Assembly: GCF_001524445.2 (NCBI RefSeq)
Contig: NZ_CP013418.1
Location: 1,302,001 to 1,366,000 of the forward strand
DNA: 64,000 nt
Origin: Burkholderia savannae
Lineage (GTDB): Bacteria > Pseudomonadota > Gammaproteobacteria > Burkholderiales > Burkholderiaceae
Reading direction: 5' to 3'
The position numbers and the translations under genes were made by a program. The notes under the pieces were generated by a model. The model did not search any database and was not told the DNA's origin. It saw only the letters and a program-made list of their open reading frames with translations. The stretch's first letter is position 1, and every line of letters begins with the position of its first letter. Below are positions 1 through 64,000 of the stretch, one piece after another.

Positions 1-1634
1 CGCTCCAGCTCGAGGCGGCGCAATTCGACGCGTCGGATCTTGCCGGAGATCGTCTTCGGCAGCTCGGCGAACTGCAACCTCCGAATCCGCTTGTACGGCG
101 CGAGCCGCTCGCGCGAGAAGCGGAAGATGTCGCGCGCGAGCGCCTCGCTCGGCTCGTAGCCCGCGCGCAGCGTGATGAACGTCTTCGGCACCGACAGCCT
201 CACCGGGTCCGGGCTCGGCACGACGGCCGCCTCGGCGATCGCCTCGTGCTCGATCAGCACGCTTTCGAGCTCGAACGGGCTCAGCCGGTAATCGGACGAC
301 TTGAACACGTCGTCCGCGCGGCCGACGTAGACGAAGTAGCCGTCGTCGCGGCGCAGCGCGATGTCGGACGTGCGGTAGTGGCCGTCGCGCATCGCGTGCG
401 CGGTCGCCTCCGGATTGTTCGCGTAGCCCTTCATCAGGCCGACCGGACGCTCGACGCCCGGGCCCACCGGCAGCGCGACCTCGCCTTCGCTCGCGGGGGC
501 GCCGTCCGGATCGAGCAGCGCGATCGCGTAGCCCGGCATCGGCCGGCCCATCGCGCCCGGCACGACCGGCTGCCCCGGCGAGTTGCCGATGAGGCAGGTG
601 GTTTCGGTCTGCCCGTAGCCGTCGCGAATCGTCACGCCCCACGCCTTCTTCACGCGCTCGATGATCTCCGGATTGAGCGGCTCGCCCGCGCCGACGATCT
701 CGCGCAGCTTCACCGCGAACGTCGCGAGCGGCTGCTGGACGAGCATCCGCCAGACGGTCGGCGGCGCGCACATCGTCGTCACCTGATATTTGACGAGCGC
801 ATCGAGCACGACCTTCGGCTCGAAGCGCGCATAGTTGAACGCGAACACGCACGCCTGCGCGTTCCACGGCGCGTAGAAGCAGCTCCACGCGTGCTTCGCC
901 CAGCCGGGCGAGCTGATGTTCCAGTGGACGTCGCCCGGCTGCAGGCCGACCCAGTACATCGTCGACAGGCTGCCGACCGGATACGTGCGGTGCGTGTGCT
1001 CGACGAGCTTCGGCTTCGACGTCGTGCCCGACGTGAAATACAGCAGCATCGGATCGCTCGCGTGCGTGCGCCCGTCGGGCGTGAAGTCCGCGGGGGCCGC
1101 GTAGCCGTCGGCGAGCGGAAGCCACCCCGCGCGCGGCGCGCCCGCGACGATCTTCGTCACGTCAAGCCCCGGCTGCTCGAACTTCGCGGCTTCGTTCTCG
1201 TCGACGATCGCATAGCGCGCGCCGCCGATCTGCACGCGCTCGCGCACGTCGTCGGCGGACAGCTGCGTCGTCGCGGGCAGCACCACCGCGCCGAGCTTCA
1301 TCGCCGCGAGCATCGTGTCCCACAGCTCGACGCGGTTCGGCAACATCAGAAGAATGCGCTCGCCGCGCGCAACGCCGATGCCGCGCAGCCAGTTCGCGAT
1401 CCGCGCGGAGCGCTCCGACATCTGCGCGAACGTGTACTGCGCGCCGTCGCCCGTCGCGGCGTCGACGATCCACAGCGCCGGGCGGTCGTTGCCGCGCGCG
1501 ATCGCGTCGAAGTAGTCGAGCGCCCAGTTGAATTCGTCGAGCGCCGGCCACTTGAAATCGCGATATGCGCTCTCGTAGTCGGTGCGGTGGCGCAGCAGGA
1601 AATCGCGTGCGTCGAGAAACGCCTGTGCCGTCAT
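1..1634 (-). CDS. AMP-forming acyl-CoA synthetase (3' end beyond window)
   Basis: This ANL-superfamily ligase should activate a carboxylic acid to acyl-AMP and then acyl-CoA in the cytoplasm. About 544 residues are visible. The AMP-binding P-loop-like motif TSGTTSKPK lies near residue 198, followed by GYGQTETT, the YRTSDIA hinge region and the catalytic-lysine segment KTISGKIRR close to the visible C-terminus, so only the tail is missing. The ATG at 1634 is preceded by AGGAGA at good spacing. It resembles medium-chain/acetyl-CoA synthetase-like enzymes, but the substrate cannot be read from sequence. The acyl-CoA dehydrogenase gene lies 109 bp upstream on the same strand, suggesting a shared fatty- or branched-acid degradation operon. 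Confidence 0.9.
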   Translation of the reverse strand, partial: MTAQAFLDARDFLLRHRTDYESAYRDFKWPALDEFNWALDYFDAIARGNDRPALWIVDAATGDGAQYTFAQMSERSARIANWLRGIGVARGERILLMLPNRVELWDTMLAAMKLGAVVLPATTQLSADDVRERVQIGGARYAIVDENEAAKFEQPGLDVTKIVAGAPRAGWLPLADGYAAPADFTPDGRTHASDPMLLYFTSGTTSKPKLVEHTHRTYPVGSLSTMYWVGLQPGDVHWNISSPGWAKHAWSCFYAPWNAQACVFAFNYARFEPKVVLDALVKYQVTTMCAPPTVWRMLVQQPLATFAVKLREIVGAGEPLNPEIIERVKKAWGVTIRDGYGQTETTCLIGNSPGQPVVPGAMGRPMPGYAIALLDPDGAPASEGEVALPVGPGVERPVGLMKGYANNPEATAHAMRDGHYRTSDIALRRDDGYFVYVGRADDVFKSSDYRLSPFELESVLIEHEAIAEAAVVPSPDPVRLSVPKTFITLRAGYEPSEALARDIFRFSRERLAPYKRIRRLQFAELPKTISGKIRRVELRRLELE

Positions 1635-1743
1635 CGTGTCGTCTCCTGTCGATCGGAGTCGGCGCTTTGGCGCTTACTCCGATCCCATGCAAAGCCATCC
1701 ATGTTGCGCGAGTGCCTCTTCGCGGTGATTCGCGCGGCGGCGC

Positions 1744-2877
1744 TCAGAGCTGCCGCGCGATCACCATTCTTTGCACTTCGCTGGTCCCCTCGTAGATCTG
1801 CGTGATCCGCGCATCGCGGTAATGGCGCTCGACCTCGTAGTCGACGAGGAAACCGTAGCCGCCGTGGATCTGGATCGCGTCCGAGCACACCGCCTCGGCC
1901 ATCTCGGACGCGAAGAGCTTCGCCTGCGACGCTTCGGACAGGCACGGCAGGCCCGCCGTGCGCAGCCGCGCCGCGTGATGCGTGAGAAGGCGCGCGGCGT
2001 TGATCTGCGTCGCCATGTTCGCGAGCTTCTCGGCGATCGCCTGATGCTCGGCGATCGGCTTGCCGAACTGGACCCGCTCGCGCGCATAGCGGCGCGCGCG
2101 ATCGAACGCGGCGCGCGCGATGCCGATCGCCTGCGCGGCGATGCCGATGCGCCCGCCCTCGAGATTCGACAGCGCGATCTTCAGCCCCTCGCCGCGCTTG
2201 CCGAGCAGATTCTCCTGCGGAATTGCGCAGTTCTCGAGCGTGATCGCGCAGGTGTCCGACGCGCGGATGCCCATCTTCTTCTCGGGCTTGCCGACGATGA
2301 AGCCCGGCGTGTCGGCCGGCACGACGAATGCGGACAGCCCGCGCTTGCCTTCGCCCGGATCGGTCATGGCAAAAACGATCGTGAGGCCCGCGCGCGCGCC
2401 GTTCGTGACGAACTGCTTGCTGCCGTTCAGTATCCACTTGCCGTCGCGCAGCTCCGCGCGCGTGCGCAGGTTGTGCGCCTCGGAACCCGCGTGCGGCTCG
2501 GTGAGGCTGAACGCGCCGATCGTCTTGCCGGTCGCGAGATCGCGCAGCCAGCGCTCTTTCTGCTCCTGCGTGCCGTAATTCAGCACCGGCCCGCAGCCGA
2601 CCGAGTTGTGCACGCTCACGAGCGTCGCACACGACGCGCAGCCGGCCGCGATCTCTTCGAGCGCGAGCGCATAGGCGACGTAGTCGGTGTACGATCCGCC
2701 CCAGTCGGCGGGCACGATCATGCCGAGAAAGCCGAGCTCGCCCATCTGCGCGACGACCTCGTCGGGCAAATGCGATTCGCGGTCCCACTGCGCGGCGTTC
2801 GGCGCGAGCGCCTCGGCGGAGAAGGCGCGCGCGGCGTCGAGGATCATCCGTTGATCTTCGGTGTAGAGATCGTCCAT
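1744..2877 (-). CDS. Acyl-CoA dehydrogenase
   Basis: A 377-residue flavoenzyme of the acyl-CoA dehydrogenase family that oxidises acyl-CoA to trans-2-enoyl-CoA and passes electrons to ETF. The FAD/substrate signature [13 protein letters not shown] occurs in the middle domain. The C-terminal helical domain carries the QIHGGYGF motif and the catalytic-base region [11 protein letters not shown], the usual Glu position of short/branched-chain members. Length is normal for the family and no frame damage is visible. It is the first gene of the pair with the acyl-CoA synthetase downstream and is divergent from the AraC regulator, which may control it (inference from position only). Confidence 0.93.
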
Positions 2878-3039
2878 TGCTGTGTGTCTCCCGGGCGGCC
2901 AGCCGCGTCGTCGCGCGGCGCGCCTCGTTCGTTTTGTCTCGATAAGTCAAGTGTAGGCAACGCGCGGATTCTGTTCGATGCTCGCTTCGCTCAATTACAC
3001 TGATCGTTTTTGCCATACCGCGCCACGGCACGCCCTGCG

Positions 3040-4104
3040 ATGAAGCACGAAGAGAAGAAAGGCACCGTTTCGATCGCGCTCGTCGAGTCGAGCCTCGCGC
3101 TGTCGCGCCGGCGCGGCGTCGACGACGCGCCGCTCCTCGCGCAGGCGGGCATTGCCGCCGCGCTGCTCGCGCAGCCGAACGCGCGCGTGTCCGCGCGGCA
3201 ATACGGCGCGCTGTGGAACGCGATCGCGCGCGCGCTCGACGACGAGTTCTTCGGCCAGGATTCGCATCCGATGCGCTGCGGCAGCTTCATCGCGATGAGC
3301 CAGGCGGCGCTCTCCGCGCACAACGGGCTGCGCGCGCTCGCGCGCGCGGTCAACTTCATGCACTGCGTGCTCGACGATCTGCACGCCGAGATCGACGCGA
3401 ACGCCGAGCGCGTGCGGCTGCGTTTCGTGCATCGCAACAACGCGAACGCGCCGGCGATGTTCGCGTACGCAACCTATTTCATCATCGTCTACGGGCTCAC
3501 GTGCTGGCTGATCGGGCGGCGCATTCCGCTGCTGCACGCGAGCTTTCGGTGCGGCGAGCCGCTCGCCGTCCACGAATATCAGCTGATGTTCTGCGACGAC
3601 ATGCGCTTCGATCAGTCCGATTCGTACGTCGATTTCGATCCGGCGTTCGCCGCGCTGCCCGTCGTGCAGACGGCGAAGACGCTGAAGCCGTTCCTGCGCG
3701 ACGCGCCCGCGAGCTTCATCGTGAAGTATCGCAATCCGCACGCGTTCGGCGAGCGCGTGCGCGCGACGCTGCGCGGGCTGCCGCCCGCCGCGTGGCCGAC
3801 CTCGCACGCGCTCGCCGCGCGGCTGCACGTCGCCGAGGCGACGCTGCGGCGCAAGCTGAAGCAGGAGGGCCTTTCGTATCAGTCGATCAAGGACGCGCTG
3901 CGCCGCGATCTCGCGTGCGAGGCGCTCGCCGATCCGGCCCGCACCGTCGCCGACGTCGCGGCGGCGGCGGGCTTCGCCGAGCCGAGCGCGTTCTACCGCG
4001 CGTTCCGCAAGTGGCGCGGAATGAGCCCCGCCGACTACCGCGACGCCGCACTCGCCGCGCGCGCCGCCGCTTCGCGCTTTCGCCGGAAACCGCCTACTCT
4101 TTAA
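3040..4104 (+). CDS. AraC-family transcriptional regulator
   Basis: About 354 residues. The N-terminal two thirds match the ligand-binding domain of the OruR/ArgR-type AraC group (PF12625-like). The C-terminus holds two helix-turn-helix units, with the second-HTH signature [27 protein letters not shown] near residues 305-335. The ATG at 3040 (MKHEEKKG) is preferred over a TTG ten codons upstream because it begins the conserved part; neither has a strong ribosome binding site. It is divergent from the acyl-CoA dehydrogenase/synthetase pair, a common layout for a local activator. The effector is unknown. Confidence 0.88.
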
Positions 4105-4181
4105 ACACCGGGCGCACGCCCTTCTCACGGCCCGGCTGCGGCGCCGCACCATGCGGCCGCGCGCCGCCGGCCGACACCGCG

Positions 4182-5672
4182 ATGCAAACGCCCCACCCTT
4201 CGCCGCGCCCGCCGCCCAGGCACGGCAGGCTTCCCGCGCGGCTCGCGCGCGCGGCCGTGCTGGTCGGCCTGCTGCTCGCCTGCGCGGCCGCCGCCGCGAC
4301 GCGCGAGCCCGTCGTCGTGATTCCGGTCACGGGCGCGATCGGGCCCGCGAGCGCCGACTTCATCGTCCGCGGCCTCGAGCGAGCCGCGCGCGAACACGCG
4401 CAGCTCGCGATCCTCCAGCTCGACACGCCGGGCGGCCTCGACACGTCGATGCGGCAGATCATCAAGGCGATCGTCGGCTCGGGCGTGCCCGTCGCCGCGT
4501 TCGTCGCGCCGGGCGGCGCGCGCGCGGCGAGCGCCGGCACCTACATCGTCTATGCGAGCCACATCGCGGCGATGGCGCCCGGCACGAATCTCGGCGCGGC
4601 GTCGCCCGTGCAGTTCGGCGTCGGCGGCCCGGCGCCGCCCGCCGCGCGGCGCGAGCCCGGCGCCGCATCCGGCGCGGCCGCGACCGACGCCGAGTCGACC
4701 GAATCCCGCAAGGCGCTGCACGACGCGGCCGCATACATCCGCAGCCTCGCGCAACTGCGAGGCCGCAACGTCGAATGGGCGGAGCGCGCGGTGCGCGAAG
4801 CGGTGAGCCTGCCCGCGAACGACGCGCTCGCGCAGCACGTCGTCGACCTGATCGCGAACGATCCGGCCGATCTCGCCGCGAAGCTCGACGGCCGCAAGAT
4901 CGTCACCGCGACGGGCACGCACCGGCTCGACACCGCGCAGGCGCCGATCGAGACGATCGAACCCGACTGGCGCAGCCGCCTGCTCGCGACGATCGCCGAT
5001 CCGAGCGTCGCGCTCGTGCTCGTCACGCTGGGGATGTACGGAATCTTCTTCGAATTCGCGAATCCGGGCTTCGTGCTGCCGGGCGTCGCGGGCGCGATCA
5101 GCCTGCTGGTCGGCCTGTTCGCGCTGCAATTGCTGCCGATCAACTACGCGGGCCTCGCGCTCGTGATGCTCGGCATCGCGTTCCTGATCGCCGAGGCATT
5201 CCTGCCGACTTTCGGCGCGCTCGGCGTCGGCGGCATCGTCGCGTTCGCGATCGGCGCGCTGATGCTGATCGACACCGACGTGCCCGGCTACGGCGTGCCG
5301 TGGCCCGTGATCGTCTCGCTGGCGGCCTCGGGCGCGATCCTCGTGTTCGGCGTGTCGGGCTTCGCGCTGCGCGCGCGGCGGCGGCCCGTCGTCACGGGCG
5401 CGGAGGCGATCGTCGGCAGCGTCGGCGAAGTGCTCGACGACGGGCTCGTCCCCGATCAGCCGCCCGAAATCGGCCCGAGCGCCGATCCGGCCGCACCGCT
5501 CGCGCCGTCCGCGGCCGGCTGGGCGCGCGTGCACGGCGAGCGCTGGCGCGTCGCGAGCGCGACGCCGATCGCGGCCGGCCGCCGCGTGCGCGTGACGGGC
5601 CGCAACGGCCTCACGCTGACCGTCGCCCCGCTGTACGACAACACCGCCCCACCACAAGGAGAACAATCATGA
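4182..5672 (+). CDS. NfeD/ClpP-class membrane serine protease (long form)
   Basis: About 496 residues. After an N-terminal signal or anchor segment comes a ClpP/SppA-like protease domain with the nucleophile region [11 protein letters not shown] and a downstream ESRKALHD segment supplying the probable Ser-Lys dyad. Several hydrophobic membrane segments follow (about residues 265-400), and a C-terminal NfeD OB-fold. The ATG at 4182 gives a proper signal-like start; the reading frame is open further upstream but that extension is low-complexity Arg/Ala. The stop overlaps the start of the stomatin gene by 2 nt. This is the classic NfeD-slipin pair, in which the protease cleaves the stomatin partner (known for archaeal homologues). 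Confidence 0.92.
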
Positions 5673-6439
5673 TGGGCTTCACGTTCGGCTTCAGCAGCCT
5701 GCTGTTCGTATTCGCGCTGTTCGTGATCGCGTCGGCGATCCGCATCTTCCGGGAATACGAGCGCGGCGTCGTGTTCCTGCTCGGGCGCTTCTGGAAGGTC
5801 AAGGGGCCGGGCCTCGTGCTGATCATCCCGGTCGTCCAGCAAGTGGTGCGGATCGACCTGCGCACCGTCGTGTTCGACGTGCCCGCGCAAGACGTGATCA
5901 CGCGCGACAACGTGTCGGTGAAGGTGAGCGCTGTCGTGTATTTCCGCGTCGTCGATCCGGAAAAGGCGGTGATCCAGGTTCAGCGCTACTTCGACGCGAC
6001 GAGCCAGCTCGCGCAGACGACGCTGCGCTCCGTGCTCGGCAAGCACGAGCTCGACGCGCTCCTCGCCGAGCGCGAGCAATTGAACGCCGACATCCAGAAG
6101 ACGCTCGACGCGCAGACGGACGCGTGGGGGATCAAGGTATCGGTGGTGGAGATCAAGCACGTCGACCTGAACGAGACGATGATCCGCGCGATCGCGCGGC
6201 AGGCCGAGGCCGAGCGCGAGCGGCGCGCGAAGGTGATCCACGCGGAAGGCGAGCTGCAGGCGTCCGAGCAGTTGCTGAAGGCCGCGCAGCGGCTCGCGCT
6301 GCAGCCGCAGGCGATGCAGCTGCGTTATCTGCAGACGCTCACGACGATCGCCGCCGACAAGAACTCGACGATCGTCTTTCCGTTGCCGATCGACCTGCTC
6401 AGTTCGGTGCTTGAACGCTTCGGCGGCGCACCGCGGTAA
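5669..6439 (+). CDS. Slipin/stomatin, SPFH-domain membrane protein
   Basis: A 256-residue prohibitin/stomatin-family protein: one N-terminal hydrophobic anchor (residues about 4-25), the SPFH core beginning around [13 protein letters not shown], a coiled-coil stretch rich in Ala/Glu/Arg ([17 protein letters not shown]), and the C-terminal region cleaved by NfeD proteases in homologues. The start at 5669 has AAGGAG seven bases upstream and overlaps the nfeD stop (ATGA), indicating translational coupling. The expected role is organising membrane microdomains with the upstream protease. Nothing in the sequence is abnormal. Confidence 0.95.
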
Positions 6440-6519
6440 TCCGTTGTGCCCGTCGCGGGCTGCCCCGTCGCGGCCCGCCGTTCGCCGCCTGGCGTCCGCC
6501 GTCGGCCGCGCCGTCCGCC

Positions 6520-6547
6520 GTCCGCTGTCCGCTGTCCGCTGTCCGCT
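6520..6547. repeat. Tandem heptamer array (GTCCGCT x4)
   Basis: Four perfect head-to-tail copies of GTCCGCT are followed by degenerate 7-mers (GTCTGCC twice, then CATCCGC-like units) to about 6575. The array lies in the 465-bp intergenic stretch 6440-6904, which holds no convincing gene. Such arrays can gain or lose units by slippage. Confidence 0.85.
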
Positions 6548-6804
6548 GTCTGCCGTCTGCCCATCCGCCATCCGCCGATCGTCCGATCCGCCGGCTCGAT
6601 GATTCGATGATTCGGCCGCCCGCCGGCCCGACCGCTCACTCGCCGGCCGTTCGTCCGGCAGATCGCTCCCCATTTCAACTTCCGTTTCGACGCCCATTTC
6701 ACCCCGTAGCGGCCCACGCCGCGCCGCCGCGCTTTTCGCCGACGAATTAGGAGAAGTACTCATCACAAACGCACGCTCGCGCGCGGTCAGTTGCTATAAG
6801 ATGC

Positions 6805-6823
6805 TTACATTGATCAATGTCAC
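6805..6823. promoter_or_regulatory. Palindromic operator upstream of the M24/EphD-like operon
   Basis: TTACATTGATCAATGTCAC contains a perfect 14-bp palindrome, ACATTGATCAATGT (6807-6820), about 85 bp before the first gene of the operon. A near-identical site (16 of 19 positions) occurs at 37865-37883 before an SDR gene. The size and symmetry fit a TetR-type operator. No TetR gene is in the window, so the regulator is unknown. Confidence 0.6.
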
Positions 6824-6904
6824 ATTTGCTGACGCAGCGCAATGACGGCACGCATCCGCGGCCGGCATCGCCGTTCAGAACGACGAAGAAAGGGAGACGA
6901 CGCC

Positions 6905-7792
6905 ATGGCCGAGCATCCGCTGCCGGAAATCCATATCGAAGAGCTGGACCAGTTCCGCTCCGTCCAGCAGCTCGCGTACCGCTGCGTCGAGACGGTCGGC
7001 GACATGCTGTACCCCGGCATCACCGAGAAGCAGGCTGCGAAGCTGATGATCGAATGGGCGCAGGACCACGGCGTGCACGACTGGCTGCACAAGCCGTTCG
7101 CGTGGTTCGGCGATCGCACCGCGTTCGAGGGCTTCTCGGGACTGAAGCACCTGGGCGGCTTCAACCTCGCATTCTTCCCGAGCAACCGCACGCTCGAGCC
7201 CGACATGCCGGTGATCCTCGACGTCGCGCCCGTCGTCGACGGAATCGTCGCCGACGTCGGCTACGCAACCTGTCTCGGCCACAACCCGGTCCTCGAGCAA
7301 CTGCAGGACGACCTGATCGCGCACCGCGAGATGATCGTGAAGCTCGTCAAGGAGCGCCGCACGCTCGCCGAAGTCGCGCAGGAAGTCGACGCGCTGTGCC
7401 GCCGCCAGGGCGTCGAGCCGCGCCACAAGGCGTATCCGTTCAAGGTGCTCGCGCATCGCGTCGCGAAGCTGCACAAGCTGTCGAAGCCGCGTTTCGTCGC
7501 GCGCTTCGGCCTCAACTCGACGCGCAACCTGCTGCTCGAGCAAACGCGCGCGGGCAAGGAACAGGGCTGGTCGCCGCTGTGGTCGATCGACGCGCGCTCC
7601 GATCACGCGCCGACGCCCGGCCTCTGGGCGGTCGAGCCGCATCTCGGCTTCGCCGGCGTCGGCGCGAAATTCGAGGAGTTGCTCGTCATCACCGACGACG
7701 ACGCGTACTGGCTCGATGACGACCTGCCGCACGTGCGCCGCTGGCACGCGCGCGAGGCGAGCAAGCAGCTTGCGCAAGAACAGGCCGCGTGA
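6905..7792 (+). CDS. M24-family metallopeptidase-like protein
   Basis: A 295-residue protein with the pita-bread fold of Xaa-Pro aminopeptidases/methionine aminopeptidases. It has the segment DVAPVVDGIVADVGYA carrying the first two metal-binding Asp positions, later VEPHLGF and KFEELLVIT containing the probable Glu ligands, and a His-containing stretch between. Whether it is an active peptidase is not certain; many members in lipid-type operons are of unknown function. The ATG at 6905 follows AGGGAGACGACGCC. It starts an operon with the EphD-like fusion (49 bp downstream) and the PF10118 protein, and the palindrome at 6805-6823 probably controls all three. Confidence 0.85.
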   Translation: MAEHPLPEIHIEELDQFRSVQQLAYRCVETVGDMLYPGITEKQAAKLMIEWAQDHGVHDWLHKPFAWFGDRTAFEGFSGLKHLGGFNLAFFPSNRTLEPDMPVILDVAPVVDGIVADVGYATCLGHNPVLEQLQDDLIAHREMIVKLVKERRTLAEVAQEVDALCRRQGVEPRHKAYPFKVLAHRVAKLHKLSKPRFVARFGLNSTRNLLLEQTRAGKEQGWSPLWSIDARSDHAPTPGLWAVEPHLGFAGVGAKFEELLVITDDDAYWLDDDLPHVRRWHAREASKQLAQEQAA

Positions 7793-7841
7793 CCGGATTC
7801 GCCGCGCGCCCTCCTTTCCGACAACAAGACAAGACATCACG

Positions 7842-9632
7842 ATGCAGCCTCTTTCCGACGAAGCGCCGCTCGCGCTGTTCGAATCGGTTCACGCCGAAAC
7901 CGCCGTTCCGGCCGGCGACGTCACGCTCGCCGCGAAGACCTGGGGCGACGCGTCGCGTCCCGCCGTCGTGCTCGTGCACGGCTACCCCGACAGCAGCAGC
8001 GTCTGGCACCGCGTCGCGCCGCTGCTTGCGAAGTCTTACTACGTGATCGCGTACGACGTGCGCGGCGCGGGCCTGTCGACGAAACCCGCGCGCACGGCCG
8101 ACTACCGGCTCGAGCGGCTCGTCGACGATTTCGTCGCGGTGATCGACGCGCTCGCGCCGAAGCGCGCGGTCCACGTGATCGGCCACGACTGGGGCTCGAT
8201 TCAGGGCTGGGAGTTCGTCACCGAGCCGCGGCTCGCGGGGCGCATCCTGTCGTACACGTCGTGCTCCGGGCCGAATCTCGACCACGTCGGCTACTGGCTG
8301 CGCCAGCAGCTCGCGCGTCCGTCGCCCGCGTCGATCAAGCGTCTCGGCGGCCAGCTCGTGCGCTCGTGGTACGTGTATCTGTTCCATCTGCCGTTCATCC
8401 CCGAGCTCAATTGGCGTCTGTGGCTCGGCCGCGCGTGGCCTTCGCTGATGCGCCGGCTCGAGCGCACCGACGTCGGCCCGCGCCCGACGCAGACCGAGGA
8501 CGGCGTGAACGGCGTGCGCCTCTATCGCGCGAACTTCATCCGCCGCGTGTTCGCGCCGCGCGAGCGCTACGCGCACGCGCCCGTGCAGGTCGTCGTGCCG
8601 CTGCGCGACAAGTTCGTGAGCCCCGCGCTGTCGGCCGACATCGCGCGCTGGGTGCCGGCCTATTACCGCCGCGAAGTGGCCGAGCGGCACTGGCTGCCGA
8701 TGTCCGAACCCGAACGCTTCGCCGCGCTCGCGCAGGAGCTGATCGAAGCGGTCGAGACGGGCGCGGAGCCGCCCGCGCTCGCGCTTGCGCGCCGCGCGAG
8801 CGGCACCGGGCCGTTCGTCGGCAAACGCGTCGTGATCACGGGCGCGGGCAGCGGCATCGGCCGCTGCGCGGCCGTCGAATTCGCGAAGCAAGGCGCGTCG
8901 ATCGTCGCCGTCGACATCGACGAGCAGGCGGCCGAGCGCACCGCGCTCCTCGTGCGCCTGCTCGGCGTCGAGGCGCACGTGCGGCGCGTCGATGTCGGCT
9001 CGGCCGACGACATGGAAGCGCTCGCGAATTGGGTCGGCGACGAGCTGGGCGGCGCGGACATCGTCGTCAACAACGCGGGCATCGGCATGGCGGGCGGCAT
9101 TCTCGACACGTCGGCCGCGCACTGGGAGCGCATCCTGCGCGTGAACCTGTGGGGCGTGATCCACGGCTCGCGCCTGTTCGCGAAGCAGATGGCCGCGCGC
9201 GGCGCGGGCGGCCACATCCTCAACACGGCGTCGGCGGCCGCGTTCGGCCCGTCGCGCGACCTGCCCGCCTACGCAACGACGAAGGCCGCGGTGCTGATGC
9301 TCAGCGAATGCATGCGCGCCGAGCTCGCGGATCACGGCATCGGCGTGACGGCCGTGTGCCCCGGCTTCGCCGAGACCGGCATCATGGCGTCGACCCAGTA
9401 CGCGGGCGCGAAGAGCGCGCAGGACGAAGCGCGGCTGCGCAAGCGCGCGACGAAGCTTTATCAGATGCGCGGCCTGAAGCCGGAGACGGTCGCGAAGGCG
9501 ATGGTCGACGGCGTGCTGCAGAACAAGGCGGTCGTCGCGATCGGCGCGGAGGCGCACGCGATGCGTTTCGTCGGGCGCTTCACGCCGTGGCTCGGCCGGA
9601 TGATCGCCCGCATCAGCATGGCGTCGCATTGA
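7842..9632 (+). CDS. EphD-like fusion: alpha/beta hydrolase + short-chain dehydrogenase
   Basis: A 596-residue two-domain enzyme. Residues about 1-300 form an alpha/beta hydrolase with HGYPDSSS (oxyanion region) and GHDWGS, whose Asp is the nucleophile type of epoxide hydrolases and dehalogenases. Residues about 318-590 form an SDR with the nucleotide motif TGAGSGIG, the NNAG motif and the catalytic YATTK. This architecture matches mycobacterial EphD, where the SDR half acts on mycolic ketones; that substrate is not expected here. It sits between an M24 protein and a PF10118 protein with short gaps, so a lipid or alkyl-substrate modification pathway is likely (inference). The start at 7842 removes a low-complexity upstream extension. 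Confidence 0.9.
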   Translation: MQPLSDEAPLALFESVHAETAVPAGDVTLAAKTWGDASRPAVVLVHGYPDSSSVWHRVAPLLAKSYYVIAYDVRGAGLSTKPARTADYRLERLVDDFVAVIDALAPKRAVHVIGHDWGSIQGWEFVTEPRLAGRILSYTSCSGPNLDHVGYWLRQQLARPSPASIKRLGGQLVRSWYVYLFHLPFIPELNWRLWLGRAWPSLMRRLERTDVGPRPTQTEDGVNGVRLYRANFIRRVFAPRERYAHAPVQVVVPLRDKFVSPALSADIARWVPAYYRREVAERHWLPMSEPERFAALAQELIEAVETGAEPPALALARRASGTGPFVGKRVVITGAGSGIGRCAAVEFAKQGASIVAVDIDEQAAERTALLVRLLGVEAHVRRVDVGSADDMEALANWVGDELGGADIVVNNAGIGMAGGILDTSAAHWERILRVNLWGVIHGSRLFAKQMAARGAGGHILNTASAAAFGPSRDLPAYATTKAAVLMLSECMRAELADHGIGVTAVCPGFAETGIMASTQYAGAKSAQDEARLRKRATKLYQMRGLKPETVAKAMVDGVLQNKAVVAIGAEAHAMRFVGRFTPWLGRMIARISMASH

Positions 9633-9668
9633 GCGGCGAAGCCGCCCCGACCGTTGGAGGAGACATCG

Positions 9669-10577
9669 ATGAATGCCCCTGAAAATCACTACCTGATCAA
9701 GGCGCGCCACGTCAAATTCGATTTCGCCAAGACACCGATCCAGTGGATCGAAGGCGATCCCGAAAGCACGCACATCATCAACACGCTGAACCTGCTGTTC
9801 CCGGAAGGCGAGCTGTGGTTCTGCCGCGTGTACAACAAGGCGCTGCCCCTCATCACCGATCCGGCGCTGCACGCGGACGCCGACGGCTTCCTGCGTCAGG
9901 AAGCCGTGCATTCGCGCTCGCACGGCAGCGTGCTCAAGCACTACTACGAGCGGCATGGGATCGACACCAAACCGTTCACGCAGCGGATCAACTGGCTCTT
10001 CACGAAGGTACTGGGCGAACGCCCGCTCGGCCTGAAGATCGGCCACACGCGCTTCTGGCTGCGCCAGCAGCTCGCGGTGATCGCATCGCTCGAGCACTTC
10101 TTCGGCTATCTCGGCAACTGGGTGCTGAACGCGCGTGGGCTCGACGACGGCCGCGCCGATCCGACGGTCGTCGATCTGCTGCGCTGGCACGGTGCGGAGG
10201 AAGTCGAGCACCGGGCCGTGGCGTTCGACATTTACCAGCATCTCGGCGGCCACTATGTCGAGCGCGCGGTCCACATGACGTTCGTGATCCTGGTGCTGCT
10301 CTACTTCATCACGTCGGGCGCGAAGTACATGTACGAGCGCGATCCGAGCACCGGCCGCTATCCGGGCTTCGTGCTGTCGTGGTGGCGCGGGTCGCGCCGC
10401 GGCCATCTGCCGTCGTTCTGGAAGACGATCGGCGCGGCGCTGCGCTATTACCGGCCGAGCTACACGCCGCACGGCGAAGGCTCCACCGAGGTCGCGCTCG
10501 CATATCTCGCGCGCTCGCCAGCGGCGCAGGCCGCCGCGCACGGCGGCAACTGGGGAACGGGGAAGGCAGCGCCCTGA
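9669..10577 (+). CDS. PF10118-type predicted metal-dependent hydrolase
   Basis: A 302-residue protein of the 'predicted metal-dependent hydrolase' family. Probable metal ligands are visible as QEAVHSRSH (near residue 85), an IASLEHFFG helix and AEEVEHRAVAFDIY (near residue 180), the spacing expected of a ferritin-like di-metal site. Hydrophobic residues near 200-220 (FVILVLLYFITSG) could be a membrane-associated helix. The ATG at 9669 has GGAGGAGA upstream, better than the TTG five codons earlier. It is the last gene of the M24/EphD-like operon. The reaction is unknown; a link to lipid oxidation is inferred from neighbours. Confidence 0.85.
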   Translation: MNAPENHYLIKARHVKFDFAKTPIQWIEGDPESTHIINTLNLLFPEGELWFCRVYNKALPLITDPALHADADGFLRQEAVHSRSHGSVLKHYYERHGIDTKPFTQRINWLFTKVLGERPLGLKIGHTRFWLRQQLAVIASLEHFFGYLGNWVLNARGLDDGRADPTVVDLLRWHGAEEVEHRAVAFDIYQHLGGHYVERAVHMTFVILVLLYFITSGAKYMYERDPSTGRYPGFVLSWWRGSRRGHLPSFWKTIGAALRYYRPSYTPHGEGSTEVALAYLARSPAAQAAAHGGNWGTGKAAP

Positions 10578-10749
10578 CGCGACGGCGGACGGGCACCGTG
10601 CGAGCACGCGCGGGGCCCGATTCGATTCACTTTGTGTGCCCGCGTGCCGTCCGCTTCGCCGGCGCAGCACTCGTCGCTTCAGTTCAGCGGCGTCTCGGCC
10701 GCTCGCATCACCGCCTGGCCGGGTCGTCGCGCTTCGCCGGCTTGCCGTA

Positions 10750-10805
10750 CTTCTCGCCTTCTCGCCTTCTCGCCTTCTCGCCTTTGAGCCTTTGAGCCTT
10801 TGAGC
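10750..10805. repeat. Two-part octamer tandem array
   Basis: Four perfect copies of CTTCTCGC run directly into three perfect copies of CTTTGAGC, keeping one 8-bp register over 56 bp. It lies in the 624-bp gene-free stretch 10578-11201, downstream of the PF10118 gene and upstream of pepM. The remainder of that stretch before 11090 shows no convincing gene. Confidence 0.9.
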
Positions 10806-11094
10806 CTTCCGGCGCATCGAACGACGCACGTACCCACCTTGCTCGATTCGTGTCGCGCCGCGGCCGCCGCCCGCAGTCGCCGCGCATGCCACCGGAACCT
10901 GCGCCATTGGACAACCTCGGCACCTCGCGCTCGCCGTGCCGCGCCGCCTTTCGATCCATTCGCCCCGCGCCATCCCGGCACACCTGGAAAACGCCTGTGC
11001 GCGCCGAGCCCCATGCCGCCGATGCCGAAAACGGAATGAACGCGCCGCTTGTTGCCGTCTCCGTCGATCCGTACATTCGCGGCACGCACGCGTG

Positions 11095-11109
11095 ACTTTA
11101 TTTCACGGA
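11095..11109. promoter_or_regulatory. Putative LysR-regulator site upstream of pepM
   Basis: ACTTTATTTCACGGA recurs as ACTTTATGTCACGGA at 16573-16587 between lysR and tauE/safE. Here it overlaps the inverted repeat CGTGA-N7-TCACG (11091-11107) and ends 7 bp before a TTGACA -35 hexamer, where an activating LysR protein would bind. Confidence 0.6.
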
Positions 11110-11116
11110 AGCCGGT

Positions 11117-11145
11117 TTGACATTGTCATCCAATCTTCATAAACA
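11117..11145 (+). promoter_or_regulatory. Candidate sigma-70 promoter of the phosphonate operon
   Basis: A perfect TTGACA (11117-11122) is followed after 17 bp by TAAACA (11140-11145), a poor -10. The surrounding 100 bp are markedly AT-rich compared with the genome. A weak -10 would suit activation from the adjacent putative LysR site. Confidence 0.4.
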
Positions 11146-11201
11146 ATAACAATGACCCCGAACTTAAATTATTAAATTGCTTCATTTACAAGGAGCAAAT
11201 C

Positions 11202-12113
11202 GTGCCGATAAGAGAATTAATAAGCGCGCCGATTACCAACGAACAAAGACGTCGATCATTTCGGGACAAACTGGCGGCCGGCCGCGCGCTGCGCTTCATC
11301 GAAAGCCACAGTCCGATTTCCGCAATGATCAGCGAGAAGGTTTACGTGGCGGACGGTGCCACGCAATCCGAGTTCGACGGCTTCTGGTCGAGCTCGCTGA
11401 CCGACTCGACGCTGCGTGGCCGGCCCGACATCGAGATCCTGGACATCGCGAGCCGGCTGCCGAACGTCCAGCACATTTTCGATGTCACGACCAAGCCGCT
11501 CATCATCGACGGCGACACGGGCGGCAAGCCCGAACACTTCGCGCTGAATGTCCAGTCTCTGGAACGATCCGGCGTGTCGGCGGTGATTATCGAAGACAAA
11601 ACGGGGTTGAAGAAAAATTCGCTGCTCGGCAACGACGTGATTCAACACCAGGAATCGATCGACGACTTCTGCGAAAAGATTCGCGTCGGCAAAGCGGCGC
11701 AGATCACCGACGATTTTCAGATCATCGCCCGCGTCGAAAGCCTGATTCTCGACAAGGGCATGCCGGACGCGCTCGAACGCGCGGCCGCCTACTGCGAAGC
11801 CGGCGCCGACGGCATCATGATCCACAGCCGGAAGAAGGACGCGGACGAAGTCGTCGAATTCGCGCAGCGGTTTCGCGCGCTCGGCCACGACGCGTATCTC
11901 GTCTGCGTTCCGACGAGCTTCAATGCGATCTCGTTCGGCGAGCTCGCGCGGCACTTCAGCGTCGTCATCTACGCGAATCATCTGTTGCGCGCCGCTTATC
12001 CGGCGATGCTGGCGGTCGCGGAAGGCATCCTCGCGCACGGCCGCACGCTCGAAATCGAGGAGCGCTGCCTGCCTGTCAATGAAATCCTGAAGCTCATTCC
12101 GGGAACCGCCTGA
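11202..12113 (+). CDS. pepM: Phosphoenolpyruvate mutase (C-P bond formation)
   Basis: A 303-residue isocitrate-lyase-superfamily enzyme that rearranges PEP to phosphonopyruvate, the entry step of almost all phosphonate biosynthesis. The diagnostic mutase motif EDK-x5-NS is intact at residues 131-140 (EDKTGLKKNS). The metal-binding DGDTGG lies about 30 residues earlier and the active-site WSSS segment near residue 62. The start is GTG at 11202 with AGGAG six bases upstream. The decarboxylase gene begins 2 bp after the stop, so the two are co-translated. That coupling makes sense because the mutase equilibrium strongly favours PEP and needs irreversible decarboxylation to pull it (established for the family). 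The 5' flank is unusually AT-rich, compatible with lateral acquisition. Confidence 0.96.
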   Translation: MPIRELISAPITNEQRRRSFRDKLAAGRALRFIESHSPISAMISEKVYVADGATQSEFDGFWSSSLTDSTLRGRPDIEILDIASRLPNVQHIFDVTTKPLIIDGDTGGKPEHFALNVQSLERSGVSAVIIEDKTGLKKNSLLGNDVIQHQESIDDFCEKIRVGKAAQITDDFQIIARVESLILDKGMPDALERAAAYCEAGADGIMIHSRKKDADEVVEFAQRFRALGHDAYLVCVPTSFNAISFGELARHFSVVIYANHLLRAAYPAMLAVAEGILAHGRTLEIEERCLPVNEILKLIPGTA

Positions 12114-12115
12114 CC

Positions 12116-13330
12116 ATGAAATCGGAAGACCTGATCGGCATACTGACCGATGCCGGCGTCGACCTCGCGGCCGGCGTTCCGGATTCCTTATTGAAATCGT
12201 TCTGCGGTCGCCTGAACGATCCGGATTGTCCGCTTCGTCACATCGTCGCGAGCAGCGAGGGGGCCGCGATCGGCATCGCGATCGGCCACCATCTCGCGAC
12301 GGGCCGCATGCCGGCCGTCTACATGCAGAACTCCGGCATCGGCAATGCGATCAATCCGCTCGTGTCGCTCGCGGATCGCGCGGTGTACGGCATTCCGCTC
12401 GTGCTGATCGTCGGCTGGCGCGCGGAAATCGCGGCGGACGGCTCGCAAGCGCACGACGAGCCGCAGCACGCGACGCAGGGCCGCATCACGCTGCCGCTGC
12501 TCGACGCACTGTCGATCCGTCATCTCGTGTTGAACCGCGCGTACGACGATGACGCGGCGATCGCGCGGCTGATCGATGACGCGCGGCGCACGTCGCAGCC
12601 CGTCGCACTCGTCGCGCGCAAGGATACGTTCGACGATGCGCCCGCCCACCGGACGAACGTCGCACACGCGCAGCTCGGCAAAATGACGCGCGAACGCGCG
12701 ATCGAGCTGATCGTCGAGCATGCGGGCGACGCGACGGCGATCGTGTCGACGACGGGCGTCGCGTCGCGCGAGCTCTATGAGCTGCGCGAACGGCTCGGCC
12801 AGTCGCACGCGCGCGATTTCCTGACGGTCGGCGGCATGGGCCACGCGTCGCAGATCGCGGTCGGCATCGCGCTCGCCCGCCCACGACAACAGGTGATCTG
12901 CATCGACGGAGACGGCGCGCTGCTGATGCATATGGGCGGCCTCGCATACTGCGCGAGCGCGCCGAACCTCGTGCACGTCGTCATCAACAACGGCGTCCAC
13001 GATTCCGTCGGCGGACAGCGCACGCTCGCCGCGCAGTTGCGGCTTTCGCACATCGCGGCATCGTGCGGCTACGCGTTCGCCCGGACCGTCGCGACGCCGA
13101 TCGAGCTGGAGAGCGCGCTTCATCACGCAAGCCTCCTGGACGGCAGCGCGTTCATCGAAGTGACGTGCCAGCCAGGCTATCGAAGCGATCTCGGCAGGCC
13201 GCGCACGTCGCCCGCCGAGAACAAGCGCGGTTTCATGGCGTTCCTATCCCACAACGGAGCAACACATGATCGAAACGACCACGCGCAGGAAAGTGGCGTA
13301 CAGGACGCTGTCCAGTGCGCTCGGCAGTGA
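12116..13330 (+). CDS. ppd: Phosphonopyruvate decarboxylase (ThDP-dependent)
   Basis: A 404-residue ThDP enzyme that converts phosphonopyruvate to phosphonoacetaldehyde plus CO2. The N-terminal PYR domain carries the catalytic-Glu region SSEGAAIGIAIGHHLATG. The C-terminal PP domain has the ThDP/Mg motif IDGDGALLMHMGG (GDG at residues 265-267) ending in INN near 290-292, then GVHDSVGGQ, typical of Ppd proteins. It begins 2 bp after pepM. Its last 65 bp overlap the dioxygenase start, an unusually long overlap: the final ~22 residues look unlike the family and may be a recent read-through tail. No phosphonoacetaldehyde aminotransferase gene is nearby, so 2-aminoethylphosphonate is not the obvious product. 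Confidence 0.94.
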   Translation: MKSEDLIGILTDAGVDLAAGVPDSLLKSFCGRLNDPDCPLRHIVASSEGAAIGIAIGHHLATGRMPAVYMQNSGIGNAINPLVSLADRAVYGIPLVLIVGWRAEIAADGSQAHDEPQHATQGRITLPLLDALSIRHLVLNRAYDDDAAIARLIDDARRTSQPVALVARKDTFDDAPAHRTNVAHAQLGKMTRERAIELIVEHAGDATAIVSTTGVASRELYELRERLGQSHARDFLTVGGMGHASQIAVGIALARPRQQVICIDGDGALLMHMGGLAYCASAPNLVHVVINNGVHDSVGGQRTLAAQLRLSHIAASCGYAFARTVATPIELESALHHASLLDGSAFIEVTCQPGYRSDLGRPRTSPAENKRGFMAFLSHNGATHDRNDHAQESGVQDAVQCARQ

Positions 13331-14144
13331 GGTGTACGGCTTCGACACGCCATTCCCTAACGATTCCGACGCCGTTCGGACGCTGATCGACGCGTGGCAT
13401 GCGGGCGGCATCTGCCGGCTTCGCCAGCAGCGGCTCGGCATGGCGGAGTTCGTCGAGTTCAGCCGGATCTTCGGCAAGCCCGAACGCGCGCTGAACCAAG
13501 AGCAGAAGCTGACGTCGCGCGACGATCTGCCCGAGCTGATGATCGTGTCGAACATCTTGGAGAACGGCGTGTCGATCGGGCATCTCGGCTCGAAGGAAGC
13601 GTACTGGCACACCGACATGTGCTACACCGACGTGCCGCCCATCGCGAGCATCCTGTATGCGATCGAGGTTCCCGCGCATGGCGGCAACACCGAGTTCATG
13701 AACATGTACAGCGTCCACGACGCGCTGCCCGCGTCGCTGCGCAAGCGGGTCGCCGGCCTGTCGATCAAGCACGATCGCAGCTACACCGCGGTCGGCGAGC
13801 TGCGCTATGGGTTCGACTCCGTCGTCGACGTGACCGCCTGCCCCGGCTCGGTCCATCCGATCGTGCGCGTCCATCCGGTCACGCAGCGGCCGTATCTGTA
13901 TCTCGGGCGCCGATTGAACGCGTACGTCGTGGGCCTGCCCGTCGACGAATCGGAAGCGCTCCTCGACGAACTGTGGCGCTACACGCGGCTCGACGGCATC
14001 ACCTGGACGCAGCGATGGGAAGTCGGCGACATCATGATCTGGGACAACCGCTGCACGATGCATCGGCGCGATGCGTTCGACGAGCATGCGCGGCGCCTGA
14101 TGTGGCGCACGCAAATCGAGGCCGATCCCGCGCGGCCGCTGTAG
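13266..14144 (+). CDS. TauD/TfdA-family Fe(II)/2-oxoglutarate dioxygenase
   Basis: A 292-residue non-heme iron dioxygenase. The iron facial triad is visible as H115-x-D117 (YWHTDMCY) and H266 (CTMHRRDAF), with the 2-oxoglutarate-binding Arg about ten residues later (HARRLMW). Length and layout are those of TauD. The ATG at 13266 follows ACGGAGC and lies inside the 3' end of ppd. Within a pepM operon such an enzyme usually hydroxylates or oxidatively rearranges a phosphonate intermediate; relatives do this in the dehydrophos pathway and in 2-AEP catabolism. The substrate here (phosphonoacetaldehyde, phosphonoacetate or a later product) is inference. Taurine oxidation is unlikely in this context, because sulfonate uptake genes are absent. 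Confidence 0.9.
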   Translation: MIETTTRRKVAYRTLSSALGSEVYGFDTPFPNDSDAVRTLIDAWHAGGICRLRQQRLGMAEFVEFSRIFGKPERALNQEQKLTSRDDLPELMIVSNILENGVSIGHLGSKEAYWHTDMCYTDVPPIASILYAIEVPAHGGNTEFMNMYSVHDALPASLRKRVAGLSIKHDRSYTAVGELRYGFDSVVDVTACPGSVHPIVRVHPVTQRPYLYLGRRLNAYVVGLPVDESEALLDELWRYTRLDGITWTQRWEVGDIMIWDNRCTMHRRDAFDEHARRLMWRTQIEADPARPL

Positions 14145-14181
14145 CACCCGCACATCCGACACGAACGATTGCGAGGCCCAA

Positions 14182-15654
14182 TTGACCGCTCATCGCACCG
14201 CCGCTTTCGACCGCGTCGCGCGCGCGCTCGGCGCCCGTGGCAAAACGTCGTCCGGCACGACGCTCATCGTCAGCAATCCGTACAATCGCGAAACGATCGC
14301 CGAACTGCCGCTTAACGACGGCGACGACGCGCGGCGCAAACTGCAGGCCGCCGCGCGTTTCAGGAGCACGCTCAGCCGCCACGACCGCATCGCCGTGTTC
14401 GAAAAGGCAATCGCGTTGCTCGCGGCCGAAAAGCGCGACGCGTCGATCCTCGTCACGCTCGAATCGGGCCTGTGCCGCAAGGACACGATGTACGAGATCG
14501 ACCGCGTGATCAACGTGCTGCGCGCGGCGATCGTCGAGCTGAACCGAGACGACAGCCAGACATTCTCGTGCGACAACACGTCGAGCGCCGACAAGCGCAA
14601 GATCTTCACCGTTCGCGAGCCGCTGCGCGGCGTCGTCGCCGCGATCACGCCGTTCAACCACCCGATGAACCAGGTCGCGCACAAGATCTGTCCGGCGATC
14701 GCGTCGAACAACCGCGTCGTGCTGAAGCCGTCGGACAAGACGCCGCTGTCGGCGCTGTACCTGCTCGATCTGTTTCGCGAAGCCGGATTGCCGGAACCGA
14801 TGTTCGACGTCGTGATCGGCGAGCCGGACGTGGTCGGCTCCGAGCTCGTTCGCAACGAGCATGTCGAACTCGTCGCGTTCACCGGCAGCGTCGCGGTCGG
14901 CAAGCGGATCGCCGAGATGGCCGGCTATCGGCGCGCGATCCTCGAGCTCGGCGGCAACGATCCGCTGATCGTGATGGAGGACGCCGACCTCGACCGCGCC
15001 GCGCGACTCGCCGCCAGGGGCTCCTACAAGAATTCCGGTCAGCGCTGCACCGCGGTCAAGCGCATCCTTGTCGAGCGATCCGTCGCGGGCAAGTTCATCG
15101 AACTGCTCGTCGAACACAGCCGAAGCTGGAAAACCGGCGATCCGATGGACGAGCACGTCGACATCGGCACGCTGATCGACGATGCGGCCGCGACCGAATG
15201 CGCGCGACGCGTCGACGAGGCGGCAGACGCCGGCGCACGCGTGTTGTTCGGCCATCGCCGCGACGGCGCCGCCTATGCGCCGACCGTGCTCGACCGCGTC
15301 GATCCGGCGCTGCGGCTCGTCCAAGAGGAGACGTTCGGCCCCGTGTCGCCCGTGATCACGTTCTCTGGCGTCGACGAAGCAATCGCGATCGCGAACGGCA
15401 CGCGATACGGATTGTCATCGGGCGTGTGCACGAACCGGTTCGACTACATCATGCACTTGATCGCCCATCTCGATGTCGGCACCGTCAACGTGTGGGAGGT
15501 GCCGGGCTTCCGGATGGAAAGCACGCCGTTTGGCGGCGTCAAGGATTCAGGGCTCGGCAGCAAGGAAGGCATGCAGGAGGCGATCAAGAACTTCACGAAC
15601 CTGAAGACCTATTCGCTGCCGTGGGGCCCGCTCGCGCAACCCGATGCGGCATGA
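14182..15654 (+). CDS. NAD(P)-dependent aldehyde dehydrogenase, probable phosphonoacetaldehyde dehydrogenase
   Basis: A 490-residue ALDH-superfamily protein. The general-base Glu is E255 in LELGGNDP and the nucleophilic Cys is C289 in NSGQRCTAVKR; the C-terminal EETFGPVSPVITF motif is intact. The first in-frame start is TTG at 14182 with GAGG just upstream, 37 bp after the dioxygenase stop. In this operon the obvious substrate is phosphonoacetaldehyde from Ppd, giving phosphonoacetate, as PhnY-type dehydrogenases do; a hydroxylated aldehyde made by the dioxygenase is the alternative. The family alone would also allow succinate-semialdehyde or glyceraldehyde-3-phosphate type substrates, so the assignment rests on context. 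Confidence 0.88.
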   Translation: MTAHRTAAFDRVARALGARGKTSSGTTLIVSNPYNRETIAELPLNDGDDARRKLQAAARFRSTLSRHDRIAVFEKAIALLAAEKRDASILVTLESGLCRKDTMYEIDRVINVLRAAIVELNRDDSQTFSCDNTSSADKRKIFTVREPLRGVVAAITPFNHPMNQVAHKICPAIASNNRVVLKPSDKTPLSALYLLDLFREAGLPEPMFDVVIGEPDVVGSELVRNEHVELVAFTGSVAVGKRIAEMAGYRRAILELGGNDPLIVMEDADLDRAARLAARGSYKNSGQRCTAVKRILVERSVAGKFIELLVEHSRSWKTGDPMDEHVDIGTLIDDAAATECARRVDEAADAGARVLFGHRRDGAAYAPTVLDRVDPALRLVQEETFGPVSPVITFSGVDEAIAIANGTRYGLSSGVCTNRFDYIMHLIAHLDVGTVNVWEVPGFRMESTPFGGVKDSGLGSKEGMQEAIKNFTNLKTYSLPWGPLAQPDAA

Positions 15655-15683
15655 AGGAACGGGCATGCGCGATGCGGCGCGCG

Positions 15684-16565
15684 TCAGCCGGCAGCCGCCG
15701 CCGCGAGCCAGTCCTCGAACTTGCGATGCAGCGCCGTCTTCTGAATGCCGATCGGCGTGACCACATAGTAATCGTGCGGCGCCACCCGGATGTCGCCGAA
15801 CGGCGCGACGATCCTGCCGCTCGCGAAATCGCGGCTCAGCGTGACGACCGGCCCGATGCCGACGCCGAGATCGTCGACGATGCCCTGGAACGTCACATGA
15901 AAATGATCGAAGCGCTGCCGCCTCGTGAAGCGGTTCGCGTCCAGTTTCGCCGCAGCGAACCAGTCGTCCCAGTGGCGCGGGCGCGTTTCGGTTTCGAGGA
16001 TCGTATGGCGTGCGAGATCCTCGAGACGATCGAGCGGCACGCGGCTCAGCAGCGACGGCGATGCGACGACCGTGTGATGATCGCTGAGAAAGCGGATCGC
16101 CGATTGGGGATTGAAGACCTGATCGTCGCGTCTTATCGCGACGTCGCAACTCCCGCCGCTCGGCTGTTGCTGCGTCGTGACGGTCAACACCTGCACCATC
16201 GCGTCCGGATGCGCGTCGCGAAACGCCGCGAGACGGGGAATCAGCCAGCGCATGCCGAACGTCGTCGGCACGCTGATGCGCAGCACTTGCCGCGCGCTGC
16301 CCTTGCCGTAGCGCTGAACGATGTCCGTCAGCGCGTCAAGCGCGCCGCCGAGCTCCTGCGCGAACGCTCGCGCATGCACGGACGGGACCATCCGCTGACC
16401 GTCCTTCTCGAAGAGGCTCGTGCCGAGCCACGATTCCAGCGTCTGAATCTGGCGGCTGACCGCGCTGTGCGTGACGCACAGCTCGTCGGCTGCCGCCGTG
16501 AAGCTTCCCGCGCGGCACGCGACCAAAAACGTTCGGATTGCCGCCAATGGGGGGAGTGCCGACAT
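15684..16565 (-). CDS. LysR-family transcriptional regulator (GcvA-like)
   Basis: A 293-residue LysR protein: N-terminal winged HTH with AADELCVTHSAVSRQIQTLE (residues about 26-45), then a periplasmic-binding-protein-like effector domain beginning around residue 95 (LRISVPTTFGMRWLIPRL). It is convergent with the aldehyde dehydrogenase gene (29 bp apart) and divergent from tauE/safE, the usual geometry for a LysR regulator and its target. The 15-bp sequence just upstream of its own ATG (16573-16587) is shared with the pepM promoter. It therefore probably controls itself, the exporter and the phosphonate operon. The co-inducer is unknown, perhaps a phosphonate intermediate. Confidence 0.93.
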   Translation of the reverse strand: MSALPPLAAIRTFLVACRAGSFTAAADELCVTHSAVSRQIQTLESWLGTSLFEKDGQRMVPSVHARAFAQELGGALDALTDIVQRYGKGSARQVLRISVPTTFGMRWLIPRLAAFRDAHPDAMVQVLTVTTQQQPSGGSCDVAIRRDDQVFNPQSAIRFLSDHHTVVASPSLLSRVPLDRLEDLARHTILETETRPRHWDDWFAAAKLDANRFTRRQRFDHFHVTFQGIVDDLGVGIGPVVTLSRDFASGRIVAPFGDIRVAPHDYYVVTPIGIQKTALHRKFEDWLAAAAAG

Positions 16566-16572
16566 GGCTCGT

Positions 16573-16594
16573 ACTTTATGTCACGGATGCGTGA
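16573..16594. promoter_or_regulatory. Putative LysR-regulator site in the lysR-tauE/safE divergent region
   Basis: ACTTTATGTCACGGA (16573-16587) matches the pepM upstream site at 14 of 15 positions and continues into TCACG-GATG-CGTGA (16581-16594), a 5-bp inverted repeat. It lies 7 bp from the lysR start codon, suiting autoregulation, and about 95 bp upstream of the exporter ATG. Confidence 0.6.
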
Positions 16595-16681
16595 AATTTT
16601 AGCACTGTGCCCGACTTGCCGATTGACTACGATGCAAGATCGTCCCCAATCCGGAGGTCGACTGGTCGAAGAGGATTTTCA

Positions 16682-17407
16682 ATGACTGCTTATGCGATCG
16701 TATTGCTGATCGGCGTCGTCGCGGGCGTCGTCAGCGGCGTCATCGGAACCGGTGCGTCGATCATGCTGCTGCCGCCGCTCGTGTTCTATTTCGGTCCGAA
16801 GCAGGCCGTGCCGATCATGGCGATCGCCGCCGTGCTGGGCAACGTCTCGCGCGCGTACGTGTGGCGCCGCGACATCGCATGGAAAGCGTTCTTCGCCTAT
16901 TCGATCGCCGCCGCGCCGGCCGCCATGCTCGGCGCGCGGACGCTGTGGGTGCTCAAGCCGCAATGGGTCGACTGCGCGCTCGGCGTGTTCTTCCTGTCGA
17001 TGATCCCATACCGATACGTAGCAAGCCGAAACAAATTTTCATTGTCCGCGTGGCAGTTGTCCGCAGCGGGCGCGGTCGTCGGCTATCTGACCGGCATCGT
17101 GTTCTCCACCGGCCCGCTGACGCTGCCGATCTTCTCCGCCTACGGGCTGCTCAAGGGCGGCCTGCTTGCAACCGAAGCAGCGGCGTCGCTCGTCGTCTAT
17201 GCGAGCAAGCTTGCCGCGTTCGGTCAGCTTGGCGGCCTGCCGCTCGACGTGGTGATCAAGGGCACGCTCGTCGGCGCATCGCTATCCGCGGGCATCTCGA
17301 TCGGCAAGGCGGTCACGCTGCGCCTGTCGACGAGCGCGTTCCACCGGCTGCTCGATCTCGTGATGCTGTCGGCCGGCACGACGCTGCTGTGGGGCGCGAT
17401 GCGCTGA
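16682..17407 (+). CDS. TauE/SafE-family permease (probable organic anion exporter)
   Basis: A 241-residue integral membrane protein of the TauE/SafE family, with about seven to eight hydrophobic segments starting AIVLLIGVVAGVVSGVIGTG, whose Gly-rich first repeat is typical. The ATG at 16682 has AAGAGGA upstream and is preferred over an in-frame ATG 25 codons earlier that adds an Arg-rich, non-membrane tail. Family members export sulfite or sulfoacetate; sulfoacetate is the sulfonate analogue of phosphonoacetate, and SafE works with a sulfoacetaldehyde dehydrogenase. Together with the neighbouring aldehyde dehydrogenase and the shared regulatory site, export of phosphonoacetate or a related phosphonate is the best guess (inference). 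Confidence 0.88.
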   Translation: MTAYAIVLLIGVVAGVVSGVIGTGASIMLLPPLVFYFGPKQAVPIMAIAAVLGNVSRAYVWRRDIAWKAFFAYSIAAAPAAMLGARTLWVLKPQWVDCALGVFFLSMIPYRYVASRNKFSLSAWQLSAAGAVVGYLTGIVFSTGPLTLPIFSAYGLLKGGLLATEAAASLVVYASKLAAFGQLGGLPLDVVIKGTLVGASLSAGISIGKAVTLRLSTSAFHRLLDLVMLSAGTTLLWGAMR

Positions 17408-17843
17408 TTCGAAGCCCGTGCGTCAGCCGGACCGAATAGCCGCTGCGCGCTCGGCGCGCCACGTGCCATTCGCGTTTGCGGCGAAGCCACGTTGCCGATT
17501 CGGCAACGATCCGGCAACGATCCGTTTGCGGCTCGCGTTGCCGTCGCGGAGTCGAACGACTCGCCGTGCGCCGGTCCGCTCGATTCCGCGATACGGCACA
17601 CGCGATCGCTTCACGCAGGCCTCGCATTGCGCCACCTATCTGATGTCGACATCCCCCTTTCGACGACTCGGCGCCCGCGCCAGTCCGGCCGTGACGCGAA
17701 CCACGCTGCCGCGGCGCAACGGATTCGTTCCGCCCTACTGAGGACCGCGCGCCGCGGCGGCATGCGCCGCCGGCTGGCATCGTCGTCGCGAACGCCGCGT
17801 CGCGCCGGCGAACACGGCAATCGCGCTTGCCACAATATTTTCG

Positions 17844-18025
17844 TTGACAAGCCAACGAAGGATGACGAAACTCATCGACATGGATACGCGCCTGCACATC
17901 GCCATCGTAAATGCCCACCCGCCAATGAACGCCCGTTGTGGCGTGTCACCGGGGGCGCTCGCGCGTTAGCTATCCGCAACATCGGATGTCAAGAGGCCCC
18001 CGCCGGAAACGGTTGGGGCCTTTTT
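17844..18025 (+). ncRNA. Candidate small RNA or attenuated leader
   Basis: A TTGACA (17844-17849) with a weak -10 (GAAACT, 17867-17872) precedes a stretch without an ORF that ends in a strong intrinsic terminator at 17994-18025, about 45 bp before the DUF2917 start codon. A roughly 145-nt transcript would result. It could be a free small RNA or a premature terminator in the DUF2917 leader. No known RNA family was recognised. The remainder of 17408-17843 shows nothing convincing. Confidence 0.35.
17994..18025 (+). terminator. Intrinsic terminator upstream of the DUF2917 gene
   Basis: AGGCCCC (17994-18000) pairs with GGGGCCT (18015-18021) around a 14-nt loop and is followed by a T run (18021-18025). 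It faces the + strand and sits before, not after, a recognised gene. Confidence 0.7.
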
Positions 18026-18069
18026 CATTGCGCTGCGCTCCTTCCGCCGGCTCTATTCAGGAGAAGACG

Positions 18070-18456
18070 ATGGACCAGGCAAGCCGGTTGTTATTTCGTC
18101 CCGATTCGACGCGGCACGACGGATATGACGCGATCCAGCTGCCGCGCATGACGCTTCACTTCGCGCTCGAGCCGCGCGCGATGATGACGTGGCTTGCGCG
18201 CAGCCACACCGAGATCCGCGTGCTGAGCTCGCGCGTCTGGCTCACGCGCTCGTACAGCGTCGACGACTACTGGCTGCGGCCGGGTGACGTGCTACACGTG
18301 CCGCGCGGCGAGCGCATCTGGCTCAGCGCCGACGGGCCGTCCGCCGCGGAGGTCTCGCTGACGACGGCGTACGCGCGCCGGCGCGGCTGGATCGGCGGCA
18401 TGATCGACGGGCTGCTCGACATCGCGGCGGATCTGACCAGTCCGCGCCCGCGTTGA
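18070..18456 (+). CDS. DUF2917-family protein
   Basis: A 128-residue protein of the DUF2917 family, common in Burkholderia. It has a small cupin-like beta-rich core with TEIRVLSSRVWLTRS and the turn LRPGDVLHVPRGERIWL. Function is unknown. The ATG at 18070 follows CAGGAGAAG. It stands alone, behind the intrinsic terminator at 17994-18025, so its expression may depend on read-through or on a promoter inside that leader. No signal peptide is visible. Confidence 0.8.
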   Translation: MDQASRLLFRPDSTRHDGYDAIQLPRMTLHFALEPRAMMTWLARSHTEIRVLSSRVWLTRSYSVDDYWLRPGDVLHVPRGERIWLSADGPSAAEVSLTTAYARRRGWIGGMIDGLLDIAADLTSPRPR

Positions 18457-19190
18457 CGCGTCGTGCGAGCAGACGCAGAGGCATGCCGCGCCGGCTCGAC
18501 GCGACAGACGCCGTTGTGAACCGTTTGGCGTCTGTTGCTTCGCGCGATGAAGCGGAACAACGGACGCCTCGCGAAAGCGACGGTGAAGCTCACCGTCGCG
18601 TCGCATGCATTTCGCGCAGTCGCGTCGCCTTCTATCATCAGGACCGCTATGTATTTCGAAGCCGAGAGAAACGAAATCACCAAGTGGCCGATCGATGCCG
18701 GTACCGCGTGACGCGACTTCGCCCGTCGCCCGCGCCCGTCGAATACCGTCGGCCGTGCGTCGTCATCGGATGCATCGGATCGGAGCGCTCACGCACGACC
18801 GATCGAACAAAATCGCGCGCCGCCCTTCGAATCGCGATGCGCGCACGATGATCCGTCGACGCACGACAACTGCGAACTCGGTTCGCGCGGATGCCCCGCC
18901 GACGGCCAGCCGCCAGCCGCATCGCGCACGTCGTGCCGAATCGCATGACCGCGAGCACGCGATTCCTGCATGCAAGCGCGCACGGCGTTTCAGGAAAAAT
19001 GAGGAAACGTTGCGCGCACCGGTTCGGTCCGTTCCCCGAACGAACGCACGCAACGCATGTGTTGAACGACGACGCCCCGATCGATGAACGGCGCGCTCGA
19101 AATGGCGGCGAAGCGCGCACGACAAAGCGCGCCGAAAACATCGCGGCCGGCGGGCACGTGCCGCACGCCGCGAACCGTTCGCACGCGACG
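18457..19190. other. Gene-free stretch
   Basis: A 734-bp interval between the DUF2917 gene and the small helical-protein gene. All open frames here are Arg/Ala-rich without ribosome binding sites and look like products of the high GC content. No RNA gene or repeat was recognised. Confidence 0.6.
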
Positions 19191-19475
19191 TTACGTGCTC
19201 GCCGCGAGACGCGGCCCCGACGCGCCGCGCACGGCCGTCGACGGCTCTTCGTCGGTCTTTTGCACCTGCGCGCTCACCCAAGGATCGATGCCTTGCTTCT
19301 GCACCTCTTCGAGAAACGACACGCGCGCGCGCCAGTAATCGGCCTGCAGCTTCGCGTCGATCACGCGCTGCTCGGCGGCGAACAACTCCATCCGTGCAGT
19401 CACGAGCATCGACGCCGCGCTCTTCTCGGGAGTGGGGGCGTGACGCAACGCCCATCGGCTGATCCAGTTCAACAT
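19191..19475 (-). CDS. Small helical protein of unknown function
   Basis: A 94-residue protein not recognised as a named family. Its centre (residues about 20-65, SMLVTARMELFAAEQRVIDAKLQADYWRAR split by charged residues) is predicted to be one long amphipathic helix, possibly a coiled coil; the C-terminus is polar and probably disordered. The ATG at 19475 has GGAGG six to ten bases upstream, much better than the start of the longer open frame. It stands alone between two gene-poor stretches. The good ribosome binding site and ordered helical core are the reasons for calling it real. Confidence 0.65.
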   Translation of the reverse strand: MLNWISRWALRHAPTPEKSAASMLVTARMELFAAEQRVIDAKLQADYWRARVSFLEEVQKQGIDPWVSAQVQKTDEEPSTAVRGASGPRLAAST

Positions 19476-20376
19476 GCTTGCCTCCGTATTGACGGATGAA
19501 ATCGCGTGGGGCGCGTCCCACCTGCGAAACCCTGCCCCTGCACTCACCTTCAGCTGCCACTGCGAAATGCGCCGATTCCCGCGTCCGCTCCCGGCACCCG
19601 ACGGCCCCGACGCGAGCATTGTCTCTATCCTAGTGAGAGAATCGCGTTAATGCGATGACGACTTGCATTCTTTTACACAAGCCACCTTATTGCAACATCC
19701 TAAAAAACAACGATATCCCATTGATCCAGAAGAAAAATATCCGTCGAAAAATATATGTAAACACCTATCTCTAAAATCAACGGATTTGTAGCAGGAATTG
19801 GGTGAATTTCCGGATGTCGATCGTTTGGCAGCGCATGCTTTCGACCGAAACCTTACGCCGATTCTCATGGACTTTTTTCTTTTCATGCGATTGGCGCGGG
19901 CATCATGCGGCCGCAAAGCCGGCGAGCTTGCCTGCCGTGCAATCCGCCAGGAATCGCGCGAGGCTGGCCATGCAGCCGCATGTTTCGACCGCGTACGGTC
20001 GAACATGACGCCGTACCGGCATGCACGACAATGGGGCGTCGCGCCGTCGCAACGCGCGAGCACGCGCCATTGCGGCATGAAAGTCCATCACGTCGCATTC
20101 GGCCGATTTCGATGCGCCCACTCGGTCGCGCCTGCGATACGGCTCGCCGTTGCTTTCGAAGATATTACGATCGGCAATGCGAACCATGCGTGACGGTCCG
20201 CCACTCGCACGCAACTTGTTCGCCACTCGTGCGCATATCAAGCCGTCATTCGTGCGCGGCGCGTCGACCCGCCACGCACCGCATGTCGTCACCGGCTCGG
20301 CGTCGCGTGCGGCGCGCACAACGCGCGCAATGCGTCAGTCACGCGCAACGTTCATCCGCAAGCCGCATTCCGTCCG
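19476..20376. other. Gene-free stretch with an AT-rich patch
   Basis: About 900 bp without a convincing gene. Around 19650-19800 the sequence becomes strikingly AT-rich (for example AAAAATATATGTAAACACC) against the GC-rich background, a possible promoter zone for the small-protein gene on the minus strand or a trace of foreign DNA. The open frame on the minus strand at 19647-20078 lacks a ribosome binding site and family features. Confidence 0.5.
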
Positions 20377-20877
20377 TCATCCGAGCCCGCCTTCGTCGGG
20401 CCACCGGTAACCGAGCAGCCTCGAACGCGCATACGCGAACTCGCGTACCGCGCCGCGCTGATTGCCGCCGAACAGATACACACGTTCGTCGTCGTGCCGC
20501 ACATAGAAGCCGACATGCCCTCGCCAGCTCGTCGGACGATCGCGCGTCAGCACGGCGACGCATCCATAGGCCGGCTCGCTCAGCGCACGGCCCCACTCGA
20601 GCCACGATCGCGCGAGCGCCGAGCCCGTTCCCGATATCCCGACGCGCGCGAAACACCAGTTGACGAACGACGAGCACCACGAAATCTTGTCGTCGTAGCC
20701 GGCGAGATTCGTGCAGCCGTTGTATTCGATGATGCGCGGATTGCTTGCGCCGGCCCTGAAACGCCGAACGCCCTGTTCCGCGAGCGCGACGGACATCCAG
20801 GCAGGATGGCCGGCATCGGCTTGCTGTTCGCCGTGCGCCGGCACGACGCTTTCATGCATTCGAGCGATCGACGTCAA
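20377..20877 (-). CDS. TIGR02594-type/NlpC-P60-like amidase
   Basis: A 166-residue protein resembling the TIGR02594 group of putative cell-wall amidases. The likely catalytic Cys is in ISWCSSFVNWCFARVG (near residue 70) and the probable His in SWRGHVGFYVR (near residue 120), followed by GGNQRGAVREFAY, the usual order of a papain-like Cys-His pair. No signal peptide is visible, so export would need another route. The TTG start at 20877 is favoured because GGAGAG lies 8 bases upstream; an ATG six codons later is possible. It stands alone, not in a phage module; related genes often occur in type VI secretion or phage contexts. Confidence 0.7.
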   Translation of the reverse strand: MTSIARMHESVVPAHGEQQADAGHPAWMSVALAEQGVRRFRAGASNPRIIEYNGCTNLAGYDDKISWCSSFVNWCFARVGISGTGSALARSWLEWGRALSEPAYGCVAVLTRDRPTSWRGHVGFYVRHDDERVYLFGGNQRGAVREFAYARSRLLGYRWPDEGGLG

Positions 20878-21258
20878 GCTGAACTCTCCAGTTCGTGAAT
20901 AGGCGGCGCACCGGCACGGGCGTCGACGCCGTTCGTTGTTCGTTGTTCGACGCCGCCAGGGCGCCGCACGCGGCGCACGCCCTTCTCGCTACCGGCAAGC
21001 GGTCATTTTAACGACTCGCCGACGAACGCGTGCGCGGACGCCGCCCGCCCGAATTCTCGCCGCGCTCGCTGCGCGAGCCGCCGCGAGCGCGATGTCGAAT
21101 CGCGATCAATCGCCGCAAATATATCGTCCCGCCTATGTCCGCTATTACAATCCGCCGATAGCCGCCCAATAGTGGCTGGTTACAGTACGTCCGCCACGCG
21201 GGCAACACAACTCACAAAGCATTCAGCAACACGACTACTCGACCGGAGAATCGCCCAC
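20878..21258. other. Intergenic stretch upstream of the purine permease
   Basis: A 381-bp divergent region between the amidase-like gene and the AzgA-type permease. It holds a low-GC segment near 21110-21160 that may contain promoter elements, but no hexamer pair was convincing. No riboswitch fold was recognised. Confidence 0.4.
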
Positions 21259-22560
21259 ATGGAATCGATCAAACGGTACTTCGGCTTCGCGGAAGCCGGA
21301 ACCGACTTGCGCACCGAAATACTCGCGGGCGTCACCACGTTCCTGACGATGGCCTACATCATCTTCGTCAACCCCGCGATTCTCGGTGATGCGGGCATGC
21401 CGAAGGAATCCGTCTTCGTCGCCACGTGCCTCGTCGCCGCGCTCGCATCGGTCATCATGGGCCTGTACGCGAACTACCCGATCGCCTGCGCGCCGGGCAT
21501 GGGCCTCAACGCGTATTTCGCTTACACCGTCGTCAAGGGCATGGGCTTTACGTGGCAGGCCGCGCTCGGCGCGGTGTTCATCTCCGGCTGCCTGTTTCTG
21601 CTCGTCACGCTGTTTCGCGTGCGCGAAGTGATCGTCAATGGGATTCCGAAGTCGCTGCGCATCGCGATCACCGCGGGCATCGGCCTTTTCCTCGGCATCA
21701 TTTCGCTGAAAACGGCGGGCGTGATCGTCGGCAGCCCGGCGACGCTCGTCACGCTCGGCGATCTGCACAAGCCGACGACGGTCCTCGCGATCATCGGCTT
21801 CTTCGCGATCGTCACGCTCGATTACCTGCGCGTGCGCGGCGCGATCCTGATCGGCATCATCGGCGTGACGATCCTGTCGTTCTTCTTCGGCGGCAACGAG
21901 TTTCACGGAATCTTCTCCGCACCGCCGTCGATCGACGCGACGCTGTTCAAGCTCGACATCGGCGCCGCGCTGTCGACGGGCATCATCAACGTGATCCTCG
22001 TGTTCTTCCTCGTCGAGCTGTTCGATGCGACGGGCACGCTGATGGGCGTCGCGAATCGCGCGGGGCTCCTCGTCGAAGGCAAGATGCATCGCCTGAACAA
22101 GGCACTCCTCGCCGACAGCACCGCGATCGTCGCGGGCTCGGTGCTCGGCACGTCGTCGACGACCGCATACATCGAAAGCGCATCCGGCGTGCAGGCGGGC
22201 GGGCGCACCGGCGTTACCGCGATCACGGTCGCCGTGCTGTTCATTGCATGCCTCTTCATCGCGCCGCTCGCGAGCGTCGTGCCCGGCTACGCGACTGCGC
22301 CGGCGCTGCTGTACGTGTCGTGCCTGATGCTGCGCGACATGGTCGACGTGCCGTGGGACGATGCGACGGAGGCCGTGCCCGCCGCGCTCACCGCGTTGCT
22401 GATGCCGTTCACGTACTCGATCGCGAACGGCGTCGCGTTCGGCTTCATCGCCTACGGCGGCCTCAAGCTGCTGACGGGCCACGCGAAGCAGGTGAAGCCG
22501 ATCGTCTGGATCATCGCAGCGATCTTCCTGTTCCGCTACTTCTACCTCGGCGCCGAATAA
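21259..22560 (+). CDS. NCS2 family AzgA-type purine permease
   Basis: A 433-residue inner-membrane proton symporter for guanine/hypoxanthine/adenine, with 12-14 hydrophobic segments. The family signature region LRTEILAGVTTFLTMAYII is at residues about 17-35, ACAPGMGLNAYFAYTVV near residue 80, and SSTTAYIESASGVQAGGRTG near residue 300 corresponds to the conserved substrate-site loop. The ATG at 21259 follows GGAGAATCGCCCAC; the frame is open upstream, but the extension lacks family similarity. It is a single gene with no purine-metabolism neighbours in view. Confidence 0.95.
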   Translation: MESIKRYFGFAEAGTDLRTEILAGVTTFLTMAYIIFVNPAILGDAGMPKESVFVATCLVAALASVIMGLYANYPIACAPGMGLNAYFAYTVVKGMGFTWQAALGAVFISGCLFLLVTLFRVREVIVNGIPKSLRIAITAGIGLFLGIISLKTAGVIVGSPATLVTLGDLHKPTTVLAIIGFFAIVTLDYLRVRGAILIGIIGVTILSFFFGGNEFHGIFSAPPSIDATLFKLDIGAALSTGIINVILVFFLVELFDATGTLMGVANRAGLLVEGKMHRLNKALLADSTAIVAGSVLGTSSTTAYIESASGVQAGGRTGVTAITVAVLFIACLFIAPLASVVPGYATAPALLYVSCLMLRDMVDVPWDDATEAVPAALTALLMPFTYSIANGVAFGFIAYGGLKLLTGHAKQVKPIVWIIAAIFLFRYFYLGAE

Positions 22561-23242
22561 CGGCGCGACGCGCGGCGGCGAACGCGCAAGCGACTGCCGC
22601 CGCAAACGGCTCGTCCGCGTCTGGACGCGCGGGCGACGACGCAGCCGTATGGGGAACGGTAATGCCGCGCGACGATGCGCGATCTCGGAAGCCGACGCAA
22701 CGACGGCATGCGCCGGGCGACAGATTCGTCGGCAATGCTTGAATTCCCAACTAGCCCGCCGCCCGCGCGACAGTTGCGCGCCGGCAAGACGTCTCGCCGC
22801 GATCCGGCGGCGATTGTCACGCGTGCGGCTCCCATGCGCGCTTGCTCGTGCGTTCGCGAGGCTGCTATGACCGCGACAGAACGCAATAGGAACGTCACCG
22901 CTGACGCATCCGCACACCGGCGAGAGTCCGACGTAATATCCGACCGAAGGACGTCAACGAAGCCGGCGTCCTCACTGCGAATTCCATTCGGCGCAGACAG
23001 CGACGCATTCGTCTTTAGGATAACCGATCGAACGAAGCTCGACCGCGAGCGACCGATTCGGCGCGCGGCCAATAAGCTCGCTTGCGCGGCGGAACGGCTC
23101 GTCGGCAACCGATGATTCGACGGTGCGAGAGTCGACTGCGAAGAGAGATCCGCGAAACATGCAACGCCGCGACAGTCGCGCCCGGAAGGAGCACGTGTTC
23201 TCATCGCGACCATTCGAAGCGCGCCTGCGCGCTCGTCGACAG

Positions 23243-23302
23243 GCGGCTCGATAAGCGAATCGATTAGCGGCTCAAAAAGCGGTTCGATAAACGGCTCGCA
23301 AG
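23243..23302. repeat. Degenerate 12-mer tandem array (5 units)
   Basis: Five consecutive 12-bp units: GCGGCTCGATAA, GCGAATCGATTA, GCGGCTCAAAAA, GCGGTTCGATAA, ACGGCTCGCAAG. The divergence between units suggests an old, no longer slipping array. Confidence 0.75.
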
Positions 23303-23366
23303 CGACCGAACGAAGCCCGACGAACAACCGACGCAGCGCTCGCGCAAGCGCAGCCGGCCACGGGCC

Positions 23367-23391
23367 ACGCAACGCAACGCAACGCAACGCA
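23367..23391. repeat. Pentamer tandem array (ACGCA x5)
   Basis: Five perfect head-to-tail copies of ACGCA in non-coding DNA. The number of perfect units makes it a plausible variable-number site. Confidence 0.85.
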
Positions 23392-23522
23392 TCGTCGCGC
23401 GCATGCCGTCCACTGCCGCGAATCCTCAAATCAACGACCCGCAGAAGCGAACACGCCCGCGTGTCGACGCAGGCCTGCACGCCGCATCTCGCAAGCATGC
23501 CGAACGAATCCACTTCGGCTCA

Positions 23523-23557
23523 TAAAAAACGAGCGCCACCCGCGGGCAGCGCTCGTT
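23523..23557 (-). terminator. Intrinsic terminator of the DUF1488 gene
   Basis: AACGAGCGC (23528-23536) and GCGCTCGTT (23549-23557) form a 9-bp stem. Read on the minus strand it is followed by a run of T (the A run at 23524-23529), 18 bp after the DUF1488 stop codon. Confidence 0.85.
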
Positions 23558-23574
23558 CGCGAAGTCGGCGCAAT

Positions 23575-23862
23575 CTAGCGCACGTTCGCCTCGTAAAACC
23601 TGACGTACCCGCTTCTCAACACCACGCATTGCGCGCGGGTCTCGGACAACAGGCGTCGCGCCGCGGCCTCGATACGGAGCCGGTGCGCATCGAACGCCCC
23701 CACCATATCCTCGAAGCGCGGCGAAGCGGCACCGTAATGGTCCTCGAGCGCCTCGGCGGTGATATGGCATTGAACCGGCTCGCCGTCGACCATCGCCATG
23801 AACGCGAGCGTCAATTCGCGCCCCGAATATTCGGGCGCATCGTTCGTGAACTGGATCTGCAT
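23575..23862 (-). CDS. DUF1488-family protein
   Basis: A 95-residue cytoplasmic protein of the DUF1488 family. The N-terminus MQIQFTNDAPEYSGRELTL and the middle segment CHITAEALEDHYGA are characteristic. Function is unknown. The ATG at 23862 has AAGGCGG upstream and matches the usual family start, whereas the open frame begins 11 codons earlier. It is monocistronic, with a clear terminator behind it. Confidence 0.88.
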   Translation of the reverse strand: MQIQFTNDAPEYSGRELTLAFMAMVDGEPVQCHITAEALEDHYGAASPRFEDMVGAFDAHRLRIEAAARRLLSETRAQCVVLRSGYVRFYEANVR

Positions 23863-24467
23863 CGGAACCGCCTTTGCCGTAGCTCGAGAATGCAAGAAAC
23901 CGCGTGCCGCCGGAAGGGTTCGCCGGCCGGAAGCGCGCGGGCTGACCGGAGCGGCTGTCGTGCGGCGAGCGGCGCGCGCTCGCCGGATGCTCCGGTTGAC
24001 TTCACTTTAGTCGCTTTCCGGCACGACACAAGATTTCGTCAAAAAACCCTGCGCGCGCGCAGGCTCCCGCGCATTCTTCTGTCAATTGACCGCGCAACGG
24101 CTTGACTGCAGGAAGAATCGTGCGATGAATCGTCGTGGGAATCGCACACCGGATTCGACTGCGAATCCCGGTATCAGGCAGTTGCAAACGAGAGGAAGCG
24201 ATGGTCCGCGCCGCATTTCCGCGTGCGGTTCGTCGACCGGCGAACTCCGCTCGCGGGCCGTCGGGTTTCGCGCGAACGAGCTTCGATGGCCTTCGCTCGA
24301 GTCGACGCGCGCACCGCCGCGCCAAAGCCCTTTATATTGCGACGGGCATGCGGGTTATATACCGATCGCATTCGGCAGCGCTCGTCGCGTCGCACAACGC
24401 GCGAGCCGATCGGGCCCCACGGCGCCGCGAGCGCGCTCGCCGTCGCGCCGCCCGCAGGCCATCCCGC
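23863..24467. other. Gene-free stretch
   Basis: About 600 bp between the DUF1488 gene and the small membrane-protein gene, both on the minus strand. Open frames here are short, Arg-rich and lack ribosome binding sites. Nothing else was recognised. Confidence 0.5.
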
Positions 24468-24662
24468 TCACTTCTTTTCGTCCTTCGGCCAGACGTTCAG
24501 TGCAACCGCGCAAGTCGTCACGCCGAGCGCAATCGCCGCAGCGCCATATCGCACCGCAGCATCCTGGTCGAACAACAATCCGTGGATCGCCACGGCAATG
24601 CCGGCCAGCGAGACGAACGTCGCGATCGCGGCGAGCACCACTCTCAGTTCCGTCCGAACCAT
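24468..24662 (-). CDS. Small two-helix membrane protein
   Basis: A 64-residue protein of unknown function with two hydrophobic segments (VVLAAIATFVSLAGIAVAI at about 8-26 and YGAAAIALGVTTCAVAL at about 39-55), a short acidic loop and a charged C-terminus ending KDEKK, so it is probably an inner-membrane hairpin. The ATG at 24662 has GGGGAGAA at good spacing. It is divergent from the sigma-54 activator gene (268 bp). The strong ribosome binding site and clear topology support the call; no family was recognised. Confidence 0.7.
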   Translation of the reverse strand: MVRTELRVVLAAIATFVSLAGIAVAIHGLLFDQDAAVRYGAAAIALGVTTCAVALNVWPKDEKK

Positions 24663-24930
24663 GATGATTCTCCCCGAACGGATGCATGTCGCGGCGCATG
24701 CTGAATTGCGGGGACCGTTCATGATTTCCGCATCGGTCCGGGCGGGGCGCGGCGCGTGCGCACCCTGTTTCCATCATTGCAGGCCGGGGCACAAAAGCAA
24801 GCGAAATTCGATTTGCGGTCGCACATCGCGCGCGGCGCTTGTATGATGGGCGTGCCCGCGCCGCCACGTCCACCGCTGCGCCGGTCGAGCGGAGCGCACA
24901 CTCCGTCGGCGGGCCCCATGGAGACAAGTC

Positions 24931-26880
<1,950 letters not shown>

Positions 26881-27055
26881 ATCGTCGGTGCCGCCGGTGC
26901 CGCAGCCAGCCGCGGACGACGAGCGCGGCACCGCGCGTGCGGCCTTGCGTACGATGCGCAGATGGGCCGCGCTGCGTGCGCGGCGAAACGCGCGAGCGCA
27001 TCGGGTATCCTTGCGGCTTCATCGTCCACGACACCGCGCCGCCGCTTACGATCGC

Positions 27056-27346
27056 ATGACCGAAGAACGTTCGCACTGGGTGCGAGTCGAGCCGCTCGGA
27101 GCCGGCTTCGACGCGCCCGAATCGCTGTCGCTGCTCGAAGCCGCGGGCTTCGCCGGCGTATCGCTGCCGCGCTCGTGCCGCAACGGCACGTGCCGGACCT
27201 GCCTGTGCCGTCTGCGCGAAGGCTCGATCGTCTACCGGATCGACTGGCCCGGCGTGAGCGCCGAAGAAAAAGCGGAAGGCTACATCCTGCCGTGCGTCGC
27301 GATCGCGCAATCCGATCTCGTCATCGAGGTGCCTGACGCCGAATGA
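27056..27346 (+). CDS. Plant-type [2Fe-2S] ferredoxin
   Basis: A 96-residue small iron-sulfur protein. Cluster ligands are visible in LPRSCRNGTCRTCLCRL (the C-x4-C-x2-C pattern) plus a final Cys in ILPCVAIAQSD. It should be a one-electron carrier for an oxygenase or dehydrogenase. The ATG at 27056 starts the conserved part; the upstream open extension is Arg-rich. It lies 175 bp after the sigma-54 activator and could be co-transcribed with it, but no partner oxygenase or reductase lies next to it. Confidence 0.88.
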   Translation: MTEERSHWVRVEPLGAGFDAPESLSLLEAAGFAGVSLPRSCRNGTCRTCLCRLREGSIVYRIDWPGVSAEEKAEGYILPCVAIAQSDLVIEVPDAE

Positions 27347-27591
27347 ACGCACGCGCGGGGATCGTGCAAGGAGATCGCAGGTGTCCGCGCCGGGCCGCGC
27401 ACGGCGGGCATGATCACATGCCGCCGCGCGCCCGCCCGACAGCCGGGCCGCCGCCGATCACATGGTCGAAAGACATGCACGGCCGCGTATCGAGCGCGCT
27501 TCGCTCGACAGTCGACACCACACCGCTCGCGCCGCGAATCGCGCCGACGCCGCGCAACGCCTGCGTGCACGCGGACAGACAACGGCCGCCG

Positions 27592-28839
27592 TCATCGGCT
27601 GGTGCAGGCCGACACGACAGGATCGTTGCTCCCCGTATGGACGAAACCGTCCGACACCCATTGATTCGAGCCGAGCCGATACCAGAGCCGCGTCGCACCC
27701 CAGTTGCCCCGCACCGTATCGCCGTACGCATAGCACGCGAGCTGGACCGTCGCGCCGTTCGCGACGGTGCCGACGACCGAAGCGGACAGCGACGGCGCGC
27801 TGCGCAGGTTCACAGGCCCCGGCGCCTGCACGGTCGCCTTCACGGACGGCGACGGTTCGGCCGGCCCGCCGCTGTCCTCCGAGCCGTAATTGGTGAGTGA
27901 CGCCTGCACGGACACGCGCCGCTGATTGCGGATCGCATAGCCCGAATACGCACCGCCGCCTTCGAAGAACTGCCAGCCGCCGATCGTCTTGCCGTTCACG
28001 GGTACATCGCTGCCGCCCTGGCTCAGCGCGAAGTGCACGTGCGGCCCGGTCGTCTGCCCACCGCACGGCAGGCCGTTGCCGACGCGCCCGAGGTATTCGC
28101 CCTGGCGCACGCGCGTGCCGCTGCCGGCCTGAGTCAGCTGAACCATGTGGTAGTACGTGGTCGCATAGCCGTTGTCGTGGACGACCTTGACGATCGCGCT
28201 GCCGTTGCGCTCGCAGCTTTTGTAGAGAACGCCGCCACGCGCGGCGAGCACCTGACCGTTGCCGATGGAAAAGTCGAGTGAGTTGAACGGGCGGCTTTCG
28301 CCGCTCCAGCCATGCGCGCCGCCCGTCCAATACCACGCGGCGCCTTGCTGCCACGGCAGCGCAAGCCCCGTCTGCCCCGCCGCCGCGCTCGGCCGCGACG
28401 TGGCGGGCGCGCGGCCTGCATTCAGATGCGCGCGCTCGTCGCGGGGCAGCAGCTTCGCCGGCGCCGCGGCGGCAAGCGCATAAAACGCATCGGTGCCTTC
28501 GATGCCGACGACCCATCCGTCCTTTGCGCGTTGCGCGACGAAGAGCTTCGACACGGGGTAGGCCGGCGAGTCGTTCGGAACGACCTGCGTAACGGTGCCG
28601 AACACCCATCCGGCCTCCTGATCCGACTTGATCGGCTCGATCACGTCGTCGCGCGCAGCGGGCGCGGCCGGCCCCTGCTTGCCGAGCCGAGTGGAGAAAG
28701 CCTGCCGGATTGCCTGCTGCAGGTCCGGTGCATCGACGGGCACCGCATACGCGGCGCCGGACAGGCCTGCCGCCATCAACGGCACGGCCATCAAGCGCTT
28801 GATGGAATCGGATGCACTACGCCAGACCATCGGGCCCAT
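27592..28839 (-). CDS. Secreted LasA-like M23 metallopeptidase with SH3 domain
   Basis: A 415-residue predicted exported endopeptidase. The signal peptide covers about residues 1-32 (hydrophobic core LMAVPLMAAGLSGAAYA). The M23 catalytic domain shows the zinc Asp in FNSLDFSIG, the His in TYYHMVQL and the HxH pair in GPHVHFAL, as in LasA/beta-lytic proteases that cut peptidoglycan cross-bridges. A C-terminal bacterial SH3 domain (about 345-410, VNLRSAPSLSASVVGTV) probably targets cell wall. The ATG at 28839 has GGGAGG 8 bases upstream; the frame opens 11 codons earlier. Likely roles are staphylolysis-type attack on other bacteria or host-matrix degradation. Confidence 0.9.
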   Translation of the reverse strand: MGPMVWRSASDSIKRLMAVPLMAAGLSGAAYAVPVDAPDLQQAIRQAFSTRLGKQGPAAPAARDDVIEPIKSDQEAGWVFGTVTQVVPNDSPAYPVSKLFVAQRAKDGWVVGIEGTDAFYALAAAAPAKLLPRDERAHLNAGRAPATSRPSAAAGQTGLALPWQQGAAWYWTGGAHGWSGESRPFNSLDFSIGNGQVLAARGGVLYKSCERNGSAIVKVVHDNGYATTYYHMVQLTQAGSGTRVRQGEYLGRVGNGLPCGGQTTGPHVHFALSQGGSDVPVNGKTIGGWQFFEGGGAYSGYAIRNQRRVSVQASLTNYGSEDSGGPAEPSPSVKATVQAPGPVNLRSAPSLSASVVGTVANGATVQLACYAYGDTVRGNWGATRLWYRLGSNQWVSDGFVHTGSNDPVVSACTSR

Positions 28840-29567
28840 AAGAACGCCTCCCTTATCAGTGAACGTCGTCATTTCGACGGACGGGACCGACTGCGGCCCG
28901 ATGCGGTGTCGTCGGCCGACGCGACCACAGCGATCCCACGGTGAACCTTGACAGCTCGATTCGGACTGCTTAGCAGCTTGACCAAACCGACAAAGCCCTT
29001 ACGCCCCGGGAATCATAGTGACTTTCCTCTAAAAGTAAACCTTGCAATCGACAAATCGATCGGATTTACGAAGGCAGCCATCCCACTATTTCATCGATAT
29101 TGGCACCAGAAACGTATATTGAAATAGTGATTGTTTCTGATAGGCGCATGAGAATTTACTCGTCACGAAACGGCGAATAAGGAAGGAATCCGAATGATGT
29201 CGGAGCCGGATCGATCGATCTGACCAAGCATGTCCGTCATGCGAACAAGAACACAAAACGCCTTCTTTTTCAGGCGCTTAATGTCACGCATGCAATGATC
29301 CACGAGAATCACGGGCAACCGATGAATCGGCCGACCGGATCAGGAAAAATCGACATTCACCGCGTTCATGATGCACGCCGATAAGATGCGGTTCTAAAAA
29401 ATAAATGCCGTGATTACATGAATCCGTTCGAATCGGCGGTTATGTAACCTGAAACACAATCGCATTGACCGGAGAATGCGACCGAACGCGCCATGTTCTA
29501 ATTTTCCGAGATGCGCGTTCGTCCGCCGGTTTCGTTGCGCGAGCGACGTGCCCGCGATGCCGCCGTC
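28840..29567. other. AT-rich gene-free stretch between the M23 gene and the liv operon
   Basis: About 730 bp without a convincing gene, clearly lower in GC than its surroundings. It holds a 10-bp inverted repeat (CACTATTTCA at 29084-29093 and TGAAATAGTG at 29120-29129). There is also a weak minus-strand hairpin (29259-29276) followed by TTTTG on that strand, which could end the liv transcript. Promoter elements for the M23 gene probably lie at the left end. Confidence 0.5.
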
Positions 29568-30269
29568 CTACGCGCCGAGATACGCGCTGCGGATTCCGTC
29601 GTTCGCCAGCAGGTTCGCGCCGGTGTCGGCGAGCACGACCCGCCCCGTCTCGAGCACATAGCCGCGATCGGCGACCTGCAACGCCTTGTGCGCGTTCTGC
29701 TCGACGAGGAACACCGTCACGCCCTCGTCGCGAATCGTCCGGATGATGTCGAAGATCTGCGCGATCACGAGCGGCGCAAGGCCGAGCGTCGGCTCGTCTA
29801 GCAGCAGCAGGCGCGGCCGGCTCATCAGCGCGCGGCCGATCGCGAGCATCTGCTGCTCGCCGCCCGACATCGTGCCCGCCCGCTGCCCCGAGCGCTCCTT
29901 CAGCCGCGGAAACAGGCGATAGACATGCTCGACGCCCTCGTCGATCTCATGGCGGCTCGCGAAGAAGCCGCCCATCTTCAGATTCTCCAGCACGGTGAGG
30001 CTCGGAAACACGCGGCGCCCTTCCGGCGAGATCGCGAGCCCCTGGCGCATGATCTCGTGCGTCGGCATCGCGGTGATGTCGCTGCCCTCGAACAGCACGC
30101 GCCCGCTCGACGCGCGCGGCGTGCCGCACACGGTCATCATCAGCGTCGTCTTGCCCGCGCCGTTGCTGCCGATCAGCGTGACGATCTCGCCCTTCTTCAC
30201 TTCGATCGACACGCCCGACAGCGCCTCGATCGCGCCGTAGTGCGTATGGACCTTCTCCAGCTTCAGCAT
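29568..30269 (-). CDS. livF: Branched-chain amino acid ABC transporter ATPase LivF
   Basis: A 233-residue ATPase of the HAAT uptake family. Walker A is GSNGAGKTT near residue 37, the signature MSGGEQQMLAIGRAL near 135 and Walker B LLLLDEPTLGLAP near 155, followed by the VEQN H-loop region typical of LivF. Its ATG (30267-30269) overlaps the livG stop by one base (TGATG), so the two are translationally coupled. It is the last gene of livJHMGF, powering import of leucine-type amino acids or a related ligand. Confidence 0.95.
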   Translation of the reverse strand: MLKLEKVHTHYGAIEALSGVSIEVKKGEIVTLIGSNGAGKTTLMMTVCGTPRASSGRVLFEGSDITAMPTHEIMRQGLAISPEGRRVFPSLTVLENLKMGGFFASRHEIDEGVEHVYRLFPRLKERSGQRAGTMSGGEQQMLAIGRALMSRPRLLLLDEPTLGLAPLVIAQIFDIIRTIRDEGVTVFLVEQNAHKALQVADRGYVLETGRVVLADTGANLLANDGIRSAYLGA

Positions 30270-31042
30270 CACTCCTCTCCCAGATAGGCCTTGATCACGC
30301 GCGGATCGTTGCGCACTTCGTCGGGCCGGCCGATCGTGATCGGCCGGCCGTGCTCCATCACCAGAATGCGATCCGAGACGCCCATCACGAGACTCATGTC
30401 GTGCTCGATCAGCAGCACCGCGACGCCGAACTCGCGGCGCAGCCGGTCGATCAGTTGCTGCAGTTCGACCTTCTCCTGCGGATTGAGGCCCGCCGCCGGC
30501 TCGTCGAGCATCAGCAGGCGCGGGTTCGTGATCATGCAGCGCGCGATCTCGAGGCGGCGCTGATGGCCATACGAGAGCGTGCCCGCGGGCCGGTTCGCGA
30601 CCGCCGTCAGATTCATCCGGTCGAGCCACACGGCCGCGCGCTCGAGCGCGTCGCGTTCCGCGCGGCGATACGCGGGCGTCGCGAAGAGGCCGTGAAAGAG
30701 CCCCGACTTCACCTGCCGATGCTGCGCGACGAGCAGGTTCTCGACGACCGTCAGCGACTTGAAGAGCCGAATGTTCTGGAACGTGCGCACGAGCCCCTTG
30801 CGCGCGACCAGGTGGCTCGTCAGCCCGCCGATCGAATGGCCGTCGAGCACGACGCTGCCCGCCGTCGGCCGATAGAACCCGCCGATGCAGTTGAACACCG
30901 TCGTCTTGCCCGCGCCGTTCGGGCCGATGATCGCGAACACCTCGTCGCGGCGCACGTCGAAATCGATCCCGTCCACCGCGAGCAAGCCGCCGAAGCGCAT
31001 CTGCAGCGCGGACACCTTCAACATTTCCGTCGTCGCGCTCAT
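30269..31042 (-). CDS. livG: Branched-chain amino acid ABC transporter ATPase LivG
   Basis: A 257-residue ABC ATPase: Walker [14 protein letters not shown]-loop in [20 protein letters not shown], signature [15 protein letters not shown] and Walker [16 protein letters not shown], then LLIEHDM. The signature is LSYGH rather than LSGGQ, which is normal in LivG. The ATG at 31042 overlaps the end of livM by 4 bp (ATGA). It pairs with LivF as the motor of the importer. Confidence 0.96.
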
Positions 31043-32310
31043 TGCGGCAGCTCCACGTGGGGGCGGCTCGCGGGCAGCAGGCCCTGCGGACGCCACATCA
31101 TCATCAACACCATCACGAGGCCGAACATCAGCATCCGGTATTCGGCGAAACCGCGCGCGATCTCGGGCAACAGGGTCAGCAGGATCGCCGCGAGAATCAC
31201 GCCGAGCTGCGAGCCCATTCCGCCCAGCACGACGATGGCGAGAATCAGCGCGGATTCGATGAACGTGAACGACTCCGGATTCACGAGCCCCTGGCGCGCC
31301 GCGAAGAACGCACCGCCGATGCCGGCGAACGACGCGCCGAGCGTGAATGCCGACAGCTTGATGCGCGTCGGATTGAGGCCGAGCGAGCGGCACGCGATCT
31401 CGTCGTCGCGCAGCGCCTCCCATGCGCGACCCATCGGCATCCTGATCAACCGGCTCGTCACGAAGAGCGTGAAACAGACGAGCAGCAGCGCGATCAGGTA
31501 CAGGAAGATCACGACGTGCTCGCCGCTGTACTCGAGTCCGATCAGCTCGTGGAAGGTTTTCGCGCCCTCGACGCTCGCGCTTCGCGCCATCTCGAAGCCG
31601 AACACCGTCGGCTTCGGGATGCCGGAGACGCCGTCGGGGCCGCCCGTGATGCTCGTCAGGTTGTTCGCGAGCAGGCGGATGATCTCGCCGAAGCCCAGCG
31701 TGACGATCGCGAGATAGTCGCCGCGCAGCCGCAGCACCGGAAAGCCGAGCACGAAGCCGAACGTCGCCGACGCGAGCGCGGCGAGCGGCAGGCATTCCCA
31801 GAACGTGAGCCCGAAGTACTGGTTGAGAAGCGCATATGTGTAGCCGCCGACCGCATAGAAGCCGACGTAGCCCAGATCGAGCAGGCCGGCGAAGCCGACG
31901 ACGATGTTCAGGCCGAGGCCGAGGATCACGTAGATGAGCGCGAGCGTCGCGACGTCGATCGCGCCGCGCGAGCCGAAGAACGGCCACACGAAGCCGAACG
32001 CGACGAGCGCCCAGACGATCGCGCGCTGCTCGCGCGCGCCGAGCGGCGGCGTCGCGGGCATGCGCACGGCCGCCTTCGCGCGCACGAGCGCGGGCTTGAA
32101 CAACTGAAACAGGAACACGGCGGCGACCGCGATCCAGACCGGCCGCCAGTGCGCTTCGAGAACGACCTGATAGCCGTCGAGCTTCAGCTGAAGGCCGAGG
32201 ATCGGCACCGTGAGGATCGCGGTCAGCACGGCGGCCGTCACCGCGTGCTTGAGCGATCGCACGGCCGGCACGCCGGCCGTCGTGCGGACGGAAGTCATCG
32301 CTTGATTCAT
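31039..32310 (-). CDS. livM: Branched-chain amino acid ABC permease LivM (long N-terminus)
   Basis: A 423-residue inner-membrane permease. The LivM core with its conserved [19 protein letters not shown] motif begins near residue 140. The first ~110 residues add extra hydrophobic segments (about 25-45 and 58-75), a long N-terminus also present in E. coli-type LivM. The EAA-like cytoplasmic loop is in [21 protein letters not shown]. The ATG at 32310 has GAGG upstream and follows the livH stop by 8 bp. Confidence 0.94.
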
Positions 32311-32318
32311 GGGCGGCC

Positions 32319-33245
<927 letters not shown>

Positions 33246-33398
33246 GCGGGAAGCTCCCGTTCGCGCCGACGCGCATGCATGCGCCGCCGCTCGCGAAAGC
33301 GGCGGCGCATGCAGCGCACGGGCGTCCGATCTCGATGCGCCCGCCCCGCGGCGGCCCGCTCGCGCGACGGCGCAGGGCCAGCGCAGGGCCAATGCGAC

Positions 33399-33427
33399 CC
33401 GCCCCGCTCGAACGTGCAGCGGGGCGG
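33399..33427 (-). terminator. Hairpin between livJ and livH (partial attenuator)
   Basis: CCGCCCCGCT (33399-33408) and AGCGGGGCGG (33418-33427) form a perfect 10-bp stem with a 9-nt loop, 22 bp after the livJ stop. It has no T run, so it probably stabilises the livJ message or attenuates the downstream genes rather than fully ending transcription. Confidence 0.55.
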
Positions 33428-33448
33428 ACGGGCGGGCAGATACTCCAG

Positions 33449-34564
33449 TTAGTTGGCGGCCGTCTTGGTCGCGTCCTTGTGCCACTTGTAGACGACGAAC
33501 TTGAACGATTTCAGGTCGCCCTGCGCGTCGTACGACACCTTGCCGATCGGCGTGTCGAAGCTGTGCTGGTGCATGTACGCGGCGACCTTCGCCGGATCGG
33601 TGGTCTTCGCGCCCGCGATCGAATCGGCGATGATCTTCACGCCGGAATACGCGGGCATCTGGAACGTGCCGTTCGGATCGCGCTTCTTGTCGGCGAACGC
33701 CTTCACGAGCGCCGCATTGGCCGGATCGGCGGTGAAGTCGGCGGGCAGCGTGACGAGCATGCCTTCCGAAGCCGGGCCGGCGATCGCCGTCACGTCCTTG
33801 TTGCCGACGCCTTCCGGTCCCATGAACACGGCCTTCACGCCCTGTTCGCGCGCCTGGCGCATCAGCAGCCCCATTTCCGGGTGATAGCCGCCAAAGTAGA
33901 CGAAGTCGACGCCCTGCGACTTCAGCTTCGTGACGACCGCCGAGTAGTCGGAGTCGCCCGCGTTGATGCCTTCGAAGATCACGACGGGCACCTTCGCCGC
34001 GTCGAGGTCCTTCTTCACCGCCGACGCGATGCCCTGGCCGTACGACTGCTTGTCGTGCAGCACGGCGACCTTCTTCGGCTTGACCTTGCCGATGATGTAC
34101 TGCGCGGCGGCCGGCCCCTGCTGGTCGTCGCGGCCGATCGTTCGGAACACGAACTTGCGCTTCTTGCCCTCGGTCAACTGCGGCGCGGTCGCCGACGGCG
34201 TGATCATCACGATGCCTTCGTTCTCGTAGATGTCCGACGCCGGAATCGTCGAGCCCGAGCACACGTGGCCGATCACGTACTTGATCTTCTGGCTGACGAT
34301 CTTGTTCGCCACCGCGACCGCCTGCTTCGGCTCGCACGCGTCGTCCATCATCACCACCTCGAACTTATTGCCGCCCGCGCCGCCGGCTGCGTTGATCTGC
34401 TCGATCGCCGTCAGCGCGCCGGCCTTGACCATGTCGCCGTACTGAGCGACCGAGCCGCTCATCGGGCCGGCAATGGCGATCTTCACGGTTTCCGCATGGG
34501 CAGCGGCGCCGGCTGCAACGAGCATCGCGGCGAGAGAGATGGACGAAAGACGGGACAGCATCAT
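33449..34564 (-). CDS. livJ: Branched-chain amino acid ABC periplasmic binding protein
   Basis: A 371-residue periplasmic type-I binding protein (Leu/Ile/Val family). The signal peptide is about residues 1-24 (LSSISLAAMLVAAGAAAHA). The mature start VKIAIAGPMSGSVAQYGDM and the GHVCSGSTIPASDIYE segment, with the Cys/Ser ligand loop, are typical. It is the first gene of the liv operon and probably the most highly expressed. Two adjacent ATGs (34564 and 34561) follow GGAGCTCCTG; the first is given. Ligand range (Leu/Ile/Val versus other neutral amino acids) cannot be read from sequence. Confidence 0.95.
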   Translation of the reverse strand: MMLSRLSSISLAAMLVAAGAAAHAETVKIAIAGPMSGSVAQYGDMVKAGALTAIEQINAAGGAGGNKFEVVMMDDACEPKQAVAVANKIVSQKIKYVIGHVCSGSTIPASDIYENEGIVMITPSATAPQLTEGKKRKFVFRTIGRDDQQGPAAAQYIIGKVKPKKVAVLHDKQSYGQGIASAVKKDLDAAKVPVVIFEGINAGDSDYSAVVTKLKSQGVDFVYFGGYHPEMGLLMRQAREQGVKAVFMGPEGVGNKDVTAIAGPASEGMLVTLPADFTADPANAALVKAFADKKRDPNGTFQMPAYSGVKIIADSIAGAKTTDPAKVAAYMHQHSFDTPIGKVSYDAQGDLKSFKFVVYKWHKDATKTAAN

Positions 34565-35423
34565 CAGGAGCTCCTCGATTATGTTTAGTCATACGGGCAA
34601 GGCAACATGACTTGCGCAATCGAACAACACCCGTGGACGAAACGACTTGGAGCACGCCCGAGACGGAAAGACGGACCTGCAGATGGAACAGCGCTTGCGG
34701 GGCCCGGCAGTGTCAGCCGCCGTCGCGAGCGACGGAGACCTTGGTTCGGAAAGACAACGTGATGCGTCTTGTATTGCGCAAGCGATTCGCCTGCCCCGCT
34801 TACCTCACTGCTCGTCGGACGGATATGCCGACAGCCGTTGGCAAGGCAGCCGAAATTATAGGATCGTTTTTCATCCATCTGACCAGAATTAACGGACGAA
34901 TCAGGGAAAACACGCAGTCCGCGCGGCCTCTCGGGCGCTCGGTTGCGCCCGTCGTTCGCATGTTGCACCGCAGCCGGATTCGACGGCCGCGCGACCGTTC
35001 GCGCAACCGCCTCGCGCGATTTCCCTTTCGCTGCGGACGTTTATCGCGACGCTGCGGCGCACCGTAAGACGAGCCGAACCCGATCCGGACGTCGAGCGAC
35101 GGCGGCACGCGATTCGACCTCCGCAGCGAGGTACGACCGCCCGACCATCCGAACGACACGAGCGCCATGCAATATCCGCCGGCATGCGCGCATATACCGG
35201 CAATTTCATCGGGGACATAGCAGGCATTTTGGAATTTCGATGAAATAATGCGAGCGCGCAATCGGTCAGCCGGCCCTTTCATTTTCCCGTCGAGCCGGCT
35301 TGCCCGGTTCAGGCGGCACCGTGCCGGCCGGTCGCGCGATTCGCCCGCCGTTCGACTCCGATCCAACTCCGATCCGGCGGAAATCGGCCGCCGTTCGCAC
35401 CACGCATCATTTACGCTCGCTTC
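34565..35423. other. Divergent intergenic region, liv operon / FAD oxidoreductase gene
   Basis: About 860 bp without a convincing gene. On the minus strand TATAAT (complement of 34855-34860) is a good -10 for the liv operon, with only weak -35 matches upstream (TGGTCA at 34880-34885, spacer 19). This would give a leader of almost 290 nt before livJ. No leucine-rich leader peptide was found. Confidence 0.4.
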
Positions 35424-36668
35424 ATGGATTTCGACGTCATCGTTCTCGGCGCCGGCATCGTCGGCGTATCGGCCGCGCTGCATCTGCAGGATCGCGGCCG
35501 CAGGGTCGCGCTCGTCGACCGCGGCGCGCCCGGCGGCGGCACGAGCTTCGGCAACGCCGGGCTCATCGAGCGGTCCTCCGTCGCACCGTACGCGTTTCCG
35601 CGCAACCCGCTCGCGCTGCTGCGCTACGCGATGAACCGCTCGACCGAACTCTATTGGGATCGTGCGTCGCTGCCGTCGTTCGCGCCGTGGCTCGCGCGCT
35701 TCTGGTGGGAATCGTCGCCGCGCCGCCGTGCGGCCGCCGCGCGCGACATGCTGCCGCTCATCGAGCTCAGCGTCGCCGAGCACGATGCGCTGATCGCGCG
35801 CGCGAACGCCGGCGACCTCGTGCACGCGCGCGGCTGGATCGAAGCGTATCGGACGCCGGAGCGCCTCGAGCATGCGGCGCGCGGTGCGCGGCGCGACGCG
35901 AGCCGGCACGGCCTGCGCGTGGCGACGCTCGACGCGTCCGCGCTCGCCGCGCAAGAACCCGCGCTCGGCGCTGGGTTCTGCGGCGCGCTGCACTGGCTCG
36001 ACCCCAAGAGCGTCGTCGATCCCGGCACGCTCGTCAAAGCGTACGCGCGGCTCTTCGAGCGCGACGGCGGCGCGCTGCTCGAAGGCGATGCCGCGAGCGT
36101 CGAATCGAGCGGCGACGGCTGGAACGTGAGCACGGCCGACGGCGTCGCGACGGCGCGCGAAGTCGTCGTCGCGCTCGGCCCCTGGTCGGATACCGTGTTC
36201 GCGAAGCTCGGCTACCGGATACCGCTGCGCGAAAAACGCGGCTACCACATGCATTACGCGCCGCCCGGCGGCGCGCCGCTGTCCGCGCCCGTCGTCGATC
36301 TCGAGCACGGCTACGTCGTCGCGCCGATGCGCGGCGGATTGCGGCTCACGACAGGCGTCGAGATCGCCGCGCGCACGCTGCCGCCGACGGGCGTGCAGCT
36401 CGCGCGCGCGGAGCGCATCGCGCAGCCGACGTTCAGGCTCGGCCCGCGGCTCGATCCCGCGCCGTGGCTCGGCTTTCGGCCGTGCATGCCGGACATGCGC
36501 CCCGTGATCGGCGCGGCGCCACGACACCGCGGCATGTGGTTCGCGTTCGGCCACAACCATCACGGGCTCACGCTCGGCCCCGTCACGGGGCGCCTGCTCG
36601 CGGAAATGATGTGCGGCGAGCCGACCGTCGCGGACGTCGCGCCGTTTCGCGTCGAGCGGTTTCTGTGA
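35424..36668 (+). CDS. FAD-dependent D-amino-acid dehydrogenase (DadA-like)
   Basis: A 414-residue flavoprotein of the DAO superfamily. The N-terminal dinucleotide motif VIVLGAGIVGVSAALHL, the following GTSFGNAGLI segment and the C-terminal FAD-closing motif FAFGHNHHGLTLGPVTGRLLAEM are intact. It resembles DadA-type enzymes that oxidise D-amino acids to 2-oxo acids and feed electrons to the respiratory chain. It is divergent from the liv importer, a pairing that suggests the imported and oxidised compounds are related (inference). The start at 35424 begins directly at the Rossmann strand, as usual; no signal peptide. Confidence 0.9.
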   Translation: MDFDVIVLGAGIVGVSAALHLQDRGRRVALVDRGAPGGGTSFGNAGLIERSSVAPYAFPRNPLALLRYAMNRSTELYWDRASLPSFAPWLARFWWESSPRRRAAAARDMLPLIELSVAEHDALIARANAGDLVHARGWIEAYRTPERLEHAARGARRDASRHGLRVATLDASALAAQEPALGAGFCGALHWLDPKSVVDPGTLVKAYARLFERDGGALLEGDAASVESSGDGWNVSTADGVATAREVVVALGPWSDTVFAKLGYRIPLREKRGYHMHYAPPGGAPLSAPVVDLEHGYVVAPMRGGLRLTTGVEIAARTLPPTGVQLARAERIAQPTFRLGPRLDPAPWLGFRPCMPDMRPVIGAAPRHRGMWFAFGHNHHGLTLGPVTGRLLAEMMCGEPTVADVAPFRVERFL

Positions 36669-37499
36669 TTCGAAGCGGGAACCCGCGGGAGCGCGGGGGG
36701 CGGCAGCGGCATTCGATACGCCGGCACGCTCGCTCGCGCACCGTGACGAGAAGCGCCGCCGCGAATGCATGCCCCATATGCGTTCCAACGGCAAAGGACC
36801 GGCCGACATAATCCGTGCATCATGTCGCTCGCCACGCGCCGCATGACCGATTCGCTATTCGCCCACTAAACAAAACCCGCGCGGCGGCGAAACTCAGGAG
36901 CGATATTGCGCGATCGTCGAAGCGCGACGAGCGCCTAATCGGTCATCGCGCAACGAGCAACGGGCTACGCCGCCCGCGAATCATTGCACGTTGAACGAAT
37001 GGTGCTTTGCAATTTTCACAACGAACATCGTCTGAACAATCAATGCAGCCGAATCGGACGCACGAATAACCGAATTGCACTCGAACGCGCCGCGCGCAAA
37101 ACGATCGCGCAAACCGTCTTCGCGTTGAAGCGAGAAACCTTGACACGCGGCGCAACAACGTGACAAAGCACTCGCCCGCACCGCATGCGCGCGCCGCGCG
37201 ATGACGATCCGCAAACGGCGAATGCCGCGTGCAGCAGGCTGTGGCGCGGCTCGGACGCGTTCTCGCACTCCGTTCGCGCACCATTCGAGTGAACGATTCC
37301 GCACTCCACTTTTGCCCGCAAATGGAAATCGATTGTTTCTAAATCGGCAAAAAGTAATTTGAGCCAGACAGGATGTTTTTTCCGCGCGAGCGCGCTTACA
37401 TTTAGCGCACCCCTCTAATGGAAATCGCTACGGAATCGACGGAAAGCAGTTGCAATAACTGCCTAGGCCGATACCGCACGAGCTTTAGGAAACGGCAAA
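36669..37499. other. Gene-free stretch
   Basis: About 830 bp without a convincing gene. Toward its right end the 11-mer AATGGAAATCG occurs twice in the same orientation (37321-37331 and 37417-37427), upstream of the DUF3331 gene, in locally AT-rich DNA likely to contain its promoter. Confidence 0.5.
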
Positions 37500-37790
37500 A
37501 TGAAGTCCTCCAAATCCCAGCCTGTGCTCGATCCCGCTGACGTTCACGTCGAAATCCTCGAACGCTCCGACACGCTGCTCGTCGTCCGCTGGGTCGAACC
37601 CGGCCGCTGCCACTACGGCGAGCAACGCTGGCGCCGCCGCTTCGCGCAACGCACCGGCACTTGTGCGCTGTCGCGCCAGGTGATCCACCGCGGCGACGAA
37701 GTGTTCCGCCCCGCCGAGCGCCCGGCGCCCGCCAATGCAGGCGCGATGATTTCCGCCGCCGAAGTGCTCGGGCACGCGAGCGGCAAGTAA
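37500..37790 (+). CDS. DUF3331-domain protein
   Basis: A 96-residue protein of the DUF3331 family, found mainly in Burkholderia. Recognisable features are VVRWVEPGRCHYGEQRWRR and the segment GTCALSRQVIHRGDEVFRP, with two conserved Cys that could bind metal. Function is unknown. It stands alone; the ATG at 37500 follows TTTAGGAAACGGCAAA. Confidence 0.83.
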   Translation: MKSSKSQPVLDPADVHVEILERSDTLLVVRWVEPGRCHYGEQRWRRRFAQRTGTCALSRQVIHRGDEVFRPAERPAPANAGAMISAAEVLGHASGK

Positions 37791-37860
37791 CGCCGCGCCA
37801 CACCACGCGGTTAGAGCGGCGTCTCTAGCCTGCTTCTTGTCTTCGCCGTCTTGCGTCACT

Positions 37861-37886
37861 ACCGTTACATCAATCAATGTAACGGT
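37861..37886. promoter_or_regulatory. Palindromic operator upstream of the SDR gene
   Basis: ACCGTTACAT (37861-37870) and ATGTAACGGT (37877-37886) are perfect 10-bp inverted arms around a 6-bp spacer, 120 bp before the SDR start. Its core 37865-37883 matches the operator at 6805-6823 at 16 of 19 positions, indicating a common TetR-like regulator. Confidence 0.6.
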
Positions 37887-38006
37887 GTAAAGGGTGCGAA
37901 CGGCGGAAACGCCGACGCTCCGCTGCACCGGGCCCAGGGCCCATTCGCGCAAACGGCGGGCCCGAGAACGCGCTGCCCGACGGCGCGCCAACGGATGGAG
38001 ACGAAG

Positions 38007-38993
38007 ATGCATGCATGGAGCGCGCAACACGTGCTGCCGCAAGGCGGAAAAGTCGCGGTCGTCACCGGGGCCAACAGCGGCCTCGGCTGGCAGATCGCGG
38101 AAACGCTCGCCGCCAAAGGCGCGCAAGTGGTGATGGGCTGCCGGGAGTCGGCGAAGGGCGAACTGGCCGCGCACACGATCCGCACCCGTTATCCGCGCGC
38201 CCGGATCGAAGTCGAAGCGCTCGATCTCGCCGATCTCGCATCCGTGTGCCGCTTCGCCGACGCCGTCACCGATCGCCACGGCCGCGTCGACATTCTCTGC
38301 AACAACGCAGGCGTGATGTTCCTGCCGCTGCGCCACACGCGCGACGGCTTTGAAATGCAGATGGGAACGAACCACCTCGGCCACTTCGCGCTGACGGGCC
38401 TGCTGCTGCCCGCGCTGCGCGCGTCGCACCGCGCGCGCGTCGTGACGATGTCGAGCGGCTTCAACCGGCTCGGCAAGATCCGTCTCGACAACATGCTCGC
38501 CGAGCGCGGCTACAACAAGTACCGCGCATATTGCGACAGCAAGCTCGCGAACCTGATGTTCACGCTCGAGCTTCAGCGCCGCTTCGATCGCGAGGGGCTG
38601 TCGATCCTGAGCGTGGCCGCGCATCCGGGCTACGCGGCCACGAACCTGCAGTTCGCCGGCCCGGCGATGGAGAATTCGTCGCTCGGCTCATTCGCGATGC
38701 GCGTCTCGAACCGGCTCGTCGCGCAGCCGGCCGAGGTCGGCGCGCTGCCCGCGATCCACGCGGCAACGGCGGCCGACGTCGTAGGCGGCGCGTACATCGG
38801 CCCCGCGCACCTGTGCGAGACCCGCGGCTATCCGGCCGACGCGCGCATCCCGCACCAGGCGCGCGACGCGCAGATGGGCGCCCGCCTATGGGAAAAATCC
38901 GAACAACTGACCGGCGTGCGCTATCTCGACACACCGTCGCCCGGCTCGCGCCGCGGAAACTCGCGCTACGACGCGACGTTCCGTGCGCTCTGA
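38007..38993 (+). CDS. Short-chain dehydrogenase (retinol-dehydrogenase-like)
   Basis: A 328-residue SDR of the larger 'protochlorophyllide reductase/retinol dehydrogenase-like' type. The nucleotide motif TGANSGLG is near residue 22, NNAG near 95, and the active-site Tyr/Lys are in YCDSKLANLMF near 175. The cofactor-specificity region (GCRESAKGELA) has an Arg, favouring NADP(H). The ATG at 38007 has GGAG six bases upstream. It shares an operator-like palindrome with the distant M24/EphD-like operon, so a lipid or alcohol/aldehyde substrate handled in the same regulon is likely. A strong terminator follows. Confidence 0.9.
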   Translation: MHAWSAQHVLPQGGKVAVVTGANSGLGWQIAETLAAKGAQVVMGCRESAKGELAAHTIRTRYPRARIEVEALDLADLASVCRFADAVTDRHGRVDILCNNAGVMFLPLRHTRDGFEMQMGTNHLGHFALTGLLLPALRASHRARVVTMSSGFNRLGKIRLDNMLAERGYNKYRAYCDSKLANLMFTLELQRRFDREGLSILSVAAHPGYAATNLQFAGPAMENSSLGSFAMRVSNRLVAQPAEVGALPAIHAATAADVVGGAYIGPAHLCETRGYPADARIPHQARDAQMGARLWEKSEQLTGVRYLDTPSPGSRRGNSRYDATFRAL

Positions 38994-39025
38994 AGCATTT
39001 CGCCAAGCCCAAGCTTGCCGCTTCG

Positions 39026-39060
39026 CCCGCTGCCCCCGCAGCGGGCGGGCGGTTTTTTTT
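39026..39060 (+). terminator. Intrinsic terminator of the SDR gene
   Basis: CCCGCTGC (39026-39033) pairs with GCAGCGGG (39038-39045), and the GC-rich stem is followed within 7 bases by eight consecutive T (39053-39060). Confidence 0.85.
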
Positions 39061-39220
39061 GCTGTGACACCCCACCGCTTGCGGTCTGGATTTTTTCAAT
39101 TTACGAAAAGATATTTCGCGAAAGCCAGCGTTTACCCGTAGGACCCCGAAGACTACGATGTAACCAATCGCTTAAGACATGGTGTCGAAAGCGAAATCGA
39201 TAAAACATTCGGAGGTTCTC

Positions 39221-39532
39221 ATGAAATCGCTCGTTTACGCTGTCGTCACCGCTTCCGCCCTGAGCGCTTCGTTCGGTGCGTTCGCGCAATCCAACCCGTC
39301 GCTGAGCCGAGCGCAAGTTCGCGCGGAGCTGGTCCAGCTCGAGAAGGCCGGCTACCACCCGGGCGTGTCGAGCCCGTACTATCCGGAAGACATCCAGGCT
39401 GCCCAAGCACGCGTGCAAGGCGCCGCCGACACGAGCGGCTACGGTGCGCAAGCCACGCCCGTCGCGCACATCGGCGCGCCGGCCGCCACGGCTCCCCGCT
39501 CGCCGCGCGATTCGATCTACTTCGGTCAGTAA
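39221..39532 (+). CDS. DUF4148-family secreted small protein
   Basis: A 103-residue exported protein. The signal peptide is residues 1-22 (MKSLVYAVVTASALSASFGA, cleavage after FAQ-type context), and the DUF4148 core LSRAQVRAELVQLEKAGYHP and YYPEDIQAAQARV follows. Such proteins are abundant in Burkholderia periplasm; function is unknown. GGAGG sits six bases before the ATG at 39221. AT-rich DNA at 39085-39125 probably holds its promoter. Confidence 0.9.
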   Translation: MKSLVYAVVTASALSASFGAFAQSNPSLSRAQVRAELVQLEKAGYHPGVSSPYYPEDIQAAQARVQGAADTSGYGAQATPVAHIGAPAATAPRSPRDSIYFGQ

Positions 39533-39646
39533 AGCAGCACGCGCGCTGCGCGGCCCCGCCTGATCCGGCAGCCGCGCAGCCTGAAATCCGCATGGCGCAC
39601 CGGCCGTTTCCGCGCGCCATCGCCCCCATTCGGGCCCCTAACCTCC

Positions 39647-39666
39647 GCCGCTCCGCAAGGAGCGGC
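39647..39666 (+). terminator. GNRA-capped hairpin downstream of the DUF4148 gene
   Basis: GCCGCTCC (39647-39654) and GGAGCGGC (39659-39666) form a perfect 8-bp stem with a GCAA tetraloop. There is no T run, so it may act as an mRNA stabiliser. Confidence 0.45.
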
Positions 39667-39675
39667 TTAGCCTGG

Positions 39676-39699
39676 GCGCCTGGCGCCTAGGCGCTTTTT
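39676..39699 (+). terminator. Intrinsic terminator downstream of the DUF4148 gene
   Basis: GCGCCT (39676-39681) and AGGCGC (39689-39694) form a stem directly followed by TTTTT. It is most likely the transcript end of the DUF4148 gene. Confidence 0.7.
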
Positions 39700-39750
39700 C
39701 GGCTAAGGCGCAAGTTCGCCGCTACGGCGGCCCCGTCAATCGAAACACGG

Positions 39751-39784
39751 TCGATCCTTACACAATATGTAAGGATCGATTTTG
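39751..39784. terminator. Perfect 12-bp inverted repeat between convergent genes
   Basis: TCGATCCTTACA (39751-39762) and TGTAAGGATCGA (39768-39779) flank CAATA and are followed by TTTT on the + strand. It lies between the DUF4148 gene and the end of the carnitine operon, so a terminator is likely, although the arms would also fit a protein-binding palindrome. No gene lies between 39785 and 40106. Confidence 0.55.
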
Positions 39785-40106
39785 TTCATGCGCGCCTTGC
39801 ATGCACGCGTCGTGCGCGGGCCGTATCGAGCATCGGCACGGCCCCTCCTCAGCGCGCGGCATGACGCGCATTCGGCTACAAAAACACTCGCCCGCATCCT
39901 GCCCGGTCACATTCCAATCGACGCGAACCTCTCGATTTCGCGTCGACGTCGATCGTTTCGCCCGGCTCGCATCCGCTTGCCGAGCGACGCGATGCGGCGC
40001 GTGCTGCGTGTGTATTCCCACCGCCCACCATCTTTCCCGATGCGATCGGTGAACGCTCGTCCGGCGCCGCCGTCCGAAGCGCCGCGCGTTCGGCGCACTT
40101 CACGCG

Positions 40107-41063
40107 TCACGCGCCGGGCGCGACCAGAAAATCGCATACGATCCGATGCATCCGCGCGGCCTGCGGACTCGTGTCGAGTGCGCGCCAGCAACCGTGGACG
40201 AGCCCGTCGCCGTGCCAGAAGCGCGCGACGCCGCCCGCCGATCGAATGCGCTCCGTATAGACGCGCGCATCGTCGCGCAACGGATCGTGCTCGGCGCCGA
40301 CCGCCAGCACGGGCGGCAAGCCGTCGAAGCGCCGCGCGCCGAGCGGCATCGCTTCTCGCGGCGGTTCGGCATCGCCCCAATAGAAGCGGCGATACGCGTG
40401 AACGTGCGCGAGCGTGAGCATTGGCGCGTACGCCTCCGCCTCGCGTGCGGGCGATTGCGGCTCGAAGCCGAGCATCGGATAGACGAGCGCGACCGCGCAC
40501 ACGCCGCCGCCCTCGCACCCGTCATCACCATGCGCCGCGCGACCGCCGTCGCGCAGCGCCGTCGCAACCGAAGCCGCGAGCGTGCCGCCCGCGCTGTCGC
40601 CGGCGAGCCGAAGCGGCAATGCAATCGGGCGGAACGGCAGCCGGCCGTCGAGCGCCGCGACGCAGACCTCCAGACAATCGTCGAGCGCGGCCGGCGCACG
40701 ATGCTCCGGGGCAAGCCGATAATCGACGGCGATCACGTCGAGCCCCGTGTCCGCCGCGATCCGGGCGGCGATGAGCGCGTGACTGTCGAGCGAACCGACG
40801 ACGAAGCCGCCGCCGTGAAAGAACAGCACCGTCCCGCGCGCTTCGGAGCGCCGCGAACGATAGCGCCGCAAGCCGATCGTGCGGCCGTCCGCCGCGGCGA
40901 AGTGCGCGTTGGTCACGTCGATGTCCGCAGGCAACGCGGGCCTCCACGCCGCGGCGAAGCGCTCGTAGAGCACGCGCTGTTCGGCGATCGGGCGCGATGC
41001 GGCATCGTCCGGATACCACGCGGCGACACGCGCGACGAACGCATCGATTTCCGGTTCCAGCAT
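40107..41063 (-). CDS. hocS: Short-chain acylcarnitine hydrolase (HSL-family esterase)
   Basis: A 318-residue alpha/beta hydrolase of the hormone-sensitive-lipase family. The oxyanion motif HGGG is near residue 80, the nucleophile is in LAGDSAGGT near 155, and the Asp and His come from EHDPLRDDA and WHGDGLVHG near the C-terminus. Its place at the end of caiX-cdhC-cdhA-cdhB matches the Pseudomonas aeruginosa order, where HocS cleaves short O-acylcarnitines to carnitine plus acid. The ATG at 41063 begins the conserved part; the ribosome binding site is weak and the gap to cdhB is 35 bp. Function by synteny plus family. Confidence 0.82.
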   Translation of the reverse strand: MLEPEIDAFVARVAAWYPDDAASRPIAEQRVLYERFAAAWRPALPADIDVTNAHFAAADGRTIGLRRYRSRRSEARGTVLFFHGGGFVVGSLDSHALIAARIAADTGLDVIAVDYRLAPEHRAPAALDDCLEVCVAALDGRLPFRPIALPLRLAGDSAGGTLAASVATALRDGGRAAHGDDGCEGGGVCAVALVYPMLGFEPQSPAREAEAYAPMLTLAHVHAYRRFYWGDAEPPREAMPLGARRFDGLPPVLAVGAEHDPLRDDARVYTERIRSAGGVARFWHGDGLVHGCWRALDTSPQAARMHRIVCDFLVAPGA

Positions 41064-41098
41064 CGCGCGCCTGCGTCGGTTCGTCGATCCGCGTCGCG

Positions 41099-41596
41099 TC
41101 AGCGACGCGCGGGCAGACCGATCACACGCCCGGCGTAAGCCGGCTCGGGATACCCGCGCTGCCGCGCATGCAGATTCGCGATCCGCTCGGCGACGTCGGC
41201 GTCGAACGGCGCCGCCTTCGGTCCGCTCGTGTCGACGTGCAGCAGCATCTGTTCGCTCGCCGACACCGCGCCGTCGGCCCCTTGCGCGAACATCTCGAGA
41301 TACAGATGCAGCCGCTTCGCGTCGTGCGCGAGCACGCGCGCATCGACCCGCACGCGCGTCCCCTCCTTGATCTCGTGCAGATAGTTGACATGCGCCTCGA
41401 GCGTATAGACGGAGCGGCCGCGCGCTTTGCGCGCCGCGTCGTCCAGACCGATCGCGTCGAGCAGCGCATCCGTCGCGAAGCTGAAGATCAGCAGATAGAA
41501 CGCATCGCGCAGATGCCCGTTGTAATCGACCCATTCCGCGCGCACCGTGTCGCGGTGAATCGTCAGCTCCGTCGCTTGCGTCGCGGCCGTCGTCAT
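41099..41596 (-). CDS. cdhB: Betainyl-CoA thioesterase
   Basis: A 165-residue hot-dog-fold thioesterase of the 4-hydroxybenzoyl-CoA type. The active-site strand/helix start is VRAEWVDYNGHLRDAFYL, with the Asp and the NGH loop typical of the group. In the carnitine pathway it hydrolyses betainyl-CoA to glycine betaine and CoA. It starts 2 bp after the cdhA stop, so translation is tightly linked. The family assignment is from sequence; the substrate follows from synteny with cdhC and cdhA. Confidence 0.88.
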   Translation of the reverse strand: MTTAATQATELTIHRDTVRAEWVDYNGHLRDAFYLLIFSFATDALLDAIGLDDAARKARGRSVYTLEAHVNYLHEIKEGTRVRVDARVLAHDAKRLHLYLEMFAQGADGAVSASEQMLLHVDTSGPKAAPFDADVAERIANLHARQRGYPEPAYAGRVIGLPARR

Positions 41597-41598
41597 CG

Positions 41599-42564
41599 TC
41601 AATCCTCGTAGCGCATCCCGTGGCGCGCCTTCACCGCGGCGATCGCCGCGATCACTTCGGTGATGCATTCGTCCCGATAGCGCTCGAGTTCCTTGATGCT
41701 TCGGTGTCCTTGCTGCTCGGCGGTGCCTTCGACGACGCGGTCGATCAGCGCATCGGTCAGCTTCGGCGCGACGAGCTTGGTCCAAGGCAGCTCCAGAGCG
41801 GGACCGAACTGCTGCATGAAATGACGCATGCCGGCCTCGCCGCCTGCCAGTGTATACGTGAGGAACGTGCCCATGAACGACCAGCGGATGCCCGCGCCGA
41901 AACGGATCGCGTCGTCGATCTCGCCCGTCGTCGCAACGCCTTCGTCGACGAGGTGCAGCGCCTCACGCCACAGCGCCTCGAGCAGGCGGTCCGCGATGAA
42001 GCCCGGCACTTCCTTGCGCACCCGCAGCGGCCGCATGCCGAGCGCGCGATAGACGCCGATCGCCGCATCGACGGTTTCGGGCGCGGTGCGCGCACCGCCC
42101 AGCACTTCGACGAGCGGCAGCAGATAGACCGGATTGAACGGATGGCCGACGATGCAGCGCTCGGGATGCCGCGCGCGTGCATAGAAATCCGTCGGCAGGA
42201 GGCCCGACGTCGACGACGCGATGATCGCATCGGGCTTCGCCGCCCGGCTGATCTGATCGTGCAGCTCGAGCTTCAATGCTTCGCGCTCGGGCGCGCTTTC
42301 CTGAATGAAATCGGCGCCGGCGACGCACGCTTCGATCGTCGAGACGAAACGCAAGCGCGCGGGCGACGCGCCGGACGCGAGCCCGGCGCGCTCGAGCGCG
42401 GGCCACGCGTTCTCGACGTTCGCGCGCAATTGTTGCTCCGCGCCGCCGGCGGGGTCCCAGGCGACGACGTCGAGCCCGTTCGCGAGCGCGCGCGCAACCC
42501 AGCCGCTGCCGATGACGCCCGCGCCGATCGCCGCGAACGTGTTGATTTCGGTGATGACAGCCAT
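41599..42564 (-). CDS. cdhA: L-carnitine 3-dehydrogenase
   Basis: A 321-residue NAD-dependent dehydrogenase of the 3-hydroxyacyl-CoA dehydrogenase fold, the length of characterised carnitine dehydrogenases. The Rossmann motif [11 protein letters not shown] is at residues about 13-23. The catalytic His is in [20 protein letters not shown] near 145, and the C-terminal domain has [17 protein letters not shown]. It oxidises L-carnitine to 3-dehydrocarnitine, which CdhC then cleaves. The ATG at 42564 gives the usual start right before the Rossmann strand. Confidence 0.93.
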
Positions 42565-42670
42565 GAATCTTCGATCCTTGAACGAGAAGATGACGCGAAA
42601 GGGCCGATCCGGCGCGGCGTGCGCGCACGGCCGCTCCCGCAACGTTGTCCGGTGCTGCGCCGCGCTCGCG

Positions 42671-43600
42671 CTATGCGGATTCGGCGATCGCGCGCCGCTC
42701 GAGCGGACGCTCGCCGCGCGGCGGCAAGCCGAGCTTGCGTCGCCCTTCGGCCGGCGTCAGCACGCGAGCGCCGAGGCGCTCGACGATCTCCCGCGCGCGC
42801 TCGACGAGCGAGCCGTTCGTCGCGTGCACGCCGCGATCGAGCCACAGGTTGTCTTCGAGACCGACGCGCACGTGGCCGCCGAGCAGCATCGCCTGCGCGA
42901 CCATCGGCATCTGCATCCGGCCGATCCCGAAACCCGCCCAGTGCGCGCCGGGCGGCAGGTTGTCGACCATCGCCTTCATCGTGCCGGTGTCGGCGGGCGC
43001 GCCCCACGGAATGCCGAGGCAAAGCTGGAAGAGCGGCGGATCGTCGAGGAGTCCTTCTTTCAGCAGTTGCTTCGCGAACCACAGATGGCCCGTGTCGAAG
43101 ATCTCGAGCTCGGGCTTCACGCCCAGTTCCCGGATTCGCTTCGCGCCCGCGCGCAATTGCGCAGGCGTCGATACGTAGATGTAATCGCCGTCGCCGAAAT
43201 TCAGCGTCCCGCAATCGAGCGTGCAGATCTCGGGCAGCAGCTCCTCGACGTGCACGAGCCGCGTCAATCCGCCGACAAGGTCCGTGCCCTTGCCGAAGCG
43301 CATCGGGTCTTCGCCCGCGCCGATCTCGAGATCGCCCCCCATGCCGGCCGTCAGATTGATGATGACGTCGACGTCGGCCGAGCGAATCCGGTCGACCACC
43401 TCGCGATACAACTTCGGATCGCGGCTGCCGCGGCCCGTCAGCGGATCGCGCACGTGGCAGTGCGCGACCGTCGCGCCCGCCTTCGCGGCTTCGATCGCCG
43501 CATCGGCGATCTGCTTCGGCGTGACCGGTATCGCCGGATGCTTGCCGACCGTGTCGCCCGCACCCGTCACCGCGCACGTCACAATGACTTCCTGATTCAT
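42671..43600 (-). CDS. cdhC: 3-Dehydrocarnitine:acetyl-CoA cleavage enzyme (BKACE family)
   Basis: A 309-residue beta-keto-acid cleavage enzyme (DUF849). The zinc His pair is in [10 protein letters not shown] near residue 47, with further conserved [18 protein letters not shown] and [13 protein letters not shown] containing the Glu ligand near 250. It reacts 3-dehydrocarnitine with acetyl-CoA to give betainyl-CoA and acetoacetate (known for this family and pathway). The ATG at 43600 follows GAGGCGACAGCG. Between caiX and cdhA, the order equals that in P. aeruginosa. Confidence 0.93.
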
Positions 43601-43679
43601 CGCTGTCGCCTCGTTCAGATTCAAATTCGAATTCGGATGCGCGCCGCCGCGCCGATATCATGGGCGGCGAACCTTAGGC

Positions 43680-44630
43680 TCAGAGCCCCAGATAAGCCTT
43701 CACCGCGGCAAGACCATCCCTGCCGTCGTAGGTCTTCACGCCGGCAAGCCAAGCGTCGAGCGCCTGCGGGTTCTTCTTGAGGTACGCCTTCGCGGCTTCC
43801 GCCGGCTTCACCTTGTTCATCACCGCCTGCATCAACTGGTTCTCCATTTGCGTCGTGAAGCGCAAATTGCCGACGAGCTTGCCCGCGTTCGGGCAACGCG
43901 TCATGTAGTCGGGCGCCGTCAGCGTATACACGCGCGCTTCGCCGTAGTTCGGACCGAACGCCGCGTCGCCGCCCGACAGATAGTTCATGCTGATCTGAAT
44001 GTTCATCGGATGCGGCTCCCAGCCGAGGAACACGACCCACTTCTTGTCGCGGATCGCGCGTTCGACCGTGACGAGCATCCCCGCCTCGCTCGACTCGACG
44101 AGCTTGAAGCCGCCGAGCCCGTACTGGTTCGTGTCGATCATCTTCTGGATCGTCGCGTTCGCGCTGCTGCCGGGCTCGATCCCGTAGATCTTGCCGTCCA
44201 GCTCGGCGCGGTGCTTCGCGATGTCGTCGAACGATTTCAGCCCGGCTTGATACACGTAGGCCGGCACCGCGAGCGTCGCCTTCGCGCCCGACAGATTCGG
44301 CGGCTCGACAACGGCGATCGACTTCGAATCGAGGAACGGCTGCAGTTGATGCTGCTGCACCGGCCACCAGTAGCCGAGCGACACGTCGAGCTGCTTGTTC
44401 TTGAGGCCTGCGAACGATATCGGCACGGACGAGATCGTCGTCGTCGGCTTGTAGCCGAGACCGTCGAACAGCAGCGACGCGAGTGCCGTCGTCGACGTGA
44501 TGTCGGTCCAGCCGATGTCCGCGAAACGCACGTTGCGGCATGCGGCCGAATCCTGCGCGAAGGACGGCAGCGGCAGCGCGCATGCGATGGCGAGCGCGGC
44601 GCCGAGTACGAGTGTCGTGGTGGACTTCAT
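43680..44630 (-). CDS. caiX: Carnitine-binding periplasmic protein of an ABC importer
   Basis: A 316-residue OpuAC-type binding protein. The signal peptide is about residues 1-24 (TTLVLGAALAIACALPLPSFA). Aromatic-cage residues for quaternary amines are visible, including W204 in FLGWEPHPMN and LGYWWPVQQHQ near 90. It is first in the carnitine operon, divergent from cdhR, and has GGGAGG before the ATG at 44630. No permease or ATPase gene is adjacent, so it must dock on a choline/betaine transporter encoded elsewhere, as CaiX does with CbcWV. A decayed copy of its C-terminal half lies at 50795-51255. Confidence 0.92.
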   Translation of the reverse strand: MKSTTTLVLGAALAIACALPLPSFAQDSAACRNVRFADIGWTDITSTTALASLLFDGLGYKPTTTISSVPISFAGLKNKQLDVSLGYWWPVQQHQLQPFLDSKSIAVVEPPNLSGAKATLAVPAYVYQAGLKSFDDIAKHRAELDGKIYGIEPGSSANATIQKMIDTNQYGLGGFKLVESSEAGMLVTVERAIRDKKWVVFLGWEPHPMNIQISMNYLSGGDAAFGPNYGEARVYTLTAPDYMTRCPNAGKLVGNLRFTTQMENQLMQAVMNKVKPAEAAKAYLKKNPQALDAWLAGVKTYDGRDGLAAVKAYLGL

Positions 44631-44894
44631 GGTGGCCTCCCTGTTCGACGGATTCCGCAGGCAATTCAAGGGGACGACAGGCCTGCACCGTGGGCTCAAA
44701 GTTAACGGGCCATATTCGCGGCAAGGCGACCGACGGCGACCTTTTCTTGCCTGTTTGCGACTATGCGTAAAAACCATTAGATCGACGAATCGTCAGGCAT
44801 GGCGGCGATTGATCGGCATGTATCGCGCGACGCGCCTTGCCTGCCTGCGTCCTGCTTGCTACGCTCGGCCCATTGCTTCCGAAGCACACGCGCG
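44631..44894. promoter_or_regulatory. Divergent control region caiX / cdhR
   Basis: 264 bp between the divergent starts, presumably holding the CdhR-dependent carnitine promoter and that of cdhR. No clear operator or -10/-35 pair could be pinned down; the AT-richer part is around 44760-44790. Confidence 0.45.
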
Positions 44895-45839
44895 ATGCCA
44901 GAAGAGTTCCATTTCCTGCTGATGCCCGGTTTCTCCGCGCTAGGCTTCATGTCCGCCGTCGAGCCGCTGCGCGTCGCGAACCGCTTCAGGCCGAATCTCT
45001 ATCGCTGGCGCATCGTGAGCGCAGACGGCGCGCCCGTCGTCGCGAGCAACGGCATCTCGCTGAACGCGGACGCCGCGTTCGCACAGATCGAGCATGCGCA
45101 CACGATCTTCGTGATCGCGGGCTTCGACCCGCTCGCGTGCTACACACGCACGCTCGGCGACTGGCTCAAGCGCGAGTATCGGCGCGGCGCGACGACGGGC
45201 GGCATCGACACCGGCAGCTTCGTGCTCGCGGAAGCGGGAATCTTCGACGCGTCGCATGCGCTGACGCTGCACTGGGAAGCGCTCGCCGCGTTCCAGGAGC
45301 GCTATCCGCGCCTGAAAACGACGCAGGAGTTGTTCGAGATCGACGAGCGGCGCATCACCTGCGCGGGCGGCACCGCGTCGATCGACATGATGCTCGACCT
45401 GATCGGCCGCCGGCACGGCGCCGATCTCGCCGCGACGATCTCCGAGCAGTTCGTGCTGAGCCGAATCCGCCAGCGCTCCGATCGCCAGCGGCTCGAGATC
45501 GCCGCGCGCTACGGGGTACACAACCGCAAGCTGATCCAGGTGATCGGAACGATGGAGCATCACATGGAAAGCCCGCTGCCGTCCGACACGCTCGCGCAGG
45601 CAGTCGGCGTCACGCGCCGCCAGCTCGAGCGGCTGTTCAGCACGATCCTCGGCGATACGCCGACGCGTTTCTATTTGCGCCTGCGGCTCGATCGCGCGCG
45701 CGAACTTCTTCAGCAGACCGATATGACGGTCGCCGCTGTATGCGCGGCATGCGGCTTCGAATCGCCTTCGCATTTTTCCCGCACTTATCGCGCGCAATTC
45801 GGCGCGAGCCCGAGAAGCGACCGCAATACGCTGCGCTGA
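44895..45839 (+). CDS. cdhR: GlxA-family AraC regulator of carnitine catabolism
   Basis: A 314-residue regulator with an N-terminal DJ-1/PfpI-like amidase-fold domain (FHFLLMPGFSALGFMSAVEPLRVANRF at the start, split by variable residues, and a GGIDTGSFVLAEAG elbow) and a C-terminal pair of AraC helix-turn-helix units (LAQAVGVTRRQLERLF and VAAVCAACGFESPSHFSRTYR). This is the architecture of CdhR and GbdR. Divergence from caiX-cdhCAB-hocS identifies it as the carnitine-responsive activator. The ATG at 44895 begins the domain; the upstream open frame has no family match. Confidence 0.9.
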   Translation: MPEEFHFLLMPGFSALGFMSAVEPLRVANRFRPNLYRWRIVSADGAPVVASNGISLNADAAFAQIEHAHTIFVIAGFDPLACYTRTLGDWLKREYRRGATTGGIDTGSFVLAEAGIFDASHALTLHWEALAAFQERYPRLKTTQELFEIDERRITCAGGTASIDMMLDLIGRRHGADLAATISEQFVLSRIRQRSDRQRLEIAARYGVHNRKLIQVIGTMEHHMESPLPSDTLAQAVGVTRRQLERLFSTILGDTPTRFYLRLRLDRARELLQQTDMTVAAVCAACGFESPSHFSRTYRAQFGASPRSDRNTLR

Positions 45840-46325
45840 ACCGCATGCTGCGCTGAGCCGGACGCGTTGCCGCAACCGCGATTGCGGCGGTGCAAAATCG
45901 CGCGCCGCCAGACCGTTTTCGCTTATCGAACCGCCCCTCGAAAATAATTCGAAATATCATTGAAAATATTCTGTAACATGTTCTAAAAATAGATAGGCAG
46001 ACTAACGACGTGAAATTCCAGTACGGCTGGTCATTTGCCGAATAGAAAAGCAGCATTCCAAATATTTATTCCGAGGGGTTTGTAATGACGATGCTCATAC
46101 AGCCATCGCAGCGCTTGCCGTTTGCTCCGCCCGCCGCTCTCTGGCGGTTCCCCGTCCCTCCACCCCGCACGCTTCGCGCGCGCTGATTCCTCTCGGCGTC
46201 GCGCCGCTTTCGTTGTTGTTTCGCCCGCCTGCACCAGCCCGTCGAGGCCGGCGCACGGGCCAGGTCGTCCCTGCGGTTCCCGTGGTTTCGTTTGTTATCC
46301 AAACCTTTGAAGACGAGGACAATCT
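45840..46325. other. AT-rich leader region of the secreted protease gene
   Basis: About 490 bp without a standard gene. The segment 45940-46080 is strongly AT-rich and probably contains the promoter of the downstream metalloprotease gene, giving a long leader that includes the possible 33-codon ORF at 46085-46186. Confidence 0.5.
46085..46186 (+). CDS. Possible 33-residue leader ORF before the metalloprotease
   Basis: ATG at 46085 has GAGGGG at suitable spacing. The frame encodes a short Pro/Arg-rich peptide (beginning MTMLIQPSQRL) ending 139 bp before the protease start. It may be a leader ORF or chance; there is no other evidence. Confidence 0.25.
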   Translation: MTMLIQPSQRLPFAPPAALWRFPVPPPRTLRAR

Positions 46326-48029
46326 ATGCAAACATCCGTCAAAGCGTTGCCGTTCGCACTGAGCCTTGCCATCGGCCTCGGCGCCGCGCTGCCTGCGTGG
46401 GCCGATTCGAAGGCCCCGAATCCGCAAGAAGAAAGCCGCCGCGCGAGCCTCACGCGCGGCGTCGTGCCGCCCGTGGAGAAGGCCGGCAAAACCGGGCAGT
46501 TCCGCCCGGGCGCCGTCGCCGTCACGCTCGCAAGCCCGTCGTTCCACGCGAAGAAATCCGACGCGGCGACGATGGCGCGCGAGTTCGTCGCCGCGCGCGC
46601 CACGCAGCTCGGCCTCGACAAGACGGCGCTCTCGAATCTCGTCGTCGCGTCCGAACGCGCCGACGCCGATTTCACCGTCGTCCGCTTCCAGCAGCGCGCC
46701 GCGGGCCTGCCTGTCTACGATAGCGACATCGCCGTCACGGTCGCGTCCGACGGCCGCGTGCTGTACGTCGCGAGCAACGCGGTGAACGGCGTCGCCGCCG
46801 TGTCGAGCAAGACGCAGGCGGTCGACGAGCAGCAGGCGCTCGATCGTGCGCGCGCATACCTCGGCGTCGGCGGCTTCGCGAGCGTGCAGTCGCAACTCGT
46901 CGCTTTCGTCGACGGCGCGGGCACCCATACCGCGTGGAAGGTTCGCGGCAAGCCGCAGGACAGCCTGCGCGGCGATTGGGAACTGATCATCGACGCGAAC
47001 AGCGGTGAAGTGCTGCGCGCCGAAGACAAGGCATCCTATGCAACGGACGGAACCGGGCTCGTGTTCCTGCCGGACCCGCTGTCGTCGACCAAAAGCAGCT
47101 ACGGCAGCACCGGCTACAAGGACAACAACGACGCCGACTCACCGCAATTGAACGCCGCGCGCGTGCGCGTGACGCTCAAGGATCTCGCGCAGACGAGCGG
47201 CGGCTACAAGCTGACGGGGCCGTACGCGTCGTGCATCGACTTCGATTCGCCGTTCGACAACGCGTGCCCGGTGCAGTCGTCGCCGACCTTCGACTTCACG
47301 CGCTCGAACCTGTACTTCGAAGCGGTGAACGCGTACTACCACATCGACACCTTCCTGCGCTACGTGAACCTCACGCTCGGCATCAAAGCGTTGCCCTATC
47401 AGTATTCCGGCGGCGTCCAGTACGATCCGCACGGCGAATCCGGCGCCGACAATTCGTCGTATTCGTCTGGCTCGGGCCGGTTGTCGTTCGGCCAGGGCGG
47501 CGTCGACGACGCCGAGGACGCGGACGTCGTGATTCACGAGCTCGGCCACGGTATCCACGACTGGATCACGAACGGCGGGTTGTCTCAGGTCGAGGGCCTG
47601 TCCGAAGGCACGGGCGATTACCTCGCGGCTGCGTACAGCCGCGATTTCAATCAATGGAGCCCGTCCGACGCGCAATATAACTGGGTCTACAACTGGGACG
47701 GCCACAACGAGTTCTGGCCCGGCCGCGTCACGAACTACAACGTCGGCCGCACGTATGCGCAGGTCCGCAATTCCGAGATCCACACGGCCGGCCAGTACTG
47801 GGCGTCGTGCAACATAGTCGCGCGCGACGCGATCGGCGGCACGGCGATGGACAAGGCATTCCTGAAGGGGCTGTCGATGACGAACAGCTCGACAAACCAG
47901 AAGGCCGCGGCTCAGGCCGTGCTGACCGCGGCGGCGGCTCTCGGCTACAGCAGCGCGCAGCTCGATGCGATCGGCAACGCGTACAACAAGAGCTGCACCT
48001 ACGGCGTGACCGTGCCGCAAAAGCTGTAA
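46326..48029 (+). CDS. Secreted zinc metalloprotease (thermolysin/fungalysin-like, FTP propeptide)
   Basis: A 567-residue exported protease. The signal peptide is about residues 1-26. An FTP/PepSY-type inhibitory propeptide follows (about 70-245, with FQQRAAGLPVYDSDIAV). The catalytic domain carries HELGHGIHDW, an HExxH zinc site, near residue 405, and the third ligand Glu in EGLSEGTGDYLAAAY about 20 residues later, the gluzincin pattern. Cys pairs near the end could form disulfides. It should be autoprocessed and act outside the cell on proteins or peptides. A secreted aminopeptidase gene follows 108 bp downstream, a functional pairing for extracellular protein digestion. Confidence 0.92.
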   Translation: MQTSVKALPFALSLAIGLGAALPAWADSKAPNPQEESRRASLTRGVVPPVEKAGKTGQFRPGAVAVTLASPSFHAKKSDAATMAREFVAARATQLGLDKTALSNLVVASERADADFTVVRFQQRAAGLPVYDSDIAVTVASDGRVLYVASNAVNGVAAVSSKTQAVDEQQALDRARAYLGVGGFASVQSQLVAFVDGAGTHTAWKVRGKPQDSLRGDWELIIDANSGEVLRAEDKASYATDGTGLVFLPDPLSSTKSSYGSTGYKDNNDADSPQLNAARVRVTLKDLAQTSGGYKLTGPYASCIDFDSPFDNACPVQSSPTFDFTRSNLYFEAVNAYYHIDTFLRYVNLTLGIKALPYQYSGGVQYDPHGESGADNSSYSSGSGRLSFGQGGVDDAEDADVVIHELGHGIHDWITNGGLSQVEGLSEGTGDYLAAAYSRDFNQWSPSDAQYNWVYNWDGHNEFWPGRVTNYNVGRTYAQVRNSEIHTAGQYWASCNIVARDAIGGTAMDKAFLKGLSMTNSSTNQKAAAQAVLTAAAALGYSSAQLDAIGNAYNKSCTYGVTVPQKL

Positions 48030-48069
48030 CCCGCATCGAGAAAAAGACCTAAGCGACAACGTACGCGGA

Positions 48070-48094
48070 GCGCGCGGCGCGATCTGCCGCGCGC
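48070..48094 (+). terminator. GC-rich hairpin between the two secreted peptidase genes
   Basis: GCGCGCGGC (48070-48078) and GCCGCGCGC (48086-48094) form a 9-bp stem with a 7-nt loop and no T run. It may partly end or stabilise the protease message while allowing read-through into the aminopeptidase gene. Confidence 0.45.
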
Positions 48095-48137
48095 CCTTCC
48101 CCACGACCGTATCTCCCTCAACCTGAGGAGATCGAAC

Positions 48138-49364
48138 ATGTCCAAGCTCCAGCACGTCGCCGCCGCGGTATGCGGCGCCCTCTACGTGTCGGCCGCCCAC
48201 GCCGCGCCGGTGTGGATCACGCTCGCCGATCCCGCGTTCCGCGAACTGCGCCTGATCGATCCCGCCGCGACGAGCCGCTACAGCACGGCCGTCGCGACGG
48301 GCAACGCCGCACGCACCGAGACGGTCCACGTCGCGCAAATCGACGATTCGCAGCTCGAATCGCTGTCTCAGGCGATACGCCGCACGCGCGGCCACGGCCC
48401 CGGCTTCTTCGTCCACGCCACATTCGACGAAGCGCGCACGTCGCTGCAACCGAGTGCCGCCAAGCAGGCGGCCGCGATCGACTACCCGATCACCAACTCC
48501 CAGCAGGTCCGCAACTGGATCTCGCAACTGCAGGCGAGCAACATCGTCAGCACGATCGTGTCGCTGTCCGGCTTCACGAACCGTTACTACACGACGTCGC
48601 ACGGCGTCGCCGCATCAGACTGGCTCGCGCAGCAGTGGAAGCAGCTCGCCGGCTCGCGCGCCGACGTGACCGTCGAGCAGTTCACGCACACCAGCTGGCC
48701 GCAAAAATCCGTGATCCTGACGATCAAGGGAAGCGATCCGGGCGCGGGCGTCGTCGTGATCGGCGGCCATCTCGATTCGACGGTCGGCCGCACGAGCGAA
48801 AACACGCGCGCGCCGGGCGCCGACGACGACGCGTCCGGCATCGCGAGCCTTACCGAAGCGCTGCGCGTGCTGCTCACCAACCGCTATCAGCCCACGCGCA
48901 CGCTGAAGTTCATCGGCTATGCTGCGGAAGAAGCAGGCCTGCTCGGTTCGCAGGCGATCGCGAAGCAGTTCAGGGCGCAGAACGTGAACGTGGTCGGTGC
49001 GTTCCAGCTGGACATGACGAACTACAAGGGAGATCCGAAGGACATCTACCTGATTACCGACTACACCAACTCAGCGCAAAACACGTATCTCGCGAACCTG
49101 GCGAAAACCTATCTGCCCGAGCTGACGGTGGGCACTTCGCAATGCGGGTACGCGTGTTCCGATCACGCATCGTGGAACGCGCAAGGCTATCCGGCATCGT
49201 TCCCGTTCGAAGCGGACCAGAACGACAATCCGTACATCCACTCCGCGTACGACACGCTCGACCGGTCGGACTCACAGGGCAATCACGCACTGAAGTTCGG
49301 CAAGCTCGCGCTCGCGTATGCGGCCGAGCTGGGCGGCGGACTGACGCCGTCCGCCAAGCGGTAA
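48138..49364 (+). CDS. Secreted M28-family aminopeptidase (bacterial leucyl aminopeptidase type)
   Basis: A 408-residue exported exopeptidase. The signal peptide is residues 1-22 (VAAAVCGALYVSAAHA). All two-zinc ligands are visible in order: His/Asp in IGGHLDSTVG, bridging Asp in APGADDDASGIAS, catalytic Glu pair in GYAAEEAGLLGS, Asp in FQLDMTNYKG and His in ACSDHASWNAQG. It releases N-terminal hydrophobic residues in homologues. GAGGAG precedes the ATG at 48138. With the metalloprotease just upstream it should break extracellular proteins into free amino acids. Confidence 0.93.
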   Translation: MSKLQHVAAAVCGALYVSAAHAAPVWITLADPAFRELRLIDPAATSRYSTAVATGNAARTETVHVAQIDDSQLESLSQAIRRTRGHGPGFFVHATFDEARTSLQPSAAKQAAAIDYPITNSQQVRNWISQLQASNIVSTIVSLSGFTNRYYTTSHGVAASDWLAQQWKQLAGSRADVTVEQFTHTSWPQKSVILTIKGSDPGAGVVVIGGHLDSTVGRTSENTRAPGADDDASGIASLTEALRVLLTNRYQPTRTLKFIGYAAEEAGLLGSQAIAKQFRAQNVNVVGAFQLDMTNYKGDPKDIYLITDYTNSAQNTYLANLAKTYLPELTVGTSQCGYACSDHASWNAQGYPASFPFEADQNDNPYIHSAYDTLDRSDSQGNHALKFGKLALAYAAELGGGLTPSAKR

Positions 49365-49371
49365 GCCGCGA

Positions 49372-49402
49372 CGGGAGCGGCGCGCATCGCACGCCGCTCC
49401 CG
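49372..49402. terminator. Bidirectional hairpin between the aminopeptidase and porin genes
   Basis: CGGGAGCGGCG (49372-49382) and CGCCGCTCCCG (49392-49402) form a perfect 11-bp stem with a 9-nt loop in the 60-bp convergent gap. There is no T run, but the position fits a shared terminator. Confidence 0.6.
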
Positions 49403-49424
49403 AGCCGGAGCGCGTCGCCGCGGG

Positions 49425-50567
49425 TCAGAACGAGTGACGCATCCCGATGCGAATGTCGGCTTGCGTCTGCGTGCTGGACGGCGTGAAGCTGTAGCCGATC
49501 ACGGCATCGACGCCGTTGGACGCGCGCAGGTAGTCGCCGGAGAGGTAGACGTCCGTGCGCTTGGACAGCAGATAGTGAACGCCGGCCGATCCCTGATTCC
49601 AATGATGACCTTCGAAACGCGTGTGCTGGTAGCCGGCGACGAAGCTGAGCGCCGGCGTGAACTGGTACAGGCCGCCGCCTTCGTAGACCTGCATGTGCGA
49701 CGTGTTGCCGAAGCCCTTGATCGTCGTATACGTGAAATTGCCGGACAGCGTCAGCTTGTCGAGCGTGTAGCTCGCGCCGACGCCGAGCGTCCCCTGGCTG
49801 TCGACGTTCATCGGCGTATTCGCGAACAGGTCGGTGACCTTGCCCGTCGCCGGATCGACGCTGACGGTCGGCTGGCCGAGGAACGTCCTCGTGCCGATCA
49901 TCGCGTACGGATCGAACGCATAGATGCCGGAAGGATTGTTCAGATGCGTGTAAGCCGCGCCCACCGACAGATTGCCTTGCGTGTAATTCGCGCCCGCGCT
50001 CCACGCGCTGTTGCGATGGAAATCGCCCGCGACGTTGCCGAACGAATACATCGCGCCGAACTTGAAGCCGCTGAAGTCATTCGACAGGAACTTGACGGAG
50101 TTCGGCAGACGGTCGCCGTTGAAACGGTCGAAGTCGCCCTGGTGGATCGCGTAGCCGCTCGCCCACGCAGAGATGTTGTTCAGATAGACCATCTCCTCCG
50201 TCATGTCGAGCTGATTGCCGAACGACAAGGTTCCCCAATTGTTCTGCAATCCGACGTAAGCCTGCCGGCCGAATTCCGCGCCGCCGAAGCCGAGCTGGCC
50301 GTTACCCAGACGAAAGCCGCTCTCGAGCACGAAGACCGCCTTCAAGCCGCCGCCGAGATCTTCGGTGCCCTTGAAGCCGATCCGGTTGCCATACGACACG
50401 CCGTCGTCGAACTTGAAGACGTGCGAGCCGCCCGTGTTGTTGACGTACGTGACACCGGCATCGAGAATCCCGTACAGCGTGACGCTGCTCTGCGCGCGGC
50501 TTGCGCCCGGCACGATTCCGATTGCGAGCGCGATCGCGCTCATCACGGCAACATTCGATTTCTTCAT
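49425..50567 (-). CDS. Outer-membrane general porin (OmpC/Omp38-like)
   Basis: A 380-residue beta-barrel porin of the beta-proteobacterial Porin_4 type. The signal peptide is residues 1-25 (VMSAIALAIGIVPGASRA), the first strand begins SSVTLYGILDAGVTYV, the L3 constriction-loop region is around 110-140, and the C-terminal strand ends in Phe (ADIRIGMRHSF), the outer-membrane assembly signal. The open frame continues almost 800 bp upstream but there it reads a decayed binding-protein remnant, so ATG 50567 is the start. It lies next to carnitine/betaine and secreted-protease genes and may admit their substrates; selectivity is unknown. Confidence 0.93.
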   Translation of the reverse strand: MKKSNVAVMSAIALAIGIVPGASRAQSSVTLYGILDAGVTYVNNTGGSHVFKFDDGVSYGNRIGFKGTEDLGGGLKAVFVLESGFRLGNGQLGFGGAEFGRQAYVGLQNNWGTLSFGNQLDMTEEMVYLNNISAWASGYAIHQGDFDRFNGDRLPNSVKFLSNDFSGFKFGAMYSFGNVAGDFHRNSAWSAGANYTQGNLSVGAAYTHLNNPSGIYAFDPYAMIGTRTFLGQPTVSVDPATGKVTDLFANTPMNVDSQGTLGVGASYTLDKLTLSGNFTYTTIKGFGNTSHMQVYEGGGLYQFTPALSFVAGYQHTRFEGHHWNQGSAGVHYLLSKRTDVYLSGDYLRASNGVDAVIGYSFTPSSTQTQADIRIGMRHSF

Positions 50568-50794
50568 TGTCGGCACCCCACCCTGCCCATTCGATAAGAA
50601 AAAAGATTCCCGCCTTGACCACGCGAATCCGCGACTATTGCTGAAACGACGCACCACTCCGACGGCCGTTGCGCATCTCGCACACAATCGGATGCCGTTG
50701 GCGAAAAATACAAACCCATTTTTCGCCCTACCCGTCTCCAGGCGACGTCGAATGGTCACGATGCGACGAACCGGGCCGAAGCCGACGTCGGCCG

Positions 50795-51255
50795 TCAGCG
50801 CGGCTCGCGCTGCAGGCAAGCGCAGCGCGCCGTTCGCGGTGGTCACGCCGCCGAGCGATTCGTCGACAAGCGGCGAATGCGTGCGTGACGCGCGTTGCGC
50901 GGCGCCCACAGCGGAACGTCTATCCTGCAGCATCGCGGCGATTATTCCGTTCTCCAGATTGACTGTGAACGTCATCCGCCGGAACAGGCGCGCGAGAGAT
51001 TCGCTCACTGGTTCGAGAAATCCGCGCGTGCGGCGGTGTCGCCGATTGCGCCTCTGGAGGTCGGGCCAAAATACGCGTCCCCGCCCGACAGGTGAACGAG
51101 ATGGGATGCCGTATTCATCAGATGCGGCTCTCAGCCGAGGAATTCGATCCGTTGGCGGCCTCGCACCGCGCATTCGACCTGCGTCAGCATCCCCTTCTCG
51201 CTCGGTTCGACGAGTTGCCCGTTCGCCGGCTCGAGCGCCTCGTCCGCAATCGCCC
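50795..51255 (-). pseudogene. Decayed caiX-like quaternary-amine binding protein (C-terminal half)
   Basis: Translated on the minus strand, this stretch aligns with CaiX from about residue 190 to its C-terminus. LVEPSEKGML matches LVESSEAGML, then FLG-stop-EPHLMN matches FLGWEPHPMN, LSGGDAYFGP matches LSGGDAAFGP, and after a frame change FTVNLEN matches FTTQMEN and DESLGGV matches DAWLAGV. The stop at 51131-51133 is TGA exactly where CaiX has W204 (TGG), the ligand-cage Trp. No start, signal peptide or N-terminal half remains. The rest of 50568-51494 contains nothing else recognisable. It is the remnant of a second carnitine/betaine-binding protein. Confidence 0.75.
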
Positions 51256-51494
51256 GTTTGCCCGCAGGCGCGCGCCGTGCCGCTGTTTCGATGCTGCTTC
51301 GATGCTGTTTCGCTGCCATTTCGCCGCCGGTTGCCCGACGCGTGCGCGTGACGCCCCACGCATTGGCGCGCCGATTCCAGCGGCGCGGCGATTCGGTTCT
51401 ATCCGCATTCGATCCGGCTTGATTAACTTGTGCGTCGCCTCGGAAGCCCGGCACTCGCGCCGGGCACGAGACGCCATCGAGTCAGAGGAAACAC

Positions 51495-52370
51495 ATGTCC
51501 GTTCCACAACGTCCCCTTCAGTTCGTGCTGACGCTGTCGTGCCCGAGCGCGGCGGGCCAGGTCGCCGCCGTCGTCGGGCTGCTCGACCGGCATCGTTGCT
51601 ACGTCGACGAGCTGACCGTCTTCGACGACGACCTCAGCGAGCGCTTCTTCGTGCGCTGCGTGTTCCATGCGACGGGCGACGTCGATTCGCTGCGCATCGA
51701 CGCGCTGCGACGCGAGTTCGAGCCGATCGCGACGCGCTTTCGCATGCAATGGGCGATCCACGACGTTGCCGCGCGGCCGAAGGTGCTGATCATGGTGTCG
51801 AAGCTCGAGCATTGCCTCGCCGACCTGCTGTTCCGCTGGAAAATGGGGGAGCTGAAGATGGACATCGTCGGGATCGTGTCGAACCATTCGGATCTCGAAC
51901 CGCTTGCCGCGCAGCACGGGCTGCCGTTCCGGCATTTCCCGATCACGGCCGACACGAAGGCGCAACAGGAAGCGCAATGGCTCGACGTGCTCGAGACGAG
52001 CGGCGCCGAGCTCGTGATTCTCGCGCGCTACATGCAGGTGCTATCGCCCGAAACGAGCGCGACGCTCGCGAACCGCGCGATCAACATCCACCATTCGTTC
52101 CTGCCCGGATTCAAGGGGGCGAAACCGTACCACCAGGCGCATGCACGCGGCGTGAAGCTGATCGGCGCGACCGCGCACTTCGTCACCGACGATCTCGACG
52201 AGGGGCCGATCATCGAACAAGTGGTCGAGCGCGTCGATCACTCGTACCGGCCGGAGCAACTGCTTGCGGTGGGACGAGACGTCGAATGCATCACGCTTGC
52301 GCGTGCGGTGAAGGCATTCATCGAGCGCCGCGTGTTCCTGAACGGCGACCGGACCGTGGTGTTCCAGTAG
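51495..52370 (+). CDS. purU: Formyltetrahydrofolate deformylase
   Basis: A 291-residue enzyme that hydrolyses 10-formyl-THF to THF and formate. An N-terminal ACT domain (LQFVLTLSCPSAAGQVAAVV) precedes the formyltransferase-fold domain with the NIHHSFLPGFKGAKPYHQA motif near 200 and the catalytic-Asp region GPIIEQ near 238. Three N-methyl groups are removed during betaine-to-glycine conversion and two of those steps release formaldehyde, so purU copies commonly sit in betaine/sarcosine loci to recycle THF-bound C1 units; its place here fits. The ATG at 51495 has GAGGAAAC upstream. Convergent with the APC permease. Confidence 0.95.
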   Translation: MSVPQRPLQFVLTLSCPSAAGQVAAVVGLLDRHRCYVDELTVFDDDLSERFFVRCVFHATGDVDSLRIDALRREFEPIATRFRMQWAIHDVAARPKVLIMVSKLEHCLADLLFRWKMGELKMDIVGIVSNHSDLEPLAAQHGLPFRHFPITADTKAQQEAQWLDVLETSGAELVILARYMQVLSPETSATLANRAINIHHSFLPGFKGAKPYHQAHARGVKLIGATAHFVTDDLDEGPIIEQVVERVDHSYRPEQLLAVGRDVECITLARAVKAFIERRVFLNGDRTVVFQ

Positions 52371-52400
52371 CGCGCACGGCGCGTTCGCCGATTCGCGACG

Positions 52401-52426
52401 GCCCGGATGCGCCAATGCATCCGGGC
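52401..52426. terminator. Bidirectional hairpin between purU and the APC permease
   Basis: GCCCGGATGC (52401-52410) and GCATCCGGGC (52417-52426) are perfect 10-bp arms around GCCAAT in the 77-bp convergent gap. Likely a terminator for both genes despite lacking a T run. Confidence 0.6.
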
Positions 52427-52447
52427 ATCCCCGCCGGCGCACGCCGG

Positions 52448-54103
52448 CTATCGAACCCAAGCGAAGTAATAAGACATCCCGATCGTCAGCACGGCAGCCG
52501 CGAGCGCCGCGTATGGCGCCGCATTCAGCCACGTGCGGCGCGCCGGCACGACGAGTTCCATGTCACGCTGCATCTGCGCGGGGAAACGACCGCGATCCTG
52601 CCAGTAGTGCCGATAGACGAATACCGGCACGATCAGCAGCATTGCGATCAAGCCGTTGCGCAACGTACCCGCGCCTTGCAGGTCGGCGCCCGCGCCGACG
52701 TAGACAAGATTCGCGTAGCCGCAGATCGAGCCGAGCACGAGCAGCCACGTCGGACAACGGAACGGCCGCTCCCATCCGCCGCGATCCATCCGGTGAATCC
52801 AGCCCGACTGCAAATTCAGGAAGACGAACAACATGTAGCAGACGTTCGAGATCGACAGCACCGTCATGTAGTCCGACATCAGCAGCAGCACGAGGTTGAA
52901 GCCGAGATCGGTCCACATCGCGCGCGTCGGCGCGCCGTGCTCGTTCACGTGCGACAGGTACTTCGGCAGCCAGCCGTCGACCGACGCCTGGTAGAGCGTT
53001 CGTGACGAGCCCATCATCGACGTCATCACGATCAGAAGGATCGACAGCATCAACATCACGACAATCGCGTTCGCGATCCACGCGCCGCCGCCGACGATGC
53101 GCGCCATCGCCGCCGCGACGCCCGTGCCGTCACCGATGCGCGGATCAAGCATCGCCGCGGTGCCGAGCGCGCCCTGGAACGCCATCGGCACGAGCGTCAT
53201 CACGATCAGGCACAGCGCGCCCGACCAGAAGATCGCCTTCGCGGTATCGCGACGCGGATCGCGGAATTCGCGCGTGTAGCAGACGGCCGTTTCGAAGCCG
53301 TACGACGCCCAGCCGGCCATGAACATCGCACCGAGCGCCATCACGACGCCCTGCCCGTTCCAACTGCCGAACGTGGCGGCGGTGAGATTGCCCTGCGCGT
53401 CGTGACCGAGCGGCAACAGCGGCAGGAGATTCGACATCGGCACGTCGCCCGTGACGAACGGCACGATGCCGACGATGAGAAGCGGCGTCAACGACGCGAT
53501 GCCGAGAATACGCTGCGTGCGTGCGGCTTTCGATGCGCCGCTGTGCTGCAACTTGAACGTGATCAGCAGCAGGATCGTCGCGATCACGAAGGTGGCGTTG
53601 ACCCGCAGGTTCAGGCCGGGTTTGATGAAACCGAGATTGGCGAGCGTCCATTGCCAGTGCAGGATCGCTGCGTCCGCCGGGAACAGGCTGGTGAGCGCAT
53701 AGCTTGCCGCGAGGCCGCAGCCGAGCGCGAGCATCGGCGACCACGCGAGCCAGTTGCACCACACGGAAACGGGCGCGATCAACTTGCCGTATCGCACCCA
53801 GCCGATCGCACCGTACACCGATGCGCCGCCCGATTTATGGGGAAATAGCCCGGAAATTTCCGCATAAGTCGCGCTTTGAATCAAACCCATCGTGATCGCG
53901 GCGATCCACACCGCCCACGCGGGCTGGCCGATCGTCGCGCACACGCCGCCGATCGTGAACAGCACGCCTGCCGGCACGCCGCTCGTTACCCAAAATGCGT
54001 CCTTCCAACTGAGGCCACGATGCAGCGTGCGGCCTCTTTCTTCATGTGAGATGGTTGCCTCAATCTCGCTGGTGCTGCGCGCGCGCAGTCCTGCTTGACT
54101 CAT
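52448..54103 (-). CDS. APC-family amino acid/amine permease
   Basis: A 551-residue inner-membrane transporter with about 12 hydrophobic segments and the APC-superfamily start region FWVTSGVPAGVLFTIGGVCATIGQPAW. Arg/Lys-rich loops and a GWASYGFETAVCYTREFRDPRRD segment near residue 270 are typical. The ATG at 54103 has AGGAGG seven bases upstream. It is the last gene in the direction of the betaine block, 179 bp after the binding-protein gene. The likely substrate is a betaine-pathway compound such as dimethylglycine or sarcosine, but this is inferred only from location. Confidence 0.87.
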   Translation of the reverse strand: MSQAGLRARSTSEIEATISHEERGRTLHRGLSWKDAFWVTSGVPAGVLFTIGGVCATIGQPAWAVWIAAITMGLIQSATYAEISGLFPHKSGGASVYGAIGWVRYGKLIAPVSVWCNWLAWSPMLALGCGLAASYALTSLFPADAAILHWQWTLANLGFIKPGLNLRVNATFVIATILLLITFKLQHSGASKAARTQRILGIASLTPLLIVGIVPFVTGDVPMSNLLPLLPLGHDAQGNLTAATFGSWNGQGVVMALGAMFMAGWASYGFETAVCYTREFRDPRRDTAKAIFWSGALCLIVMTLVPMAFQGALGTAAMLDPRIGDGTGVAAAMARIVGGGAWIANAIVVMLMLSILLIVMTSMMGSSRTLYQASVDGWLPKYLSHVNEHGAPTRAMWTDLGFNLVLLLMSDYMTVLSISNVCYMLFVFLNLQSGWIHRMDRGGWERPFRCPTWLLVLGSICGYANLVYVGAGADLQGAGTLRNGLIAMLLIVPVFVYRHYWQDRGRFPAQMQRDMELVVPARRTWLNAAPYAALAAAVLTIGMSYYFAWVR

Positions 54104-54282
54104 CCAAAATCCTCCTGTGAAGACTCCGCACAAGAGTACATTTTAACAACACTTCGTTGTGCGAGTCGAAAAATGTCAAAAATCCTGCGGGGAAACCCGC
54201 TATTTTTGCGAATTAGTTCGGATACCTTCGAATTTTCTCCCAACCGCTCAAGCCCGACCACACGGGCCTGAGCGCACGAACG

Positions 54283-55146
54283 TCACTGCGCGGAAGCGGT
54301 CCATTCGCCGACGCGATCGCCATGCGCGGCGATCCATGCGTCGGCCGCCGCTGCGGGCTTCGATCCGTTCTGGATCGCGAGCATCACGCCGTCGATCTCG
54401 CCCGGCTTCCACTGGAACTTCTTCAGGAACGCGACAACGGGCTTCGCCTTCGTTTCGAGCGCGGGATTCACGACGCTATCGACGTGTTCCGCTTCGCCGT
54501 AGACCTTCTTCGGGTCGTCGAGGAAACGCAGCTTCCATTTCGCGAACATCCAGTGCGGCGCCCAGCCCGTCACGACCACCGCCTTGTTCGCATGGATCGA
54601 GCGTGCGAGTTCCGCCGTCATCGCGCTGCCCGAGCTCGGCATCAGCGAATAGTTCAGACCATATGCCTTGATCGTGTCGTCGGTCTTGCGCATCACGCCT
54701 GCGCCCGCGTCGATGCCGACGATGCGGCCGGAAAACTCGCCCTTCTCCGCGTTCAAATCGTCAATCGACTTCGCTTTCACGTAGCTCGGCACGATGAGGC
54801 CGATTTTCGCGTCGGGGAAATTAGTGCCGAGATTGACGACCTTCGTCTTGAACTGATCCCAGTACGCACCCTGCGTGACGGGTAGCCACGCGGAGAGCGT
54901 CGCGTCGAGATCGCCGCGCGCGACGCCCTGCCACATCACGCCCGCCGCGACCGGCACGAGCTGCACCGGATAACCGAGCTTCATCTCGATGATGCGCGCG
55001 GCGACGTTCGACGTCGCGACGCTGTCGTCCCAGCCTTCGACATAGCCGATCTTCAACGTCGGCTTCGTATCGGCCTGCACAGGCGCGACGGCGGCGAGCA
55101 TCATCGACAGCACGCCGCAACCCATTAGTTTCGCGAGGAATTTCAT
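54283..55146 (-). CDS. Glycine betaine/choline-type periplasmic binding protein
   Basis: A 287-residue OpuAC/ProX-like binding protein. The signal peptide is about residues 1-25 (LMGCGVLSMMLAAVAPVQA). The conserved mature start LKIGYVEGWDDSVATSNVAA and the aromatic-cage segment VVTGWAPHWMFAKWKL near residue 195 indicate a quaternary-ammonium ligand. AAGGAG precedes the ATG at 55146. As with caiX, no permease or ATPase accompanies it, so it should share a membrane complex with other choline/betaine binding proteins. It lies 109 bp downstream of gbcB and is probably induced with the betaine genes. Confidence 0.92.
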   Translation of the reverse strand: MKFLAKLMGCGVLSMMLAAVAPVQADTKPTLKIGYVEGWDDSVATSNVAARIIEMKLGYPVQLVPVAAGVMWQGVARGDLDATLSAWLPVTQGAYWDQFKTKVVNLGTNFPDAKIGLIVPSYVKAKSIDDLNAEKGEFSGRIVGIDAGAGVMRKTDDTIKAYGLNYSLMPSSGSAMTAELARSIHANKAVVVTGWAPHWMFAKWKLRFLDDPKKVYGEAEHVDSVVNPALETKAKPVVAFLKKFQWKPGEIDGVMLAIQNGSKPAAAADAWIAAHGDRVGEWTASAQ

Positions 55147-55255
55147 GATCGATCTCCTTGAGGTTGTCGGAAAGCGAAGGGCCTCTCTAGGTTCTTCAAT
55201 CACAATTGCCCGGTATCGTTCTTTTACGACACGTTCTTGCGCGCCCGCGACGCGC

Positions 55256-56416
55256 TCACTTGTCGACGACGAGATCCGACAGCGGCTTGCTGCAACACAG
55301 CAGCACCATGCCCTGATCGATCTCGCGCTGACGAATGCCGCCGTTGTGCTTCATGTCGACCTGGCCGGACACGAGCTTCACCTTGCAGGTGCCGCACATG
55401 CCCTGCGTGCACGACGCGGGCAGACGCACGCCCGCGCGCCGCGCCGCGTCGAGCACGTGCTGGTCCGAGCCGCATGCGATCTCGCGATTGCTCTTTGCGA
55501 ACGCGACCGTGAATTGCCGCGCCTGCGCATCGCTCGAAGCGTCGCTCGACGTATCGGTCGATGCGGCTTCTCCGTCGAGGGTGCGCGCGCCGTTTTCGGC
55601 GAGCGTCTCGAACGAGAAGCTCTCTTCGTGATAGCGGCTGAGATCGAACCCGGCTTCGTCGAGCATCTCGCGCACCGCCTTCATGTACGGCGCGGGCCCG
55701 CACGTGAAGACCTCGCGCTCGAAGAAATCCGGTGTGATCAGCTTGAGAAGCGGCAGCGACAGAAAGCCCGTCACGCCGTGCCAGTTCGTGCGCGCGCCGA
55801 GCCGCTCGCAGACGAACGCGGCGCGAAAGTTCGCATGCGTCGACGCGATCAGGTCGAGCTCGCGCGCGAAGATGATGTCGTCCGGCGTGCGCGCGCTGTG
55901 GACGAACACGATGTCGCGATCCTCCGCGAGATCGTGGTGCGCGCGGCTCATCGACATCAACGGCGTGACGCCCGAGCCCGCTGACAGGAACAAATACTTG
56001 CGCGCCGGATGCCGTGCGCACGTGAACTCGCCCGCCGGGCCGAGCACGCGCAGCGGCGCGCCCGGCTGCAGGTTGTCGTGCAGCCAATTCGACACCTTGC
56101 CGCCCGGCACGCGCTTGACCGTGATCGAGATCGTATGCGGCCGCGCGGGCGACGACGAGATCGTGTAACAGCGGTTGATCGTCTCGCCGTCGATGTCGAG
56201 CTCGAGCGTGACGAACTGACCAGGCTCGAACGAGAACGCGCGCCCCTGCGGCGAACGGAAGAAGAAGCTCTTCACGTCGTGCGTTTCCTGCCGCACGTGG
56301 CAGCAGACGAGCGTCTCCTCGACGTCGCTCGTCCAGCGCTCCGGCAGCGCCTGCCAGAACGCGGGGCGCGTCACGCGGCTGTCGGCCGGTTCGAAATTCG
56401 CGGCATCTCGCATCAT
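55256..56416 (-). CDS. gbcB: Glycine betaine monooxygenase reductase component
   Basis: A 386-residue FAD/[2Fe-2S] reductase. The FAD-binding motif RCYTISSSP is near 82, the NAD-binding domain starts at LFLSAGSGVTPLMSM near 143 and shows TCGPAPYMKAV near 242, and the C-terminal plant-type ferredoxin has CTQGMCGTC near 345 plus a late Cys in VLLCCSKP. It passes electrons from NADH to GbcA. A polar linker rich in Ser/Asp (STDTSSDASSDAQ) separates reductase and ferredoxin domains and looks like a short expanded repeat. Two ATGs (56416, 56413) are possible. The gap to gbcA is 19 bp. Confidence 0.95.
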   Translation of the reverse strand: MMRDAANFEPADSRVTRPAFWQALPERWTSDVEETLVCCHVRQETHDVKSFFFRSPQGRAFSFEPGQFVTLELDIDGETINRCYTISSSPARPHTISITVKRVPGGKVSNWLHDNLQPGAPLRVLGPAGEFTCARHPARKYLFLSAGSGVTPLMSMSRAHHDLAEDRDIVFVHSARTPDDIIFARELDLIASTHANFRAAFVCERLGARTNWHGVTGFLSLPLLKLITPDFFEREVFTCGPAPYMKAVREMLDEAGFDLSRYHEESFSFETLAENGARTLDGEAASTDTSSDASSDAQARQFTVAFAKSNREIACGSDQHVLDAARRAGVRLPASCTQGMCGTCKVKLVSGQVDMKHNGGIRQREIDQGMVLLCCSKPLSDLVVDK

Positions 56417-56435
56417 GTTGCGCTCCGTCGTCGTG

Positions 56436-57677
56436 CTATGCGCCGAAATGCGCGGCGAGGCGGTCGATGTACCACTCGCAGAACTTCTCGACGAGTCCTT
56501 CGGTGTACGGAGAATATGGGCCCGGCTCGTACGCGGAACTCGCCGCGCCGCGTTGCGAGAACTCGACGAGTGCGCGATCCTGGTCGTTCGTCGCGTTCCA
56601 GACGGCCGTCAGGTTCTTCACGTCGTAATCGATGCCTTCCTTCGCGTCCTTGTGAACGAGCCATTTCGTCCGCACGAGCGTCTCGCCGGCCGACAGCGGG
56701 ATCACCGAGAACGTGACGATGTGGTCGCTCATGAAGTGGTGCCACGAATTCGGCTGCGTCCAGAACGACAGCCCGCCGAGATCGGCGCGGCGGAATTCGC
56801 CGAGCAGCTTCTTCGACGCGACCTTCGCGTCGAGCGTCTGCGATTCGCCGCTGCGGTCGAGCGGCAGCCGCTGCGTGCGAAAGCCCGTCACGTCGGTCAG
56901 GCGCTCGACCTCGACGGACGGCAGGCTCAGTGCTTCCCACTGCGCGGCGCGCTCGACGCAGGTGCGCTCGAACGCGGCCATCCCTTCGGCATTCGCGGGC
57001 GACGGCTGATAGCCGAAGCCGTATTCGTACAACGAAATGGTCAGCTCCGGATGGTTCGCGACGCAGTGATAGCACTCGCGATTGTTCTCCATCGTCAGCT
57101 TCCAGTTGCCTTTCTCGATGATGTCGACCTGCGCGGCGATCTTCGTGTTCGGCAGATCATGCGGCAGCAGATACGGCTCCATCGCCGCGCGCATCGTCGC
57201 GAAATCGGCAGGCGGCTCGTCGGCCAGGCACACGAACAGGAGCCCCGCGAGATTCTGCAGATGAACGGGCTTCAGACTATGCTTGCAGCGATCGAACTTC
57301 TCGCCCATATGCTCGGCGAACATCAACTGGCCGGTCAGGTTGTACGTCCAGCTGTGATACGGGCACACGATGTTGCCGACGGAGCCTTTTTCTTCGTTGC
57401 ACAGTCGTGCGCCGCGATGGCGGCACACGTTGTGGAACGCACGGATCTCCATGTCGTCGTCGCGCACGATCAGAATCGAATCCGCGCCGAGCTGAACCGT
57501 CACGTAATCGCCGGGCTCGGGCACGTCCGGCTCGACACCCACCTGAATCCAATGCCGCCGAAAGATCGCGTCCATGTCGAGCGCGAAGATCTGGTCGCTC
57601 AGATAGAACGGGGCTTCGAGGCTGTAGCCCGCCTTTCGCCGGGCCACCAGCGCGCGGATGTCTGTCGATACTTTCAT
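56436..57677 (-). CDS. gbcA: Glycine betaine monooxygenase, Rieske oxygenase component
   Basis: A 413-residue Rieske non-heme iron oxygenase. The [2Fe-2S] ligands are in CRHRGARLC and CPYHSW near residues 85-110, and the mononuclear iron region is NRECYHCVANHPEL near 205-215 with its two His. It N-demethylates glycine betaine to dimethylglycine with release of formaldehyde, using GbcB as reductase. ATG 57677 (MKVSTD) has GGAG seven bases upstream and is preferred over the ATG nine codons earlier. Confidence 0.96.
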   Translation of the reverse strand: MKVSTDIRALVARRKAGYSLEAPFYLSDQIFALDMDAIFRRHWIQVGVEPDVPEPGDYVTVQLGADSILIVRDDDMEIRAFHNVCRHRGARLCNEEKGSVGNIVCPYHSWTYNLTGQLMFAEHMGEKFDRCKHSLKPVHLQNLAGLLFVCLADEPPADFATMRAAMEPYLLPHDLPNTKIAAQVDIIEKGNWKLTMENNRECYHCVANHPELTISLYEYGFGYQPSPANAEGMAAFERTCVERAAQWEALSLPSVEVERLTDVTGFRTQRLPLDRSGESQTLDAKVASKKLLGEFRRADLGGLSFWTQPNSWHHFMSDHIVTFSVIPLSAGETLVRTKWLVHKDAKEGIDYDVKNLTAVWNATNDQDRALVEFSQRGAASSAYEPGPYSPYTEGLVEKFCEWYIDRLAAHFGA

Positions 57678-57728
57678 CGTTTGCTCCGGATTCCTTGCAT
57701 CCATGGTGTTGTTGCCGACAGGCCTCGT

Positions 57729-58514
57729 TCAGTAGTCGATGAGCTGATGCTCGCGCAAATACGCAAGGATCACTTGTGCTTTTTCGACCGAACTCCCTTC
57801 AATTACGACGTTTCCGCCGCGGCTTTCAGTCGTCGTCGCGGACAGCATCCGCGCGTGGCCGGAGCGCTTGTCGGCCGCCGCGAGCTTCACCGGCTTGCGC
57901 TCGGCCGGACGCGTCGTCCATCGCGCGGCGTCGGTCGACGGGCGCACCGCGACGCGCGTCGCGCGCACCTCGCCCGCGCGCAGCCGCGCATACGCGTAGC
58001 GCGGCTGCGCATTCGCGAGCGGATGCACGGCGACGACGGCAGGCAGCGCCGAGTCGACACGCCTACGAACGCCTTTCGGCAAGAATTGCCTCAGCGTCGC
58101 GCGTCCCGCGTCGATGCTCACGTCGACCGCCGCACCCGCGAACCGCCAGCCGAGCGCCGCGGCGATGCGGTACGGCAGCATGCCCGTGTCGTATGCGCCT
58201 TCGGCTCGCGTGCCGGTCAACACGAGATCGTGGCCGCGCACGCGCTCGGCGAGCGCGGCGGCAGCGTCGTCGCCGTCCGCGCATTCGAGCACCTCGACGC
58301 GCGCCGCGCCGAGCGCGAGATAGTCGGCCAGCGCCGGGCTGCGCGGATCGCCCGCGTGGATAACATCGAGCCGCGCACGATGTTCGGCCGCCAACGCGCG
58401 GCCGATCTCGAGCGCGGCCGCATCGTTGCGGCTGTAACGCGGCGCGCCCGACACCGGATGGCGCCCTACCGACACCAGCACCGCGATGCTTGCCAGCTTG
58501 CGATTCGCGTTCAT
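57729..58514 (-). CDS. etfB: Electron transfer flavoprotein beta-type subunit of dimethylglycine oxidation
   Basis: A 261-residue ETF beta-family protein. Recognisable parts are LASIAVLVSVGRHPVSGAPRYSRNDAAALEIG (in two halves), the AMP/FAD segment LVLTGTRAEGAYDTGMLPYRIAAALGW and a C-terminal domain-like tail with EKAQVILAYLREHQLID. It overlaps the end of etfA by 4 bp (ATGA). With EtfA it should take electrons from the DgcA/DgcB dimethylglycine dehydrogenase system, as in Pseudomonas. It is more divergent than housekeeping EtfB. Confidence 0.88.
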   Translation of the reverse strand: MNANRKLASIAVLVSVGRHPVSGAPRYSRNDAAALEIGRALAAEHRARLDVIHAGDPRSPALADYLALGAARVEVLECADGDDAAAALAERVRGHDLVLTGTRAEGAYDTGMLPYRIAAALGWRFAGAAVDVSIDAGRATLRQFLPKGVRRRVDSALPAVVAVHPLANAQPRYAYARLRAGEVRATRVAVRPSTDAARWTTRPAERKPVKLAAADKRSGHARMLSATTTESRGGNVVIEGSSVEKAQVILAYLREHQLIDY

Positions 58515-59683
58515 GCAGCGGCTCCCATGTATTCGCTTTCCCTCGATGCGGCGCTCGATCGCCCATGCGTGGCGCGAGCCGCGCTCACCGCGTCGATCAG
58601 CGCGGCGATCGTCGCCTGCGCATCGCCGACGATCGTCAGGTTCGCGCGCTTGACGATCGGCGCGCTGCCGTCGAGATTCACCGCGATCACGTGACGGCAA
58701 TCCTTGATCCCCTGCAGGTGCTGAACCGCGCCCGAAATCCCGAACGCGATGTACACGCTCGCGTCGACCGTCTTGCCGGTCGCGCCGACCTGCTTGTCGC
58801 GCGTGAAATGCCCGTTGTCGACCGCGACGCGGCTCGCGCCGATCGCCGCGCCGAAGGTTGCCGCGAGCGTCTCGAACGCGGCGACGTCGGTCACGCCGTT
58901 GCCCGCCGACACGATGAAGTCCGCTTCTTCTAGCGCGACCTGCGCGGCGTCGATCTCTTCGAGGCCCAGGTCGTGGTAATGGTCGACGGACGAAGCACGT
59001 GCGTCGGAAACGGCATCGAGCGTGCGCTCGAGCGCCGCGCCGACGAACGGCAGCTTCGGGTCGACCGCGTTCGGCGCGAGCAGCACGACGTCGGGCAGCG
59101 TGCGCGTCGCGAAGCTGCGTTTCGCGTTGACGTACACGCCGACGTGATCCGCCGCGATTTCGGCGACGTGCGTCGCGACGCTCGCGTTCGTGGCCGCCGC
59201 ATAGCGTCGGCCGAGATCGCCGTCGCCCGTCGCGTTGTCCGGCATGAACACGTGCTGCGGCGACAGCGCCGCCGCGCACGCGCGCAGCGCATCGAGCTCG
59301 CGCTCCGGCGCGAACGCGCGGCGGTCGAGGCCGCGCAGCACGATCAGCGTGTCGGCGCCGAGCGCGCCGGCGTCATCGTTCAGTTCTCCGAACACGACGA
59401 GCGCGACTTCCGTGTGCGCATCGGCGAGCAACGCGGCGGCCGCGAGCGTCTGGCGCACGTGCTCGTCGAGCGCGCCGCGCTCGCTGTGCGCGGCAACGAG
59501 GAACACGCGCTTCGCGTCCCGCACGACGCGCACCGGCTTCGTGGCCGTCGCGCCGTGCGCGTGCGGCGTCCACCGCGCGGCGTCGCCGGATGCGCCGCCC
59601 GTCTCGCCGAGCGTGATGCGTTTGAGTCCGGCCGCAGTGACGACGAACGGCCGGCGCGGATCGATTCGTTTGAGCGTGGTCAT
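58511..59683 (-). CDS. etfA: Electron transfer flavoprotein alpha-type subunit of dimethylglycine oxidation
   Basis: A 390-residue ETF alpha-family protein. The C-terminal FAD domain shows ADFIVSAGNGVTDVAAFETLA near 255, AVDNGHFTRDKQVGATGKTV near 290 and IAFGISGAVQHLQGIKD near 315, the usual FAD-binding segments. The N-terminus has an extra ~70 residues rich in Arg/Ala before the ETF core (VRVVRDAKRVFLVAAHSERG), as in PA5400-type proteins. It begins 4 bp before the end of the intergenic gap to dgcB and is translationally close to both neighbours. Confidence 0.88.
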   Translation of the reverse strand: MTTLKRIDPRRPFVVTAAGLKRITLGETGGASGDAARWTPHAHGATATKPVRVVRDAKRVFLVAAHSERGALDEHVRQTLAAAALLADAHTEVALVVFGELNDDAGALGADTLIVLRGLDRRAFAPERELDALRACAAALSPQHVFMPDNATGDGDLGRRYAAATNASVATHVAEIAADHVGVYVNAKRSFATRTLPDVVLLAPNAVDPKLPFVGAALERTLDAVSDARASSVDHYHDLGLEEIDAAQVALEEADFIVSAGNGVTDVAAFETLAATFGAAIGASRVAVDNGHFTRDKQVGATGKTVDASVYIAFGISGAVQHLQGIKDCRHVIAVNLDGSAPIVKRANLTIVGDAQATIAALIDAVSAARATHGRSSAASRESEYMGAAA

Positions 59684-59687
59684 CGGG

Positions 59688-61613
59688 TCACTCCAGCGAG
59701 GCGGCGACGAGTTCGGCGACGTCGAGCACGTCGGGCCGCGGGCCGACGACGCCTTCGAGCATCGCGGTGCAGTTCGGGCAGCCGACCGCGACGACATCCG
59801 CGCTTACCGCGCGCGCATCGGCGATCCGGATGTCGGGAATTCGCTGCTTGCCCGGAATGTCGGTGAGCGGTGCGCCGCCGCCGCCGCCGCAGCAGCGGCC
59901 GCGCATGCCGTGACGCTCCATCTCGACGACCTGGATGCCGATCGTCTTCAGAAGCTTGCGCGGCGCTTCAGTCTCGCCGTTGTAGCGGCCGAGATAGCAA
60001 GGGTCGTGATAGGTGATGCGCTTCTCGCGCAGCGCCTCGGCCGCCTGCGGCTTGATCTTGCCTGCCGCGACGAGCTCGGCGACGAACGTCGTGTGATGCT
60101 TGACCGTGTAGCGGCTGCCGAGCGCGCGGTACTCGTTGCGCAGGCTGTGCATCACGTGCGGATCGGCCGTCACGATCTGCTTGAACGACAGCGCGCCGAG
60201 CGTGCCGATCAGGCGCTTCGCCATCTGCTGAAACGTCGCTTCGTCGCCGAGCCGGCGCGCGACGTCGCCCGTATCGGTTTCCGCGCGGCCGAGCACCGCG
60301 TAATCGACGCCCGCGTGGTTCAGCACCTTCACGAGCGCGCGCAGCGTGCGCTGATAGCGCATGTCGAACGCACCCTCGCCGGCCACGATCAACACGTCGA
60401 CGTTGCGCCCCGGCTGCGCGACGGGCGCGCTCAGATCGACCGACCAATCGTAGCGCGCGGCCGCGTCGTAGCCGCCCATCGTGCCCGTCTCGCGCAGGTT
60501 CGCGAGCACTTCCGCGCCCTTGCCGGGCACGGCGCCGTGCACGAGCGTCTGGTTGCGCCGCATGTCGACGATCGCGTCTACGTGCTCGATCAGCATCGGG
60601 CACTCCTGCACGCACGCGCGGCACGTCGTGCACGACCACAGCGTGTCGGCCTCGATCAGCGACGACACGATCGGACGCTGCGGGCCGCCGCCGTGCTGGC
60701 CGACAGGAATGCCGGGCGTCGGGCTGCCCGCGTAAGCGGCGTCGGTGCCGCCCGCCATCCCAATGACGAGATCCTGAATCAGCTTCTTCGGATTGAGCGG
60801 CTGACCCGACGCGAACGCGGGGCACGCGGCCTCGCACTTGCCGCACTGCACGCACGCATCGAAGCTCAGCAGTTGGTTCCAGTGGAATTCGGCCGGCTTC
60901 GCGACGCCGTACTCGTCGTGTTCGATGTCGGACGGCTTCAATGCGGTCGGCGGCGTCGCCGCGCCATTGCCGGTGTACGGCTCGCGTGTCGCCGCAAAGC
61001 GTTCCTGGCGCGGGTGAAACGCGAGATGCAGGAGACCCGCGATCGCATGCTTCATCGGCCCGCCCCTCGCCGCGCCGAGCGTCATCGCGAACGCGCCGAC
61101 GCCGATCAGCATCGCGCAAAGCACGGCGAACGCGCCCGACATCGCGGCCGTCGGCACGAGCATGAACAGCACGAGCCCGAGCGAGAACGCGCCGAGCAGC
61201 CACGGCAGCGTATTCCACGGGCCGCGCGACAAACGCGCGGGCACGTCCTTCGCATGGCGGCGGCGCCAGACGAACACCGCGCCGACGAGCATCGAAAGCG
61301 CCGCTAGAAAGATCAGCTTGTCGAGCCACGGCGAGTAGATCGCGAGCCCGTAGTTGACGAACACGAGCGCGAGCGCGGCGAGCGCGCCGCCCGCCGTCGC
61401 GACGTGCGTCTTCGCGATATACGGATCGCGCGCGACCACGTGATGCAGATCGACGAAGTAACGCTTCGGAATCTCAAGCAGATTCGCGAGCCCGAATGCG
61501 CCGGGCGCGCTCGCGCGGCCGAGCCGCCAGTACGACGAACGCTTCGCGACCGCGAACGCGAGGCCCGCGAGCGACAGCCACAACAGCGCGGTGATCAGGA
61601 TGGCCGGATTCAT
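59688..61613 (-). CDS. dgcB: Dimethylglycine catabolism iron-sulfur membrane protein
   Basis: A 641-residue membrane-bound heterodisulfide-reductase-like protein. Four to five N-terminal hydrophobic segments (residues about 3-185) are followed by two [4Fe-4S] binding motifs, CVQCGKCEAACP near 280 and CTTCRACVQECP near 345, and two CCG-type domains (YHDPCYLGRYN and RCCGGGGGAP near 540-585). It should carry electrons from DgcA towards ETF or the quinone pool. ATG 61613 lies 2 bp after the dgcA stop. Confidence 0.95.
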   Translation of the reverse strand: MNPAILITALLWLSLAGLAFAVAKRSSYWRLGRASAPGAFGLANLLEIPKRYFVDLHHVVARDPYIAKTHVATAGGALAALALVFVNYGLAIYSPWLDKLIFLAALSMLVGAVFVWRRRHAKDVPARLSRGPWNTLPWLLGAFSLGLVLFMLVPTAAMSGAFAVLCAMLIGVGAFAMTLGAARGGPMKHAIAGLLHLAFHPRQERFAATREPYTGNGAATPPTALKPSDIEHDEYGVAKPAEFHWNQLLSFDACVQCGKCEAACPAFASGQPLNPKKLIQDLVIGMAGGTDAAYAGSPTPGIPVGQHGGGPQRPIVSSLIEADTLWSCTTCRACVQECPMLIEHVDAIVDMRRNQTLVHGAVPGKGAEVLANLRETGTMGGYDAAARYDWSVDLSAPVAQPGRNVDVLIVAGEGAFDMRYQRTLRALVKVLNHAGVDYAVLGRAETDTGDVARRLGDEATFQQMAKRLIGTLGALSFKQIVTADPHVMHSLRNEYRALGSRYTVKHHTTFVAELVAAGKIKPQAAEALREKRITYHDPCYLGRYNGETEAPRKLLKTIGIQVVEMERHGMRGRCCGGGGGAPLTDIPGKQRIPDIRIADARAVSADVVAVGCPNCTAMLEGVVGPRPDVLDVAELVAASLE

Positions 61614-61615
61614 CG

Positions 61616-63679
61616 TCAGAAATCCTTCACGAGGCGCAGCGCGTCGTAAATCGCGCCGTGGATGTTGTGCATCGAGATGCAGTCGCCGACGCGAAACAGC
61701 AGGAAGCGGCCGTTGCCGAGCGCCTCGGAAAGGCACGGCTGCGGCTCGGCGGCGAACAACTTGTGCACGTCGATCTGCCCGCGATTGACCGACTCGGGCT
61801 TCAGCTTCCAGTACAGCGCGTCGTTCGGCGCGATGCCGTTCTCGATCACGACCTGATCGACCGCGCGCTCTTCCTGCTCCTCCGTGTATTCGTTGCGCAG
61901 CACCGCGATCTTCTTGCCGTCCTCTTCGTACACGCGATCGAGCCAGTAGTTCGGCGTGTGGATCACGCCCTGCGCGTACAGGCGGCGATAGAAGATCGGG
62001 AACGTCGTGCCGCCGCAGTCGTCGGCGATCTTCACGTCCGGCGTGACGATCTCGACATTCGCGCCGCGGCTCGCGATGAAATCGGCGACGCCCGCGCCCG
62101 CATGCGTGCTGACGCCGTCATAGACGAGCACGTTCTTGCCCGGCTCGACGCGGCCCGACAGGATGTCCCACGAGCTGACGGCGAGCCCGTCAGCGACGCC
62201 CCACGCCGGCACCTGATCGGTGAAGCTGCGCCCGCCCGTGGCGAGCACGATGATGTCCGGCTTCTCGGCCATGATCATTTTCTCGTCGGCTTCGACCCCG
62301 AGCCGCCGATCGACGCCGAGCCGCTTCGTCTCCATGTCGAACCAGCGTACGATGCCCGCCATCTGCTCGCGCTGCGGCGCCTTCGCGGCGAGCACGATCT
62401 GGCCGCCGACTTCCGTGTTCTTCTCGAACAGCACGACGTCGTGGCCGCGCGAACGCGCGACGCGCGACGCTTCGAGCCCTGCGGGCCCCGCGCCGACCAC
62501 GACGACCTTGTGCTTCGGTCCGCGCGACTTCTCGATCACGTGCGGCATCGTCGCCTCGCGCGACGTCGCCGCGTTCTGCACGCACAGCACGTCGAGGCCG
62601 TTGTACTGGCGGTCGATGCAATAGTTCGCGCCCACGCACTGCTTGATCTCGTCCTCGCGGCCGTCGCGGATCTTGATGACCATGTGCGGATCGGCGATCT
62701 GCGCGCGCGTCATGCCGACGAGATCGACCATTCCGCTCGCGAGCAGGCGCTCGGCCTGGCCCGCGTCGCGAATGCTCTGTGCGTGCATCACCGGAATCTT
62801 GACGACCGACTTGATGCCCGCCGCGAGATGCACGAACGGCTCGGGCGGCAGCGCCATCGGCGGCATGCAGTTCGCGAGCGTGTTGTGCGTGTCCGCGCCG
62901 GAGCCGATCACGCCGAGATAATCGATCAGGCCCGTCTCGGACATCGCCTGCGCGATCTCCTTCAATTGCTCGTGACCGAGGCCGTCCTCGTGAAATTCGT
63001 CGCCGCACATCCGCAGGCCGACGCAGAAGTCGCGGCCGACTGCCTCGCGCACGGCCTTCAGCACCTCGACGCCGAAGCGCAGCCGGTTCTCGAGGCTGCC
63101 GCCCCATTCGTCGGAGCGAAAGTTCGTGCGCGGGCTCCAGAACTGGTCGATCAGATGCTGGTGCGCGGCCGAGATCTCGATGCCGTCCATCCCCGCATCC
63201 TTCACGCGCTTCGCGGCCGCCGCGAAATCGCCGATGATCCGCCGGATTTCCTCGACCTCGATGATCTTCGCGTTGCCGCGATGCACCGGCTCGCGCACGC
63301 CCGACGGCGACATCAGATGCGGCCAGTGCTCGCCGTGAAATGCGGAGCGGCGGCCCATGTGCGTCGCCTGGATCATGATCTTCGCGCCGTGCCGATGCAT
63401 CGCTTCGGCGAGCCGCGCGAGCGGATCGACGATCTTGTCGGTCGACAGATTCACCGACTTCCACCAGCCTTGCGGGCTGTCGACCGACACGGGGCTCGAC
63501 CCGCCGCACACGGCGAGGCCGACGCCGCCCTTCGCCTTTTCCTCGTAGTAGCGGATGTAGCGATCGCCGGGCAACCCGCCCGGCTCCGCATACACCTCCG
63601 CATGCGCGGTGCTGACGATCCGGTTGCGCAGCGTGAGCTGATTCAGCGTCAAGGGTTTGAACAGATTGGGATAGCGCAT
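61616..63679 (-). CDS. dgcA: Dimethylglycine demethylase, FMN/FAD oxidoreductase subunit
   Basis: A 687-residue enzyme of the trimethylamine-dehydrogenase/old-yellow-enzyme family. The N-terminal TIM barrel binds FMN (LFKPLTLNQLTLRNRIV start; ISAAHQHLIDQFWSPRTN near 175). Its [4Fe-4S] Cys cluster region is CVGANYCIDRQYNGLDVLC near 345-365, and a C-terminal FAD/NAD domain starts HKVVVVGAGPAGLEASRVA near 390. It converts dimethylglycine to sarcosine plus formaldehyde. The ATG at 63679 is chosen because the 37 extra upstream codons lack family similarity. Confidence 0.95.
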   Translation of the reverse strand: MRYPNLFKPLTLNQLTLRNRIVSTAHAEVYAEPGGLPGDRYIRYYEEKAKGGVGLAVCGGSSPVSVDSPQGWWKSVNLSTDKIVDPLARLAEAMHRHGAKIMIQATHMGRRSAFHGEHWPHLMSPSGVREPVHRGNAKIIEVEEIRRIIGDFAAAAKRVKDAGMDGIEISAAHQHLIDQFWSPRTNFRSDEWGGSLENRLRFGVEVLKAVREAVGRDFCVGLRMCGDEFHEDGLGHEQLKEIAQAMSETGLIDYLGVIGSGADTHNTLANCMPPMALPPEPFVHLAAGIKSVVKIPVMHAQSIRDAGQAERLLASGMVDLVGMTRAQIADPHMVIKIRDGREDEIKQCVGANYCIDRQYNGLDVLCVQNAATSREATMPHVIEKSRGPKHKVVVVGAGPAGLEASRVARSRGHDVVLFEKNTEVGGQIVLAAKAPQREQMAGIVRWFDMETKRLGVDRRLGVEADEKMIMAEKPDIIVLATGGRSFTDQVPAWGVADGLAVSSWDILSGRVEPGKNVLVYDGVSTHAGAGVADFIASRGANVEIVTPDVKIADDCGGTTFPIFYRRLYAQGVIHTPNYWLDRVYEEDGKKIAVLRNEYTEEQEERAVDQVVIENGIAPNDALYWKLKPESVNRGQIDVHKLFAAEPQPCLSEALGNGRFLLFRVGDCISMHNIHGAIYDALRLVKDF

Positions 63680-63734
63680 CGCGGGCGACCTCTTGCGTTC
63701 TCGTGAGCGTGACGTTGGCGTGGAAGATGTCGTG

Positions 63735-64000
63735 TCAGTGCGAAAGCGGCGACACTTCGAACACGCAATGGTCGTGGCCTTCGGCCGCACATCGCGTTTC
63801 CTTCGATTGCGCGCGCGGCGCGCGCTTGCCTTCCGGCGTCGTGTCGTTGACCCAGTCCATCGCGCCCGCGAACCAGCCGGCGAACATGTAGCAGAGCTTG
63901 CCGACCTTGTCCGGCTGCGCGAGCACGAACGACGAATGGCGCAGCTCGATCTTCGCGCGCGCGGCCTCCGGCTCGGCCTCGACGATCGAGAACAGGCCCC
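63735..64000 (-). CDS. DUF5943/4-vinyl-reductase-domain protein (5' part beyond window)
   Basis: Only the last 88 codons are inside the window. They end in RCAAEGHDHCVFEVSP, the Cys-rich closing motif of V4R (4-vinyl reductase) domains, preceded by GKLCYMFAGWFAGAMDWVND. The Pseudomonas betaine locus has a gene of this type (PA5397) directly before dgcA, so this is its counterpart; it is of unknown function but always travels with dgcA. The gap to dgcA is 55 bp. Confidence 0.8.
   Translation of the reverse strand, partial: GLFSIVEAEPEAARAKIELRHSSFVLAQPDKVGKLCYMFAGWFAGAMDWVNDTTPEGKRAPRAQSKETRCAAEGHDHCVFEVSPLSH

What the first reader, a model, noticed from the sequence alone, without database searches (positions are those of the whole stretch)
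11091..17407. Compact phosphonate biosynthesis locus with no aminotransferase: a phosphonoacetate-type end product?
Seen: PEP mutase with intact EDK-x5-NS, phosphonopyruvate decarboxylase, a TauD-like dioxygenase with complete iron ligands, an aldehyde dehydrogenase with catalytic Cys and Glu, a LysR regulator and a TauE/SafE exporter. Known: PepM plus Ppd make phosphonoacetaldehyde. Usual next steps are an aminotransferase (2-AEP) or an alcohol dehydrogenase (hydroxyethylphosphonate); neither is present. Inference: the aldehyde is oxidised to phosphonoacetate and hydroxylated before or after by the dioxygenase, giving a small secreted phosphonate. No lipid- or glycan-attachment gene is nearby, so a diffusible product is more likely than a phosphonolipid.
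Basis: partly seen in the sequence, partly recalled or inferred. Interest (0 to 1): 0.9.

Follow-up and report, generated by a model that had tools for sequence, protein, structure and literature searches.

The report
Six-gene phosphonoacetate-type phosphonate operon
A compact gene set in a Burkholderia genome looks built to make, oxidise and probably export a small carbon-phosphorus compound derived from phosphonoacetate; the pathway idea is already in print for a close relative, so this is a well-supported new member rather than a new kind of system.

Summary
Observation confirmed: pepM, ppd, a TauD/TfdA dioxygenase, an ALDH, a divergent lysR and tauE fill window 11202-17407. The ALDH passes the curated cut-off for phosphonoacetaldehyde dehydrogenase, PhnY, and has the His/Arg pair seen in 10 of 10 PhnY-type sequences and 0 of 6 other ALDHs compared. 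PEP to phosphonoacetate is thus well supported; hydroxylation to 2-hydroxy-phosphonoacetate and export are inferred.

A shared T-N11-A box before pepM and between lysR and tauE, in both genomes, has one other match in 15 Mb, though the pattern was written from these sites. The ALDH pair is a distinct branch from PhnA-adjacent PhnYs.

The argument for a diffusible product is weak: phosphonolipid-type genes lie about 94 kb away. PMC12723261 credits Yu et al. 2013 with proposing this hydroxylation in B. pseudomallei, which has 85-90% orthologues. New member of a known, predicted kind.

The parts
11092..11106 (.). LysR-type box GTGACTTTATTTCAC (T-N11-A dyad), 95 bp gap to the pepM start
   Evidence: counterpart upstream of pepM in L098 at 7201-7215
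11202..12113 (+). pepM, PEP phosphomutase (GTG start, N-terminus shared with P0122)
   Evidence: TIGR02320 413.2 bits over cut-off 319.55; phosphonopyruvate hydrolase model TIGR02321 138.9, under its cut-off 374.4; P0122
12116..13330 (+). ppd, phosphonopyruvate decarboxylase, one gene
   Evidence: TIGR03297 504.4 bits over 312.5
13266..14144 (+). TauD/TfdA-family Fe(II)/2-oxoglutarate dioxygenase; overlaps the end of ppd by 65 bp (62 bp in L098)
   Evidence: PF02668 212.1 bits; ligand positions invariant; best solved relatives RdpA type; overlap
14182..15654 (+). phosphonoacetaldehyde dehydrogenase, PhnY family, distinct branch
   Evidence: TIGR03250 822.0 over 635.65; 4i3t E 5.1e-141; tree; residues
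15684..16565 (-). LysR-type regulator, divergent from tauE
   Evidence: PF00126, PF03466; GcvA-subfamily model 236.1 bits, under its cut-off 288
16591..16605 (.). LysR-type box GTGAAATTTTAGCAC in the lysR-tauE gap
   Evidence: counterpart in L098 at 12675-12689
16682..17407 (+). TauE/SafE-family membrane protein, putative anion exporter (ATG preferred to the GTG at 16607)
   Evidence: PF01925 92.9 bits; 82% to L098; start by eye

Best explanation
A self-contained, LysR-controlled biosynthetic operon. Supported by family membership: PepM makes phosphonopyruvate, Ppd pulls the equilibrium by decarboxylation to phosphonoacetaldehyde, and the PhnY-type ALDH oxidises this to phosphonoacetate. Inferred: the dioxygenase hydroxylates phosphonoacetate on its only C-H carbon, giving 2-hydroxy-2-phosphonoacetate; TauE exports the small anion; LysR, probably answering to a pathway metabolite, controls pepM-ppd-tauD-aldh and tauE through the same T-N11-A box. 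Hydroxylation would also make the product unlike the substrate of the genome's own phosphonoacetate hydrolase (PhnA).
For: Equivalog cut-offs passed by PepM, Ppd and ALDH. ALDH H160 and R288 shared by 10 of 10 PhnY-type sequences (window, L098, L099, L102-L108) and 0 of 6 other ALDHs of this genome (the 6 held as loci, of 27 other ALDH matches). Six genes conserved in order and orientation in G052 (PepM 83, Ppd 70, TauD 84, ALDH 75, LysR 81, TauE 82 %) as one collinear block, window 11232-17403 vs L098 7335-13490, 79.5%. ppd/tauD overlap in both. Shared LysR box in both promoters of both loci; the pattern occurs 3 times in G000 (2 here) and 2 times in G052 (both here), reversed control 0. ALDH pairs with the G052 ALDH (100/100) apart from eight other PhnYs, 7 of 8 with PhnA in the locus. 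TauD- and RdpA-type enzymes attack the carbon next to an acidic anchor (recalled).
Against: No biochemical or metabolite data. Dioxygenase relatives of 43-54% identity have no PepM, Ppd or ALDH match at E 1e-20 in the DNA held (0 of 80 loci; many flanks are short), so the wider family is not phosphonate-specific, and its conserved residues do not single out a phosphonate substrate. The dioxygenase fails the taurine-dioxygenase and TmpA equivalogs, and TauE hits no NCBIfam model. The genome has PhnA (563.7 bits) and C-P lyase PhnJ (491.8 bits), which could consume intermediates. The operator pattern was written from the four sites it finds; the looser dyad is not enriched in the window (17 found, 21 expected). 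Where the ALDH pair joins the other PhnYs is unresolved.
Confidence: 0.55

Rival explanations
1. Same enzymes, other order: the dioxygenase first hydroxylates phosphonoacetaldehyde and the ALDH then oxidises the hydroxyaldehyde; the end product is the same.
For: tauD lies before the ALDH gene and overlaps ppd; the ALDH sits on its own long branch, as expected if its substrate differs.
Against: The PhnY-type residues are unchanged and the ALDH scores far above the phosphonoacetaldehyde dehydrogenase cut-off; gene order is a weak guide.
Confidence: 0.15
2. The product is not free but becomes the head group of a phosphonolipid through the genome's separate phosphonolipid-type machinery.
For: PMC12723261 reports this suggestion, citing Yu et al. 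2013 (passages). Both genomes with the operon hold a PepM-NTP transferase fusion (L100 10292-11965; 91% identical in G052); in G000 a CDP-alcohol phosphatidyltransferase stands beside it.
Against: That cluster has its own PepM, TPP enzyme (read as Ppd) and aminotransferase and so can supply 2-AEP by itself. In G052 the two lie on different contigs (C4 and C3). The operon carries its own TauE-type gene.
Confidence: 0.18
3. The dioxygenase oxidises the carbon twice, giving an unstable acylphosphonate that loses phosphite or phosphate; the unit would end in C-P cleavage.
For: No tool result speaks for it; some 2OG dioxygenases oxidise twice (recalled), and phosphonoacetate has only one C-H carbon.
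Against: A costly futile route; none of the six genes is a phosphite-handling enzyme; TauE suggests an exported anion.
Confidence: 0.06
4. The block is catabolic, a variant of the PhnWAY route.
For: The ALDH family is best known from catabolism; PhnA lies in the locus of 7 of 8 other PhnYs examined.
Against: No PhnA, PhnW or uptake transporter in the block; PepM and Ppd present; the genome has a separate PhnY-PhnA locus with, by eye, PhnW and ABC transporter genes (L099).
Confidence: 0.03

Closest known systems
B. pseudomallei TauD/phosphonoacetate proposal (Yu et al. 2013 PNAS, as reported in passages of PMC12723261; original not held)
   Same: Phosphonoacetate hydroxylated by a TauD/TfdA enzyme to 2-hydroxy-phosphonoacetate; clusters named for B. 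pseudomallei are 90% (TauD, P0001) and 85% (Ppd, P0243) identical.
   Different: I could not read the original or see the B. pseudomallei locus; that it is the same six-gene unit is inferred. The reported end use is a lipid head group.
[quoted passage not shown] NRRL F-525 and the related K. fiedleri cluster (as reported in PMC12723261 section 11 and passages)
   Same: PepM, Ppd and a PhnY-like ALDH leading to phosphonoacetate; the K. fiedleri cluster also has two TauD/TfdA genes.
   Different: There Ppd is two genes and, in K. fiedleri, many more genes follow; here Ppd is one gene and the unit is six genes with LysR and TauE.
Catabolic PhnY-PhnA operons (e.g. L099, L104, L106, L108)
   Same: PhnY enzyme family.
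   Different: No PhnA, PhnW or uptake system here; PepM and Ppd instead.
Flavophos (bsf) cluster of Burkholderia (PMC12871164; outline and text parts 1-2 of 8 read)
   Same: PepM-started phosphonate cluster in the same genus.
   Different: Uses a 2-phosphonomethylmalate synthase and a BKACE-like enzyme; no Ppd or ALDH among the six genes described.

Membership tests
   413.2 vs 319.55 bits; EDKTGLKKNS
Phosphonopyruvate decarboxylase (TIGR03297) | score over curated cut-off | tested here: met
   504.4 vs 312.5 bits
Phosphonoacetaldehyde dehydrogenase PhnY (TIGR03250) | score over curated cut-off | tested here: met
   822.0 vs 635.65 bits
Phosphonoacetaldehyde dehydrogenase PhnY (TIGR03250) | catalytic Cys/Glu and PhnY-type His and Arg by the active site (roles recalled from Agarwal et al. 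2014, not held) | tested here: met
   C289, E255, H160, R288; His and Arg in 10 of 10 PhnY-type and 0 of 6 other ALDHs
Phosphonoacetaldehyde dehydrogenase PhnY (TIGR03250) | activity on phosphonoacetaldehyde | not testable with these tools
   needs enzyme assay
TauD/TfdA Fe(II)/2OG dioxygenase | H-x-D...H iron ligands and 2OG-binding Thr/Arg (roles recalled) | tested here: met
   H115, D117, H266, T142, R277 invariant in 24 sequences; PF02668
Taurine dioxygenase proper (NF007104) | score over curated cut-off | tested here: not met
   123.8 vs 313 bits
Trimethylaminoethylphosphonate dioxygenase TmpA (NF049936) | score over curated cut-off | tested here: not met
   27.4 vs 400 bits
Catabolic PhnWAY operon | PhnA and PhnW beside PhnY | tested here: not met
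   neither among the six genes; the genome's only PhnA match lies at L099
Phosphonolipid cluster | nucleotidyltransferase and CDP-alcohol phosphatidyltransferase in the cluster | tested here: not met
   neither among the six genes; both in L100, about 94 kb away
Phosphonoacetate-derived phosphonate biosynthesis | PepM + Ppd + PhnY-type ALDH in one operon | tested here: met
   gene set conserved in G052
Phosphonoacetate-derived phosphonate biosynthesis | phosphonoacetate or a derivative detected | not testable with these tools
   needs 31P NMR or LC-MS

The most novel reading that the evidence does not exclude
The six genes are a portable cassette that makes and exports free 2-hydroxy-2-phosphonoacetate, a small mimic of phosphoglycolate or tartronate, as a secreted antimetabolite or signal sensed by its own LysR regulator. 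A search on six spellings of the product's name listed 17 papers, and by title and abstract start only PMC12723261, with its proposal, concerned biosynthesis (listing).
Probability: 0.3. Interest if true: 0.6.

Novelty: new member of a known kind. Interest (0 to 1): 0.36.

Why it matters
If right, phosphonoacetate, known mainly as a catabolic intermediate and the substrate of PhnA, has a dedicated biosynthetic operon in Burkholderia, and a proposal in print becomes directly testable with four enzymes from a non-listed relative. The regulatory boxes and cassette boundaries say which six genes to express together.

Tried and rejected
Catabolic reading: rejected for lack of PhnA, PhnW or uptake genes in the block and because a PhnY-PhnA locus exists elsewhere. 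Broken catabolic phnY: one search reported one TGA in the second PhnY match; the alignment has no stop in 461 aligned residues and ends two residues before the match does, so the TGA is most likely the gene's own stop; idea dropped. Phosphonopyruvate hydrolase instead of PepM: rejected by cut-offs. PF13714 hits L004 and L005 of the genome were not examined.

Context of the 61-66% dioxygenase homologues P0003-P0007 could not be found. Their longest-contig lengths equal none in the listed PepM and Ppd hits (120 rows listed each; one equal length, 7151, links the 53% homologue P0029 with Ppd P0311, which chance can give and which was not followed). A search of the plasmid collection gave 9 records, all under 60%.

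Promoters: 0 found against 1.2 expected; a TTGACA downstream of the pepM box is by eye only. Terminators: 5 found, 5.5 expected. The looser dyad GTGA-N7-TCAC with one mismatch is not enriched in the window (17 found, 21 expected); in the four promoter regions there is one site each, against 3-5% of shuffles per region and 0 of 2000 shuffle sets for all four, and this dyad too was chosen after seeing the sites. A translated comparison of L098 with the window (first 20 rows outside the block shown) gave only short scattered matches of 17-53 residues, printed with E 0.0 probably through linkage with the main block; I took none as a shared flank gene. No structure prediction was run.
Full report
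WHAT IS THERE. The window lies at G000:C2:1302001-1366000 of an unnamed 7.43-Mb, three-contig genome. The genus is Burkholderia by its nearest proteins; the dioxygenase is 90% identical to a protein cluster named for B. pseudomallei and the Ppd 85%, so it is most likely a relative and not that species. Six genes fill 11202-17407: pepM, ppd, a TauD/TfdA dioxygenase, an ALDH, a lysR gene on the other strand and tauE/safE. PepM, Ppd and the ALDH each pass the curated NCBIfam equivalog cut-off (413 vs 320, 504 vs 312, 822 vs 636 bits). The dioxygenase passes the broad Pfam TauD model and no NCBIfam equivalog, taurine dioxygenase and TmpA included. Its closest solved relatives are aryloxypropionate dioxygenases of the RdpA type.

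THE ALDEHYDE DEHYDROGENASE. Its best solved match is 4i3t (E 5e-141, next best 5e-84), which I know from memory as the Sinorhizobium PhnY; the entry's title says only aldehyde dehydrogenase. Catalytic C289 and E255 are there. H160 and R288 are shared by the 10 PhnY-type sequences that I aligned (window, L098, L099, L102-L108) and by 0 of 6 other ALDHs of this genome, the six held as loci out of 27 further ALDH matches. In a 13-row tree the window ALDH pairs with the G052 ALDH (100/100) on a long stem, apart from eight other PhnYs; where the pair joins them is unresolved. PhnA lies in the locus of seven of the eight; L105 is the exception. One of the seven is this genome's own (L099: PhnY 59% identical, PhnA 563.7 bits, and by eye a PhnW-like gene and ABC transporter genes). 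So the operon has its own branch of PhnY and did not merely copy the resident catabolic gene.

ONE UNIT. Of 65 genomes of the genus, 2 had the dioxygenase at E <= 1e-60: this one and G052. Of 398 of the family, 2 at E <= 1e-80, the same two. Of 398 of the phylum, 1 at E <= 1e-90, this one. G052 is very probably Burkholderia sp. FERM BP-3421: its contig C4 is 3,899,588 bases, and a PepM and a Ppd of that name with that contig length are listed. There the same six genes stand in the same order and orientation (PepM 83, Ppd 70, TauD 84, ALDH 75, LysR 81, TauE 82 %). Nucleotide comparison of 19.9 kb around them with the window gives one collinear block of 6.2 kb that starts just inside pepM and ends at the end of tauE; the only other match is 44 bases. 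ppd and tauD overlap by 65 and 62 bp.

REGULATION. A dyad of the LysR T-N11-A type (GYGA-N7-KCAC) lies 95 bp before pepM and in the lysR-tauE gap, in both loci. The pattern GYGAVWTTWTWKCAC was written from these four sites, so that it finds them is by construction. What is informative is that it finds only one other place in the 7.4 Mb of G000 and none in the 7.7 Mb of G052, and that the reversed pattern finds none. The looser dyad with one mismatch occurs once in each of the four regions, against 3-5% of shuffles per region and 0 of 2000 shuffle sets for all four, but is not enriched over the whole window. The simplest reading is that this LysR controls both the biosynthetic genes and tauE.

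HOW IT PROBABLY WORKS. From established chemistry (recalled, and the Figure 1 legend of PMC12723261, seen as a passage): PEP -> phosphonopyruvate (PepM) -> phosphonoacetaldehyde (Ppd) -> phosphonoacetate (ALDH). Inference: phosphonoacetate has one carbon bearing hydrogen, flanked by both acid groups, and TauD- and RdpA-type enzymes attack the carbon next to an acid anchor (recalled). A dioxygenase acting on it can therefore only give 2-hydroxy-2-phosphonoacetate, or an acylphosphonate on a second round. A hydroxylated product would differ from the substrate of the genome's own PhnA. Both genomes also have C-P lyase (PhnJ 491.8 and 486.5 bits) and PhnA. That makers also degrade is common in this family: a passage of PMC8931226 says almost half of the genomes with both traits in its set are Burkholderiaceae.

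FREE OR LIPID-BOUND. But L100, about 94 kb away on the same contig, holds a CDP-alcohol phosphatidyltransferase, an LPG-synthase-like membrane protein, an NTP transferase, a PepM-NTP transferase fusion, a TPP enzyme that I read as Ppd and a class-V aminotransferase. G052 has the fusion too (91%, on another contig). PMC12723261 (passages; section 11) says that TauD/TfdA enzymes are proposed, from B. pseudomallei work of Yu et al. 2013, to hydroxylate phosphonoacetate to 2-hydroxy-phosphonoacetate, suggesting an alternative phosphonolipid head group in Burkholderia. The tauE gene inside the regulatory unit speaks for export of a free anion. I leave both open.

NOVELTY. The core idea is in print as a proposal for a close relative. 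I could not read Yu et al. 2013 (not held), so that its cluster is this one is inferred from the 85-90% orthologues. In the listings and passages of eight paper searches I saw no experimental demonstration of the hydroxylated product; the library lacks most subscription papers. A phosphonoacetate-derived natural product, O-PnAS, is reported from Streptomyces. What I add: the cassette boundaries, its different surroundings in two species, the shared operator, and the distinct PhnY branch.

LIMITS. No expression, metabolite or enzyme data. The dioxygenase substrate is the weakest link: of 80 loci of its wider family (43-54% identity) none shows PepM, Ppd or ALDH in the DNA held at E 1e-20, though many flanks are short, and for the nearer homologues P0003-P0007 (61-66%) I could not see the neighbours.

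Noticed in passing
L101 (G000:C1:540000-556000), 2459-8901, - strand: Another PepM locus: PepM, a class I/II aminotransferase, a PhyH-family dioxygenase and, by eye, an EamA-like transporter; looks like a phosphonoalanine-type cluster with a hydroxylase.
   Followed up: partly
L100 (G000:C2:1406000-1425000), 7017-14243, + strand: Phosphonolipid-type cluster with a PepM-NTP transferase fusion, a TPP enzyme and an aminotransferase; the ORF at 7720-8473 has no Pfam hit but an HYD motif by eye that suggests an iron oxygenase.
   Followed up: partly
G000:C2:1762877-1762891 (L113): The only other match in this genome to the LysR-box pattern (GCGAGTTTTTTTCAC, - strand); the 3 kb around it showed no gene that I recognised as phosphonate-related.
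   Followed up: partly
window 17408-21171: Nearly 4 kb just downstream without a coding-like ORF of 180 aa or more by codon-position GC; a CHAP-domain ORF of 166 aa lies on the - strand at 20377-20877.
   Followed up: no
window 41599-57704: By eye from ORF starts, a possible quaternary-amine catabolic stretch (hydroxyacyl-CoA dehydrogenase-like, DUF849-like, transporter, binding-protein and Rieske-type oxygenase-like genes); no family search was run.
   Followed up: no
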